A stretch of 52,733 nucleotides of DNA, from NCBI GenBank assembly GCA_029834535.1, contig JAQMWT010000419.1:1-52733 (forward strand), in the 5' to 3' direction. The notes beneath the pieces are model-generated. The model worked only from the letters and a program-made list of their open reading frames with translations. It was not told where the DNA came from and made no database searches. Positions 1 to 52,733 of the stretch are shown one piece after another. The DNA is from Chrysophaeum taylorii. Taxonomy: Eukaryota; Sar; Pelagophyceae; Pelagomonadales; Pelagomonadaceae. The position numbers and the translations under genes are program-made. The stretch's first letter is position 1. Every line of letters begins with the position of its first letter.

Positions 1-79
1 CTATCTTTAGACGGACGTCGTCCGTCGCGAGGATATGCGCCGGCCTTGGTCGTCGTCGTCGTTGTAAAAACGCAAATGC

Positions 80-153
80 TGTGAGAACTAAAATGGGATG
101 TGAGAACTATAATGGGGACGTGGTGCAGGGGTAAGTGTCATAGCTTCCTCACA
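80..153 (-). repeat. 3' LTR of copia copy 1
   Basis: This 74-bp repeat starts TGTGAG and ends CTCACA on the plus strand. It differs from the repeat at 4338-4412 by only a couple of bases. The inner part (GTGGTGCAGGGGTAAGTG) is shared with the LTRs of copy 2. Confidence 0.75.
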
Positions 154-1331
154 CAGGTGCTGGAAAGAAAGAAAAGGAAAAAGGGGTAAGTGAGGTCCTC
201 GGAGTGGCGGTCATCAGGGTCGTCGGCCCAGCTGGAGTCGGAATAACCACAGAGACGAAGGGTAGAATCGCGACCAAGAACAAGGACAAGATCGTGAGAG
301 CCATTGAGATAACGTAGAGTGGGAGATAAAGCGTGCCAAGCGTGCCAGTGGGGTTTACCAGGATTGTGTAAAAAACGCGCACACTGATTGACGGACCAAG
401 TGATATCAGGACGAGTCATGATGGAGATGAAGAGGACACAGCCAACAATACGGCGAAAAGGGATGCGTGCCATGAAGATGTGATCTGGAGAACCAGGAGC
501 CGGACAATCAGCCGCAGAAAGATGAAGACCTTTGGGAGCGGGAGTGAGTTCGGGTTTACTGTTGATGAAGCGATGTTCGGTAAGGATTTCACGGATAGCA
601 TGGGATTGGTCAAGAGTGAGGGTTCTCCGAGGGCGAGCACGCGTGATGCAAAGACCAACGTAAGAGGTGAGATCAAGATCATTGACGTCAGTGAAAGCGC
701 GGAAACGGAGGAAAAAGGCTTGGTAATGGCCAATGCAATGAGGAGGGTGCGCCACAAGAAGATCATCGACGACCAAAACAAGACGGAGGACCACGGTAGA
801 ATTGAGGACGAGCTTGTAATGGCAAGTGTCACCAGATCCGCGGACGAAGCCACAATCATTGAGAAGGAAGCGTTCCAAATAAAGCCACCAATTGCGACAA
901 GCTTGTTTGCAACCATACCAAGAGCGACGGAGCTTGTAAACGATTTTGGAACCATCGGTGGGTTGGCGAGGAGCATAGCCTTCGGGTGGCCAGACATGGA
1001 TGTCTTCGTCAATGGGAGCTTGAATAAAAGCGGAGCTAACATCCAACTTGTGCAAATCCCAGTCACGAACAGCGACAAAGGTCAGAAAGAAACGGATCGT
1101 GTCGATGTTGGCAACCGGTGAGTAGGTGTCATGATAATCAATGCCGTGAACCTGCGTGTAACCGCGGACAACGAGGCGAGCCTTGTACGATTTGAAGCGG
1201 CCAGAGTCATACTTCTTGCGGAGGATCCACTTGAGAGTACAAATGTTGCCAGAAAACGTCGAAGGAAGGCGCACAACATCCCAGCAACCAAGCTGACCAA
1301 GAGAGCTGTATTCGTTAGCGATGGCTTGCAA
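138..1331 (-). pseudogene. Copia reverse transcriptase with truncated RNase H
   Basis: The 397-aa open frame matches the copia-type reverse transcriptase family (RVT_2). It shows a W-x-x-A-x-x-x-E-like start, KARLVVRGYTQ, DTYSPVA, LDVSSAFIQAP, SWYGCKQA and the catalytic LVVDDLLVA (the YVDD box). Further on are the RPDITWSV and GYSDSSWADD segments that lead into RNase H. The frame then jumps from DDRHS straight into LTR-proximal sequence, so the RNase H catalytic core is missing. Copy 2 keeps that core, so a deletion of about 0.5 kb in this copy is the simplest reading. The upstream linker continues in other frames, so no complete polyprotein is encoded. Confidence 0.85.
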
Positions 1332-1552
1332 CCGGCCAGGACGCTCAGGATTGGTTGGAGCTAAAGCTTCACGTAAATGGAAGTAATAGTAGTTTCGTCA
1401 AGGTAATACTGAGAGATTTCTTCAGAAGCAGAGTAATAAACGTGTGCATGGGGATCAACAAGGGTGTTAGCGAAACAAAGGGGAAGGAAGACACAATGAA
1501 CTAACAAACGAAAGCTAACAGAAGAGACATACAAAGAGTTACAGGGGGGAAA

Positions 1553-1735
1553 CAGAATGGCCCGTATCGACATCAGAATGGCCCGTATCAACATCAGAAT
1601 GGCCCCGTATCAACATCAGAATGGCCCCGTATCAACATCAGAATGGCCCGTATCAACATCAGAATGGCCCGTATCAACATTAGAATGGCCCGTATCAACA
1701 TTGTGACAGGATGAAACAGAATGGCCCGTAAAAAA
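1553..1735. repeat. 21-22 bp minisatellite inside copia copy 1
   Basis: About seven tandem units of AGAATGGCCCGTATCAACATC-like sequence, some 22 bp long because of an extra C. The matching place in copy 2 (about 42650-42715) has only unexpanded, related sequence, so the array grew after the copies diverged. The unit lengths shift the reading frame of the linker between the gag region and the RT. Confidence 0.85.
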
Positions 1736-1893
1736 AAAAGTTTGTTGGTTGTTGCAACACGCGTTGGTCGACTTTGCGCGGTCGGCCCCGTTTGGCACGA
1801 CTTTGTTTTGCACTTTCTGTTGTTTTCTCTCTTTTGCACTTTCAGTTGTTTTCTCTCGAGCTCGTAGAATGGTCGGTTCACGTGATGGGGTGA

Positions 1894-2679
1894 TCAGTCC
1901 CAGTGAAACCGGCGCATTCTCATCAAACACAGGGGGCAAGGGGGCAACAGCGGACAAGGGGGCAACAGCGGAAGAACAGCGGACAATGGGGGAACAATAG
2001 ACGAGAGCTTGGAAGCGTGATTCGAGAAAGTCAGAACAACGTTGAAGTTCCTTCGGTGGTTGACATTGCGGGAAATCGGGTAAGTGAAACTGTCAGCAAA
2101 ATCGAGGTCTGAAGAACGATAGCGACAAAAGTGCCTGGGATGACGTGCGTTAGACGATTGTTGCCACTGAGGATCGCAGCGGGGCAAAGATAGCGGAAAC
2201 ACAAGCTGGTACATATGATGGCGGTGTACCAGACGTCTGATGAGAACATGGCCTTTGGGCAGATATGTTGCATGGTGACCAGGGTATGACGATGGTCGGA
2301 GTCGACAGAATCCAAAACAGGCGTAAACAGGTTTGATGCGAACGTGGGTGTTTGGTTTTTGTGGCGCGAGCAAGTTGCCATGGGCACGACCGCGTCCTGT
2401 ACGCGAAGATGGAAGACTTCGGACGCGCCAGCGGTGTAAGGAACGAACACAGGTAGACCAGGCTGCTGTATGCCAGCCTGCTGTGACAGATAAGAAAGTG
2501 GCCCGTTTTCGCAGTCGCAAGAACGAAATTGCCATATGGGCCAACGTTGGAGGAGCAAGCGGCGAGCTTCGCTTGTCATACTCGAATAGGCTCCGGTAGA
2601 AGTTGGCGACAGTGGCAAAACAGTTGTGGCACGTAAGAACGTTGCAGATAGCGTCGCGGGTGCTGAACACGGAATTCAC
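1894..2679 (-). pseudogene. Copia copy 1 central open frame, function not recognised
   Basis: A 261-aa minus-strand frame with a close counterpart in copy 2 (within 42920-44359). Both contain CHNCFATVANFYRSLFEYD and HPRHFCRY segments. A second frame over the same DNA is also open in both copies, so I cannot say which was translated. It lies where copia elements normally encode zinc knuckle, protease and integrase, but I see none of their motifs. It may be a very divergent or frame-scrambled gag-pol part. Confidence 0.4.
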
Positions 2680-2912
2680 GTCGATAGCAAAACCGAATTT
2701 TAAAGGTCAGAAAAGCGGCGAAAAAGTGCGTGAAGGAGAACCACAAATCACACAGCAAAGAAGCGTCTGTCCAGGATCCCGAAGATGAGCGATCCAACCA
2801 CATAGGAAGCACGAAAACTGCGCACGCGAAAATTGAGAGGCACAGCTTAGTTGTGGCAGGTGAAATGTGCGATGGAACGTGATTCGCTGGTTTTACCAAA
2901 ACCGACAAGCAC

Positions 2913-3065
2913 AACGAGGAGTGGATCAACGAATAGCTGAAAATGCACAACGGGGAGTGGAGCAACGAATAGGCGAAATACAGAACGAGGAGGGGAGCAA
3001 CGACGAGGGGGAAATACAGAACGAGGGGCTGAGCAACGAATAGCGGAAAATACAGAACGAGGCGC
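2913..3065. repeat. 33-36 bp minisatellite in copia copy 1
   Basis: About four tandem units containing GAGCAACGAATAGC/GACGAGG and AATACAGAACG or AATGCACAACG. The same array is present in copy 2 (43998-44380) with about ten units, so copy number changed between insertions. Confidence 0.8.
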
Positions 3066-3132
3066 CTGTGCAATGGGAGCTAAAAACAAAAACGAGGGGC
3101 TTCCGTGGGATGGGGTTGTTGATGTGCTTGCA

Positions 3133-3384
3133 TCAGACATTCGGCGGTACACACGCTGACTTGGAATTATCTTGATTGGCATGAGACAGAGTATCGGGAG
3201 GGGTATGTGAGACGGTGGGTGTGGCCGTTCGAGGCGGTGAAGGGGGTGGAATAGATGGTGGTATTAAGAAAAGCGGCGGAATGGAACTAGAATCAGTCAA
3301 GGTGCGAGTAGGCATAGGAGCAGAAAAGGCAGTGTTAGTGGTGGTGGGTTTGGGTTGGTGTTGTTGGGTGTTTTTTGGAGTCAT
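3133..3384 (-). pseudogene. Proline-rich segment of copia gag region, copy 1
   Basis: An 83-aa minus-strand frame rich in Pro, Thr and Ser, ending NQDNSKSACVPPNV. Copy 2 has the same C-terminus at 44456-44656. It probably belongs to the gag tail or the gag-pol linker. No domain is recognised. Confidence 0.4.
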
Positions 3385-3494
3385 TGGAAGTGCTGCGCTG
3401 TTGAGAAGAACGGCGATGGTGGGTAGCGCGTTGTCGTGGAATAGCTAGGAACGTTGAAACGTGCTAGGAACGTTGAAGCGTGCGGCAGTCCCTC

Positions 3495-4250
3495 TTAAAT
3501 TGATCCTTGCAGCCGCCAAAATGACATTGGGTAGTGCGTCGGAATCGAGTAGAGCCAGGTTGTTCGGAAAGGGGAGCGTCTAGGGTAGGTCAGTTGGAAG
3601 GGTCGGAAGTCGTGGCTGACGACGCGGCGGATAGCGCGGCGGAAGTGGTTGTGCATGCCATCTAAATTGATTGGTGTTGAACTTCTCAAGGGTACAACCA
3701 CAGTTGTCGGTACGAAACGCGAGACGATAAAACAAAGCCAGTAAGGCTTGAAGCACGATGCACGTAGTCAAATGCGAGGACACACTCGAGGGTACGTCGG
3801 ATCAGGTACAATGCCGAGCAACTTGAACTCCGGTGATAGGTACAATGCCGAGCAACTTGTATACTCCGACGATGAACTTGTTGAGGAAGTTCGCTACGCG
3901 ATCCCCACGGCCCATGTAGACATCAGTAATGCGCTTGTAAAGTCGCGTGAAGTTCATGTCGCGGTTGTCATGTTGTTCGCGTGAAGTTCATGTCGCGGTT
4001 TTCATGGATATCAACGTTGTTGCTTGACGCGAAATTCTTCTTCAGAGCAGCGAGATGCTTCTGCAGAGCGAGATGCTGAGATGCTAGTCCAAGGATTGTT
4101 GGTCGAGATAATGTGATCGCCGGTAGTGATGATCATGTTCGCGACGACGTGTCCATTGGTGGAAAAAATGTCGCTCACCGCTGAAGGCATCAAGGTTTTG
4201 CGAAAGCTTGCTATCTTTAATTTCGATCGAGGACATGGTAGACGAAACGA
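3495..4250 (-). pseudogene. Copia gag-like region, copy 1
   Basis: On the minus strand a start near 4236 gives MSSIEIKDSKLSQNLDAFSG followed by a tryptophan. A KL-x-x-F/L-x-G-x-x-x-x-x-W pattern is common at the start of copia gag. Further on, other frames give pieces such as YMGRGDRVANFLNKF (clearer in copy 2, about 45170-45310) and NLDGMHNHFRRAIRRVV. Indels break the frame several times in both copies. The gag assignment rests on position and general look only. Confidence 0.45.
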
Positions 4251-4337
4251 ACCGAACACGTAGCAATGAACTGAAGCCGAGGAGGTGTCGCCACGAAGTC
4301 AAGCAGAGGCTCGATCGTGAACGAGCACCTGGTGCCA

Positions 4338-4412
4338 TGTGAGAACTGAAATGGAGATGTGAGAACTATAATGGGGACGTGGTGCAGGGGTAAGTGTCAT
4401 AGCTTCCTCACA
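4338..4412 (-). repeat. 5' LTR of copia copy 1, with adjoining primer-binding site
   Basis: Direct repeat of 80-153. On the minus strand its last bases CA are followed at once by TGGCACCAGG (4337 downward), which has the position and TGG start expected of a tRNA primer-binding site. The repeat ends 75 bp before the ATG of the plus-strand gene at 4488, so it probably sits in that gene's promoter or 5' leader. Confidence 0.75.
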
Positions 4413-4487
4413 AAAGCTCTCGAAAACGAAAAAAAAATTGAAATCATACCTATTTTCTGGTCCGTTGAAAAAAAAAAAGGTTTTAAT

Positions 4488-5510
4488 ATGATAGCCGCCG
4501 ACGCGCTCGAGCTGGAGGCAAATCTGCGACAGATGGTTATTCATATTCGGCAGAAGGAGGTCGAGCTGTTCACGGATCAGTTCGGGGTCCTCGCGTCGAT
4601 CTCGACGTTTATGGCATCATTAGGGTTCGGGGCGTTGACGATGTCGACGAATTTCCTAGAGCGCGGGCACCGAGAAAACGAATACTGCTCTGACCTCGTC
4701 GGGTGCACGTCGCGCGGGAAGCTGTTCAACAACGAGGTCGCGATCACGATTTACTTTGGGTTAACGGCATTTTCTATTTTTTGCAATTTCGTCGTCGTCT
4801 TCATCGCCGTGTATTGCGGCATTTTTGGGCCCGAGCTCGCAATCCGCGGCGAAGTTTTCGAGCAAGAGCGCGCTATTAGGGGCATGTATGCCGAACGGCG
4901 GACGGCCCTGCGTTTTTTTTGGGTCGCGTGCGCGTCTATTGTCGTCGCCGGCGGCGCGCTCGGCTGGCTGAAGTATCCTACGAAATCCGCCGCGGCGATG
5001 ACGGCGGTATTTTCGCTCCTTCTCGGCGGCAGCTCGTACTACGTCACCCACCTGACCCCTTTGTTTAGTTTCGAAGAGGTCAAACAGCGGCAGCCCACGC
5101 GCGAATTTTACGTCGCGTCCAAGGCGGCGCCGCTCGACGTCAACGGCATACCTAGGCACGGCATCGTCTCCGATAGCGTATTGCGGATCTTCGATATGGC
5201 CGGCACCCTCGTCGACACCATTCATCTCCTCGACACCTCCCTCGATCTCAACGCGGACGGTATGTGCTTCTGGCTCGTCGTCGGTCAGAACAAGCACCGC
5301 CTCGCCGGAGCCGATTTCGACGACACGCAGCACTGGATACGCGCCATCGTCGCCAACATACGCCACGACTACGCCAACTTCTCCGACGACGACGACGGTG
5401 ACGACGACGAATCCAAGGTTGTTGTTCCGCGTCGTCGGCGTGCCGGCGCCAGACGGACTACCGTCGTCGACCTCCGCGGCATTCTCCCCGGGTCCGCTCG
5501 CCGCGGCTGA
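4488..5510 (+). CDS. Four-TM membrane protein with PH-like C-terminal domain
   Basis: 340 aa from the ATG at 4488. An upstream in-frame ATG at 4359 lies inside the retroelement LTR and is unlikely to be native. Hydrophobic segments fall at about residues 32-52, 84-110, 140-161 and 167-190. A charged loop (ELAIRGEVFEQERAIRG) separates TM2 and TM3. Residues about 203-293 end in NKHRLAGADFDDTQHWIRAI, which resembles the last strand and helix of a PH domain. An acidic run (FSDDDDGDDDE) and a basic tail follow. The four-helix layout and the TM2-loop-TM3 pattern recall Orai calcium channels, but that is inference from layout. A copia LTR ends 75 bp upstream. The next gene is convergent, with stops 47 bp apart. 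Confidence 0.75.
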   Translation: MIAADALELEANLRQMVIHIRQKEVELFTDQFGVLASISTFMASLGFGALTMSTNFLERGHRENEYCSDLVGCTSRGKLFNNEVAITIYFGLTAFSIFCNFVVVFIAVYCGIFGPELAIRGEVFEQERAIRGMYAERRTALRFFWVACASIVVAGGALGWLKYPTKSAAAMTAVFSLLLGGSSYYVTHLTPLFSFEEVKQRQPTREFYVASKAAPLDVNGIPRHGIVSDSVLRIFDMAGTLVDTIHLLDTSLDLNADGMCFWLVVGQNKHRLAGADFDDTQHWIRAIVANIRHDYANFSDDDDGDDDESKVVVPRRRRAGARRTTVVDLRGILPGSARRG

Positions 5511-5518
5511 TTATATTA

Positions 5519-5524
5519 GTATTT

Positions 5525-5557
<33 letters not shown>

Positions 5558-5565
5558 CTAGCAGA
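5519..5565. repeat. (GTC)n microsatellite between convergent genes
   Basis: About 13 GTC triplets fill nearly all the space between the stops at 5510 and 5558, and run into the last codons of the LRR gene. Confidence 0.9.
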
Positions 5566-6076
5566 AGAGGCAGGCGGAGGCAGCATCGTCTACTAGATGA
5601 TCCTCGCGCGCGCGGTGAACATCATCGTCATCGTCGAGACTGAGGATTTCGAGGGACGGGAGGGAGGGGAGAACGACGAGGAGCGCCCGAAGACCTTGTT
5701 TCCCAAGATTATTGTAGGCCAAGTCGAGGAACTTTAGCTTGGAGAGCCCTGAGAGCTTTGGCGCGAGAAGTCGCGCACCGCTGGGGCCGAGGCCGTTGTG
5801 CCGCAGGTTGAGCGACACGAGCGAACCAGGAAGGTCGAGCGCAGCAACGCTGACCTTGTTGTACTCGAGATTGAGCGATGTCAATGTCGCCGGGACCGAC
5901 ACGGCGCTCGTGAGCTTGTTATAGCCAAGGTCGACCTCCTCTAACTTGAGAAGGTGATCGAGTCGAATCTCCGTCAGACCGTTAGCGGCGAGAGACAACT
6001 TTTTGAGCGATTCGGGCAGCGCGTCCGCGGACGGCAAATAATTGCTGTAGTCCAGGTTGAGCGAGGATGAGTCCAT
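5558..6076 (-). CDS. Leucine-rich repeat protein
   Basis: 172 aa, starting MDSSSLNLDYSNYLP. At least five repeats of L-x-x-L-x-L-x-x-N-x-L type run from about residue 23 to 148 (LKKLSLAANGL, LEEVDLGYNKL, LTSLNLEYNKV, LVSLNLRHNGL, LKFLDLAYNNL). The last two have the longer spacing of ribonuclease-inhibitor-like repeats. There is no signal peptide or membrane segment, so the protein is probably cytosolic and binds other proteins; the partner is unknown. A longer upstream frame exists, but this start fits the first repeat and leaves a 60-bp gap to the divergent glycosyltransferase start at 6137. The tail (DDDDDVHRARED... ACLFC) is not repeat-like. Confidence 0.8.
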   Translation of the reverse strand: MDSSSLNLDYSNYLPSADALPESLKKLSLAANGLTEIRLDHLLKLEEVDLGYNKLTSAVSVPATLTSLNLEYNKVSVAALDLPGSLVSLNLRHNGLGPSGARLLAPKLSGLSKLKFLDLAYNNLGKQGLRALLVVLPSLPSLEILSLDDDDDVHRAREDHLVDDAASACLFC

Positions 6077-6136
6077 TTGTTTTGTTTTGTTTGTTGCCAC
6101 GAAAAGAAGAGGAGGGTTAGAAAGAAAGAAGAAGAA

Positions 6137-7594
6137 ATGGCTCGTCCGTTTCATCATCGACACGACCGCCGACGACGCAGACGAGGAGGAAGAAGTACCC
6201 TCGTCGTCGTCGTCGTCGGCGCCGCCGCCTTTGCGTGGGGAATGCTCGCGGTCTTTGCCGTGCGACGGTTCCTCCCCACCGGCGCCGCCCCCGGTCCGGA
6301 GAAAACGACAGAGGTGGACCCGCGCACGGGGCTTATTGTACCGAAATTTTACGATGGGCCCGTCCGGTCGGACGATTCTATTTTTTTGATGATCGCTTCG
6401 TACAGGGACTTCCAGTGCTCCGAAACGGTCGCTTCGGCCCTCTCGAGGGCAGATCATCCCGAGCGCGTCTTTGTAGCCGTCGTCCAACAAAACTCCGAGG
6501 GCGACGAGCCGTGCGAAGCCCCAAACGTTTTCGCGATGGACGCCGCTGATGCGACAGGCCCCGTGTATGCGCGACACATCGGGTCGCGCATGTACCGCGG
6601 CGAGGCCTTTGCGATGCAGGTGGATGCTCACGTCCAGTTCGCCCGGGGCTGGGACTCGAGCCTCGTCGACGAATGGCTAAGCGCGGGCAACGAAATGGCC
6701 GTCCTTTCGACGTATCTCACAGATGTCCAGCATTCGATCGACGCGAATGGTCATAGCCTGCGGAAAACGCGACCCATAATGTGCAACTCGGACTACGAGG
6801 GCCGGCCGCCGGCGAGGTACCTGCGGCACGGCGCTCAGCCCGAAGAGGAGCCCGTCGTCGAGGGCGAGCCGATGATGCAGCCGTTCTGGGCCGCCGGCTT
6901 TTCGTTCGGACGAGGCCATTTCCTCCAGAGAGTGCCGTACGACTGTTGCCTGCCGATGGTCTTTATGGGCGAAGAAATATCGATAGGAATCAGAGGTTGG
7001 ACGCACGGCTACGACTTCTACACGCCCGAGAAATCGGTCGTTTTCCACGAGTACGCCCAAAAGTCTGCACGCCGACACAAAGTCCACTTGTTCTTCGAGC
7101 AGCAGCAGCAGCAGCACGACACCGCAGCAGAGAGCTTGAAGCGCCTGACGGCGTTGATCGGGATGGCGCCCGACGTGCGCGACTACGACGCGACCGACGC
7201 CCAGAAGTACGGCCTCGGCACGAAGCGCCGCGTCGAGGACTTCTACCGCCTCTTTCTTGTCAACACCCTCGACCGCAAAGCCCAGCCCCTATGCAAGTTC
7301 GTCAAAACAGGCGTCATGCACCGGGCTTTCTCGCGGTGGCGCCTGCCCGACGGCAGCGTCGACTACTCTCGACTCGCGGATTTCGACACGGCGGCCGCCA
7401 TTAAAACCGAACTCGACACCAACTGGCGCCCTCGCGCCCTCAACGCCCTCCAAAAGGCCCTCGACCACAACGAGCGTGCCTGGCTCGAAAACGCCCTCGA
7501 CATCGCGAAGCGCGCCGAGCTTCCCGAAGATACCGACCTTCTTCAAATGGCCAAAACCGCACTCCACAACATCCTAAAAACTCGTAATAATTAG
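6137..7594 (+). CDS. Type II membrane glycosyltransferase, GlcNAc-transferase family
   Basis: 485 aa from the ATG at 6137; the ATG at 6077 would add a poor leader overlapping the neighbour's start. A basic N-terminus is followed by one membrane anchor (about residues 21-44), the layout of Golgi type II glycosyltransferases. The lumenal part starts [18 protein letters not shown] and contains [39 protein letters not shown] (split here as [11 protein letters not shown] and QVDAHVQF) and [13 protein letters not shown] with [18 protein letters not shown]. These features fit the GlcNAc (PF11397) family, which includes the Skp1 GlcNAc transferase of Dictyostelium. D-A-H in QVDAHVQF is the likely metal-binding motif. 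Acceptor substrate is unknown. Its stop overlaps the convergent glutaredoxin stop by 4 bp. Confidence 0.85.
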
Positions 7595-8059
7595 GATGCT
7601 GCGGCCACCTCGATCATCTGCTGGAGTTCCCCCGCCTGATACATCTCGAGCATGATGTCCGATCCCCCCACAAACTCGCCGTCCACGTAGAGCTGAGGGA
7701 TCGTCGGCCATTCCGAATATTCCTTAATGCCAGACCTGATGGCATCGTCGGCGAGGACGTCGCACGTCTCGTAATCGGCGCCCACGGCGTTGAGGATCTG
7801 AACAGCCATGTTCGAAAACCCGCACTGCGGCATCACCTGTTCGTGTGGTTGGTTGGTCATCATCATCATCATGACACTTTGTCTCATCTTTTTGCACGCA
7901 CGCACGCACGCACGCACGCACCTTGCTCCCCTTCATGAACAACATCACCTTGTTCGACCCGATCATCGAGTCGATCCGGTCCTTCGTCGGCGGACTCAGA
8001 GACATCCGCGGCGCGGCGAACGCGCTCCCGACACCAAACCACACCAACAGCATCAACAT
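7591..8059 (-). CDS. Plastid-targeted monothiol glutaredoxin (two exons)
   Basis: Complement of join 7591-7836 and 7922-8059, giving 127 aa. Exon 1 encodes [19 protein letters not shown], a short hydrophobic signal peptide followed by SAFAAP. That matches the ASAFAP motif at the signal/transit peptide junction of plastid proteins in algae with red secondary plastids. The glutaredoxin fold follows: [20 protein letters not shown], the monothiol active site CGFS (Cys about 51), [19 protein letters not shown] and [11 protein letters not shown]. Monothiol CGFS glutaredoxins carry [2Fe-2S] clusters, so a role in plastid Fe-S delivery is likely. The intron (7837-7921, minus-strand GTGCGTGC to ACGAACAG) falls just before VMPQCGFS at phase 0. 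This is the only intron I can define with confidence. Confidence 0.9.
7837..7921 (-). other. Intron of glutaredoxin gene with repetitive 5' splice site
   Basis: 85-bp GT-AG intron. Its first 24 bases or so are a tandem GTGC repeat (GTGCGTGCGTGC...), so several GT dinucleotides in a row could serve as donor. The acceptor side reads ACCACACGAACAG. The splice joins ...FMKGSK to VMPQCGFS in frame, as the family requires. Confidence 0.85.
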
Positions 8060-8503
8060 TCTTCTTCTCTGATTGAGGTAAGAGTCTCGACGTCGTGTCG
8101 TGACAAAATGTTTTAAATTAATATATAAGCGCCGGGGTGGGTATAAAAAAACGAAACGAAGCCGTCACAAATGATGGATGTGTCCCGCGGGGCAAAAATG
8201 TGCCCAAGTCGCGAAGACGCGGTTTAAAAAAAAAGTGTGCCATGCCATGCCATGGCACATGGCATCGGGGGTGCTCCGCTCCGCTCCGCTCCGCTCCGCT
8301 CCGGTAGTACAAAAGTATGGGGTGTCGTCGTCATAACGGTGGTGCTCCCTGTCGCGCCTCCTCTGCACACACACGCACACACACACAAGGGAGTCAGTCC
8401 TAAAAAGAGAAGTACCCCTGGTGCTGTGATCGCCACACAGCAACCCCATTATTTATTTATTTATTTATTATCACCGTGTATTACATTACAGCCGGTCGGC
8501 CGG
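8060..8503. repeat. Intergenic stretch with simple repeats
   Basis: Between the glutaredoxin start and the UBA2 stop I see only simple sequence: CATGCCATGCCATGGCACATGGCAT near 8239, (GCTCC)n at 8276-8301, (AC)n near 8364-8388 and (ATTT)n at 8452-8470. No gene is supported. Confidence 0.7.
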
Positions 8504-10255
8504 TCAGAGTCTTGGTTTTTTGGTTGGGGGAGGCTCCTCGAGAAGAAGGACTACGTCGTCGTCTTTCGGGCGCTTCTTGGTGGGGGGAGGCTCTTCGAGG
8601 ATCTCAACATCATCCTCCTCCTCCTCAACCTCCGGCGCTTTTTTACCGACGTCGTCGTCGTCGTCCGAACGAAGACTTCGTTTTTTGGGCTCCGACGGCC
8701 CTTGTTGGTCGGAGAGTATTCGGAATCCTTCGGGGTATTGTTGGTCGTCGAGATCCGGGAGATGCTTGACGACGATGGTGAGGTCGAGATCCGTCGAAAA
8801 GTCGGTCGCCTTGACGATCGCGCCGTCCTTGATCCCGCCCGCGGGGAGGTCGGAGAGCGACGAGCCTAAATTCTCGGAGAGGCGATCGTCTTCTTCGTCG
8901 TAAATGCCCGACTCTCCGAGGTCGAGGGCTGGCTTGACGAAATTCAAGTTGCCTACCACAAATTTCTTCACAAAAGTCTCGAGCTTCGTGGTCTCCGTAT
9001 TTAGAGCGACCGTCACGCTGCCCGAGCGACACGCGTAGCACCCCGGCTGCGGTTCGTCGAGGGCAGTCGGCTGCAGCAAGTACCCCTTGCGCGTCGGATC
9101 CCGGAGACAGTAGGTGTAGCTGGGTTTCTGGGAGGTGAGAACCTTGACAATCTCCGAAACTTGCAAGCCGGCGACGACCGCGTTGGTCGTCGCGATCGCG
9201 GGAATTATGTTGCCCGCGATACCCTTCGCGGCGTAGAGGGTTTGGCGTTCTATCCCAAAGTTCGCGCACCTCAGGTTTGCCGCCGCCGCCACGAAGGACA
9301 TCGCCGCGGGGTCGTCTTTGTCGAATTCGTTTATTCTCGCGTCCTGGATCGAGAGAGAGAGTTCGCCGGCACACTCTTCTACGGTCCACTCGCGTCTGTC
9401 CCAGTCGGACGCGGCGCGGGAAGGGGGTGTCCCTACCCTCAAGCCCACCAAGGGCTTCGGGGTCGTCTTGGCGGTCTTGTACGTGCCGGCCTCGATCTGC
9501 TTGGCGACGTCGGTCTCGAACAGGGCTACCAACAGCCTCGCGATGATCGCGGGAGACCTCGTCGCCGCGGCCTCCGCGGCCAGACCCGCGTACGCCGACT
9601 TCTCCACGGCCGCGTCCTCGTAGAGCATCGACTCCCCACCACCCCCAAACATCAACTTGAACAGCTCCTTGGCCCACACCACGCAGTGGACCGGTTTGTC
9701 CGGCGTGGACCGGATCGTACAGATAGGGTATGCGACGCGACTCGGTTTCGGAAAGCACTCGTAGCACGCCGTCTCGCCCTTCTTGATGACGAACACCTGC
9801 CCCAGGTACCCCGTGGTCCCGGCCTCGACCAGCGGCACGCCGGCGGCGAGGCACATACGATTCACGTGTCGCCGCGCGTCCACGTTGTCGAGCGCGTTCG
9901 CCGCGACCTCGAACTCGCCAAACCAACTCACGCTAAACTTGGAATCTTTTATGTTCGCGTGGTGCGCCTCCACGCAGGCCCGCGGGTTCAACCTCGCCAC
10001 CACCTCCCGCGCCACCACGGCCTTGGCCTGGCCCACGTGCTCGCGACGGAACAGCAACTGTCGATTCAAATTCGAAACGTCGATCGTGTCCAGATCAACC
10101 GTCACGATCCTCTCGCACCCGAGCAGCACCAAGTTCTTCAGCACCTCGCACCCGATCCCGCCCGCGCCCACCACCAATATCTTTGCCTTTCGCAACGTCT
10201 CCATCGTCTGCGGCCCCAACGACGACACACCATCGCTGTACCGGTCGCCCATCAT
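8504..10255 (-). CDS. UBA2: SUMO-activating enzyme subunit 2 (UBA2/SAE2)
   Basis: 583 aa from the ATG at 10255 (MMGDRYSDGV; the second Met is an equal candidate). A longer frame upstream has no family similarity. The N-terminus carries the adenylation domain: ILVVGAGGIGCE (ATP loop near residues 27-36), DLDTIDVSNLNRQLLF and ALDNVDARRHVN. The catalytic Cys is residue 179 in AYPICTIRSTP. CYEC (164-167) and CYAC near the C-terminus should bind zinc. The ubiquitin-like domain follows (LETFVKKF... DLDLTIV). The tail is acidic, repeats EEPPPTKK and ends KKPRL, a probable nuclear signal. With SAE1, which is not in this window, it activates SUMO by adenylation and thioester transfer. It is slightly shorter than animal UBA2 (about 640 aa). 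Confidence 0.95.
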   Translation of the reverse strand: MMGDRYSDGVSSLGPQTMETLRKAKILVVGAGGIGCEVLKNLVLLGCERIVTVDLDTIDVSNLNRQLLFRREHVGQAKAVVAREVVARLNPRACVEAHHANIKDSKFSVSWFGEFEVAANALDNVDARRHVNRMCLAAGVPLVEAGTTGYLGQVFVIKKGETACYECFPKPSRVAYPICTIRSTPDKPVHCVVWAKELFKLMFGGGGESMLYEDAAVEKSAYAGLAAEAAATRSPAIIARLLVALFETDVAKQIEAGTYKTAKTTPKPLVGLRVGTPPSRAASDWDRREWTVEECAGELSLSIQDARINEFDKDDPAAMSFVAAAANLRCANFGIERQTLYAAKGIAGNIIPAIATTNAVVAGLQVSEIVKVLTSQKPSYTYCLRDPTRKGYLLQPTALDEPQPGCYACRSGSVTVALNTETTKLETFVKKFVVGNLNFVKPALDLGESGIYDEEDDRLSENLGSSLSDLPAGGIKDGAIVKATDFSTDLDLTIVVKHLPDLDDQQYPEGFRILSDQQGPSEPKKRSLRSDDDDDVGKKAPEVEEEEDDVEILEEPPPTKKRPKDDDVVLLLEEPPPTKKPRL

Positions 10256-11845
10256 AAGAATGAGAACGAGATGATGATCAATGAATGAATGACAAACCCT
10301 AACTAATAAATAAAACCCTGCTTTTGCTACAAGAGGAGTAGTAGTTCTCGATCGATCGAAAGATAATAATAAATAACAAGAGAGGCAGGAAGCTTTTTGT
10401 GATGGCGACAGTTTCTGGTCCGGGGGAGAGTGGCGGGCACGACGGAGGACACGAACATTTCGTCGAGCATCTCGGCGGGGCTTATCTAAGCCAACAGAAA
10501 AAAAAAACGCTCGTCCTTTTTGGCGGCGGCATATTTCACGGTGGGAAGACCCGATTGGCACAATAATGCCAGAACAAACCATGCTGTCCCAGTCAGCAGC
10601 AGTCAAATAAATGGAAGACGCGGCAGCAGCACAGCCTAAACGGCAACAAAAGCTCCCTGAGAGCTTAAGAAAAATGAACGCGCGACTTCCACCGCCCGCC
10701 GCGAGTCGCGCTCTACGGACGCGCCTCGACCGCTCGGATTTTTGAAGGTCGACGAAACAACATCCACGCGAAGTAAAAATTAATTTTGCGAGCTCCAGCA
10801 GATTCGCCAAGACACGTCATGGAAGGTACAGCCGCGCCACCACCAAATATCTTTCTCGCGACGCGCCCGCTGGAACTTGATGATATCACGGCTTGGCGGC
10901 CAGCCAACCGCGAGAGCGAGATCGACCTGCTGATAATCGCCCGCAGAGGAGGCGACTACTACGGAGAGCGACTCAAAGAACCCGAGCTGCGGTCGTTTAA
11001 GCGGTAGCAATTCGGCGCCGTGATTCGAAGACAGGGTCGCCAAAAAAGCGCGTTCGAGACCGACGTGCCAGCGCCTCAATCAGCCGTGCTGCTGCTGCTG
11101 CTGCTGATAGGCCAACAAACGCGCCATCTTCTCCAAAAGATCCAAAAAATGAATGTTGTCACCCAGAAGAAGAAGAAGACGCAGCTCGCCGAGGTCGAGA
11201 TTGTCCGTACGACGTGACTCCTTAGATTTGTTTCTCGCCAGGCTTTGCTCTTTTCCACGTTCGAGTGAATCCACAAACTCTAGAGCAGGCAGGGGGGGGG
11301 CACAAAGCCTAGTTCGAAAAAACGTAAGCGGCGGTTTTGAGTGTGCAACCTCGCGCCAGCTCACTCGCCAAGTCGCCGACAATTTCTTTTGCGAATTGAG
11401 CCGGCGGCATCAAGATTCTCAGTAGCAAGGGACCAACCACAAGGGGAGAGAGACCGTTTGGTCAAAAGGGACTAAGGAGAATTCCCCGCAATTGGCAGAT
11501 AAGAGGCAACTCTCGAAAAAGGCACCACTCTGTCGTAGACGCAGGCAATTAGTCAGGGCCCGCTCGTTGGTTGATGTGCCACGAACTCGAAAAGCGGCCG
11601 CAAAGTTGCTTCCGTTGCTGTAGACCCGCGCGCCGGGCGCTCCATATTATATGCCATCGACCACAAGAATGCATATCACGAGAGGGACCCCAAAAGGAGG
11701 TCGGGGGGAGCTTGCACGAGCGGCAGGCACTCGGAGGCCGCCAGCCCTGTGGCCGCCCGCCACAGGGCTTGGCGGACGGACGGGCGGTTATATGCTAGCC
11801 ACCAACACGGGGAAGAAGGTATTCCTACGTAGTACCCCGGCATCA
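10256..11845. other. Intergenic region, no supported gene
   Basis: About 1.6 kb with only short frames on both strands and no family motif. It contains a (CTG)n run at 11090-11106, a G run near 11289-11297 and a strong hairpin at 11739-11774. The part next to 10255 is AT-richer and probably holds the UBA2 promoter. Confidence 0.5.
11739..11774. repeat. Long GC-rich inverted repeat (hairpin)
   Basis: Arms CGCCAGCCCTGTGGC (11739-11753) and GCCACAGGGCTTGGCG (11759-11774) pair over about 15 bp with one bulged base, around the loop CGCCC. It lies about 70 bp beyond the 3' end of the minus-strand SANT gene. It might be an RNA structure, a terminator-like element or part of a small repeat. No function is shown. 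Confidence 0.6.
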
Positions 11846-12328
11846 TTAGATCTGTTGTTTATCGTCGAAGGCGTCGGCGGAGGCGTTTGAGGCATGCGAG
11901 GCCGCGAGATACATTGTATTGACGCGGACGGGAAAGGGGGGCATCTTAGCATCGAGTCGTCGGAGTAGGGCAAAAGCGGCGGCGACGTTCCGGTCGAAGT
12001 CTCCCATCAACGGGATATTGTCGAGCAAATCGATCTTGTGAAGATTCTCGCGCATCTTGCCGATCAGCTCGACGTTGGAACGCAGGAGCTCTTCGATGCG
12101 CCGCGTGACCTCTGACTCAACCTTGGGCATCGCCCGCAACCGACACCCAACGTCTCGGATGCTTTTGTTCGGGAGCCGCGCCGCCGCTTTTGCGCACTGC
12201 GCAACTATCGAGTACTGCGACGCGGGAAACTCCCGGAGCGTCGCCTCGAGCCGTGCTTGTTCGTCGTCTGTCCATGCCTCGGGGGGGGCGACGCGGTACG
12301 TCGTCTGTTGTTGTTGTTGTTGTTGCAT
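11846..12328 (-). CDS. Small SANT/Myb-like protein
   Basis: 160 aa from MQQQQQQQTTYRV. Residues about 18-66 form a SANT/Myb-like helix set: EAWTDDEQARLEATLREFP and AARLPNKSIRDVGCRLRAM. The latter matches the KIAxxLPxKTVRDVxxRCRWM signature of a plant family of short Myb-like proteins. The C-terminal half also fits that family: a helix with NLHKIDLLDNIPLMGDFDRN, then AKMPPFPVRVN, where plants have MPPLPVKxN. It is probably nuclear. The DNA target or partner is unknown. An in-frame upstream ATG at 12394 would add 22 residues without family support, and the polyglutamine run sits directly at the chosen start. Confidence 0.75.
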   Translation of the reverse strand: MQQQQQQQTTYRVAPPEAWTDDEQARLEATLREFPASQYSIVAQCAKAAARLPNKSIRDVGCRLRAMPKVESEVTRRIEELLRSNVELIGKMRENLHKIDLLDNIPLMGDFDRNVAAAFALLRRLDAKMPPFPVRVNTMYLAASHASNASADAFDDKQQI

Positions 12329-13000
12329 TTTGTTCCGTTTCTTCGAAAAAAAATGGTGCCAAAACCCTAATCCGAGTTTATGAATGAATTCCACCCTTGG
12401 AATGGCTAATAACGCCAGTGACCGACGTTTCCCCAGCAGCAGTTAGTTATCTCGGCGGAGTGCATGGCGCTTGGTCGATTCACGACCCGAGCCGATCGAA
12501 TGAGTGCGGACGCCACCACAACGGAACGTGCTTGCGAACCTGAACCGTCTAGCAGAGCGAGACACCGAGTTCCTTCCGATTTGCCCGACCGACCGACTGC
12601 CCATGCAAAGGATCGAGAGTCTCCCTTAACTCCGCCTCGAACGAGTCGAAGCTCGCACCGTGTGCGCCCACGGCGGTCGGCAAGGCGCCCTGTTCGAGTT
12701 GCGAGGGGGGCACGACATAAATACCATACCCCCTGAGACAATTAATTAATTAATTCTACCTCAACACGCGCCTCCGAGCGAGCGAGCGAGCGATATGGAC
12801 GCAAGTCGTCCGTCGTTCACCTCGACATACATACTTACCCTTATTATTTATTTATTTATTTATTTATTTATTGTTGTGGCAAGAAAGATTCACCCCGTCG
12901 TCTGTCGTGGTTGTTGTGCCAAGAGCAGAGGTTGTTTGTTTGTTTGGTTGTTTCCTGTGTGGTGTCACTCCAAAGTCGTAGCAATGTGACGCGTGGTTGC
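12329..13000. other. Intergenic region between divergent genes
   Basis: Between the SANT gene start and the FG-GAP gene start. It holds an (ATTA)n stretch near 12740-12755, (GAGC)n near 12776-12791 and (ATTT)n at 12845-12871. Short frames exist on both strands (12464-12736) but none shows a recognisable domain. Confidence 0.5.
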
Positions 13001-14380
13001 ATGATGTTTTGGGTGTTCTTGTTCTTCCCGAGCGCGGCGTCGTCCGAGAGGCTCGACGTCGAGAGCTCAAAGTTGACGGCGAGCGACGCGGCGGTGTTTG
13101 ACAGGTTCGGGCGCGCCGTCGCGATTTCCTGTAACCTCGTCGTCGTCGGGGCGTACGGCGACGACGACGGCGGGATTTCGTCGGGCTCTGCCTACGTCTT
13201 TCGAAGCACCGACGGTGTTTCGTGGGACCAAACCCAAAAATTAAGAGCGAGCGACGCGGAGGCAGGGAATTTTTTTGGCAACGCTGTCGCTATTTCGGGG
13301 AATCTCGTCGTCGTGGGGGCGTTCGATCGTAGCTCGGCTTACGTGTTTCGGACCACCGACAACGGCCTCACGTGGAACCAAACCCAAAGGCTGAGGGCAG
13401 AAGTGGACTACTTTGGCGAAGCCGTCGCGATTTCAGATAATCTCGTCGTCGTAGGGACGACGCGAGGCGGTAACTTTTCCGGCGCTGCCTACGCGTTTCG
13501 AACTACAGACGACGGTGTGTCGTGGGACCAAACGCAAAAATTAACGGCGAGCGACGCGGACATGTTCGACAATTTCGGTCGCGCCGTCGCTGTTTCCAGA
13601 AAGTATATCGTCGTCGGATCGTGGGCGGACGGCGACGGTGGCAGCCACTCGGGCTCTGCCTACGTGTTTCGAACTAGAGACGACGGTGTGTCGTGGGAAC
13701 AAACGCAAAAACTAACGGCGAGCGATGCGGGGGACTGGAAATATTTCGGTCGCTCCGTCGGTATTTCCGGAAACCTCGTCGTCGTCGGGTCGTGGGCGGA
13801 CGACGACGCCGCCGGGTCCGAGTCGGGCTCGGCCTACGTCTTTCGGACCGAGGACGGGGTGTCGTGGGAGCAAACTCAAAAATTAAGAGCGAGCGACGCG
13901 GCGAAAGGCGATAGGTTCGGCATCGCCGTCGCGATTTCGGGCAACAGCGTCGTCGCGGGAGCTTACTTGGACGGCGGGGGATCGGCCTACGTCTTCCAAA
14001 CTACGGACGGTGTTTCGTGGGAGCAAACTCAGAAGTTGACGGCGAGCGACGCGGCAGCCTACGACTATTTCGGCGAAGCCGTCGGTATTTCCGGAAATTT
14101 TATCGTCGTCGGAGCCTACGGAAACGACGACGGCGGAAGTTCGTCGGGGTCAGCTTACGTGTTCGCGACGCTCGCCTCGAGGAGCAGCTCGGGGGGTGGC
14201 AAAAGAAGCAACACGATCGTGATAGCAACCAGCGTCGCGGCGATCTGCATCGCTCTCGTTCTGTTCGTCGGGTGGCCCTTGGCGCTGCTTCTTCGGACGC
14301 GCGTAAGAGATTCGTCTCGCCCGCGAGTAGAAGCAGTTCGAGCGGTGGAGGCGTTTGTGGCAGTGGCAACGGGATCATGA
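13001..14380 (+). CDS. Membrane-anchored FG-GAP (integrin-like) repeat protein
   Basis: 459 aa from the Met pair at 13001 (MMFWVFLFFPSAASSER, a probable signal peptide); an in-frame ATG at 12911 would put about 30 residues in front of it. Seven repeats of 50-57 aa follow, with the pattern LTASDA-x-x-x-x-x-FG-x-AVAIS-x-N-x-VVVGA, then often a DDDGG-type acidic turn, GSAYVF and DGVSWEQTQKL. These are FG-GAP/beta-propeller blades like those of integrin alpha chains, with calcium-binding-like turns. Seven blades would close one propeller. A single membrane segment (about residues 404-430) and a short basic cytosolic tail make it type I, with the propeller outside the cell or in the secretory lumen. 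Ligand unknown. The repeats are very alike at the DNA level, which suggests recent blade duplication. Confidence 0.8.
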   Translation: MMFWVFLFFPSAASSERLDVESSKLTASDAAVFDRFGRAVAISCNLVVVGAYGDDDGGISSGSAYVFRSTDGVSWDQTQKLRASDAEAGNFFGNAVAISGNLVVVGAFDRSSAYVFRTTDNGLTWNQTQRLRAEVDYFGEAVAISDNLVVVGTTRGGNFSGAAYAFRTTDDGVSWDQTQKLTASDADMFDNFGRAVAVSRKYIVVGSWADGDGGSHSGSAYVFRTRDDGVSWEQTQKLTASDAGDWKYFGRSVGISGNLVVVGSWADDDAAGSESGSAYVFRTEDGVSWEQTQKLRASDAAKGDRFGIAVAISGNSVVAGAYLDGGGSAYVFQTTDGVSWEQTQKLTASDAAAYDYFGEAVGISGNFIVVGAYGNDDGGSSSGSAYVFATLASRSSSGGGKRSNTIVIATSVAAICIALVLFVGWPLALLLRTRVRDSSRPRVEAVRAVEAFVAVATGS

Positions 14381-15589
14381 TGAAGCGTTTTGCTTGGAAC
14401 TCCTGAAGCGTCTCGCCAAATAAAGATACGGTCGCTAACTCTAACGACGTCGTCGAGAAAAAAAATGTTAGTGGTCTACTTTGACCATTCCGCACATTAC
14501 TACTCCAAACACAAATTCACACATGAATTTACTACATTTCGCAGAGACCTTTTCAAGTTGTTTTCTACGCTGACTGACTGACTGACTGACTCAGGGCACG
14601 CCCGCACGAATTTTGGTCTGGCGGCGGCGGCGGCGGCGGCGGCGGGGGAAAAAATGCCTGGAATTATTTTTTTTTTCGTTGGCAACTCCAGAGGGATGTG
14701 AAGTGGAGTGGTCAGAGGAAAGGGGGGACCATCCCACCTCGCCGAATGCATAGTGGCAGAGGTTTCGGTAGGAGAGCGTGAGAGGTCATCCCAGCCTCGT
14801 ATGTCCCCGAAGGGCGCGCTATACCTTAATATCGCGATATCTCTATGTACCTCGTTCATCCTCAGGTCCGTTGAGACCATCCACCCCTCCGCGCACACTC
14901 CCTCGCGCCACTTCCCTCTTGACACTCTGAATGAATCATCCCGACAAGCCCCTTCATAAATCCCACACGCCGACATCGCCTTCAGCTGATGATGATGTCA
15001 TTGATGATGATTAAAAACTGATTGATACCCCCTTTCCTTGCGACAGTCGCTCAGCGTCGTCGTCGCCGCGTGGAAGGTAGCAGTGAACGCCCAGCCCGAC
15101 GAGGGTGAAAGAAGAAGTGTTTTTGGTGAGATAGACGATATCTCGGTGGTGGTTTATATCTTGCACAATTAATTCGGTATATATATTCTGCACCGGCCGG
15201 CGAGATGGACGATATCCTTCACTAAAAAAAAGCAGAAATCTGGTGAGAGAAGGAAGACTCGCGCCTGAGGAGTAATTCGAATGCACCGGTAATGAAAATA
15301 CCGGTAGTTAGTTAGTTAGTTAGTTAGTTATAACCGGCGAGGTCGGTCTAAGGTGACGGATTGCTACTTCAGAACAACTTCAGACCTCCTGTTACATACA
15401 TCTAATAAAGATGTAAAACAGATTACTGGTCTTAACTATTGGACCTGAGTCCGCACCTATCATTTTTGCCAGTGACGAACTGACCCCATCCGTTGTCAGT
15501 TGACAAGTGCTATCGCGAAGAAGCTGGGCGTTCCAGCGAACTGAACTCGTACGCCTCGATGAGGCATACGAGATCATTAGAGAGAGAGC
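14381..15589. other. Intergenic region with microsatellites
   Basis: No gene recognised. It contains (CTGA)n at 14569-14592, (GGC)n at 14621-14644, a T run near 14667 and (GTTA)n at 15305-15329. The last part (15360-15590) may belong to the LINE-type element that follows, but no reading frame can be fixed. Confidence 0.5.
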
Positions 15590-16537
15590 TCCACCATGCA
15601 AGTGCGGTTCTCCGACTCCGGCGCGACAGCTTCGATCGATTCAATCATCGGCGTGAAGCAAGGTGATGTCCTTGTACATGGCGGCGGCGGCCTTGAAGAC
15701 CATCGTGAAGGTCGGGAACCAGCAGGCTTTTTCAAGACAAAGTACTCCTTGCTGGACGTCGTCGTCCTTACAACGCAAAACGCGGCGGCACCGAGGAAAC
15801 GTCGCACTGAAAGAAGAGTCAACGTAGGCAGGTGATGTGAGCGTCGCGCTGCGAAAAAATGAGGAGTCTCATCGAGAGTCGAATAATAAATCAGAGATAC
15901 TGTTCGTTGCCAACCAAGGCAGTCTCCACTATGACCCGGCGACCTGCGACGTTGCCGATGCTTATAGACGCAGGCGACGGTCGTCGTCATATCCCCCGTC
16001 CACAAAAAATACTTGGGCTCGGTTCCGCAACCGTAGTGGGGACGTTGACACTCCTCGGAAGAGGGCGGAAGCGGCTTGCTGGTTCCGTCATTACTCTTTT
16101 GCTCGAAATCTGCGTCTCTCTCTGCTGCTCGAGCCAAGCGCCGAACTGTTGATACGTCGAGTCTCAACCTCCTCCACGCGCAGAATCAACCATTATGCCA
16201 AAGCCCGTCTACAATCGCCTACGATGCTTTCACGCCCAGTGCGCACACGCAATGTGTTGCGCTTAACTCACGACGCCTGATTACCTTCAAAACTTCAACA
16301 TTCCATCAGCGCCTTGGCGGCCTGAACACTATCATAACATCTCGCCGACAACTCCGCTGGGCAGGCCATGTTGCCCGCATGCCCTGGAACTTCCTCCCTC
16401 GCCCCTTCAAGATGCGATGCTCTCCTCTCCTCTCCTCACTCCACTCCTCCGACGAGAAGCAGGAGCCTGCGATCGACAAGACGAGTGTGTCGGCACCGCA
16501 CGAAAGCGACGTCAAACGATGCGTCAGAAGTAAATAG
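15590..16537 (+). pseudogene. Degenerate non-LTR (LINE-type) reverse transcriptase, 3' part
   Basis: Pieces of a LINE-type RT lie in order but in different frames. IIGVKQGDVL (about 15640-15675) is the RT motif with GVKQG. YMAAAALKTIVKVGNQQAF follows it in another frame. GDVDTPRKRAEAACWFRHYS (about 16038-16100) fits the thumb region after a YLGS-type strand. RQLRWAGHVARMP (about 16345-16385) is the well-known C-terminal motif of many LINE ORF2 proteins. Several frameshifts make it non-functional. The 5' part and any endonuclease are absent or unrecognisable. The end (PAIDKTSVSAPHE... then stop at 16537) has a cousin at 27660-27728. Confidence 0.75.
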
Positions 16538-16545
16538 GCCTTCAC

Positions 16546-17404
16546 ATAAAAAAAACTGTGCGCCGCGATGATGGAACGGTACGGCGATCCTCGTTTATTA
16601 TTATTGACGTCCGGTGAATGTGAAGAAACTAATCATTACCTCAGTCTCGACGGCGATCTTGATGCCGAGGCACCATCATGGAGTCCCGGTCGCCTTGGAG
16701 CAGCCTTCATCGCCACGGTGGTCATGTCATGTCATGTCATGTCATGAATGTCTGCCGGTTGACAGTCAATCAGTTGAGAGGAAGATGCGCCTCTTCAAGT
16801 TGATGCCGTCGGATGATGTTCTTATTTAGGCCGGCGTTGTCTTTAGTAGCTCCTCCTCCGACGCGCCATTTTACTTACTTAAGGTCCCTCTTTCCGCGGC
16901 GAAACCACGTCACGAATGTTGAATGCCAATACCTCGGCATCGCGCACGCCGAGGCCCTTCGCGCGTAGGCCCTGACATCGAGGCACAAAAAAACGCCGCC
17001 AGTACTTCCACCGCCGACATCTCACTCTTATGGTTTCATCCTTCACCGCCAATAGCCTCTCTCGTGCCTCTCTTTCATTTCCGTCGTCGCTGCACATTCC
17101 CACCAAGACGTTTACTGGTGGTGGTGCCACGGTGGCCGTGTTCTTTGCCTCCTGCTCTGTTGTCGGACCACTCTATTATTCCCTCATTCGGCACCAGCCG
17201 AAGCTGCCCGTACGACCGACTCGCGCGTCAGGCCCTCGACAAGGAGCCTACCGGCGGCAATGCCTCACGCCAGCCCTTTTTTCACATCACGCCGGCTCAT
17301 CAGGGACCATCACCAGGGCCAGCCATAAGAGGTTCGTTCATGACACTGACAGTTTATTTCTGCTTGTATTGTAAGCTCGAACCGCAAACGAAGAATATCC
17401 TGTA
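16546..17404. other. Left flank of the gypsy-type element
   Basis: Holds (TCATG)5 at 16723-16747 and no confirmed gene. A minus-strand open frame at 16879-17130 is listed separately. This sequence runs up to the target-site duplication at 17405. Confidence 0.4.
16879..17130 (-). CDS. Hypothetical 83-aa frame, possible exon
   Basis: The minus-strand frame reads MAPPPVNVLVGMCSDDGNER and continues with a mixed-charge, protein-like composition to a stop at 16879. No family is recognised. It could be an exon of a gene cut by the neighbouring retroelement, a LINE fragment or chance. The only support is composition and the open frame. Confidence 0.2.
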   Translation of the reverse strand: MAPPPVNVLVGMCSDDGNEREARERLLAVKDETIRVRCRRWKYWRRFFVPRCQGLRAKGLGVRDAEVLAFNIRDVVSPRKEGP

Positions 17405-17409
17405 CTGGT
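17405..17409. repeat. Target-site duplication CTGGT, left copy
   Basis: CTGGT directly precedes the LTR that starts at 17410. Its partner is ACCAG (reverse complement) at 28616-28620, now inverted with the segment it lies in. Confidence 0.85.
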
Positions 17410-17752
17410 TGTGGCGTAAGGAGAATTTAGGCCTACCTGGCGCGCCTTCGAATCCTGGCTCGCCGCTCGCGTCCGTGCCCTTGGTGGAGTCACTGGACGA
17501 GGATGGCCGTTCTCTCGCCACACGACCACAAACAACTTCCGTGCCTCTGGTCCTCCTCACAACTTGAGGATCGGCTGTTGCTTTATGTGATTGTGATATT
17601 ATCGAAACGCAAGAAATCAGGGTGACACATGTCACGGAAAAGGAAGATGATGTCATAGAGAACACTGACATCATCAGAACGGAGTAGGGTGCCCCTGATA
17701 AGGGGGGCCCTAGAAGAGGGGTAAGCCTTAGGAGATGGGAGTTGCCGCCACA
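17410..17752 (-). repeat. 3' LTR of the gypsy-type element (343 bp)
   Basis: Bounded by TGTGGCG at 17410 and CGCCACA ending at 17752, the short inverted ends typical of LTRs. Bases 17410-17590 repeat directly at 27354-27540. Bases 17592-17752 repeat in inverted form at 28621-28791. Outside it lies the CTGGT target duplication. Confidence 0.9.
17622..17675. promoter_or_regulatory. Inverted repeats inside the LTR
   Basis: Two dyads lie close together: GTGACA/TGTCAC (17622-17635) and GATGATGTCA/TGACATCATC (17646-17675, 10-nt loop). Both are kept in the other LTR part (about 28700-28765). TGACATCA is one CpG-to-CpA change from a CRE/ATF site. They may be transcription factor sites or RNA structure; this is inference. 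Confidence 0.45.
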
Positions 17753-17765
17753 AGACTCCCCTGGT
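17753..17765 (-). other. Candidate polypurine tract
   Basis: On the minus strand, ACCAGGGGAGTCT sits directly upstream of the 3' LTR start TGTGGCGG, the position of the plus-strand primer tract in LTR elements. It is short and only partly purine. Confidence 0.5.
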
Positions 17766-17792
17766 AAGAATTCGAGCTGCCCCAGCGAGCTG

Positions 17793-18080
17793 CTAGCGCG
17801 AGGAGCGCGGCTTCGCCTTACGAGCATCTCGTAAACGAATCTTCTGGTAAACGCGGGCGATGACCGGTTCAGGAACTCGACCACTGCGAGAAGTAAACTT
17901 GGGGATCAACACATCAATCTCGTGCGGAGCGAAATCCGTGACACAAGGAGTTGTGTTGGAGGAAATTCGGGACTTGTCGGTGAAACTTCGACCTTCAACG
18001 TCCTTGAATTCGGGCTTGAGCTTGCGGTGCGAAAGGTGAGAGGTCGGCTTGAAATAAGCGACATCATCGTTCGGACCCAA
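17793..18080 (-). pseudogene. C-terminal tail of gypsy-type integrase/pol
   Basis: A 95-aa frame (MGPNDDVAYFKPTSHLSHRK ... RKAKPRSSR) between the integrase and the 3' LTR. It is basic and ends 40 bp before the LTR, so it is the probable pol C-terminus. No chromodomain signature is clear. A frame change near 18243 separates it from the integrase. Confidence 0.5.
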
Positions 18081-18242
18081 ATCAGAATAGAAATGTAGGG
18101 CAACACGATCATTTTGGTAATCGCAAGGCTCGTAAACTTCAGCAACATAAATCTTCTTGCGCCAATCGGAGCGCTTCCGGTCGGGAATCCGGAAAACAAC
18201 AAACTTACCGTGCTGATAATCATCACGGAAGGTTTCTTCGGG

Positions 18243-19354
18243 TTAGCGGATGGTTTGATCAACGATCGGAGGTACCATCACAGGCGTGATCTGACTAACA
18301 TGAACACGTCGTTTTTCGGGCGGAGAGTCGAGAGACTCAATCCTATAGGTGACCGAGGAAAGGCGTTCCTTGATAACAAACGGTCCTCGCCATTCCGGTC
18401 GAAGTTTGTTCTGAAGGAAGGGAATGTAGAGCAAAACGTGCGATCCTTCCTTGTATTCAACATCAACATGATCGGCATTGTAAGCCAATCGTTGTTTCTT
18501 CAAAGCTTTATCACGAGCCTCGCGGAAGATCTTCGTATAATACTTCAATCGTTCACGAGTTTCGGCAACTGCATCAGAGCGAGTCTTCGGCAATAATCGT
18601 GTACCGAAATCTATAAGCGTGTAGTCAGTCGGTAGCATCGGCTGACGGTTCAGGCGCAGCATAAAGGGAGAAATCTGCGTGCCTGGAATAAACTTGCGGT
18701 TATAACAAATCGCAACATAATGAGCAAAGTCAGGCCAATCCGTAATGTTCCAGCCCTGAAGGCAAGCACGGAGGAAGGCCTTGATAAATCGGTTGACACG
18801 CTCAGCCGGGTTCGACTGGGCATGATAAGGAATCGTAGTTTGGTATCGTGTGTTAAAGAGATGGCAAAACTCGCGCATCAACTTGTTCACGAACCCTTTA
18901 CCGTTGTCGGTACGAATCATCTGTGGGGCAAGTAGCCCTTGAGGAGGATGTGAATGACAAAAGACTCGAGGACATACTCAGCAGTCTTATCGTTCAAAAC
19001 ATCCAGAATCAAGAAATGCGAGAACGGATCAAAAAACACTAGAAGATACGTCTCGGGACCAGCGCTGGGCAAGGGTCCAAATAAATCCATGCAAAGAACA
19101 GCACCATCACCATCGTAGACGGGCTGTTGCAAGAGTCCAGCTCGTTTCGGCTCAGGCGTACGAGCTTTCTGGCAAACTAAACATTCAGCAATAAAGACTC
19201 CAACTTCGTTCGACATGTGGGGCCACCAAAATCGTTCTTGGATAGCCTGGACAGTACTGCGACGTCCCATATGACCACCGTTAACCGGGGTGTCATGGTA
19301 GAGTCGAATAATGCGCTTGCGCAACGTAGCAGGGGCAACAATCATCGGGTGCAA
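18243..19354 (-). pseudogene. Gypsy-type integrase (zinc-binding and DDE core), frameshifted
   Basis: Two minus-strand frames meet near 18920. The first (19354-18917) has the H2C2 zinc-binding region (LYHDTPVNGGHMG ... WWPHM ... CLVCQKA) and the first catalytic Asp in LCMDLFGPLP. The second (18920-18243) has RTDNGKGFVN with the second Asp, PYHAQSNPAERVNRF with the Glu, and a C-terminal LRPEWRGPFVI segment typical of the post-core SH3-like part. The split at 18920 is a frameshift between the two Asp residues. All three DDE residues remain. Integrase inserts the cDNA copy into the genome. Confidence 0.9.
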
Positions 19355-19500
19355 ATCAGCAGAAATGCGCTAAAGAACGTCTTTAACGACTTCGTATCGT
19401 TCGTTCGCTCGGGAACGTCGCGGCGTGCAAATCAGCAGAAATGCGCTAAAGAACGTCTTTAACGACTTCGTATCGTTCGTTCGCTCGGGAACGTCGCGGC
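19349..19500. repeat. 76-bp tandem duplication in pol
   Basis: GTGCAAATCAGCAGAAATGC starts at 19349 and again 76 bp later at 19425, and the whole unit repeats essentially exactly. As 76 is not a multiple of three it breaks the frame between RNase H and integrase. The near-perfect identity of the two units says it is recent. Confidence 0.9.
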
Positions 19501-19673
19501 GTCTGACCTTGGGCCATTCGGTAGCGAATATCCTCGCAAGTAGCATCAGATTCTTGCTCACGTGCGATTTCGGCGAGCGTCATATTATCGGGTATCTTAT
19601 CGATATAATCTTTGTAAGCGGCTGCGTCCTTGAAGACCTGTGGCTCATCGCGCGCACGGTTCTTCCGACGTTG

Positions 19674-19919
19674 TCACGTAGCGTGAGACGTAGCCAATTT
19701 CATCGGATCCTTTTCAGGATCTTCATCTTCGTCTTCCGGCAGTTCGGTCGTAATAAACGACATTATGAAGTGGCAGCCGGAGACGGGAAATCCTCGGTCA
19801 TCAACAGGTCGGGGAAGCTCTTGGAACACTAAATACGCGTGGTTCAAAGGTTCTCCAAACTCGTCAGTCTCGATGACATGATCAATCGGGTTGCGGGAGA
19901 GACAGTCAGGGATACTCAT
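19674..19919 (-). pseudogene. Linker between RNase H and integrase
   Basis: An 81-aa frame starting MSIPDCLSRNP. The D-x-LSR motif follows RNase H in gypsy-type pol (A-D-x-LSR). An acidic run (ELPEDEDEDPEKD) follows. The frame is cut off from its neighbours by indels. Confidence 0.7.
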
Positions 19920-19991
19920 TTCTGGTGACTTTCACGGCTTGTAACCAAGTTCAGGGTCAAAATTGGCGAGGCGCATCGCCCAACGAGCAAG

Positions 19992-20564
19992 CTACCCAGA
20001 CGAGGGCGTCGCCTTACGTAAAAACGTCAAATTTCGGTGATCGGCCTCCAAAACAGGCCGGTGCCCTTCGATGTAGGCTCGAAAGTGCTCTAGAGAAAGT
20101 ATAACTGCCAGCAGCTCTAACCGACGGGGCTCGTAATTGCGCATCTCCTTCGGCACAGCTCGGCTCCAATATTCAATCACTCGTTCTTCTCGAGTCACTC
20201 TTCCGGCATCGTCCTTGACTTCGAAAATCTGGAAGAGATATGCTCCAAGTCCATCCTTGGAAGCATCGGATCGGATCTGAAAAGGCAGATCATAATCAGG
20301 GTGGTAGCCTCCTCGGGAATCAACCAAAGCTTCAATAATCGTATCCCAAGCTTTCTGACATTCGGGCGTCCACTCGAACTTTACACCTTCGAGGCTTAAT
20401 CGTCTCAGCGGCTCCACGATCTTCGAGTAGCCCTTCACATATCGCCGGCAGTAATTACTCGTGCCGATGAAAGAGCGTATCTGGGTCTTCGGGGAAGTAT
20501 TCGGTAAAGTACCTGGAATCGGCATCTTCTCCAGTGCTTCCAGCGTCTTCGTATTCGGCTTCAA
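19992..20564 (-). pseudogene. Gypsy-type RNase H with RT connection
   Basis: A 190-aa frame. It begins with the end of the RT (IRSFIGTSNYCRRYVKGYSK, the LG-x-x-N-Y-Y-R-R-F region, then FEWTPECQKAWD). RNase H follows: FQIRSDASKDGLGAYLF (first Asp), YEPRRLELLAVILSLEHFR (Glu) and LEADHRNLTFL (Asp/His). Catalytic positions look intact. RNase H degrades the RNA strand during reverse transcription. It joins the RT frame (20561-20941) with a frame change. Confidence 0.9.
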
Positions 20565-21286
20565 GCTTCTGGGGTCGATATGTGTCCCAGAAATTCGATA
20601 TCATCCTTGAGAAGGTGGAACTTCGCGGTTCGACCGCTGTACCCTCTCTGTGCCAAATGACACATCACTTCGATCAAAACTTGTAAATGTCGATGAAGAT
20701 CGTCGGATCCCATCATAATATCGTCAACAAACGCAACCAAGTCTTGATACATCCATTTCGAAAGGTCGCTCGCCATTTGCTTGCAGAAAAGAGCTCCGGC
20801 CGTCTTCACACCTAGAGGTAATCGCAAGAAACTATGAGCGCCAAGTGGGCTAACCATCGTGACAGCGTCTTGCGCTGCCGGATCCAAACGAAGGTTGTGG
20901 TATCCCCATCTAATATCAATGCATGTCCGCCATCGTCTCATGGCGAGAAAATCTAAAGCATCATCTTGTCAAATGTTCGGCCAACTGTCATTAACCAATT
21001 GATCGTTGAGCTGACGTAAGTCAACTGCAGCACGGAACGCGTTTGACGTTCCAATCTCAGCTCCTTTCTTCGGAAGCATCAACACAGGAAAGCCCCAAGG
21101 TGAGTTGGCCGGACGAATGACTCCATCTCGGCACCACTCGCTGATCTGCTTGCGGAGACAATTGAGCTTCGCAGGCGTCAATCGGTAGAGCGTCATCTTA
21201 ATCGGTCGCGGATTCGCGTCTTTGAATCGTAGAGACACAGAGGAGGCGAGTTCACAGGTCTCATAATCGGGTCGAAAAAGGCCCAA
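20561..21286 (-). pseudogene. Gypsy-type reverse transcriptase, broken frame
   Basis: Two frames. 21286-20969 has LTPAKLNCLRKQISEWCRDG, VIRPANSPWGFPVLMLPKK and FRAAVDLRQLND, the fingers region. 20941-20561 has CIDIRWGYHNLRL, SFLRLPLGVKTAGALFCKQM and the catalytic FVDDI, then FLGHI. A frame break lies between them near 20950. The order and motifs are those of Ty3/gypsy RT; F-V-D-D replaces the more usual Y-(L/I/V)-D-D. Confidence 0.9.
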
Positions 21287-21868
21287 GAATATTGCACACA
21301 GTGACGGAGCATCAGTTTCGCATCGTCATCTAAGTGCGGATTGTCAGGAATTCCCAGCTCCTGAACAACCTTGTCAACTTCTTCCTTCGTAGGAATTTGA
21401 ACTTTCATTGCTTCGTTATCCTTGACATGCTCGGGAGTTTGCGGTAGCGGTGCACCCTCAGCATCGCGCGGCGCATCTTTCCATGGCACATCAGACTTTT
21501 TCTCATATTTCAGGGTGGCTTTTGTTGATCCTCTCGCCTTTGACACGAACACTCGGCTCACTCTTAATCTTCGGTTCCCGATCTCGCTCAGGATCTGGCG
21601 GAACGTCCAAATTTGGTTGTCGGGGGGGGGCAGAAGAAGCATGAGACGCCCCGGATCATCTGTTGCAGGCGGAATCAACGGTACCTCTGGAGGTTTCCAT
21701 TTGGTGCGATCTTGGAGATCATAAGTCGATACATAGCTTACGACACGCGTGCGCGTGTTTAACAGCGGAACTTGTACGTGACGAAGGGTGGTTTCATCAA
21801 TTTGCAAATAGTAATCAAACGGTCGGTCTGCAGGACTCAACGCCGAGCTTCGCCGCTCAAGTGAAAAT
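21193..21868 (-). pseudogene. Connecting region between methyltransferase and RT
   Basis: After the methyltransferase frame stops at 21837, the sequence continues in another frame from about 21868 (SPADRPFDYYLQIDETTLRH ... KVQIPTKEEVDKVVQELGIP ... YSWAFFDP) and shifts again into the RT near 21270. The last part (a helix, then a 'Y-x-x-x-F' step into RT) fits the usual lead-in to gypsy RT. No other domain is recognised. Confidence 0.6.
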
Positions 21869-24662
21869 CCTTGGTCACAGAGTTGTGCAGATCGAGTACT
21901 AATGAGGTCATCGTGTCTGGCGGCACGACGGACGCCAAGTGTTTCAACGAGGTCGTCCTGGAGAAGCCGGCCCAATCAAAATCAAGAGGCATCGTCAGCA
22001 ACTCCGAAGTCATTTTCAGATTCAGAGATCTGTAATCGGAACGGTGCGGTGCTACGCGAAGCGGGACACGCGCAACGGTATAAGCTGCGTCTGTCGCGGC
22101 TCGTGATGATCCTAAATTGTTCATCTGAAGTAAACGTCGTTCGTCGGCGTAGCCAAGCGCAGCGGCGAACTCTTGTTGCATATTTTTGCAAGTCTTTGGA
22201 ACTGCGCGCAAATGGAGCGGGTGGCTGGAAACCAACAACCGCACGCGACAGCTCATCAAACTGGGCGTTATATCGTAAAAATTGACGACGTACGCGTAAG
22301 GGTGCAAACGTGCAACGTAAGAAATAATCGAGGCATCCTGCTCTATCAGCCACATGAAGAAACCAGCCATCTTGCATAATTTCATCGTCCAGTGGGTGGC
22401 GGTGACTCCCTTCCCAACATCCCTGGAAGTCAAGTTGCACAGAGCGGAGTGTACGCAGGGTGGCGACGCGATACACATCGACGACGACCATTCCGCGTAA
22501 GGTAAATAAGTTTCGATCAACCGTAAGGTAGTAAGATAGCGACCACAAAGCATGTGCTGCACCACAGGAATATTCGGAAAGTTCTTGAGGTGGATCTTGT
22601 TGGCGGTGTCCGACGCATCGAATGCTAGCACGACTCGGAACGACGTCCCACACATTTCGTTGGCTCGTTGGAGACCTAAAGTGCTGCCTCCGGCTCCTCT
22701 GAACAGCATCACCACCTTGCGATAAGTGATTGGAAGCCATTGAACCTTTTCGTATCGGCGGCGGATCTCCGCTTCGGTGATCTCGTGGCATTTCTTTTCA
22801 TCTTCTTCCGACCTTCGAGCGAAATCGTCGCTGCCTTCAGGTCGTTTGAGGGAGGACGCGTCCAAAGTAGCAGCTGGAGCATCCTTCTGCGCCGTGCTCA
22901 GGAACATCGGCGGGGGAGACGCGTCGCAATGCATCAAATGACTAGCGACAGAAACGGTGAAAGAATGGTTCCCCTTGTCGTATCCTTCTTCACATTCTTT
23001 CGTAAGTTCGTTGATCGTAGAGACGTTCAACTCGTCTTCATACCTAACGATACCGCCAATCGCAAGGACTTCGCCTTGAGTGACGACCGTCGGCACTTCT
23101 TCCGTGGCAGTAACCGCAACACGAGCAGCGGACCGGTCGTGCTCTTCGCAAGAAGAACACATTCCTTCGACAACTCCCAGCTGCTCATTTTCAGCAAACG
23201 TAGCGACGAAAACCTGTCCCAAATCCATAGGCTTCGACAAAATAACCGGTAGATTGTAAGTTCGACCGGGCTCGATTTGAAGCGTGCGCGCAGCGTAAGC
23301 CACTACTTCTCGCGCGGCTTCTCCCGGAGCTGGGGAGAATTTGGTCGTAGCATGTCCCCGCGTAGCCAAGGGTACCGTTCGTTCCGGCGGCGGGCTGCGG
23401 AGATCTTTAATCGTGCTCAAACGCGCGTAAACTTGAGTCTTGACTAGGTCGAGACTCTTCCGAAAGGCATCGTGTTGAAGATAGTAAATCGGTACGGTTA
23501 TCGGGTCTCGGTCGTAAGTAGATCGAAAGGTCACGATGGGTGCATCGACGTCTCGTTCATCCTTGACTTTAATCTTCTGGCGCCCGTAGACGACTTGGAT
23601 TCGATAAAAACAGATCCGATCGTGGGGGTAGTCCACGACGGCTCCTAAAACTCGTATATCGCGCCCTCCCAACAGGAACAGGTAGTTCGTAGTATCGACC
23701 ACAATAGCGACAATGGGGGCAGCGATGACACGATGGATGGTCGTCGAGAATTTCGGTCCGTCACGATTCCTGTAGATGTGACAGGCCATAAACGTAAGAG
23801 TACCCGTATCCAAACAACTCAGGGTAACCAAATCATCTTGGATCGTCTTGCCGTCTCGCGGCGTCGACGCAGTATGAGCACATTGGGCTCTGACTCGCTC
23901 ATCTCCGGGGTTGGGCATCGATACCGCGGCTTGAGCTCTCGTATCATCTGTTGTTGGCGTCCTCGCCATAACGCTCGCGGCAGCCTCTTTATCTGGCGGC
24001 TTCCGCTCTTCCTCCGTGACAATCTCGGAGGGAATCAGTGCTGGTAGGGGATCCTGATCTTCGTGGTTCTTGGAAGCAAAGGACCTCTCCCATAACTCAT
24101 CCATTTCGTCATTCCAGAATGTCTCCAAAGATTCGTTCGTCCTCGGTTGATCATCACAGTCGGTGCCGATCGGTTGCGTGTCAGCTGCGGCTTCGAGTCC
24201 GTAGCTGAGAGGTGTTTCTGGTGGCTTCTTTAGCAAGAAGCTCCGCGTTCTCGTCCACCAATTCTGCAGGTTCCACGTCGGCTCGTCTTCGTCCCCATCG
24301 AGAATGCTGCTAATCTTCTTCTTAAGTCTATCCTTTTCTTCCGGCGGCGTGTCCGTGGCTCGATCCGTCGTAACCGAAACCGTTTCGGGGGGGTCCGCAG
24401 GAAAAGATGGCGTCGTCGTCCTCGACGTCAACTCTATCGTAAGAGCGTCGTCTGCATCACTCGCTACGGTCATCGTCTCGTCCGTCGAATGATCACACGA
24501 GCTATGACTGCAGAAACCCTTGTTTGGCTCACAGCCAGTTCGGTCGCCAAAGGTCGTCCCTGGAGGGTCCAGAGGTAAGCCAATAGCGTCGAGGGCTTCC
24601 TCGTCAAAAACAAACGGTGCGTCGTCCGTGGACGACTCGTCAAGTAACGTTATCGCGGACAC
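21837..24662 (-). CDS. Pol segment: aspartic protease plus C5-cytosine DNA methyltransferase
   Basis: One open frame of 941 aa from the first Met after an in-frame UGA at 24717. Residues 1-270 are acidic and disordered. The retropepsin-like part has LSCLDTGTLTF (DTG at 285-287) and FLLGGRDIRVLGAVVDY. A beta-rich region follows (IEPGRTYNLPV, GVVEG, ARVAVTATEEVPTVV), as behind many gypsy proteases. Residues about 649-930 are a C5 methyltransferase. Motif I is VVMLFRGAGGSTLGL, with AFDASDTANKIHLKNFP after it (motif II). Motif IV is IASPPC with catalytic Cys 736. WLIEQ stands at motif VI (usually ENV), CRVRLLVSS at VIII, LKMTSELLTMPLDFDW at IX and SVVPP at X. The target-recognition region is short. 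Family knowledge: such enzymes methylate cytosine C5. Activity and capture from a host gene are inference. Confidence 0.85.
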   Translation of the reverse strand: MSAITLLDESSTDDAPFVFDEEALDAIGLPLDPPGTTFGDRTGCEPNKGFCSHSSCDHSTDETMTVASDADDALTIELTSRTTTPSFPADPPETVSVTTDRATDTPPEEKDRLKKKISSILDGDEDEPTWNLQNWWTRTRSFLLKKPPETPLSYGLEAAADTQPIGTDCDDQPRTNESLETFWNDEMDELWERSFASKNHEDQDPLPALIPSEIVTEEERKPPDKEAAASVMARTPTTDDTRAQAAVSMPNPGDERVRAQCAHTASTPRDGKTIQDDLVTLSCLDTGTLTFMACHIYRNRDGPKFSTTIHRVIAAPIVAIVVDTTNYLFLLGGRDIRVLGAVVDYPHDRICFYRIQVVYGRQKIKVKDERDVDAPIVTFRSTYDRDPITVPIYYLQHDAFRKSLDLVKTQVYARLSTIKDLRSPPPERTVPLATRGHATTKFSPAPGEAAREVVAYAARTLQIEPGRTYNLPVILSKPMDLGQVFVATFAENEQLGVVEGMCSSCEEHDRSAARVAVTATEEVPTVVTQGEVLAIGGIVRYEDELNVSTINELTKECEEGYDKGNHSFTVSVASHLMHCDASPPPMFLSTAQKDAPAATLDASSLKRPEGSDDFARRSEEDEKKCHEITEAEIRRRYEKVQWLPITYRKVVMLFRGAGGSTLGLQRANEMCGTSFRVVLAFDASDTANKIHLKNFPNIPVVQHMLCGRYLTTLRLIETYLPYAEWSSSMCIASPPCVHSALCNLTSRDVGKGVTATHWTMKLCKMAGFFMWLIEQDASIISYVARLHPYAYVVNFYDITPSLMSCRVRLLVSSHPLHLRAVPKTCKNMQQEFAAALGYADERRLLQMNNLGSSRAATDAAYTVARVPLRVAPHRSDYRSLNLKMTSELLTMPLDFDWAGFSRTTSLKHLASVVPPDTMTSLVLDLHNSVTKDFHLSGEARR

Positions 24663-24716
24663 TGGTTCACAAGGTGTAGCTTCTTCATCTTCCGAGTCTG
24701 AATCGTCTTCCCAATA

Positions 24717-25178
24717 TCATGGAGCTTCGAGGTCATCGCTCGACTCTTCGAGTTCATCGCTCGACATCTGCCCATAAATCTGTGCCAAAGACCGACGATC
24801 GGTCAGCACGTCGTTGGGCGGCTCGTCCATCGGCGGACGAGCAAGATCGTCGAATGCGGCAAGGGCATCGGCTGCGTCGTCGGTGCGGGTGTCCGTGTTC
24901 GGGTACACCATCACTCCTAATGGTAACTGTTGACCGCAAGGGGTCGTAAACGCGAACGCGGCAGACGAAAAGTCCCGAATCTTCCCGCCGGTAACGACCA
25001 TCGTCCGAATTTCGATCGCGAGATCTTCGTCGCCGGCGTCGGCGTGAATGTTTGCTAGAGCTTCGGCTTTCTTTCCGTCGGCGCGGGCGCGAGCTGCTAC
25101 GGCTCTTGTCGCGGCGTCGAGGGCAGCCAAGGCTATCTCGACGGCCCGGTCGTGTCGAAGACGATCGGCCGTGTCCAT
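24717..25178 (-). pseudogene. N-terminal extension of the protease-methyltransferase frame, ended by in-frame UGA
   Basis: A 153-aa frame (MDTADRLRHDRAVEIALAAL ... SSDDLEAP, stop) in the same frame as the 941-aa segment. Only the UGA at 24717-24719 separates them, and the codons after it continue acidic (YWEDDSDSEDEEATPCEP). The stop could be a mutation, perhaps CGA to TGA, or a readthrough signal. No domain is recognised. Confidence 0.55.
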
Positions 25179-25484
25179 CTTTCAAGTGCTTCACGGAACC
25201 CATAACCGTGGTCAGCTGCGTCCCCATGTCGTTGAGTCTGCTCTGAATATCGTGAGCGGCGGCGCTCGAACCGAGGGTGGCATTGGAACTGCCGTCGTCA
25301 CGCGAATGATCATCTTTCTTCTGTCGGTTCTCCCATATATCGTCGTCCCCGACGATGAGATATTGGCTTTTTACCGTCTTCGATGAACTTACACATCACC
25401 ACATAATAGTCATCAGGCTCGCGGTTGCAAATGACCCGGTTCCCGTGTTCATCCTTTTCGTGGGTCGTTAAGAAAAACCCACAA

Positions 25485-27029
25485 TCAATCCTCGCGCGTG
25501 CTCTCGAACCACTTTTTCGGATTGTCTTCTAGACGCAATGCTTCATATTTCGTCGTTTTATCTTTCAGCCCCGAGGCGAGCGCTCGTCCTCCGCGTCCAG
25601 ACGGTGGCTTCTGCGGCTTCCCGCCCGACGGGTTCGGCGAATTTCGGCTGTTCCGCTCCGCCATTGCGGTTGCGAAATCGTTTTCGAGCCGCGTAATCGA
25701 TGACGACGTCGACGTAAACGCATTATACGTCGTCGGGTGCCCGCTGCGCATGGTTCGCACGCGGGATTTCAATTCGCTGGATTCCAGTCCACGTATCAAG
25801 TAAGAGATGATCACCACGTCGTCGTTGAGATCTCGTTTGGCCACAGAGCAGTGCGCCATGGCCTCTTTCTGAAATTTGATACAATAAGTATATGCGCGCG
25901 GCGTTCCCCAGATCATTTCGGAACGGTCGCTTGGGTCGTGCCTTGCAGTTTTCGTAACAATTCCTCTGCCGTCATCGGCAATGGGCAACTCTCTCGGAAA
26001 TATCTCAAAATCGTGAGGCAGTACTTCTCGATCAGTCGTCGTAGTCGTCGTACCACTGAACCGTACTCCTCGTCGTCGTCGATATCCCGTCGTAAATTAA
26101 AAGACGCTGGGTGATCGAGAGATCTTTACACACGTCTTCGTACTTCTTCAAGTGTTCTCGGGAAATCGGTGCGACTGTGTCGCGCAGGCTCGCGGGCAGC
26201 AGGCACCGCAGCTTCTCCATGCTAAATTGGTCTTCGGCTAGCGTACTCATCACCGCGGCCGCATCAAAATCGAACTGGCCCTGATCGCGTCCATCAAGGA
26301 CCAGTTTAAAGGGTTTCGGTCTTTAATCCGGGCACCGATCCTTGTTGCGATCGTGTTTGGCTAACGCGCTGGCGAACCGATCTGTGAAGGCCATCAGGAA
26401 CTTTTGGTTGTCGATTCTTCCGTCGTCGCGCGCCTCCCCCTTTTCTTCATAATCGTCGTCTTCATAGCGCGGCTTCCTAGCTTTCGCGCGTGATCGTGTA
26501 GTTGGCGGCTCTTCCTCGGATCGGGACCCCGGGCTGGTCGCTCGCCTCGATCGACTCGGCGTACGCAACTCGTCCCTTTCTCGGGTCAACGAGCCTACTT
26601 GATCTCGGAGGTCGTCTGCTCGAGCGTTGGCCTTCGGCACTTGCTCTCGTAATTCTTCTGCCTCCTTCCGCTGTAGCCGCTCCTTTCGATCGCTTTCTTC
26701 CGCTATTTGTTGTAAAAGTCGCTCCTGCGAACGTTCGTTTTCTTCCCGTAACGCACGTAAATGGGCCTCGTAGTAGAACTCATTCACATTCTCGTTACGT
26801 CCGGGGTTCGTGCACGCGTTGACGGGGGCTGTCGGTCGTCCTCCCGGCGGTCTCTCCGCCGGTTCGCCGTTGTTGTAGTAGTCTAGCTCTTCTTCCTCGT
26901 TGTCAACTTCGGTGTCGTGCTCTTCGTCATCATCATCATCGTCGTCATTCCTCTCGCTCGTCTCATCCTCTGACGGCTTGGCGGTTCGTCGTGTCGCGTC
27001 TCCTCGTCGGCAGCATCATCGTCTTCCAT
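25485..27029 (-). pseudogene. Gag region of the gypsy-type element, broken
   Basis: A start at 27029 (MEDDDAADEETRHDEP) leads after a frame change to an acidic N-terminus, then a long coiled coil (26787-26323: EAHLRALREENERSQERLLQ, ELREQVPKANARADDLRDQV). The capsid-like part follows in 26253-26032 and 25988-25485, with FQKEAMAHCS, VVIISYLIRGLESSELKSRV and YNAFTSTSSSITRLENDF. LIRGL-x-x-x-ELK is typical of the end of gypsy gag capsids. No CCHC zinc knuckle is visible; the tail is basic and Gly/Pro-rich. At least three frame breaks exist. Confidence 0.7.
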
Positions 27030-27333
27030 ATCGGCACTGGCTCGTTCTAATCGGCCGAGATCAGTGAGTCGTCGTCGTTCTCGTGCTCCTTCGACTCTGG
27101 GACTTCTACTCGTCCACGACGCGCGTAATATCGCCGTCGCGTGTGCCTTCCACCGACCGATCTATCAGTCCGGCGGGCGGCAGAATTCGTCTCTGCCCAG
27201 CAATCAGTGCCTTACCAGTGAGTTGCGATCTCACTCCGCTCGCCTGCGGGAGCGGTACCCGGGTTGCGCGTCGGCTAGAACCGAACCGCGCGTCGTCTCC
27301 TCCGACGACTAACGCATCCGGCCGGGGAACTTT

Positions 27334-27351
27334 CCCATATCCTCCACCCCA
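27334..27351 (-). other. Candidate primer-binding site
   Basis: On the minus strand, TGGGGTGGAGG starts two bases after the 5' LTR end. Position and TGG start fit a tRNA primer site. The cognate tRNA is not identified. Confidence 0.35.
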
Positions 27352-27353
27352 CC

Positions 27354-27540
27354 TGTGGCGTTAGGAGAATTTTAGGGGCTACCTGGCGTGCCTTCGAATC
27401 CTGGCTCGCCGCTCGCGTCCGTACCCTTGATGGAGTCACTGGACGAGGATGGCCGTTCTCTCGCCACACAACCACAAAGAACTTCCGTGCCTGGTCCTCC
27501 TCACAACTTGAGGATCGGCTGTTGCTTTATGATTTTGATG
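27354..27540 (-). repeat. 5' LTR of the gypsy-type element, inner part
   Basis: Direct repeat of 17410-17590 with about ten differences. It begins TGTGGCGTTAGGAGAA and stops matching at GCTTTATGATTTTGAT. The rest of the LTR is missing here and is found inverted at 28621-28791. At least two differences from the 3' LTR are CpG transitions (GCGC/GCGT and CGACC/CAACC). Confidence 0.9.
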
Positions 27541-28620
27541 CTTCAATAACGTGCATTTTCTTTATCCTTACCCTCACATACACCACGTCACACGATGTCG
27601 TCATTAACCGCCACAGATTCTTTCGCTGCTGGGGTGTGCACAGTACGTACGACAAGCCCGACGACGAGACGCCTGCGATCGACAAGGTGAGTGTGCTGGT
27701 ACCGCACGAGACGATGCGTCATTCATAAAAGGGGGTCCGTTGTTCGTCACTGAAAGCAAATGTTTCATCCCGTGCTTGTGAAAAAGCCTCTCTCTCTCCA
27801 GGCCCTCGTGACGTCATGCGCCATTACTTCTGCAATAAAACTCAATATCTTCGTCCCATGGCTGGCCAACCCTTGAAGCGTTCGGCGACGAGCATCCTTT
27901 GGGAAGGTTCCGTCGGTCCCAGCACCTTGGTCGTACTCGCCCGAGGCTTTTTCTGAGCAAGAAACGCGACGAGGTGGAAGTCGGTTCACACGACTGTTCG
28001 TTGAGAACGACGAAACCCTTATTATCTGGCACGTTTTGGCGCGCAGCGTCGCTCCCCGGGGCCTCTGCTCTTTAGGGATCCAGCAACCCCCCAGGCAACT
28101 CGATCCCTAATACCGACCCTTTCTTTCGTTGCCGCGCGGTCGACGATGCCGCCGAAGTTTTTTCATCTCCGCGTGGATATATGACCCAGTTGTTGCTGTA
28201 GTCCTTGAAACACCCACCAACCGACTCAACCGTCGCACATACGTCCGGCGGCAGCATGCGTACGACCTACCAAGGCGGGGCCCTTGGTCCTCTCTTCGCC
28301 TGCCCCACGCCTCGGCGATGACCCCGACTAGGTCCCGCGTACTTATCTCCGCCCGTCAGGCACATCCCTCATACCCCACAAACCCACCCACATCCTTCAT
28401 GCTCCCCCACACACACCCCCCTCTTAGGAGTCGACACTTAAAGACTCAACTGGTCCGATGTATGCTGGCGTCACCGAACTCTCGTAGAATCCGATCCTAG
28501 GCATCGACACGGCAAGACCTTTCTTCAACGGGCTCAACGTAACACCGGATCGAAAATGCGTCAGTTCGTCCCCCGGCAAAAAATGATACTTGCATTATTT
28601 CAAAAATTATCACACACCAG
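27541..28620. other. Inverted flanking segment
   Basis: This kilobase lies between the two pieces of the 5' LTR and is host flank turned round by the inversion. It holds a remnant similar to the end of the LINE-type element (about 27640-27728). Short minus-strand frames at 27765-28032 and 28072-28257 (for example MLPPDVCATVESVGGCFKDY) look protein-like but match no family I know. Confidence 0.6.
28072..28257 (-). CDS. Hypothetical 61-aa frame in the inverted segment
   Basis: Reads MLPPDVCATVESVGGCFKDY then NNWVIYPRGDEKTSAASSTA and ends ELPGGLLDP. Composition is protein-like, and another piece (PDNKGFVVLNEQSCEPTST) follows in a different frame. It may be an exon or a fragment of a mobile element. 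Function unknown. Confidence 0.2.
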   Translation of the reverse strand: MLPPDVCATVESVGGCFKDYSNNWVIYPRGDEKTSAASSTARQRKKGSVLGIELPGGLLDP

Positions 28621-28791
28621 TGTGGCGGGAACTCCTCCAGCCTCCTAAGGCTTACCCCTCTTCAAGGGCCCCCCTTATCAGGGGCACCTACGTACCTACT
28701 CCGTTCTGATGATGTCAGTTTTCTTTATGACATCATCTTGATTTTCCGTGACATGTGTCACCCTGAATTCTGCGTTTCGATAATATCACAA
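28621..28791 (+). repeat. 5' LTR of the gypsy-type element, outer part, inverted
   Basis: Reverse complement of 17592-17752 with several differences and a small insertion (TACGTAC) near 28690. It starts TGTGGCGGGAACTCC and is preceded by ACCAG, the complement of the left target duplication. It ends at GATAATATCACAA, where the 3' LTR continues into the part found at 27354-27540. Confidence 0.9.
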
Positions 28792-29971
28792 GTATACATA
28801 ATATCAAGACATTGTGTGACGTGGTGGTAGGGGTAATAAGGCTCAAAAAAAGCTGCCCATTTCTGAACCGTGTGCACCGTGTGTGAGTCACCGTGTGACG
28901 CAGAAAAACAAAAAAAAAAAGTCCGGTAGGTGAGCATAAGCCAATCCTTACCCTCTAAGATGACGATCTTGTGACGGCGCGACGGATCTTGATGCGCATA
29001 TGCATCGTCGTGTGCCGGTCGAGGTCGATTCGCCGCGGCAGTAGTAGTTTTTGTCCGCGCTGGTGGTGTCTCTCTGTCTGTACTCACGCGCTTCCTCCTC
29101 TGGTTATTATTGATTATGTCGTCGGACAAGAAGATGATGAGCAGTTGTTGTCTTTTGCTCCCCCGACTCGTCGTCGCGCTGGCTACGTCACAAGACCCCC
29201 CCCCACCCCCCCCTTTTGGAATCTTGCGACCCCCTTCTTTCTCTTGGGGGGGAATCCAAAATCCAAATGAAGGCTCGGCGCGAGGGCGCCGACGGCGAAT
29301 GAAAAAGGGAAAAACAACGCGTAACCGCGAGGCGGCGGCTCGTCGGCCGGCGTAAGGGCTGGCCGGGATTGTCAGTAGGGTCGTGCTGTGAAGAAGAAGA
29401 AGAAGAAGAAGAAGAATAAGAAAAAGGGCATGCGGCGCCGAGAAGAGGTCGGTCGTGATACGCCCGAAGTGTGCTCAGCCGCCGCCTCGAAGGCCGGGTC
29501 GGGTCACCGCGTCCAAAATCGCGACAAGACCAAACGCACGGGGCGAGGAAAGCAGGCTCTAAGGGGGGGGGCGAAATATTATAGTCCCCTTTCTTCGAAA
29601 AGAAGAAGACGTAGAGTAGAGGCGAGGGGGAGTCGGGTTGTTTGTTTCCAAGCAGCAAAAGCCGAAAGAAGCGTCGTAATTGGGTATGATGAAGGCCGAA
29701 AGAGAGGTCGAAAGACGAGAGAATTGGGTGAGTCAGGTGTGGTGTCCGAGCGTTGCAGGGCATGGTTGCAGTTGGGTATTAGGCCCCCTTTTCGTGCTTA
29801 GCGTAGGTGTAGGTGTAGGCCTTCTGCAAGTCCCCCAGTGGGGGACTCTTTTTAAAGTATCCGTTAAATATGGGAGGTGAAGTGCATCTTTGCCCAAACA
29901 CGCGTCATGAAAATTCGTACGTCAACAATTTTGTGTCAACACAGGATTGGTCGTCGTCGTTGGCGAGAAGG
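28792..29971. other. Intergenic region upstream of the CHAT gene
   Basis: Contains an A run at 28910-28920, C runs near 29200-29215 and (AAG)n near 29388-29415. Frames are short and of biased composition. A possible first exon on the minus strand (28952-29129) is listed separately. The CHAT gene promoter should lie in the last few hundred bases. Confidence 0.4.
28952..29129 (-). CDS. Possible first exon of a disrupted gene
   Basis: MSDDIINNNQRRKRVSTDRE ... SRRHKIVILEG, 178 nt, ends at a strong donor-like GTAAGG (28946-28951, minus strand). Only about 160 bp downstream lies the inversion breakpoint at 28791, so any following exon would now be displaced. No family match. Chance is a real alternative. 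Confidence 0.2.
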
Positions 29972-31753
29972 ATGATACTGCCTGCCTGGGCATGGGTGGT
30001 GATCGGCGTAGTGGTAGTGGGGGTGTTGTGGTGTCGCACGAAGAAACACTCCTCGAACGAGCAGGACCCGACGGCGCCCGGCGACGGCGTCCCCGAGCTG
30101 AAGTCGACGGCGACGCGGTGTGACAAAAAAAAGGTGTCGGTGGTGCTCGTGCTCGCGCGCGGAAAAGGAAGCTCCCTGCGGCTGAACCAGGAGATCTTGG
30201 GGATCCGGAAGGTGGTGGCGTCCGCGTCGATCCAGGTCGTCGAATGCGAGTCGTCGTTGGTGGGGGCGACGGTGGGCGCGGCTTGTCGAGGCAAATGCCC
30301 GGACGTTCACAGGAGTTTTTCGGCGTCGTCGGCGCATGGGGGGGAAGCACCGGCGGCCGAAACGAGGGGAAGCCCGAGGTACCCGAGGCGGGAGAGCGAC
30401 GGGAACCGCCGGATCATCGTCTGGCTGCACCTCGTCGGCAACCATTCGTCCGGGACTCACGAATACGACGAGCGGAACCTTTTGGTAGCCCGGTCCTACG
30501 ACCAGGTGGTGTCGACGATCGCCGCTAGCAAGACGGATGCTCTGGAACTCGTGTTTGCCAACTCCTGCAACACGGCGAGCTTCGCGGAAGCCCTGCGCGG
30601 CGCGGGCATCCCCGTAACCGTCGGGTGGCAAACGGCGTGCGCCGACCAAGGAGCTTCCGTTTTCGCGATAGCCTTTTACGCCGCCCTCGCCAAGACGACA
30701 ACGAAGACCACCAATGGGGTCTCGAGGGCCTTGAACATGGCCCGCGCGGCCGTCCTCCACCCGATCTCCGCGGGAGTCGTCTACCGTCGCGCTTTCCCGC
30801 ACCTTCTGCGCGGCGACGGCGACGGCTTCGAACTAGCGCAAGCCCCGGTCTTTGCTCTTCTGGACCCTCGCGACGCCGAGACCGTCGACCAGGCCACGGG
30901 CCGCGCCTTCATCTTTTCCCCCGAGTCTCCCTACGTCTCGACCGACTCCTCCCCCGATGTCGACGCGCTTCTCGAATTCGTCGAAGGCATCTTCGACGAC
31001 GACGACGACGACGACGAAAACGAAAACGCGAACAAACCTCCGGTAATCGTGACCGACGACGAGGAAAAGGGCGCCCGCGGCGAGAGGAAGCGGCCTCTCC
31101 TCGGAAATCCTCCCGAATGGCACGTCCTCTACTCGAAGCGGAGCCGCCGCGAGACCCAAGCCCAGAACTTTATGACGCACGACCAAGTTGCTTCGCAATA
31201 CCTCATGCACACGCCCGACTACCGCATCCACGAGCACTCGCACAACCCAAACAACAGGCCGACCTACCAGGTCGTCTCGACCAATCCCGAGAGACTCTTT
31301 TCCGGTCCCATCGCCCTAGGCATCCCTATCCTCCTCAACGACCTCAGCCGCCTCCCGCATCTATCGACGACGCCGCCCCCCCTCGCCTTCAGCCCCATTT
31401 TCCCCCGCGAAAACTCGCTCCGCTCGGCTTCTAGTGCGAGAACCAGCGCCGTCCCCGACCCGCTCACGCCCCAAGTACCCGCGAATCCGCCACCCAGGAC
31501 CCCTCTCCTCGCCTCCACGCTTCAGCTCCTCGGAGCGAAGAAAGTAGCCCACCTCGTCAGCATCGGCATCACCCACGTCGAGTCCCTCGCCAACATGCAC
31601 ATCACCCCCGATATCGCCATCAAAGCCACGAAAAACCGCCGCGGCGACCTCGCCGTCAAGACTCTCCTCAGGTGGCGCGACGCCGCGCGCCAGTACCTTC
31701 AGCGCCGAACTCAATTCAAGCCCACTACCCAGCCCCCCATCATCTCGCTCTGA
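29972..31753 (+). CDS. Membrane-anchored CHAT-domain (caspase-like) protein
   Basis: About 593 aa if it starts at 29972 (MILPAWAWVVIGVVVVGVLW), which puts a signal anchor at the N-terminus; the ATG at 29870 would add 34 residues. The central part resembles a CHAT peptidase domain. It has a strand IIVWLHLVGNHSSG with candidate His, then LELVFANSCNTASFAEALRG with the candidate catalytic Cys, then GIPVTVGWQTACADQGASVF and AIAFYAALAKT, as in CHAT proteins (NxC, D-x-x-A-x-x-F-x-x-x-FY). An acidic linker (FDDDDDDDDENEN), a Pro-rich segment and a C-terminal helical domain (LLGAKKVAHLVSIGITHVES ... LLRWRDAARQYL, possibly SAM-like) follow. CHAT proteins are proteases or relatives in defence and cell-death pathways; here the role is unknown. 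Confidence 0.6.
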   Translation: MILPAWAWVVIGVVVVGVLWCRTKKHSSNEQDPTAPGDGVPELKSTATRCDKKKVSVVLVLARGKGSSLRLNQEILGIRKVVASASIQVVECESSLVGATVGAACRGKCPDVHRSFSASSAHGGEAPAAETRGSPRYPRRESDGNRRIIVWLHLVGNHSSGTHEYDERNLLVARSYDQVVSTIAASKTDALELVFANSCNTASFAEALRGAGIPVTVGWQTACADQGASVFAIAFYAALAKTTTKTTNGVSRALNMARAAVLHPISAGVVYRRAFPHLLRGDGDGFELAQAPVFALLDPRDAETVDQATGRAFIFSPESPYVSTDSSPDVDALLEFVEGIFDDDDDDDENENANKPPVIVTDDEEKGARGERKRPLLGNPPEWHVLYSKRSRRETQAQNFMTHDQVASQYLMHTPDYRIHEHSHNPNNRPTYQVVSTNPERLFSGPIALGIPILLNDLSRLPHLSTTPPPLAFSPIFPRENSLRSASSARTSAVPDPLTPQVPANPPPRTPLLASTLQLLGAKKVAHLVSIGITHVESLANMHITPDIAIKATKNRRGDLAVKTLLRWRDAARQYLQRRTQFKPTTQPPIISL

Positions 31754-32065
31754 TCATGATGATCATGATCGTGATGATGATGAGGTCCGCTCCTCTCTCT
31801 ACCACCACCACCACCACCACCAAGATCTTGTGGAAACACAAATAAAAAGCAAACTTCACCTCTCCTCCTATTATTATCTCCGTACCGCAGCCACCCACCG
31901 TCTTCCCGATCGTAATCTCTATTCTCTGCCTCTATTCTCTGCCTCTATTCTCTGCCTCTATTCTCTGCCTCTATTCTCTGCCTCTATTCTCTGCCTCTAT
32001 TCTCTGCCTCTATTCTCTGCCTCTATCAAAAATCAAGTTCGACTCGCGCGACGTCTCTTCTCCCC

Positions 32066-32099
<34 letters not shown>

Positions 32100-32378
32100 C
32101 CACAAAACAATGGCAATGGCAATGGCAATAACAATGGCACTGGCACTGGCACGTCACGACACGACACCACCTGGCCATCCATCCATCCATCCATCCATCC
32201 ATCCCTCCCTCCCTCCCCATCAACGCGTCTGCTGCTGCTGCTGCGGTACCGCCGACTTTCGTTCGTTCTCATCATCCTCCTCCTCTATATTCTATTAAAA
32301 TAAAGAATGCGAATGAATGAATGCCCCCTCCTCCTCGAGAGCTCTGGTGTTGTCGTTGTTATTAGCGTCGGACTCCTC
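31754..32378. repeat. Simple-repeat block between convergent genes
   Basis: Between the CHAT stop and the stop of the large minus-strand gene. It contains (GAT/ATC)n near 31754-31780, (CAC)n at 31801-31820, about eight and a half units of a 13-bp repeat CTCTATTCTCTGC (31917-32027), (CAA)n at 32067-32100, ATGGCA repeats (32109-32150) and (ATCC)n at 32174-32204. No gene is supported; it must carry both 3' UTRs. Confidence 0.8.
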
Positions 32379-34679
32379 CTACTCCATCATTCGGCTGCCC
32401 GTACGGACGACCGCGTCGACCGTCTCGCGCATCAGGCCATCGAGGAGCCTGTCGGCTATGTTGACGCAGATCTCGAGCTGACGGTCGCTCAGGCGGGACC
32501 TGTTTCTGGGAGCCGCCGGGACGGCGTCTAGGTGATGGTAGGACGAAGCGTCCTGCTGGGACCGGACGGCCGCAAAAGCAGCGGCCTTGAGGAGGTCGAG
32601 GGTCGAGGCCTTTTTGTCCCCGGGGAGCCGGAAGGTGCGAAGGACGATGGTCGCGAGCCTCGAACGCCGGTGGCACGCGTCCCGGACGTGGGAAACGATC
32701 GCGTCGAAGATCGCGTGCCGATGGATCTGCGCCTCCTCGGGCGTACATCCCTCGGGATTTCCTGCCTCAAAGCCGCCGATATGCTGCTCGAGGTCGATGA
32801 AGAGATCTAAAAGCCTATCCTCGTCCTCGGGCGTTTCCAACGCCCGCGCAAACCTCTTCCCCGTTTCCCCCGTCGACAGCCACCTCGCGTACCGCTCCAC
32901 CGTCTCGCCCCAGTCCACCGGCTGGCAGGGGTCCACCACGTACACGACCTCCGTCTGCTGCTGCTGCTGCTGCTGCTGCTCGTGTCGCGCCCGCTGGGTG
33001 TGCTCGAGAGACTCTTCGAGCAGCCGCCGCAGCAGCCGGTCCGTGATCGCCTCGGCCCGCGCCATCTGATGCGGCTCCTCGCCGTCGTCCTCGGGAAGCA
33101 ACTCGTGCCGCGGCAGTCGGGCCAACAGCTCGAACTCGTCCTCTTCGACCTCCGAGTGCGTCGGCTTTTGCCGCGGGATGCTGTCAGCCACGTCCGCGCG
33201 TTCCACTTCCTCGTCATCCAACGTCTGCCGCGGTATGCTCTCGGGAATATCTGCAGACTCGACGAGGTCGTACGCTCCCGGAAAAAACGACGCCGGCACC
33301 GTCTCCACGACGTCGTAGCTCGCGAGCAAATTCCCCGGATGTGCCGACGGGAACGCGTCTTCCGCGCTTACCGAGGAGTCGCCGGGCTGCGCTCCTACCC
33401 CGTCGCACCTTGCCAACCGATCGTCTCCTAACGAAGACGACGACGCTTCGCCTGCCAACGGGTTCTCGTGTACTTCGTGATACTTTGCCAACACGGGCGC
33501 CTCCGCCTCTTCGACCGCGTCGTACCTTGCCAACGGGTCCATCACTGGCGTCTCCTCGTGGTAGCCTGCCAACGGGTCGATCCCCTCTTCGGCGAGTCCT
33601 GCCAATGCGGGCGCCTGCGCCTCTTCGACGGCATCATAGCTTGCCAACGGGTCCTCGAACGCTGCTGCTGGAGCCTCCTCCTCCTCCTCCTCCTCCTCCT
33701 CCTCATGGGAGCCTGCCAACGGGTCGATCCCCTCTTCGGCGAGTCCTGCCAATGCGGACGCCTGCGCCTCTTCGACGGCATCATAGCTTGCCAACGGGTC
33801 CTCGAACGCTGCTGCTGGAGCCTCCTCCTCCTCCTCCTCCTCATGGGAGCCTGCCAACGGGTCACCGGACACCTCGTCGTGCTCTGCCAACGGTTCGTCG
33901 TCGGACGCCTGCGCCTCCTCGACGGCGTCATAGCTTGCCAACGCGGCGACCTCCTTGTCGCAGCCTGCCAACGGGTCGACCTGGACCACCATATCGGAGC
34001 CTGCCAACACGGGCGCCTGCGCATTTTCGACCGCATCGTAGCTTTCCATTCTGTCGACCTCGGGCGACCACCACTGGCCTCCTGCCAACGCGTCGACCCC
34101 CACATTGGAGCCTGCCAACACGGGCGCCTGCGCCTTTTCGACCGCATCGTAGCCTTCCATTCTGTCGACCTCGGGCGACCACCACTGGCCTCCTGGCAAC
34201 GCGTCGACCCCCACATTGGAGCCTGCCAACACCGGCGCCTGCGCATTTTCGACCGCATCGTAGCCTTCCATTCTGTCGACCTCGGGCGACCACCACTGGC
34301 CTCCTGCCAACGCATCGACTTCGGGTACCTCCTCCTGGAAGGGCTCCGCGTCGTCGCCTGCCAACGTGTCGACTGAAACGTAGCCTGCCTTGGGTTTTTC
34401 GTCGGGCGGCTCCGCCGGCTCGACGGCGTCGTAGCCTGCTAACATGTCGGGGGGGCGCGGTTCGTCGTCATCGACAAGCAGCTTCTCTTCGAGCGCGACA
34501 AATGCCACGCGGCGGAGTTGGCGCGCGTAGAAGAGCCTTCGGAGCGCACTCGCGACGCGCGTCTTCGCCGCCACCTCGCGCGCCACGAGTCGCGCCCGCA
34601 GCGCCGCCAGGTCGCGCGGTCCGAGCTGCTGATCTTTCGCTGCGGGCACCACCTCCGAAGCAAACGAATGGTCCGAAAG

Positions 34680-34713
<34 letters not shown>

Positions 34714-37700
34714 GGTTGGGAGCGCGCTATCGCCGCGGGTTTCATCGGAGCGAGATCGGTGCCGTCGTCCGAGGCGAAGGAATGCTCGTCGATGTGTTCG
34801 AGCTGGTCAGCCGGCGCCGCTAACCACTCCTCGACGCCCGGCCTATCCGCCGTCTCGAGATAATCGTAGCTCTCGATCGACGGCTTCGTCGAAGTTCCCT
34901 TGCTCGCCGTCAGCCGCGACCGAAGAGCGCGGATCCGCGCCTCGGTCGCCGCGAGCTCGGCTTCGAGCTCTGCCTCGACGGACCGCAACCGGTCCCGTTC
35001 CGCCGTCGCCTCCGCCACGTTCTCCAGCCGCGAAGCCTCGCGCTCCTTCTCCCGCACCGCGCTCCGCAGCACCGACACTCGCGCTCGATGCGCCTCGGCC
35101 GACGCCTCCAACGCTCGCAGCTCGCCGTCTTCTGATTCGAACGCCTCCGAACCATAGGTCTCCTCCTCCTTCGCCGTCTCAGACTCCCGCGGGGCTTCCG
35201 GCTCTTCGAAGGTCTCGGACGCCCGCGGTGGTGCTTCGAACGTCTCGGACCCGTACGCTTCTCTCGTCTCGGACCCATCCTCTTCGATGCTCTCAGCTAC
35301 GCTCTCGATAGCACACACCTGCGGCTCGACGACCTCCGACGCGCTGCTCCGTGGTATCTCCTCGATCGCGTCTACGCTGTCATCGCCCGGGATCTCCCGT
35401 CGAGTGGTGATGCTGTCATCGCCCGAGATCTCCTGCCGAGAAGTGCTCGCCGGGCTGTCGACGACACGAATCTCTTCTTCTTCTAAACCCTCGACGACGA
35501 CGACCACCGCGCTGCTCTCTGACACGACGCGAACAAATCGCGCCGGTAGTGCGAGCTCGAAATCGCCGTCGTCGTACTCGACGTCGACCGCCGCGCCGCC
35601 CTCGCGCACGCGACTGATGCGGCCGGGGTACCACTCGTCGCCGCGCCCGAACTGTGCCTCGACCTTCGCCCCCACCAGCACGCCCGGGATCCCCTCTTTC
35701 GAGGCCAAGGCCTCGGTCTCGACGACCACGGGCTCTCCTCCGTGGGTTTTCATTTTCTCGACGGACGCAGACTCGAACCCATACTCGCCGTAGGATTCCG
35801 ACACCTCCTCGGCCTCCTCGGCCTCCTCGGCCTCCTCGGCCTCCTCGGCCTCCTCGGCCTCCTCGGCTTCCTCGGCCTCCTCGGCCTCCTCGGCCTCCTC
35901 GGCTTCCTCGGCCTCCTCGGCCTCCTCGTCTCTGTAGGATGATGTGTTGTGCTCGATCGACGCCGCCTCGGACCAAGTATCCTCGGCAATCATATCCTCG
36001 GTTTTTTCGTCGGTCGCGTAGGACGTGTCGCGCTCCTTCGAGTCGCCATCCTCATCCTCGACGGGCTTGACGACCACCTCATCCCCGTAGGATGTTTCGC
36101 GCTCGATATCGATGGCCTCGGATACTACCTCGTCGTCCTCGACAACTCCTGGCTCCTCGTATCCGCAGGGCTCATCGATCGACGCCGACTCGAACCCCGA
36201 CTCGCCGTAGGTATCCTCGGCGGCGAATTCCTCGATCGTTTGGCTCGGCGCGTCTTCGATGATAAGGGGCGACCCTTCTTCAAGCGCCGGCGAAGACTCC
36301 TCGACGCCAGGCGACGCGGCGGGCGACGCGCCGTCGTCTTCGTCGAGCGTTCGCGAGGCATGCTTGGCCATTTCCTGGACGGCGAGCTCGCACGCGGCTT
36401 GTTGCGCCGCGAGCTCGAGCTCAATCGCGTGCGCGGCCGCCTCGCTGTCGCGCACCTCGAGCGCGCGCGCCGTCTCGCGCCGCGCTCTCTCGAGCTCGAC
36501 GCGCCTTTCGAGCTCGGCGATCTCGAGCCGCGACTCTGTCAATGCTTCGTGGAGCTCGACCTCGGCGAGGAGCTGGCGCTGGAGCGAGCCGGGGCTCGGC
36601 AGGCGCCGAGCCTCGATCGGCGCTCTCGCCTCGCCGCGCGAATCTTTCTCCGCCGCCCGAGCTTCCTCCTCTCGTTCTTCCGGGCTTTTTTGCTCTGCCT
36701 CCACGTCCTTCTCCAACTCGACATCATCATCGTCGTCGTCGGAATGGTCGTCACGACCTCCATCTGCTGCCTCCAATTCATTCTCGTCGTCGTCGTCGGA
36801 TTGGTCGCAACATCCATCGCCTTGCTCCGAGTCATTTTCCGACTCGTCGTCGTCGGACGGGCTCGACTCTTCGTCGTCGACCCGGGGTTGCTCGCGAGCG
36901 AGTTGCCGCGCGACGGCATCGATGATCGAGAGCTCGTCGCGCCGCGAGTGCTCGACGCGCAAGACCAGAGGCTGGACGTCTTGGTGGCTCTCGAAGAAAA
37001 ACGGTTCTGTCTGCTGGGCGACGCTCGCGCGCGCCGGCGATCGATGGTGCCGGGGCTCGAACTGGAGAGGCGAACACGTCTCGAAAAGATCGTCGGGTCG
37101 ATTATTATCCTCGCGGCGGGGCGGCATAATCTCGCGGCGCGGCAACTCCTCATCATCAAAGCGCGCGGAAGTCGGCTTGACGATGATATGATTGTCTTCT
37201 GGCAACTCCTCGTCATCAAAGCGCTCGGGAGTGGCCTCCTCGAACAGCCCTTGATGATGATCATCATCAAGAAGATCAGCTTCGCGGCGCGGGGTCTCCT
37301 CGTCATCATCATCATCATCATCAAAGCGCGCGGAAGTAGGCTCCTCCTCCTCAAAAACAAGTCGTTGATGATCAAGATCGAGATTGTTGTCTTCGCAACA
37401 ACCTGGCTCAACCGCGTCGTCACCATCATCATCATCATCATCATCATCAAAGCGCGCGGAAGTAGCCTCCTCCTCCTCAAAAAGACGTTGATGATCAAGA
37501 TCGAGATTGTTGTCTTCGCAACAACCTGGCTCAACCGCGTCGTCACCATCATCATCATCATCATCATCATCAAAGCGCGCGGAAGTAGGCTCCTCGAACA
37601 GCCCTTGATGACGATAATGAATATCTTCGCAAAAACCTGGCTCAACATAATCATCGGCAAAGCGCGCGGTCTGCTGGTGAATCGAGAGGGCCGGCGCGCG

Positions 37701-38918
37701 GTGGAGGCGAGTGACCGCGCGCGCCTCGTCGTGCGTCGAAAACGAAGAGTCGTCGTTCTCGTCGACGTGCGTGTCCTTGAGCGACGAGACGTCTTCGTCG
37801 GAGACGTCGTCGTTTATCGGGACGAAGAAACGACGTCGCGTCTCCGCTCTCTCGGCGAGGTCGGAGACCTTCGCGTCGATGCCGCAGAGCGCGTCCCGGA
37901 GACGTCGGATTCGAGCTTGGTTGTCAGGCACTTTCTTTTCGACAAGATCCGCTTCATCCTCGCACAGCAGCAGGTCGAGAGCGGATTCGACCGGTTTTGT
38001 CGCGGTCGCCTGCGGGGGCGCGACCTCCCTGGTCACCTCGGCCGGGGACGGGGGTCTCTTCTTCTTAGGGCGGGGCCTCCGCAGGGATCGACTGACGGCT
38101 CTGCGCGCGCGCGCCTCGACTTTGTCGAGTTGCCGGCGCTTGCGCTCGGCGCTCCGGGCTCTCGCGCGTCTCGACTCGGCCGCGGCCGCGCGCCGCTCGC
38201 GCCGTTGCTTTTCCATGTACTCTCGCCCCGTGGCGCGCCGCGCGACGCGGTGTTGGTGGTGTTGTTGTTGTTCTGTGGCGGCGGCTTTGGGCGGGGGTGC
38301 TGGTTCTGGTTCCACCGGCCTTTGGCGGCGAGTACGACAAAAGTCGTCCTCGTACTCCTCCTCCTCTTCGGATTCGGATTCGTTCCCCCCGCGGAGCGGC
38401 GGGAGGGGCGGCAAATCTTCGGGCTCGCGGCGGGGGGGGTGGCTGGGGGGCGGCGGCGGCGGCGGCGGGGGGGGCTCCGGCCGCGCGGGAGGCGGCTGCC
38501 GTTTCTGCTTGCGCTCGGCGGCCGCGACGGTCCTCGCGTTTGCGATCCGGACCCGAGCGCGCTGCTCGAGAAGCCGCGACCGAAGCTCTCGCTCCTCGTT
38601 CTCCGCCGCGATCCGCCGAGACCGGTCCCGCGCCACAGCCTGGCCCGCGGCTCTTCCACGCTCCGCGCGGCGTCTCTGGATTTCAGCGGGACTCACGCTC
38701 CGCGCCTTGGGCACCACCACCACCTCCTCCTTTATCATCACCGGCGCCCGAGCGCGCCGGTTCGCCGCCGAACTGCTCAGGCTCCGCAGGGCCCGCTGCC
38801 GCGCGACACGCTGGGCAGTCGTCGCCTCCTCGGCGTACTTCGACCTGACGGCCGGCCCTCGGAATCCGCCGCCGCCGCCGCCGGCGCCGGCGCCGGCGCC
38901 GCCTCGCATCATCATCAT
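32379..38918 (-). CDS. Very large repeat-rich coiled-coil protein with a Tudor-like module
   Basis: 2179 aa in one exon. The N-terminus (1-330) is basic with coiled coils, a Pro run and a Gly run. Residues about 419-533 hold two to three copies of a DDDDDDGDDAVEPGCCED unit. A region of mixed-charge coiled coil follows, then an EEA repeat run (about 996-1040). Residues about 1076-1134 look like a Tudor/Agenet fold (GAKVEAQFGRGDEWYPGRIS, VDVEYDDGDFE). Three 39-aa repeats (GGQWWSPEVDRMEGYDAVE...) lie at about 1533-1643 inside a wider set of DPLA-x-YDAVEEAQAP repeats (1493-1813). A Gln run (about 1980) precedes a helical C-terminal domain (2006-2179) ending SRMME. It might be a centrosomal or cytoskeletal scaffold, but I do not recognise the family. 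It starts 54 bp from the divergent MARS gene. Confidence 0.75.
33996..34316. repeat. Three 117-bp tandem repeats within the large gene
   Basis: Nearly identical units that encode the 39-aa repeat with GGQWWSPEVDRMEGYDAVE. The period of 117 bp keeps the frame. High DNA identity suggests recent expansion or gene conversion. Confidence 0.85.
35796..35930. repeat. In-frame GCC-TCC-TCG repeat (EEA repeats)
   Basis: A 9-bp unit repeated about 14 times encodes E-E-A on the minus strand. It lies next to the Tudor-like module and is likely to vary in length. Confidence 0.9.
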
Positions 38919-38972
38919 AACGTCCGCCTGGCTTCCTAGGGTTTAGGAACGAAGAACATTCTAGGTCGAAGA

Positions 38973-40577
38973 ATGCGTCGAGCTTCGTCGCTGCTGCCCG
39001 TAACAACTGCCGCCGCCGCCGCCGCCGCCCTGCGGCCGGCGTCGCCCGTGTACGTGACGACGCCGATTTACTACGTGAACGCCGAGCCGCACATCGGGCA
39101 CGCGTACACGTCGATCGCCTGCGACGCCGCGTGCCGGTTCGCGCGGCTCGACGGCTACACCACCAAGCTCGTCACGGGGACCGACGAGCACGGCCAGAAG
39201 GTCGAAGCGTCGGCGGCAGCGGCGGGGGTAGAGCCAATGGAGTTCGCGACGCGCATGTCCTCCAAGTTCCGGAGTCTCGCGGACTCGTTCGAAGTCGACT
39301 ACGACCGTTTCATCCGGACCACCGACTCGGACCATTCGGAATGCGTGAAACATTTCTGGGAAAAGCTCGAGGAAAACGGAAAAATCTATCTCGGGGCGTA
39401 CGAAGGGTGGTACTGCGTGCGCGACGAATGTTACTACGCCGAATCCGAGCTCGTCGACGGCAAGGCGCCGACCGGGGCCGACGTCGAATGGCTCGCCGAA
39501 GCGAGCTACTTCTTCAAACTTTCCGAATACCAGGACGAGTTGATTCGATTGTACGAAACGGACGAAATTCTGGTGATGCCAAAAGCGCGAAAAAACGAGG
39601 TTCTCGCGTTTTTGAAGAATCAAGACCTCCGCGATTTGTCCGTATCGAGGACGACGTTCGACTGGGGCCTTCGAGTCCCGAAAGACGACTCGCACGTCGT
39701 CTACGTCTGGATCGATGCTCTCTGCAACTATCTCACGGCTATCGGGTATCCTTCCGAGGAGTGGCGGACCTGGTGGGAGGACGTGACCCACGTTGTTGGG
39801 AAGGATATTCTCAGATTTCACGCGATTTACTGGCCCGCGCTCTGCTTGGCGGCGGGCTTGGCGCCGCCCCGAAGAATCGTCGCGCACGGCTGGTGGACAA
39901 AGGATGGCGCAAAGATATCGAAATCTCTGGGGAACACGGTGGATCCCAACGACCTCCTACGTATCTACGGCCTCGACGCGACGAGGTTTTTTTTGTTGAG
40001 CGCGGTGCCTTTTGGCTCGGACGGCGATTTCTCTCGCGCGGCTATGCTGGCTTCTGCGAACGGTTTTTTGGCCAACGCTCTCGGCAACCTCGCGCAGCGC
40101 GTCTGCACGATGCTCTTCAAACACCAAGCCCAAACTCCAGGTAGTGATGATCTCGATTCTAACGCCGACAGTCTCTTGACCGCGTGCTACGCTTTGCCGG
40201 ACGCGATGCGGCCTCGCGTGCGACACTATCGCTTCGACCTCGCTCTCCAGGAAGTCGAAGCCGTCGTGCGTGCCGCCAACCGCTACTTCGACGCGGCCGA
40301 ACCGTGGCAACTCAAAAAGTCGGACACCTCGGCCATGCTGCGCGTCCTTTCCGCCAGCCTCGAGACCCTGCGCTGCGTCGCCATCGCCTACCAGCCCTTC
40401 ATGCCCACCGCCGCGACCAGACTCCTCGACCAGCTCCAGGTCCCGCCGGATTGCCGCTCGATCGCCCACATCCATCCCGACTACCGCCTCCCCGCGGGTC
40501 TCCCCCTCTCCAAGCCCACCCCCATCTTCCCCCGCATCGACGACGAAGCGAAGCCCAAGGCAGCAGCCACTCTATAG
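38973..40577 (+). CDS. MARS2: Methionyl-tRNA synthetase, organellar (bacterial-like) type
   Basis: 534 aa. A 25-residue N-terminal extension (MRRASSLLPVTTAAAAAAAL) looks like a transit peptide for mitochondrion and/or plastid. The class I signatures are clear: YVTTPIYYVNAEPHIGHAYT (HIGH at 40-43), KLVTGTDEHGQKVE, WKDD-like region FDWGLRVPKDDSHVVYVWID, HVVGKDILRFHAIYWPA and KISKSLGN (the KMSKS loop, near 310). The anticodon-binding helices follow (LGNLAQRVCTMLF, AAEPWQLKK). Length and the absence of a C-terminal tRNA-binding fold fit the mitochondrial MARS2 group. It charges Met-tRNA. A copia element begins 30 bp after its stop, which may affect its 3' UTR. Confidence 0.95.
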   Translation: MRRASSLLPVTTAAAAAAALRPASPVYVTTPIYYVNAEPHIGHAYTSIACDAACRFARLDGYTTKLVTGTDEHGQKVEASAAAAGVEPMEFATRMSSKFRSLADSFEVDYDRFIRTTDSDHSECVKHFWEKLEENGKIYLGAYEGWYCVRDECYYAESELVDGKAPTGADVEWLAEASYFFKLSEYQDELIRLYETDEILVMPKARKNEVLAFLKNQDLRDLSVSRTTFDWGLRVPKDDSHVVYVWIDALCNYLTAIGYPSEEWRTWWEDVTHVVGKDILRFHAIYWPALCLAAGLAPPRRIVAHGWWTKDGAKISKSLGNTVDPNDLLRIYGLDATRFFLLSAVPFGSDGDFSRAAMLASANGFLANALGNLAQRVCTMLFKHQAQTPGSDDLDSNADSLLTACYALPDAMRPRVRHYRFDLALQEVEAVVRAANRYFDAAEPWQLKKSDTSAMLRVLSASLETLRCVAIAYQPFMPTAATRLLDQLQVPPDCRSIAHIHPDYRLPAGLPLSKPTPIFPRIDDEAKPKAAATL

Positions 40578-40607
40578 CCCAGCCCAGCCTAGCCTCCTAA
40601 AAATAAC

Positions 40608-40762
40608 TGTTACGAATGGAATGAGGCGTTACGACTAGCGATAAGAGAATGACGTAGGGATACTGGATACGCGTTAAACTAGCGATAAGAGAATGACGTA
40701 GGGATACTGGTATATACGTGGTGCAGGGGTAAGTGTCATAGCTTCCTCACACACACAGAGGT
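40608..40762 (-). repeat. 3' LTR of copia copy 2
   Basis: Begins TGTTACGAATGGAATGAGG. A 45-bp piece containing CTAGCGATAAGAGAATGACG occurs twice in tandem here, and once in the LTR at 45693. The inner boundary is uncertain. The 13 bases before it (CCTAAAAATAAC and neighbours) also occur at the far end of the other LTR. Confidence 0.6.
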
Positions 40763-40866
40763 GCTGGAAAAGAAAGAAAAGGAAAAAGGGGGGAAGTGAG
40801 GAAGGAGGGTCCTCACACAGGTGCTGGAAAAGAAAGAAAAGGAGAAAGGGGTAAGTAGTGAGACGC

Positions 40867-41340
40867 TCACGGAGGAGAAGCTTGAAGGAAGACGTCAGGA
40901 AAGGCATTGTGGCAAGAAAGAAAAACAACAGAGATCAGGGCGAAGATCACGAAGTGAGTGTGGTAAAGAGCACGAAGCCGGAGGAAGGAAGGAGCTTCCG
41001 TACTGCGGGTGAAAATGTCGCTAAGATTGTCAAGGCGGGGTATGTGTTTGAGATCAATGATGTGGTTGCGATGATATTCGGCGGTACTATAAAAGCGAAT
41101 GTCAATATGGCGGGTGCGCCGTGTGAGACATTGGAGACGGACTTGGGTGACGGTGGTGCTATTATCGACATACATTGGGACCGTGTGACGAGGGAGATCA
41201 AAGTCATCAAAAAGTTTGAGAAGCCAAGAGAGCTCAGCAGTAGCAGCGTAAAGAGCGACCAATTCAGCTTCAAAAGAAGAGCGGGCAAGTAAGTACTGCG
41301 AGCGGGAGCAGTAGGCTATCATAGAGCCAGCAAAAACCAG
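40867..41340 (-). pseudogene. Copia RNase H, copy 2
   Basis: Within a 199-aa frame (41466-40867): SRSQYLLARSSFEAELVALY with the catalytic Glu region, AATAELSWLLKLFDDFDLP, VPMYVDNSTTVTQV with the Asp, and RHIDIRFYSTAEYHRNHIID with DNLSDIFTRS. This is the standard copia RNase H ending. It is in a different frame from the RT, so it is disconnected by an indel near 41340. Confidence 0.85.
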
Positions 41341-42633
41341 TTGTAGAGTGGCGGTCATCAGGGTCGTCGGCCCAGCTGGAGTCGGAATGAGAACCGTTGA
41401 GATAACGCAGAGTGTAGGATAAAGCGTGCCAGTGGGTTTTACCAGGATTGTGGGAAAAACGCGCACACTGACTGACGGACCAAGTGATATCAGGGCGAGT
41501 CATGATGGAGATGAAGAGGACACAGCCAACAAGACGACGAGAAGGGATGCGTGCCATGAAAATGTGATCTGGAGAACCAGGAGTAGGACAATCAGCCGCA
41601 GAAAGATGAAGACCTTTGGGAGCGGGAGTGAGTTCGGGTTTACTGTTGATGAAGCGATGTTCGGTAAGGATTTCACGGATAGCATGGGATTGGTCAAGAG
41701 TGAGGGTTCTCCGAGGGCGATCACGCGTAATGCGAAGACCAACGTAAGAGGTGAGATCAAGTTCATTGACGTCAGTGAAAGCGCGGAAACGGAGGAAAAA
41801 GGCTTGGTAATGGCCAATGCAATGACGAGGGTGCGCCACAAGAAGATCATCAACGACCAGAACGAGACGTAGCACGACGGTAGAATTGAGCACGAGCTTG
41901 TAATGGCAAGTGTCACCAGATCCGCGGACGAAGCCACAATCATTGAGAAGGAAACGTTCCAAATAAAGCCACCAATTGCGACAAGCTTGTTTGCAACCAT
42001 ACCAAGAGCGACGGAGCTTGTAAACGATTTTGGAACCATCGGTGGGTTGGCGAGGAGCATAGGCTTCGGGTGGCCAGACATAGATGTCTTCGTCAATGGG
42101 AGCTTGAATAAAAGCGGAGCTGACATCCAACTTGTGCAAATCCCAGTCATGAACAGCGACAAAGGTTAGAAAGAAACGGATCGTGACGATGTTGGCAACC
42201 GGTGAGTAGGTGTCATGATAATCAATGTCGTGAACCTGGGTGTAACCGCGGACGACGAGGCGAGCCTTGTACGATTTGAAGCGGCCAGAGTCATACTTCT
42301 TGCGGAGGATCCACTTGAGGGTACAAATGTTGCCAGAAACATCATCATCATCGAAGGGAGGCGAACAACATCCCAGCAACCAAGCTGACCAAGGGAGCTG
42401 TGTTCTTTAGCGATGGCTTGCAACCAGCCAGGACGCTCAGGATTGGTCGGACCTAAAGCTTCACGTAAATGGGTGGAAGTAATAGTAGTTTCGTCAAGGT
42501 CTGAATACTGAGACATTTCTTCGGAAGCAGAGTAATAAACGTGTGCATGGGGATCAACAAGGGTGTTAGCTAAACAAAGGGGAAGGAAGACATAATGAAC
42601 TAACAAACGACAGCTAACAGAAGAGACATACAA
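41270..42633 (-). pseudogene. Copia reverse transcriptase, copy 2
   Basis: The core frame (42379-41270) is close to that of copy 1: KARLVVRGYTQVHDIDYHDT, LDVSSAFIQAP, LVVDDLLVAH, RPDITWSV. The N-terminal lead (TNPERPGWLQAIAKEHSSLG, QLGCWDVV) is in another frame (42633-42166). They are separated by an ATC triplet expansion near 42341-42352 and nearby indels. Joined with the separate RNase H frame, this shows that at least two frame breaks have silenced the copy. Confidence 0.85.
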
Positions 42634-42919
42634 AGAGTTACAGGAGGAAACAGAAGCGACAGAGGAAACAGAATCAACATCGTGACAGGATGAAACAGAA
42701 TCGACATTGCGTTGTTGACAAACGCCAGTATGAATGTTTGTTGGTTGTTGTAATGCGCTTTGGTCGACTTTGCGCGGTCGGCTCCTTTTGGCGCGACTTT
42801 GTTTTGCACTTTCTGTTGTTTTCTCTCTTTGGTGCTCTTTTGCACTTTCTGTTGTTTTCTCTCTTTGGTGCGTCGGAGTTTATGAGCTCGTAGAATGGTC
42901 GGTTCACGTGATGGGGTGA

Positions 42920-44359
42920 TCAGTCCCAGTGAAACCGGGGCATTCTCATCAAACACAGGGGGCAAGGGGGCAACAGCGGACAAGGGGGCAACAGCGGAAG
43001 AAGAACAGGTGACAATCGGGCAACAGCAGGAACAGGTGACAATGGGAAAACAATAGACGAGAGCTTGGAAGCGTGATTCGAGAAAGTCAGAACAACGTTG
43101 AAGTGCCTTCGGTGGTTGACATTGCAGGAAATCGGGTAAGTGAAACTGTCAGCAAAATCGAGGTCTGAAGAACAATAGCGACAAAAGTGCCTGGGATGAC
43201 GTGCGTTAGACGATTGTTGCCACTGAGGATCGCAGCGGGGCAAAGATAGCGGAAACACAGGCTGGTACATATGATGGCGGTGTACCAGACGTCTGATGAG
43301 AACGCGTTGCCTTTGGGCAGGTATGTTGTACGGTGACCAGGTTATGACGATGGTCGGAGGCGACTGAAGCAAAATCAGGCGTAAACAGGGTTGATGCGAA
43401 CTTTGGGTGTTTGGTTGTTGTGGCGCGAGCAAGTTGCCATGGGCACGACCGCGTCCTGTAAGCGAAGATGGAAGACTTCGGACGCGCCAGCGGTGTAAGG
43501 AACGAACACGGGTAGACCAGGCTGCTGTATGCCAGCCTGCTGTGACAGATAAGAAAGTGGCCCGTTTTCGCATTCGCAAGAACGAAGTTGCCATATGGGC
43601 CAACGTTGGAGGAGCAAGCGGCGAGCTTCGCGCGTCATACTCGAATAGACTGCGGTAGAAGTTGGCGACAGTGGCAAAACAGTTGTGGCACGTAAGAACG
43701 TTGCAGATAGCTTGCAGATAGCGTCGCGGGTGCTGAGCACGGAATTCACGTCGATAGCAAAACCGAATTTTAAAGGTCAGAAAAGCGGCGAAAAAGCGAT
43801 AGTGCGTGAAGGAGAACCACAACATTGTGCTGATACCGTAGACGAAGAAGCCGAAGAACACAGCAAAGAAGCGTCGGTCCAGGATCCCGAAGATGAGCGA
43901 TCCAACCACATAGGAAGCACGAAAACTGCGCACGCGAAAAATTGACAGGCACAGCTTAGTTGTGGCAGGTGAAATGCGCGATGGAACGTGATTCGCTGGT
44001 TTTACCAAAACCGACAAGCACAACGAGGAGTGGATCAACGAATAGGTGAAAATGCACAACGGGGAGTGGATCAACGAATAGGTGAAAATGCACAACGGGG
44101 AGTGGATCAACGAATAGCTGAAAATGCACAACGGGGAGTGGAGCAACGAATAGCTGAAAATGCACAACGGGGAGTGGAGCAAAGAATAGGCAAAATACAG
44201 AACGAGGAGGGGAGCAACGACGAGGTGAAAAGACAGAACGAGGAGAGGAGCAACGACGAGGTGAAAAGACAACGAGGAGGGGAGCAACGACGAGGTGAAA
44301 AGACAGAACGAGGAGAGGAGCAACGACGAGGGGAAAATACAGAACGAGGGGTGGAGCAA
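42920..44359 (-). pseudogene. Copia copy 2 long open frame over gag-pol linker
   Basis: 479 aa on the minus strand. The N-terminal third is encoded by the 33-36 bp minisatellite (SSLLPSSFC/SLLHSPLCIFSY-type repeats). The rest corresponds to 1894-2679 of copy 1 (CHNCFATVANFYRSLFEYD, HPRHFCRYCSSDLDFADSF). No known domain. The repeat part is open in more than one frame, so translation is uncertain. Confidence 0.35.
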
Positions 44360-44380
44360 CGAATAGCGGAAAATACAGAA
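43998..44380. repeat. 33-36 bp minisatellite in copia copy 2
   Basis: About ten units with GTGGATCAACGAATAGGTG, GAGGAGCAACGACGAGG and related variants, grouped into two sub-blocks by variant. Copy 1 has about four units at 2913-3065. Confidence 0.85.
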
Positions 44381-45088
44381 CGAGGCGCCTGTGCAATGGG
44401 AGCTAAAAACAAAAACGAGGGGCTTCCGTGGGATGGGGTTGTTGATGTGCCTGCATCAGACATTCGGCGGTACACACGCTGACTTGGAATTATCTTGATT
44501 GGCAGAAAGGTGCAAAGATGATAAGATAGAGAATCGGGAAGTGTATGTGAGACGGTGGGTGTGGCCGTTTAAGGCGGTGAAGGGGGGTGTAATAGGTGGT
44601 GGTATTAAGAAAAGCGGCGGGGTGGAACTAGAATCAGTCAAGGTGGGAGTAGGCATAGGAGCAGAAAAGGTAGTGTTAGTGGTGGTGGGTTTGGGTTGGT
44701 GTTGTTGGGTGTTTTTGGAGTCATTGGAAGTGTTGCGCTGTTGAGAAGAACGGCGATGGTGGGTAGGGCGTTGTCGTGGAATAGCTAGGAACTTTGAAAC
44801 TTGCGGCAGTCCCCCTTAAAGTGATCCTTCTAGCCGGCAAAAGGACATCGGGTAGTGCGTCGGAATCGAGTAGAGCCAGGTTGTTGGGAAAGGGGAGAGT
44901 CTAGGGTAGGTCAGTTGGAAGAGTCTGAAGTCGTGGCTGACGACGCGGCGGATAGCGCGGCGGAAGTGGTTGTGCATGCCATCGAAATTGATTGTTGTTG
45001 AACTTATCAAGGGTACAACCACATTCATCGGTACGAAACGCAAGACGATAAAACAAAGCCAGTAAGGCTTGAAGCACGATGCACGTAG

Positions 45089-45640
45089 TCAAATGCGAGG
45101 ACACACTCGAGGGTGCGTCAGATCAGGCAGAATGTCGAGCAGCTTGAACTCCGGTGATTGGTACAGTGCCGAGCAACTTGAACGCCGGTGATAGGTACAA
45201 TGCCGAGCAACTTGTATACTCCGATGATGAACTTGTTGAGGAAGTTCGCTACGCGATCCCCACGGCCCATGTAGACATCGGTAATGCGCTTGTAAAGAAA
45301 GTCGCGTGAAGTTCATGTCGCGGTTTTCATGGATATCAACGTTGTTGCTTGACGCGAAATTCGCCTTCAGAGCAGCGAGATGCTGAGAAATTCTTCTTCA
45401 GAGCAGCGAGATGCTGAGATGCTAGTCCAAGGATCGTTGGTCGAGACAATGTGATCGCCGGTGGAGATGATCATGTTCTCAAGACGACGTGTCATTGGTG
45501 GGAAAAAAAAAAATGTCGCTCACCGCTGAAAAAAGCATCAAGTTTTTGCGAAAAAAAGCTTGCTATCTTGAATTTCGATCGAGGACATGATAGACGACAA
45601 CGAACCGAACACGTAGCAATGAACTGAAGCCGAGGAGGAG
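45089..45640 (-). pseudogene. Copia gag-like region, copy 2
   Basis: Counterpart of 3495-4250. The frame from about 45312 down reads RDFLYKRITDVYMGRGDRVA and continues NFLNKFIIGVYKLLGIVPIT before a stop. The start MSSIEIQDSKL is near 45585. AAAA and GATGCTGAG indels break the frame. The gag call rests on place and on an F-x-x-x-I-x-D-like helix content. Confidence 0.45.
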
Positions 45641-45692
45641 TCGCCGCGAAGGCAAGCACAGGTTCGATCGAAACGAACGAACACTGCTGCCA

Positions 45693-45859
45693 TGTTAGGA
45701 ATGGAATGAGGCGTTAGACTAGCGATAAGAGAATGACGTAGGGATACTGGATACGTGGTGCAGGGGTAAGTGTGATAACTAACTAACTGACTAACTAACT
45801 TCAGACCTCTCCCGAGCATGGGGTGCAGGGGTAAGTGTCATAGCTTCCTAAAAATAACA
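45693..45859 (-). repeat. 5' LTR of copia copy 2, with adjoining primer-binding site
   Basis: Starts TGTTAGGAATGGAATGAGG and may end at TAACA (45859). It contains an (AACT)n insertion (45777-45801) and two partial copies of GGTGCAGGGGTAAGTGT. On the minus strand its end CA is followed by TGGCAGCAGTG (45692 downward), a likely primer-binding site. It ends about 33 bp before the rhomboid ATG. Confidence 0.65.
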
Positions 45860-45891
45860 ATAGCCTCGATCAATCAATCATCTATCAGCGA

Positions 45892-46800
45892 ATGTTGTCT
45901 TCTTGTTCATCACGTTCTTACTTGGAGTTCTGCTTGGCGTTCTCGCCCGTGCTGATTGCGCAGCTCCTCGTCCCGACGATGAGCTCGGCGCACGGCAGAG
46001 AGCAGCAGTCGATCGGGTTGGCGTTGAGTCCGTCGACGCTCTACAGACATTTCGTGTATTCGAAAGACGCCGTGCGGCGCGGCCGTTGGTGGACGGCTTT
46101 GACCTACATGCTCTGCCACGCCGACTACGCCCACCTCGCCTCGAATACCCAGTGCCTCGTGCTCTGCGGGCCCGCGGCTCTGGGTATCCTCGGATATCCA
46201 GGGGCCATCGCCACCTACGCGGCCGCGGGTATCTTCGGCGCGCTCGACCTTCCGCGACTCTACGACCTTCAGCTCGAACGATTTTTTGCGACGGGCTGGC
46301 GCCACTTTTGGCGATCTGTCACGGAGCCATTCTTGTCGCGGCGCCACACGGTCCCCATCGTCAAGGCCGCGGCCGAGTCGTTCGGGGTGGCCACCAGAGC
46401 GATCGACGGAGTCGCGACCAGAATAGCCAATTCCCTCGCCACAGATTTGGCCTCGAACCGACGCCTCATCGGGGCATCGGCCGGCGTCAGCGCCTTTTTG
46501 ATGCTCGATGCCTGCGCCTCCATCGAGCAGTGTGTGTCTCTGGTTGCTCGCGGCTCGGGGCTCGAGGAGGTAGCGGTTCTCCTCCTCCACGCCCTCGGGG
46601 CGGCCCACTACTTTACCACGGAGGCCTCGAGGACCTACATGGGCGCTGCCCCGGGAGTCGACCACGCGGCCCACCTCAACGGCGCGGCCTGTGGTCTCAT
46701 CGCCTTTGCCATCGCCAAGGCGCGCTCCCTCTACCGCCGCCGCCGCCGCCGCCGAGATGATAGTAGTAGATGGAAAGGCGCCTCCCCCCGAGGAGTATAA
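45892..46800 (+). CDS. Rhomboid-family intramembrane protease
   Basis: 302 aa with six or seven hydrophobic segments. Diagnostic parts are RWWTALTYMLCHADYAHLAS followed by N (the H-x-x-x-x-H-x-x-x-N-type element of TM2), GASAGVSAF with the catalytic Ser (GxSxG), and DHAAHLNGAACG with the catalytic His in the last core helix. Rhomboids cut membrane proteins inside the bilayer. The long stretch between TM2 and GASAG (about 90 residues, including a basic segment) is larger than in most family members. Organelle is uncertain; the N-terminus is hydrophobic and not a clear transit peptide. The copia LTR lies 33 bp upstream, so the native promoter or 5' leader has been displaced. Its stop is 1 bp from the convergent LTN1 stop. 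Confidence 0.85.
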   Translation: MLSSCSSRSYLEFCLAFSPVLIAQLLVPTMSSAHGREQQSIGLALSPSTLYRHFVYSKDAVRRGRWWTALTYMLCHADYAHLASNTQCLVLCGPAALGILGYPGAIATYAAAGIFGALDLPRLYDLQLERFFATGWRHFWRSVTEPFLSRRHTVPIVKAAAESFGVATRAIDGVATRIANSLATDLASNRRLIGASAGVSAFLMLDACASIEQCVSLVARGSGLEEVAVLLLHALGAAHYFTTEASRTYMGAAPGVDHAAHLNGAACGLIAFAIAKARSLYRRRRRRRDDSSRWKGASPRGV

Positions 46801-46801
46801 T

Positions 46802-49800
46802 CTAGTCGAGGGCGTCGTCGTCGTCGTCGTTGTTGGTACTGCTGACACCCGCCGGCGTCCTAGGAGCAACAGTCGGAGCGGGCACTTCTCCTTCTTCTTC
46901 TTCTTCGGTAGCAGGAGGCTTCTGCTTTGAAGAAGAAGAAGAAGAGGCAGCTTTTTTGGAGGAGGAGGAGGAGGAGGAGGAAGAAGACCGGACCGCGACG
47001 AAATCCTGCTGGCAGATGACGCAGAGGTGCTTGTGCGACTTCTCGAACCACTGGGAGAGACAGGTTCCGTGGAACTTGGAGTGACAGGTGGCGCACTCGA
47101 GGTGGGGGAGGCGCTTAGACTTTGGATGGAGGCAAGCGTAGCATATGGGGCAGGGGTCGAGGTCCTTGAACTCCATGTCGAGGGAGGCCGTCCACTGCGC
47201 TACGGCAGCCAAGGTCGAGTCGTGGTCCGCGCAGGATCGCAGCTGCAATGCCCACCTCCGCGCCGTCGACTCCGATACGCCCTGATGTCGGCCCAAATCC
47301 ACCGTCACGCTCCGGAGCGGGTGGCACGAAGAATACGTAAGTCTCATTTCGATCGTACACTCGTCTCTCGTGTACTTCGCTGCCACTTGTCGCGCGGCAA
47401 CCGAGACCTCCACATCAGCAGCAGCAGCTCTCGAAGATTCGGCGACGCGTCGCAGTTCGCGCTCCACCAGAGCACCTCGGAGCGCGTCCTCGAGGAGGCG
47501 TCGGGCGGCTTCGGCAAGTCGCGCGGGGGCGGCGGCAAACCAGTCGCGGCCGAGTCCCGGGAAGAGAGCGAGCGCGCGGTAGGCGGTCCATGCGCCCAGC
47601 AAGGTCGGGGCGTGGCTAGGGTCGTGGGCAGACACGAATCGACCGGGTCGAGGTCCGGCGGGAGTGTCGCCGCACCCGACGTCCAACGTCTTGGCGCGGC
47701 GCTTGCCGAGGGCTGCGAAGAGCGCGTCGGCGCCGCGCGTCCAGGCTTCGAGGCCGCGCTCGAGGCCCGACGCGAAATCCGTCGAGTCGCCGGCTTCGAG
47801 ACGACGAAGGAAAAAGTCAACGCTCGGCGGCGCCAGCATCGCCAAATCCAAGGCGAGCGGACGGCCCGAGAACCGGTCGACGTCTTGGGCGGTCGCGGCG
47901 ACAGCCGTCCTCGACTCGTCGAGAGCGCGGAGCGCGAGGTCCGCGACCCTTGCGGACCCCGCGTCGAGGGCAGCCCTGAACACGCGGAGCGCCGGAATCT
48001 GCTGCCGACGCTCGAGGAGCGCCGCCGCGCATCCGAGGGTCGCGGGAAGTCCGTCGAGAACAATCCCGACGGCGCTCGCAGCCGGGATGGCGCCGTACTT
48101 GACCGCAGCCTCTAACCACTCGGGGTCGGGATGGTGCTTCAGAATCTCCGCGGCTCTCTCCCTCGTTTCGAGGGGAAGCGGGTACCTGCGCGCGAGGACG
48201 CCGTACCACTCTCCCTTCAAGCCGCCGCCGCCGCCGATCGCGGCGGCTTCGCATCCGAGAGCTTCTTCCTGCGACATGAATCGCGGCGCGAGCAGCCGCA
48301 CGGCCCACCGACTCCGCGGGTCAAACAGCCGCCGCATCGCCTCCGCGTCAGCATCATTATTATTATTATGATCAGCCTCCTCCTTTTCGGTCGTCAGCCG
48401 ACTCCTGAGCGTCTGCTTTCCGCCCGTTATGGTGTAGTCGTCGCGATGGACCGCGAGGACTTGAACCCTGGTCTTGCCGTCGTGGAAGACCGTCTCGCCC
48501 TCCGCCAGTTCTCTCGCCGGCTCTTGCCGCGGCTCGAACGCCCCGAACCGCAGCTCGACGAGCCGAGACGCGGCGACGGCTCCCGTCTCCAAGGCGCGGG
48601 AAATCGCGTTTTCGAGCAGGGAAATCGGGAGCGCCGGAACATTTGCGCGCCACGCCAAAATCTCGACCGCGACGTCGGGATCCTCGCAGAGCTTGGCGAC
48701 GATCTCCGGTTCTGCCAGATCCAAAACCAGACCCAAGTCGGGGTCCCTCCGGCGCCACCGCTCGAGCCAGTCGGCCGGCGGGTCGTACCTCCCAACAACG
48801 CGACGGCGAGGCGCGCGAACGGCTCGCCGGTGAGGAAGGGAGGCCAGAAGTCGGGCAGCAGCTCCTCCTCCTGGTCGTCCGCCCTCCCGAGCGCGGCTCG
48901 AGCTAGAAAAGCATGCGGCGTTTCAAAAGCCGAGCATCTCTCGAGGTCGCCGGCCGCGAACCAGTCGGCTACCCTGGCCTCAACACTCACCCTGGCCTCT
49001 TCGCTTGCGAGAGGATAGAGCGCCGCGGCGAGCTCATCATCATCATCTAAAGAGGAGTCCTGCAAGATCTCCGCCAACCGTTGGTCGACCACAGCTCGGG
49101 AGCTGGCGGACTGTAGAGGTCCCCGCAACGCCCGGAGCGCCGCCGGGTCGTCGAGCGCCACCATTGCGAGCGCCGACTGGTCCCCTAGACGCGCGATGTC
49201 CTTCACGGCCTCGGTCCCCATCGCGTTCTTGAACCATCTCGCCACCCGCTTCTCGTCGCTGAACCGGATACCCGCGGCAGCCAGGAAGGCGGCAGGACGC
49301 GCGTTTTCGCCACAATCGTCGTCGTCGAGAACGGCCGCGGCCGTTTCGGGGGGCACCAGCCCCACCAACGCAGCGGGATCCGTGTCGCCCGATTCCAGCT
49401 CCGCACGCAACCGCGCGGCGTCGAGGTTTGCGGATGACGCGACGAAACGCTCGCCTCTCGCCGCGAGAGCGATCGCCGCCTCGGCCGCGACGAGAGGCGA
49501 ACCCGTTTCCAGCGCCCTCGCGCACAGCTTTCTCCCCGCCTTCCCCAGACCCTTAGAAGCCTCGACCGCCGCCCTCAACACCTCGTCCTTGTCGTCGTCG
49601 TCGTCCGCGAGCTCGAGGATCGCGTCCAGGTCAGCAGCCTTGGCGGCAAACCCCGGCGCCGCGATCCGATTCTTGACCTTGCTCGACTTCTCGCCGACGG
49701 CGACGAACGCCGCCCACATCAAACCCGCGTTCCCCGGGTCCGGCTCGTCCAGGATGCAGTCGCGAGGATAGTCGCCTCGCACCTTGGCAACGATCAGCCG

Positions 49801-50391
49801 GTAGCACGCGCGCCGCTCTTGAGCACCGTCGTGTTTGCTGCTCGGTTTCTTCTCCAAAGACCGCCACATCTCCTTCGCCGTCGTCGGAGCCGGAAACCCG
49901 CGCTCCACCAAATCCGCTATCCCCGCAAGGCACGCGACGCGGGGTCTCAGCGTCCGCAGCCGCGCGGAAATGGCCTCGATACACCTACCGATCGCGGCGG
50001 GTTTTGGGAATATCTCGGACCACGGGTCCAAGACCTTCGCAACCTCGGCGTCGCGAGACAACACCCACAGCTCGCCAGCGATCTCCTGCTCGGCGAGCCG
50101 CGCGTCCTTCCCCAACACCGATATCGCCTCGCACATCGCCACGCGGATCTTCCAGTCACCGTCGTACTTTAGGTGTTCGCCCCACCATCGTGCGATGTAT
50201 TGGCGCGTCTTGGCGTCGGCGCTGGCCGTCACTTCCCGCAACTCCCGAAACCCCTTGAGCCGGGTGGTGGGGTCGCGCTTCAGACACATCTTCAAGGCGC
50301 GACCCACGTCCCCGCCGACCTCGTCGCGCACCTCGACGACTTTCGACGTTTCGTAAGCAGAGAACCCAGCGAATGATCTCATCTTTTCCAT
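46802..50391 (-). CDS. LTN1: Listerin-type E3 ubiquitin ligase (LTN1), one frameshift
   Basis: About 1196 aa across two frames. The first (50391 to about 48797) starts MEKMRSFAGFSAYETSK, and RALKMCLKRDPTTRLKGFRE matches the conserved listerin N-terminus. HEAT-like helices follow. At about 48795 one base seems to be missing in a GGGAGG run; the frame resumes as YDPPADWLERWRRRDP and continues to 46802. The C-terminus has CPICYACLHP, LECATCHSKFHGTCLSQWF and CVICQQDF, a RING of listerin type. After the RING comes an unusual low-complexity tail of Ser, Glu and Asp. Listerin ubiquitinates stalled nascent chains on 60S ribosomes. It is shorter than yeast (about 1560 aa) and human forms. Confidence 0.85.
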
Positions 50392-52733
50392 TCATTCATT
50401 CATTGATTACCCCCCCCCAATCATTAGGTTGGTGCGTGAGTCAGCGGGCACTACTTGGTCGTCACCGTCATCCTCGCTTTCCATTTCCATCTGATAACGC
50501 ACGAGTCCTGCGATTGGTCAACGAGCCGCCGCTTGTGTTTTGCCTATAAAATATAGCGCTCCGGCCCATGGGCAATTTATGTTTTTGGAGACGCGTTAGC
50601 CACCGCGTTCCAATCGGCAGCCGAAGGCGTCGTGTTCAGCATCTGCGATTGTCCCGAGCTCCTGCTCCCAGTCGAACAACAAGCCTACTTACTACTCTCT
50701 GAAGGCTGCGATGGATTTTGCTTTTTCCTGTGGATGGGGGGCTGAACTTTGTGACCGAAGGAAGTAAGAAGAACATCTCGTGACGCCGGCTCCTCGCGCC
50801 TCTACATTTTCCCGCAGCGAGACGTACTCAAGCACCACGGTGTACTAGCATTCACAACACTGACCGCGTTGTTGTTGTTCCTCGAAGAAAGTCCAAGCCT
50901 GTCACCGCGGCTTGGAGATAGGTCCCCGAGCCGGGCGGCCGTGAAGGGAGGAAATAGCCAGCCCGTAGGCCGCACGCGTCCTGCCGCTAGACGTACGTGC
51001 GACGGAGAGTGTGTGACTTCCTGCTGGACGTTGGCGGCCTGGTTTGGGCTGCTCGAGGTGGCGACGCGGCTGAGGGTGGTGGATGGTGTGTACGCAGCGA
51101 GCCCGACCCAACGCAGCTGCGAGGCCCCACTTGCGGTAGGTGCAGCAGAGCTCGGCCGCCGTAACCTCTGTGACGTTGGCGAGGCCGTTGTCGAGCACGT
51201 CCGCTCGGCGATCCGCTCAGGGTATAGATGCGTGCGACCTCGTGGCACGCCGCGCTGGCCTCGCCGAAGGTGTCAAAAATACGAGGCCATCCGTAGCTGC
51301 GCACGTGCTGCCTTGCTCAACGGACGGACTCAATACCCAGAGAGAGAGCCTACAAATCTGGCTTTTAAATCTTCCGCGATTTGTGTTGGTCGGCGGTTGA
51401 GAAAAAATCATCGTGGTGTTCTCCTCGCAGAGACGATGCTAAAAGCGGATGTTGTTGCGGAGGGCGATTGACTTGACGAAACAAACAACAAGTATGAGGG
51501 GTGTTTTTTCATAATTTGACATAAAGACGCCGAGGGTAGTAGTAAATATATTACCTTCGGATAGCAATTCAGTGGGACTGCTGCCTGCCACTTTGACTGT
51601 GATTGTTGCTGGTGGGGCGGGCGATGGTAATCTCATCGTGGCATATAGGCGGTCAGCGGCAGCGACGCTTGCTCTCGCGCTTGACGTAAATGGCAATGCC
51701 CTCGCGGTCGGTAGTGGCACTTCGCGAGGTGGATGCGCGAGCTCTCCAACGAAACGCGCGCTAGTGCGTGGCCGCGCACCGCCTGACAGGTCTGTTCTTC
51801 GCTCCACGAGCTGTAGAAGCCTTCTGCGGGCTGTTGCGCAAGCCGACGCCGACACGCCGCTAAATCTGTTCTCTTGGCCCTTCGATCACATTTGGTGCGA
51901 GTTTCGAGGGATGGACTACCCACGAGCTGCCTGCCAAAAACACCGCCTGGTGCTGCTGCAAAAGCCATCCTTCGAAACCGAACGCAGGACGACAAAAAAC
52001 CGAGCGAAAGCTGCTGCTCCATCTTTGGTAATACGCTCTCAACAACGTTGGCCCCGATCGAATGTCTCGCGGCCGAGAACCAGGCCTCTCAAATAAACAA
52101 GCCTCCCGTTGACCAACACTTGTCTCTAGAAGGAAAAAAAAAGATTGTCGCCAAGAAAGCTCGTTCTTCACACCAACCTCGGCACGAGGCTTTTTTTTCA
52201 CGTACGACGACGCTGGCGCAGCAACCCAGAGTTGCCCAGACTGTGACGTGTCGGGACCCAGACTTGTTGCCGCGGACGAACTGAGGCAAGCGAAGCAGAC
52301 TGCGTACCCGAGCTCACCATCGCCGCATGGGAACTTTCTTCAACGCGGAGATGAGTGGTACGTCAGGGTGTCCGAATGGCGGCCACGCGCGTTGACACGG
52401 TGCGCACGGTTGCGCTGATAAAAAAGATGGGCCGATCCGATGGGCCAGAGCTTACTTAAGACGCGGAATGGAATAAGCCAATGACACACAACGCGCAATT
52501 GAAAGAAGTCGACGCGCGTCTCATCAAAGAAGGAGCTGCTACGGGACGGCAGTCACACAAACCTCTATGACCAAATCCGGGAGGTCGTCGTGGCGTGGCT
52601 TGCAGGCACTAGGGACGTCTGAATCTTCGACGAGATGATGCCGAGCAGTCGTCGGAGACAACAATGATTGCCGGGGCATACAAACAACCTGGCGTCACGT
52701 AGCATCCTGTTGGGCAACAAAAAAAAAAAAAAA
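50392..52733. other. Right-end region, no supported gene
   Basis: Contains (ATTC)n at 50392-50405, a C run at 50411-50418 and a TATA-like CCTATAAAATATAGCG near 50542. Frames of up to 200 aa exist on both strands (50869-51471 plus, 51439-51855 minus), but all are Arg/Ser/Ala-rich with no known motif. The minus frame has some protein-like stretches (RASVAAADRLYATMRLPSPA) and could be an exon. The window ends in a run of A. Confidence 0.45.

Follow-up and report, generated by a model that had tools for sequence, protein, structure and literature searches.

The window analysed here, a stretch of 52,733 nucleotides from contig JAQMWT010000419.1 of the pelagophyte Chrysophaeum taylorii, carries on its minus strand an open reading frame of 941 residues (21837-24662; 959 residues from stop to stop, 24716-21837), in which a DTG stretch is followed by motif I LFRGAGGSTLGL, SPPC, IEQ, CRVR, a motif-IX-like stretch and VPP (Table 1). 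The original prediction, that a single frame joins a DTG region to the motifs of a C5-cytosine methyltransferase (MTase) and that gypsy-type reverse transcriptase (RT), RNase H and integrase lie 3' of it, is confirmed: the motifs stand in the right order and the three enzymes follow on the same strand. The element extends beyond the frame, from a 3' LTR to half an LTR on its 5' side. Alignment of the window copy to an uninterrupted copy breaks into seven pieces and shows stop codons and changes of frame; the protease region lacks 65 of its 151 positions, and 76 nt are repeated as a tandem duplication. The window copy, broken and decayed, belongs to a large family of Ty3/gypsy LTR elements, referred to below as family 1. 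DIRS-like repeats, considered on account of an inverted pair in the window, were ruled out, the pair being two halves of one LTR sequence.

Table 1. Features of the family 1 element, by position in the window
Feature	Positions	Strand	Basis
Open frame: pre-protease region, DTG, partly deleted protease region, linker, methyltransferase	21837..24716	-	Sequence; alignment to uninterrupted copy
C5-cytosine methyltransferase domain, 304 aa in window copy	21846..22757	-	PF00145, 22.7 bits (cut-off 22)
Motif I LFRGAGGSTLGL (SAM binding)	22671..22706	-	Sequence
Motif IV SPPC, catalytic Cys (Cys 736 of 941-aa ORF)	22455..22466	-	Invariant, 21/21 copies
Motif VI, IEQ in place of ENV	22338..22346	-	Invariant, 21/21 copies
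Motif VIII RVR	22239..22247	-	Invariant, 21/21 copies
Motif IX-like stretch (RSLNL...DFDW)	21972..22031	-	P0002 192-296 vs DruM2 profile 222-320 of 336
Motif X remnant VPP (ASVVPP)	21918..21926	-	SVVPP invariant, 21/21 copies
Reverse transcriptase, broken frame	20564..21238	-	Aligns to P0001 1942-2166; RVT_1 9.4e-13
RNase H and linker to integrase, broken frames	19425..20582	-	Aligns to P0001 2160-2546; RT_RNaseH_2 7.1e-23
Integrase (H2C2 zinc domain, rve core) and C-terminal extension, two frames	17799..19426	-	P0001 2521-3062; Integrase_H2C2 3.1e-19, rve 6.9e-5
Gag-side fragment	26434..26901	-	59% identity to P0001 75-228; gag by position, without profile match
3' LTR (family LTR about 339 nt, TG...CA)	17410..17752	-	Aligned to LTR pair of copy L029
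Half of 5' LTR (LTR positions 162-339)	27354..27533	-	Alignment to L029 LTRs
Rearranged LTR half (LTR positions 0-158), opposite orientation, outside element	28621..28787	+	Alignment to L029 LTRs

In copy L031, one uninterrupted frame of 3062 residues encompasses the gag side, the protease region, the C5-MTase, RT, RNase H and integrase. The presence of an RVT_1-type RT, RNase H and an rve integrase in the order RT-RH-IN assigns the family to Ty3/gypsy, and its best solved relative is Ty3 Gag-Pol (E 3.2e-68). A search of the 70.8-Mb genome for further copies with the order protease-MTase-RT, as the original prediction had proposed, revealed at least 175 RT places and at least 177 MTase places; among the matches listed, an MTase place lies upstream of RT, on the same strand, at 109 of the 175 RT places, and the spacing between the two is 634-664 nt in 50 of the 57 pairs found among the matches of smaller lists. 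Three of the 66 RT places without an MTase among the matches listed were examined (L043-L045), and since each retains a C-terminal piece of the MTase, all three look like broken copies instead of an MTase-less sister lineage. The MTase is a family-wide part of the gypsy Pol, downstream of the DTG region and upstream of RT, and not a one-off insertion. In L029, the only copy examined with both full LTRs, the direct repeats (TGTGGCG...CGCCACA) are identical at 321 of 336 aligned positions, and no target-site duplication was seen in the flanks of this one copy (GCTAT / AATGG). The Asp of DTG is kept in 19 of 21 copies; the family 1 protease is named solely from DTG and its position, no Pfam protease match being found in the window ORF or in L031, and gag is likewise named by position, with neither a Pfam gag match nor a CCHC knuckle in the N-terminal part of L031.

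The anticipated match to PF00145 was borne out for the domain and failed for the frame as a whole: the entire window ORF scores 18.5 bits, under the cut-off of 22, and the cut-out domain reaches 22.7 bits, with only its motif I-II part aligning. PF00145 is the sole Pfam family matched by the stop-free copies of the domain, and all 17 of 17 match it (at E up to 1, the best being 3.3e-6). In PADLOC, its N- and C-terminal parts match cytosine methylases (6.4e-10 and 8.9e-10); none of four decoys matched any PADLOC model. The best sequence matches, at both ends, are DruM2 and Type II C5-cytosine methylases, a similarity at the level of motifs; these are free-standing prokaryotic defence enzymes, whereas the family 1 MTase is embedded in Pol. 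NCBIfam dcm gives 18.6 bits on the domain, below its cut-off of 100.65, a profile search of solved structures (PDB) with the domain found no MTase, and a single-sequence structure model (mean pLDDT 34.7) was too poor for use. Judged by its sequence, the family 1 domain is a genuine, if highly divergent, C5-MTase. No relatives of it were found in 5.8 billion proteins (word-based search), viral contigs or prokaryote genomes, by searches that depend on short words or peptide patterns held in common and, for proteins, on similar length.

The window domain shares 91-95% identity with the 16 other sequences in alignment A1. Across 21 copies, motif I is variable in 4 of 12 columns, reading LFSGAGGSTLGL in L031; SPPC, IEQ, RVR and SVVPP are invariant in all 21. 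Two peculiarities noted at the outset hold: motif VI is unusual in all 21 copies, and the target-recognition region is short, with just 69 residues between motifs VIII and IX; DruM2 and Type II C5-methylases have longer target-recognition regions. Motif X, whose usual form is GNxVP, here has AS in place of GN.

Comparison of the 21 copies by our own pairwise method yielded dN/dS values of 0.21 for the MTase, 0.24 for RT and 0.19 for integrase, with 0.26 and 0.30 for the linkers flanking the MTase and 0.61 for the pre-protease region. The prediction of a C5-MTase between the DTG region and RT is upheld for the family at large, and the domain is under purifying selection. Because selection has preserved it about as well as the copying enzymes, the retrotransposon probably uses its MTase; such constraint extends beyond the MTase, since the flanking linkers are nearly as constrained.

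Retrotransposon DNMTs have already been published, one of them inside a gypsy Pol (PMC5890265), and family 1 is a variant of this known phenomenon. The published cases found are few, from dinoflagellates and a charophyte; why elements retain the enzyme is described as open, and one such DNMT, expressed in yeast, is reported to methylate CG de novo (PMC5890265). The nearest published case is KnitGypsy-Dnmt3 of Klebsormidium nitens (de Mendoza et al. 2018, PMC5890265), which likewise consists of a C5-MTase in a gypsy-type Pol polyprotein present in several copies; its Ka/Ks is given as <0.2, against 0.21 by our own pairwise method for family 1, which indicates purifying selection in both. The KnitGypsy MTase is related to DNMT3 and the repeats of the element are DIRS-like (PMC5890265); the family 1 MTase has no relative in the similarity searches made, and in the one copy L029 the LTRs are direct repeats about 339 nt long. 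SymbioDIRS-Dnmt3 and SymbioLINE-Dnmt of Symbiodinium also represent C5-MTases borne by retrotransposons in a photosynthetic protist, in SymbioDIRS within the Pol ORF; these are DIRS (tyrosine recombinase) and LINE elements, in contrast to family 1, which is an LTR element with a DDE integrase (PMC5890265).

The explanation that we favour, if by a little over even chances, is that a divergent C5-MTase was gained between the protease region and RT and kept as a working domain of Pol, most likely methylating the element's own cDNA, a role already hypothesized in print for known retrotransposon DNMTs (PMC5890265). A gypsy gag-pol polyprotein would have acquired the MTase before the sampled copies spread; the enzyme would then be produced in equal numbers with RT and integrase, packaged with both in the particle, and its predicted activity would methylate cytosines of the cDNA around reverse transcription and integration. 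Methylated new copies would resemble already-marked host DNA; alternatively, methylation would shield the cDNA against nucleases or deaminases. Since host genomes often silence retrotransposons by cytosine methylation, an element with its own MTase would turn the weapon into a tool. Methyl-CpG decay was sought in 20 stretches of family 1 copies, and neither CpG depletion nor an excess of CpG transitions was found: observed/expected CpG is 1.21-1.36 (1.16-1.45 in host parts of the window), and C/T differences among copies amount to 5.7% at CpG as opposed to 4.8-7.6% elsewhere. This lack of a deamination signature counts against cDNA methylation, as do, at the sequence level, the atypical motifs VI and X, the constraint on the linkers and the PDB search, together with the inactivity of KnitGypsy-Dnmt3 in yeast, a result deemed inconclusive by its authors (PMC5890265).

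The same absence of methyl-DNA decay would suit an enzyme that methylates RNA, be it the genomic RNA of the element, the primer tRNA or another RNA, with effects on stability, packaging or priming; we regard this as possible but rather unlikely. RNA methylation has been raised for SymbioLINE-Dnmt in the published account (PMC5890265). The host-like MTases of the genome include a DNMT2-like (L001) and a DNMT5-like (L002) protein, and of these two only L001 aligns in register with the domain profile in hhalign (E 3.2e-4 over 132 columns, compared to E 0.48 for L002); that alignment is, however, weak (probability 38.9) and based on motifs common to C5-MTases generally, and the position beside RT and integrase suits DNA too. 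Loss of catalysis, with the domain retained in Pol to bind nucleic acid or SAM or for its structure, seems more doubtful still. Atypical motifs VI and X, a Pfam match confined to motifs I-II in the window domain, linkers nearly as constrained as the MTase and the great divergence of a domain whose relatives escaped the searches made would all fit such a fate, but the catalytic Cys, the motif VI Glu and the RxR arginines, needless for a pure scaffold, are invariant in 21 of 21 copies.

Improbable, in turn, is action in trans on host chromatin, whether by altering silencing or methylation or by restricting rival elements or viruses, as speculated in two articles (PMC5890265, PMC6338049). The abundance of MTase places in the genome and a host DNMT5-like gene that could maintain the marks would be in its favour; against it, CpG is not depleted in host stretches or family 1 copies, the copies have no excess of CpG transitions, and an enzyme embedded in Pol would be expected mostly in particles. 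The suggestion that the enzyme changes host silencing is, as regards a lasting CpG methylation effect, not supported so far. Fortuitous motif matches, or an insertion peculiar to a single copy, to which the low whole-ORF score and the PDB result might have pointed, are ruled out with near certainty by family-wide presence, purifying selection, the 17 of 17 PF00145 matches, the PADLOC matches at both ends and the negative decoys.

The discovery of a Ty1/copia family with a C5-MTase of its own (family 2; L041, L042), alongside the gypsy family, is new here. As in family 1, its MTase is present family-wide and lies just after a protease-like stretch; the families differ in that family 2 has the Ty1/copia order, RVT_2 following integrase, and a different, better-scoring MTase without detectable relation to that of family 1 (hhalign E 0.064, 20 columns out of register, both from shallow alignments). 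No relatives of the family 2 MTase were found in 5.8 billion proteins (word-based search) or viral contigs, and a suspected dioxygenase-like stretch of family 2 gave no Tet_JBP match, a negative of limited weight, as the controls gave none either. The dN/dS of this MTase is 0.17 (7 copies). Whether the gypsy and copia families independently took two unrelated C5-MTases at an equivalent post-protease place, both selected, is in our estimation evenly balanced. If they did, such convergent evolution would suggest that cytosine methylation, or m5C on RNA, has a general function open to selection while LTR retrotransposons of this host are in their particles, possibly as an answer to host defence against unmethylated cDNA. 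The occurrence of a C5-MTase by a protease-like stretch in a second LTR superfamily suggests a role connected with the life cycle of LTR elements. With MTases after the protease in two LTR superfamilies, the host could allow testing of whether the enzyme marks cDNA, RNA or chromatin, all within one compact genome that is evidently that of a photosynthetic eukaryote (84 light-harvesting-protein matches).

The C5-cytosine methyltransferase (MTase) located between the protease region and the reverse transcriptase (RT) of the Ty3/gypsy element, referred to here as family 1, recurs at many RT places across the genome carrying the window (70.8 Mb, 697 contigs), which argues against its being a one-off insertion. 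Because the 20 ten-kilobase copies that were fetched had been picked from places matched by the window protein, so that the presence of the MTase in them follows from that choice, MTase and RT were searched for separately in order to avoid circular counting. Merged lists contained at least 175 RT places and at least 177 MTase places and, among the matches listed, an MTase place was found upstream, on the same strand and at no more than 4.5 kb, for 109 of the 175; in smaller lists this held for 57/95 RT places, with a spacing of 634-664 nt in 50 of these 57 (again among the matches listed). A C-terminal MTase piece was kept in all three copies read out of the 66 RT places that had no MTase among the matches listed, and 105/129 of the listed MTase matches were stop-free by our own count of rows. 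These counts may include allelic duplicates, since some contig pairs (e.g., C25/C521 and C10/C297) display matches at almost equal coordinates. The closest pair among the 20 fetched stretches is 98.3% identical, and the spread of the family is therefore fairly recent.

The full architecture can be read from one fetched copy (L031), whose single frame of 3062 residues carries, in order, Pfam families PF00145 (18.4 bits, under the cut-off), RVT_1, RNase H, Integrase_H2C2 and rve; a second place, known from the genome-search listing, has an open frame of 3067 codons. Neither gag nor protease found a Pfam match in the L031 frame, and both are named by position, with the DTG motif as a further basis for the protease. 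This motif lies at residue 1024, and a nearly invariant GVDGM stretch is also present in the protease region, at about 1049. In another copy, L029, LTRs of 339 and 338 nt with TG...CA ends are identical at 321/336 aligned positions, and no target-site duplication was seen at the flanks of this one copy.

In the window itself, the reported open frame is genuine, displaying the DTG stretch, motif I, SPPC, IEQ, CRVR, a motif-IX-like stretch and VPP in that order, and the gypsy Pol domains described in the original prediction do follow 3' of it on the same strand (RVT_1, two RNase H models, Integrase_H2C2 and rve). This copy is nevertheless decayed, as indicated by an alignment to the uninterrupted relative that is split into seven pieces with stops and frame jumps, by a gap of 65/151 positions in the protease region, and by an exact tandem duplication where the RNase H and integrase regions join. 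Two halves of one LTR, in opposite orientations and about 1.1 kb apart, represent a local rearrangement at its 5' end. The window also holds a large open frame with no Pfam match at E 0.001.

Coordinates of features in the window and of the Ty1/copia copy that was read
Feature	Location	Strand	Basis
3' LTR, whole	window 17410-17752		LTR comparison
Tandem duplication, 76 nt	window 19349-19500		
Open frame with MTase	window 21837-24662	-	
5' LTR, half	window 27354-27533	-	LTR comparison
Other LTR half, inverted	window 28621-28787	+	LTR comparison
Open frame, 2179 aa	window 32379-38918	-	
Family-2 copy, parts read	L041 (G000:C96:61500-67500), L042 (G000:C96:67401-70900)		

Profile comparisons identify the family-1 domain as a predicted C5-methyltransferase. 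Once excised, it matched PF00145 in 17/17 stop-free copies (best 3.3e-6; 4/21 copies were excluded from the alignment because of stops), and the Pfam scan of these 17 domains returned no other family. All 16 PADLOC models matched are named methylases or methyltransferases, including the DruM2 cytosine methylase (6.4e-10), to which the C-terminal part of the domain aligns in register (residues 192-296 on profile positions 222-320 of 336), and a match across motifs I-IV (8.9e-10). PHROGs returned a DNA methyltransferase (8.6e-7), and NCBIfam dcm matched at 0.0012, with a score well under that model's own cut-off. Against this identity, no MTase emerged when solved structures were searched by profile, and a single-sequence structure model was unusable (pLDDT 34.7). 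Chance alignment of the motifs is not borne out, one reversed and three shuffled decoys having matched 0 PADLOC models.

The MTase is under selection. SPPC, IEQ, RVR and SVVPP are invariant in 21/21 copies, and pairwise dN/dS over these copies is 0.21 (half-sample range 0.17-0.24), to be compared with RT (0.24) and integrase (0.19), since post-insertion decay inflates all such values. RNase H (0.30), the integrase C-terminus (0.18) and the protease region (0.28) were measured in the same manner, as were the RNase H-integrase linker (0.39), the N-terminal gag part (0.47) and the pre-protease region (0.61). The linkers flanking the MTase are nearly equal to it (0.26 and 0.30), and constraint thus covers most of Pol, not the MTase alone. 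Composition gives no strong sign of recent capture: GC in the MTase is 0.519 (other segments 0.477-0.543), and its GC3 of 0.587 tops the ten segments compared, the remaining nine lying at 0.473-0.561.

The leading reading is that a packaged, Pol-embedded MTase would methylate the element's own cDNA, as suggested by its position, by the selection acting on it, and by the published activity of SymbioDIRS-Dnmt3 in yeast (PMC5890265). Lasting CpG methylation of the copies should erode CpG, and this genome-level prediction fails for family 1. CpG is not depleted (observed/expected 1.21-1.36 in 20 stretches, flanks included, vs 1.16-1.45 in host parts of the window), nor are transitions in excess at CpG, where C/T differences amount to 15294/269362 (5.7%) vs 7.6% at CpT, 5.7% at CpC and 4.8% at CpA, over 253 mutually non-independent pairwise alignments. 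The mark would therefore be transient or placed in a non-CpG context, or repair would be effective, or the target would be RNA.

Earlier work describes C5-MTases carried by LINE and DIRS elements and, in one case, by a gypsy Pol (PMC5890265); a further paper classes some of these carriers as Copia and DIRS and describes orphan DNMTs (PMC12344493). Dam- or Dcm-type methylases are stated to occur in stramenopiles, among other groups, within elements of the gypsy and DIRS types, with a suggested antiviral role (PMC6338049), and microalgal DNMTs have been surveyed (PMC9998398). A literature search excluding bioRxiv and most subscription journals retrieved no report of one genome holding C5-MTases in both a gypsy family and a copia family. 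The host is a photosynthetic eukaryote, given 84 Chloroa_b-bind matches in the genome and eukaryotic genes in the window, and is plausibly a stramenopile.

A PF00145 search of this genome yielded 57 places from 123 scored among 474 candidates; none of the 129 listed family-1 places was among them, and 54/57 coincide with places of a second family. Nine were read, seven being members of family 2 and two host-like genes, which from their motifs look like DNMT2 (L001) and DNMT5 (L002, G000:C621; PF00145 65.4 bits, weak RING hint, 2086-aa frame). The genome carries the DNMT5-like gene despite showing no CpG depletion in the stretches analysed. Judged on its best-read copy, family 2 is assigned to Ty1/copia, with a protease-like stretch, MTase, a region of no assigned domain, integrase (rve 0.0041, under the cut-off) and RVT_2 (2.9e-39) in that order. 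Its MTase scores 32.6 bits for PF00145 in this copy, above that of family 1, and has a dN/dS of 0.17 (7 copies). It has at least 136 matches, several being fragments of a single copy. Of the first 64 of 153 RT matches in family 2, 46 are preceded on the same strand by an MTase place lying 3.5-9 kb upstream (3.85-4.35 kb in 33/46); for 18/64 there is no such place among the matches listed. No relatedness between the two families' MTases was detected in a weak comparison of 17 and 7 close sequences.

CpG observed/expected in L041 and L042, the two parts of the copy read, is 1.06 and 1.01 (TpG 1.14). Both values lie below those of host stretches and of the gypsy copies, a difference that could point to decay in family 2, as seen in a single copy. 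Between MTase and integrase, a conserved region (L041 frame 1597-6000, residues about 575-760; dN/dS 0.23) with no Pfam match carries HxD plus spaced G, H and R and might, by eye and as pure speculation, recall a TET/JBP-type dioxygenase.
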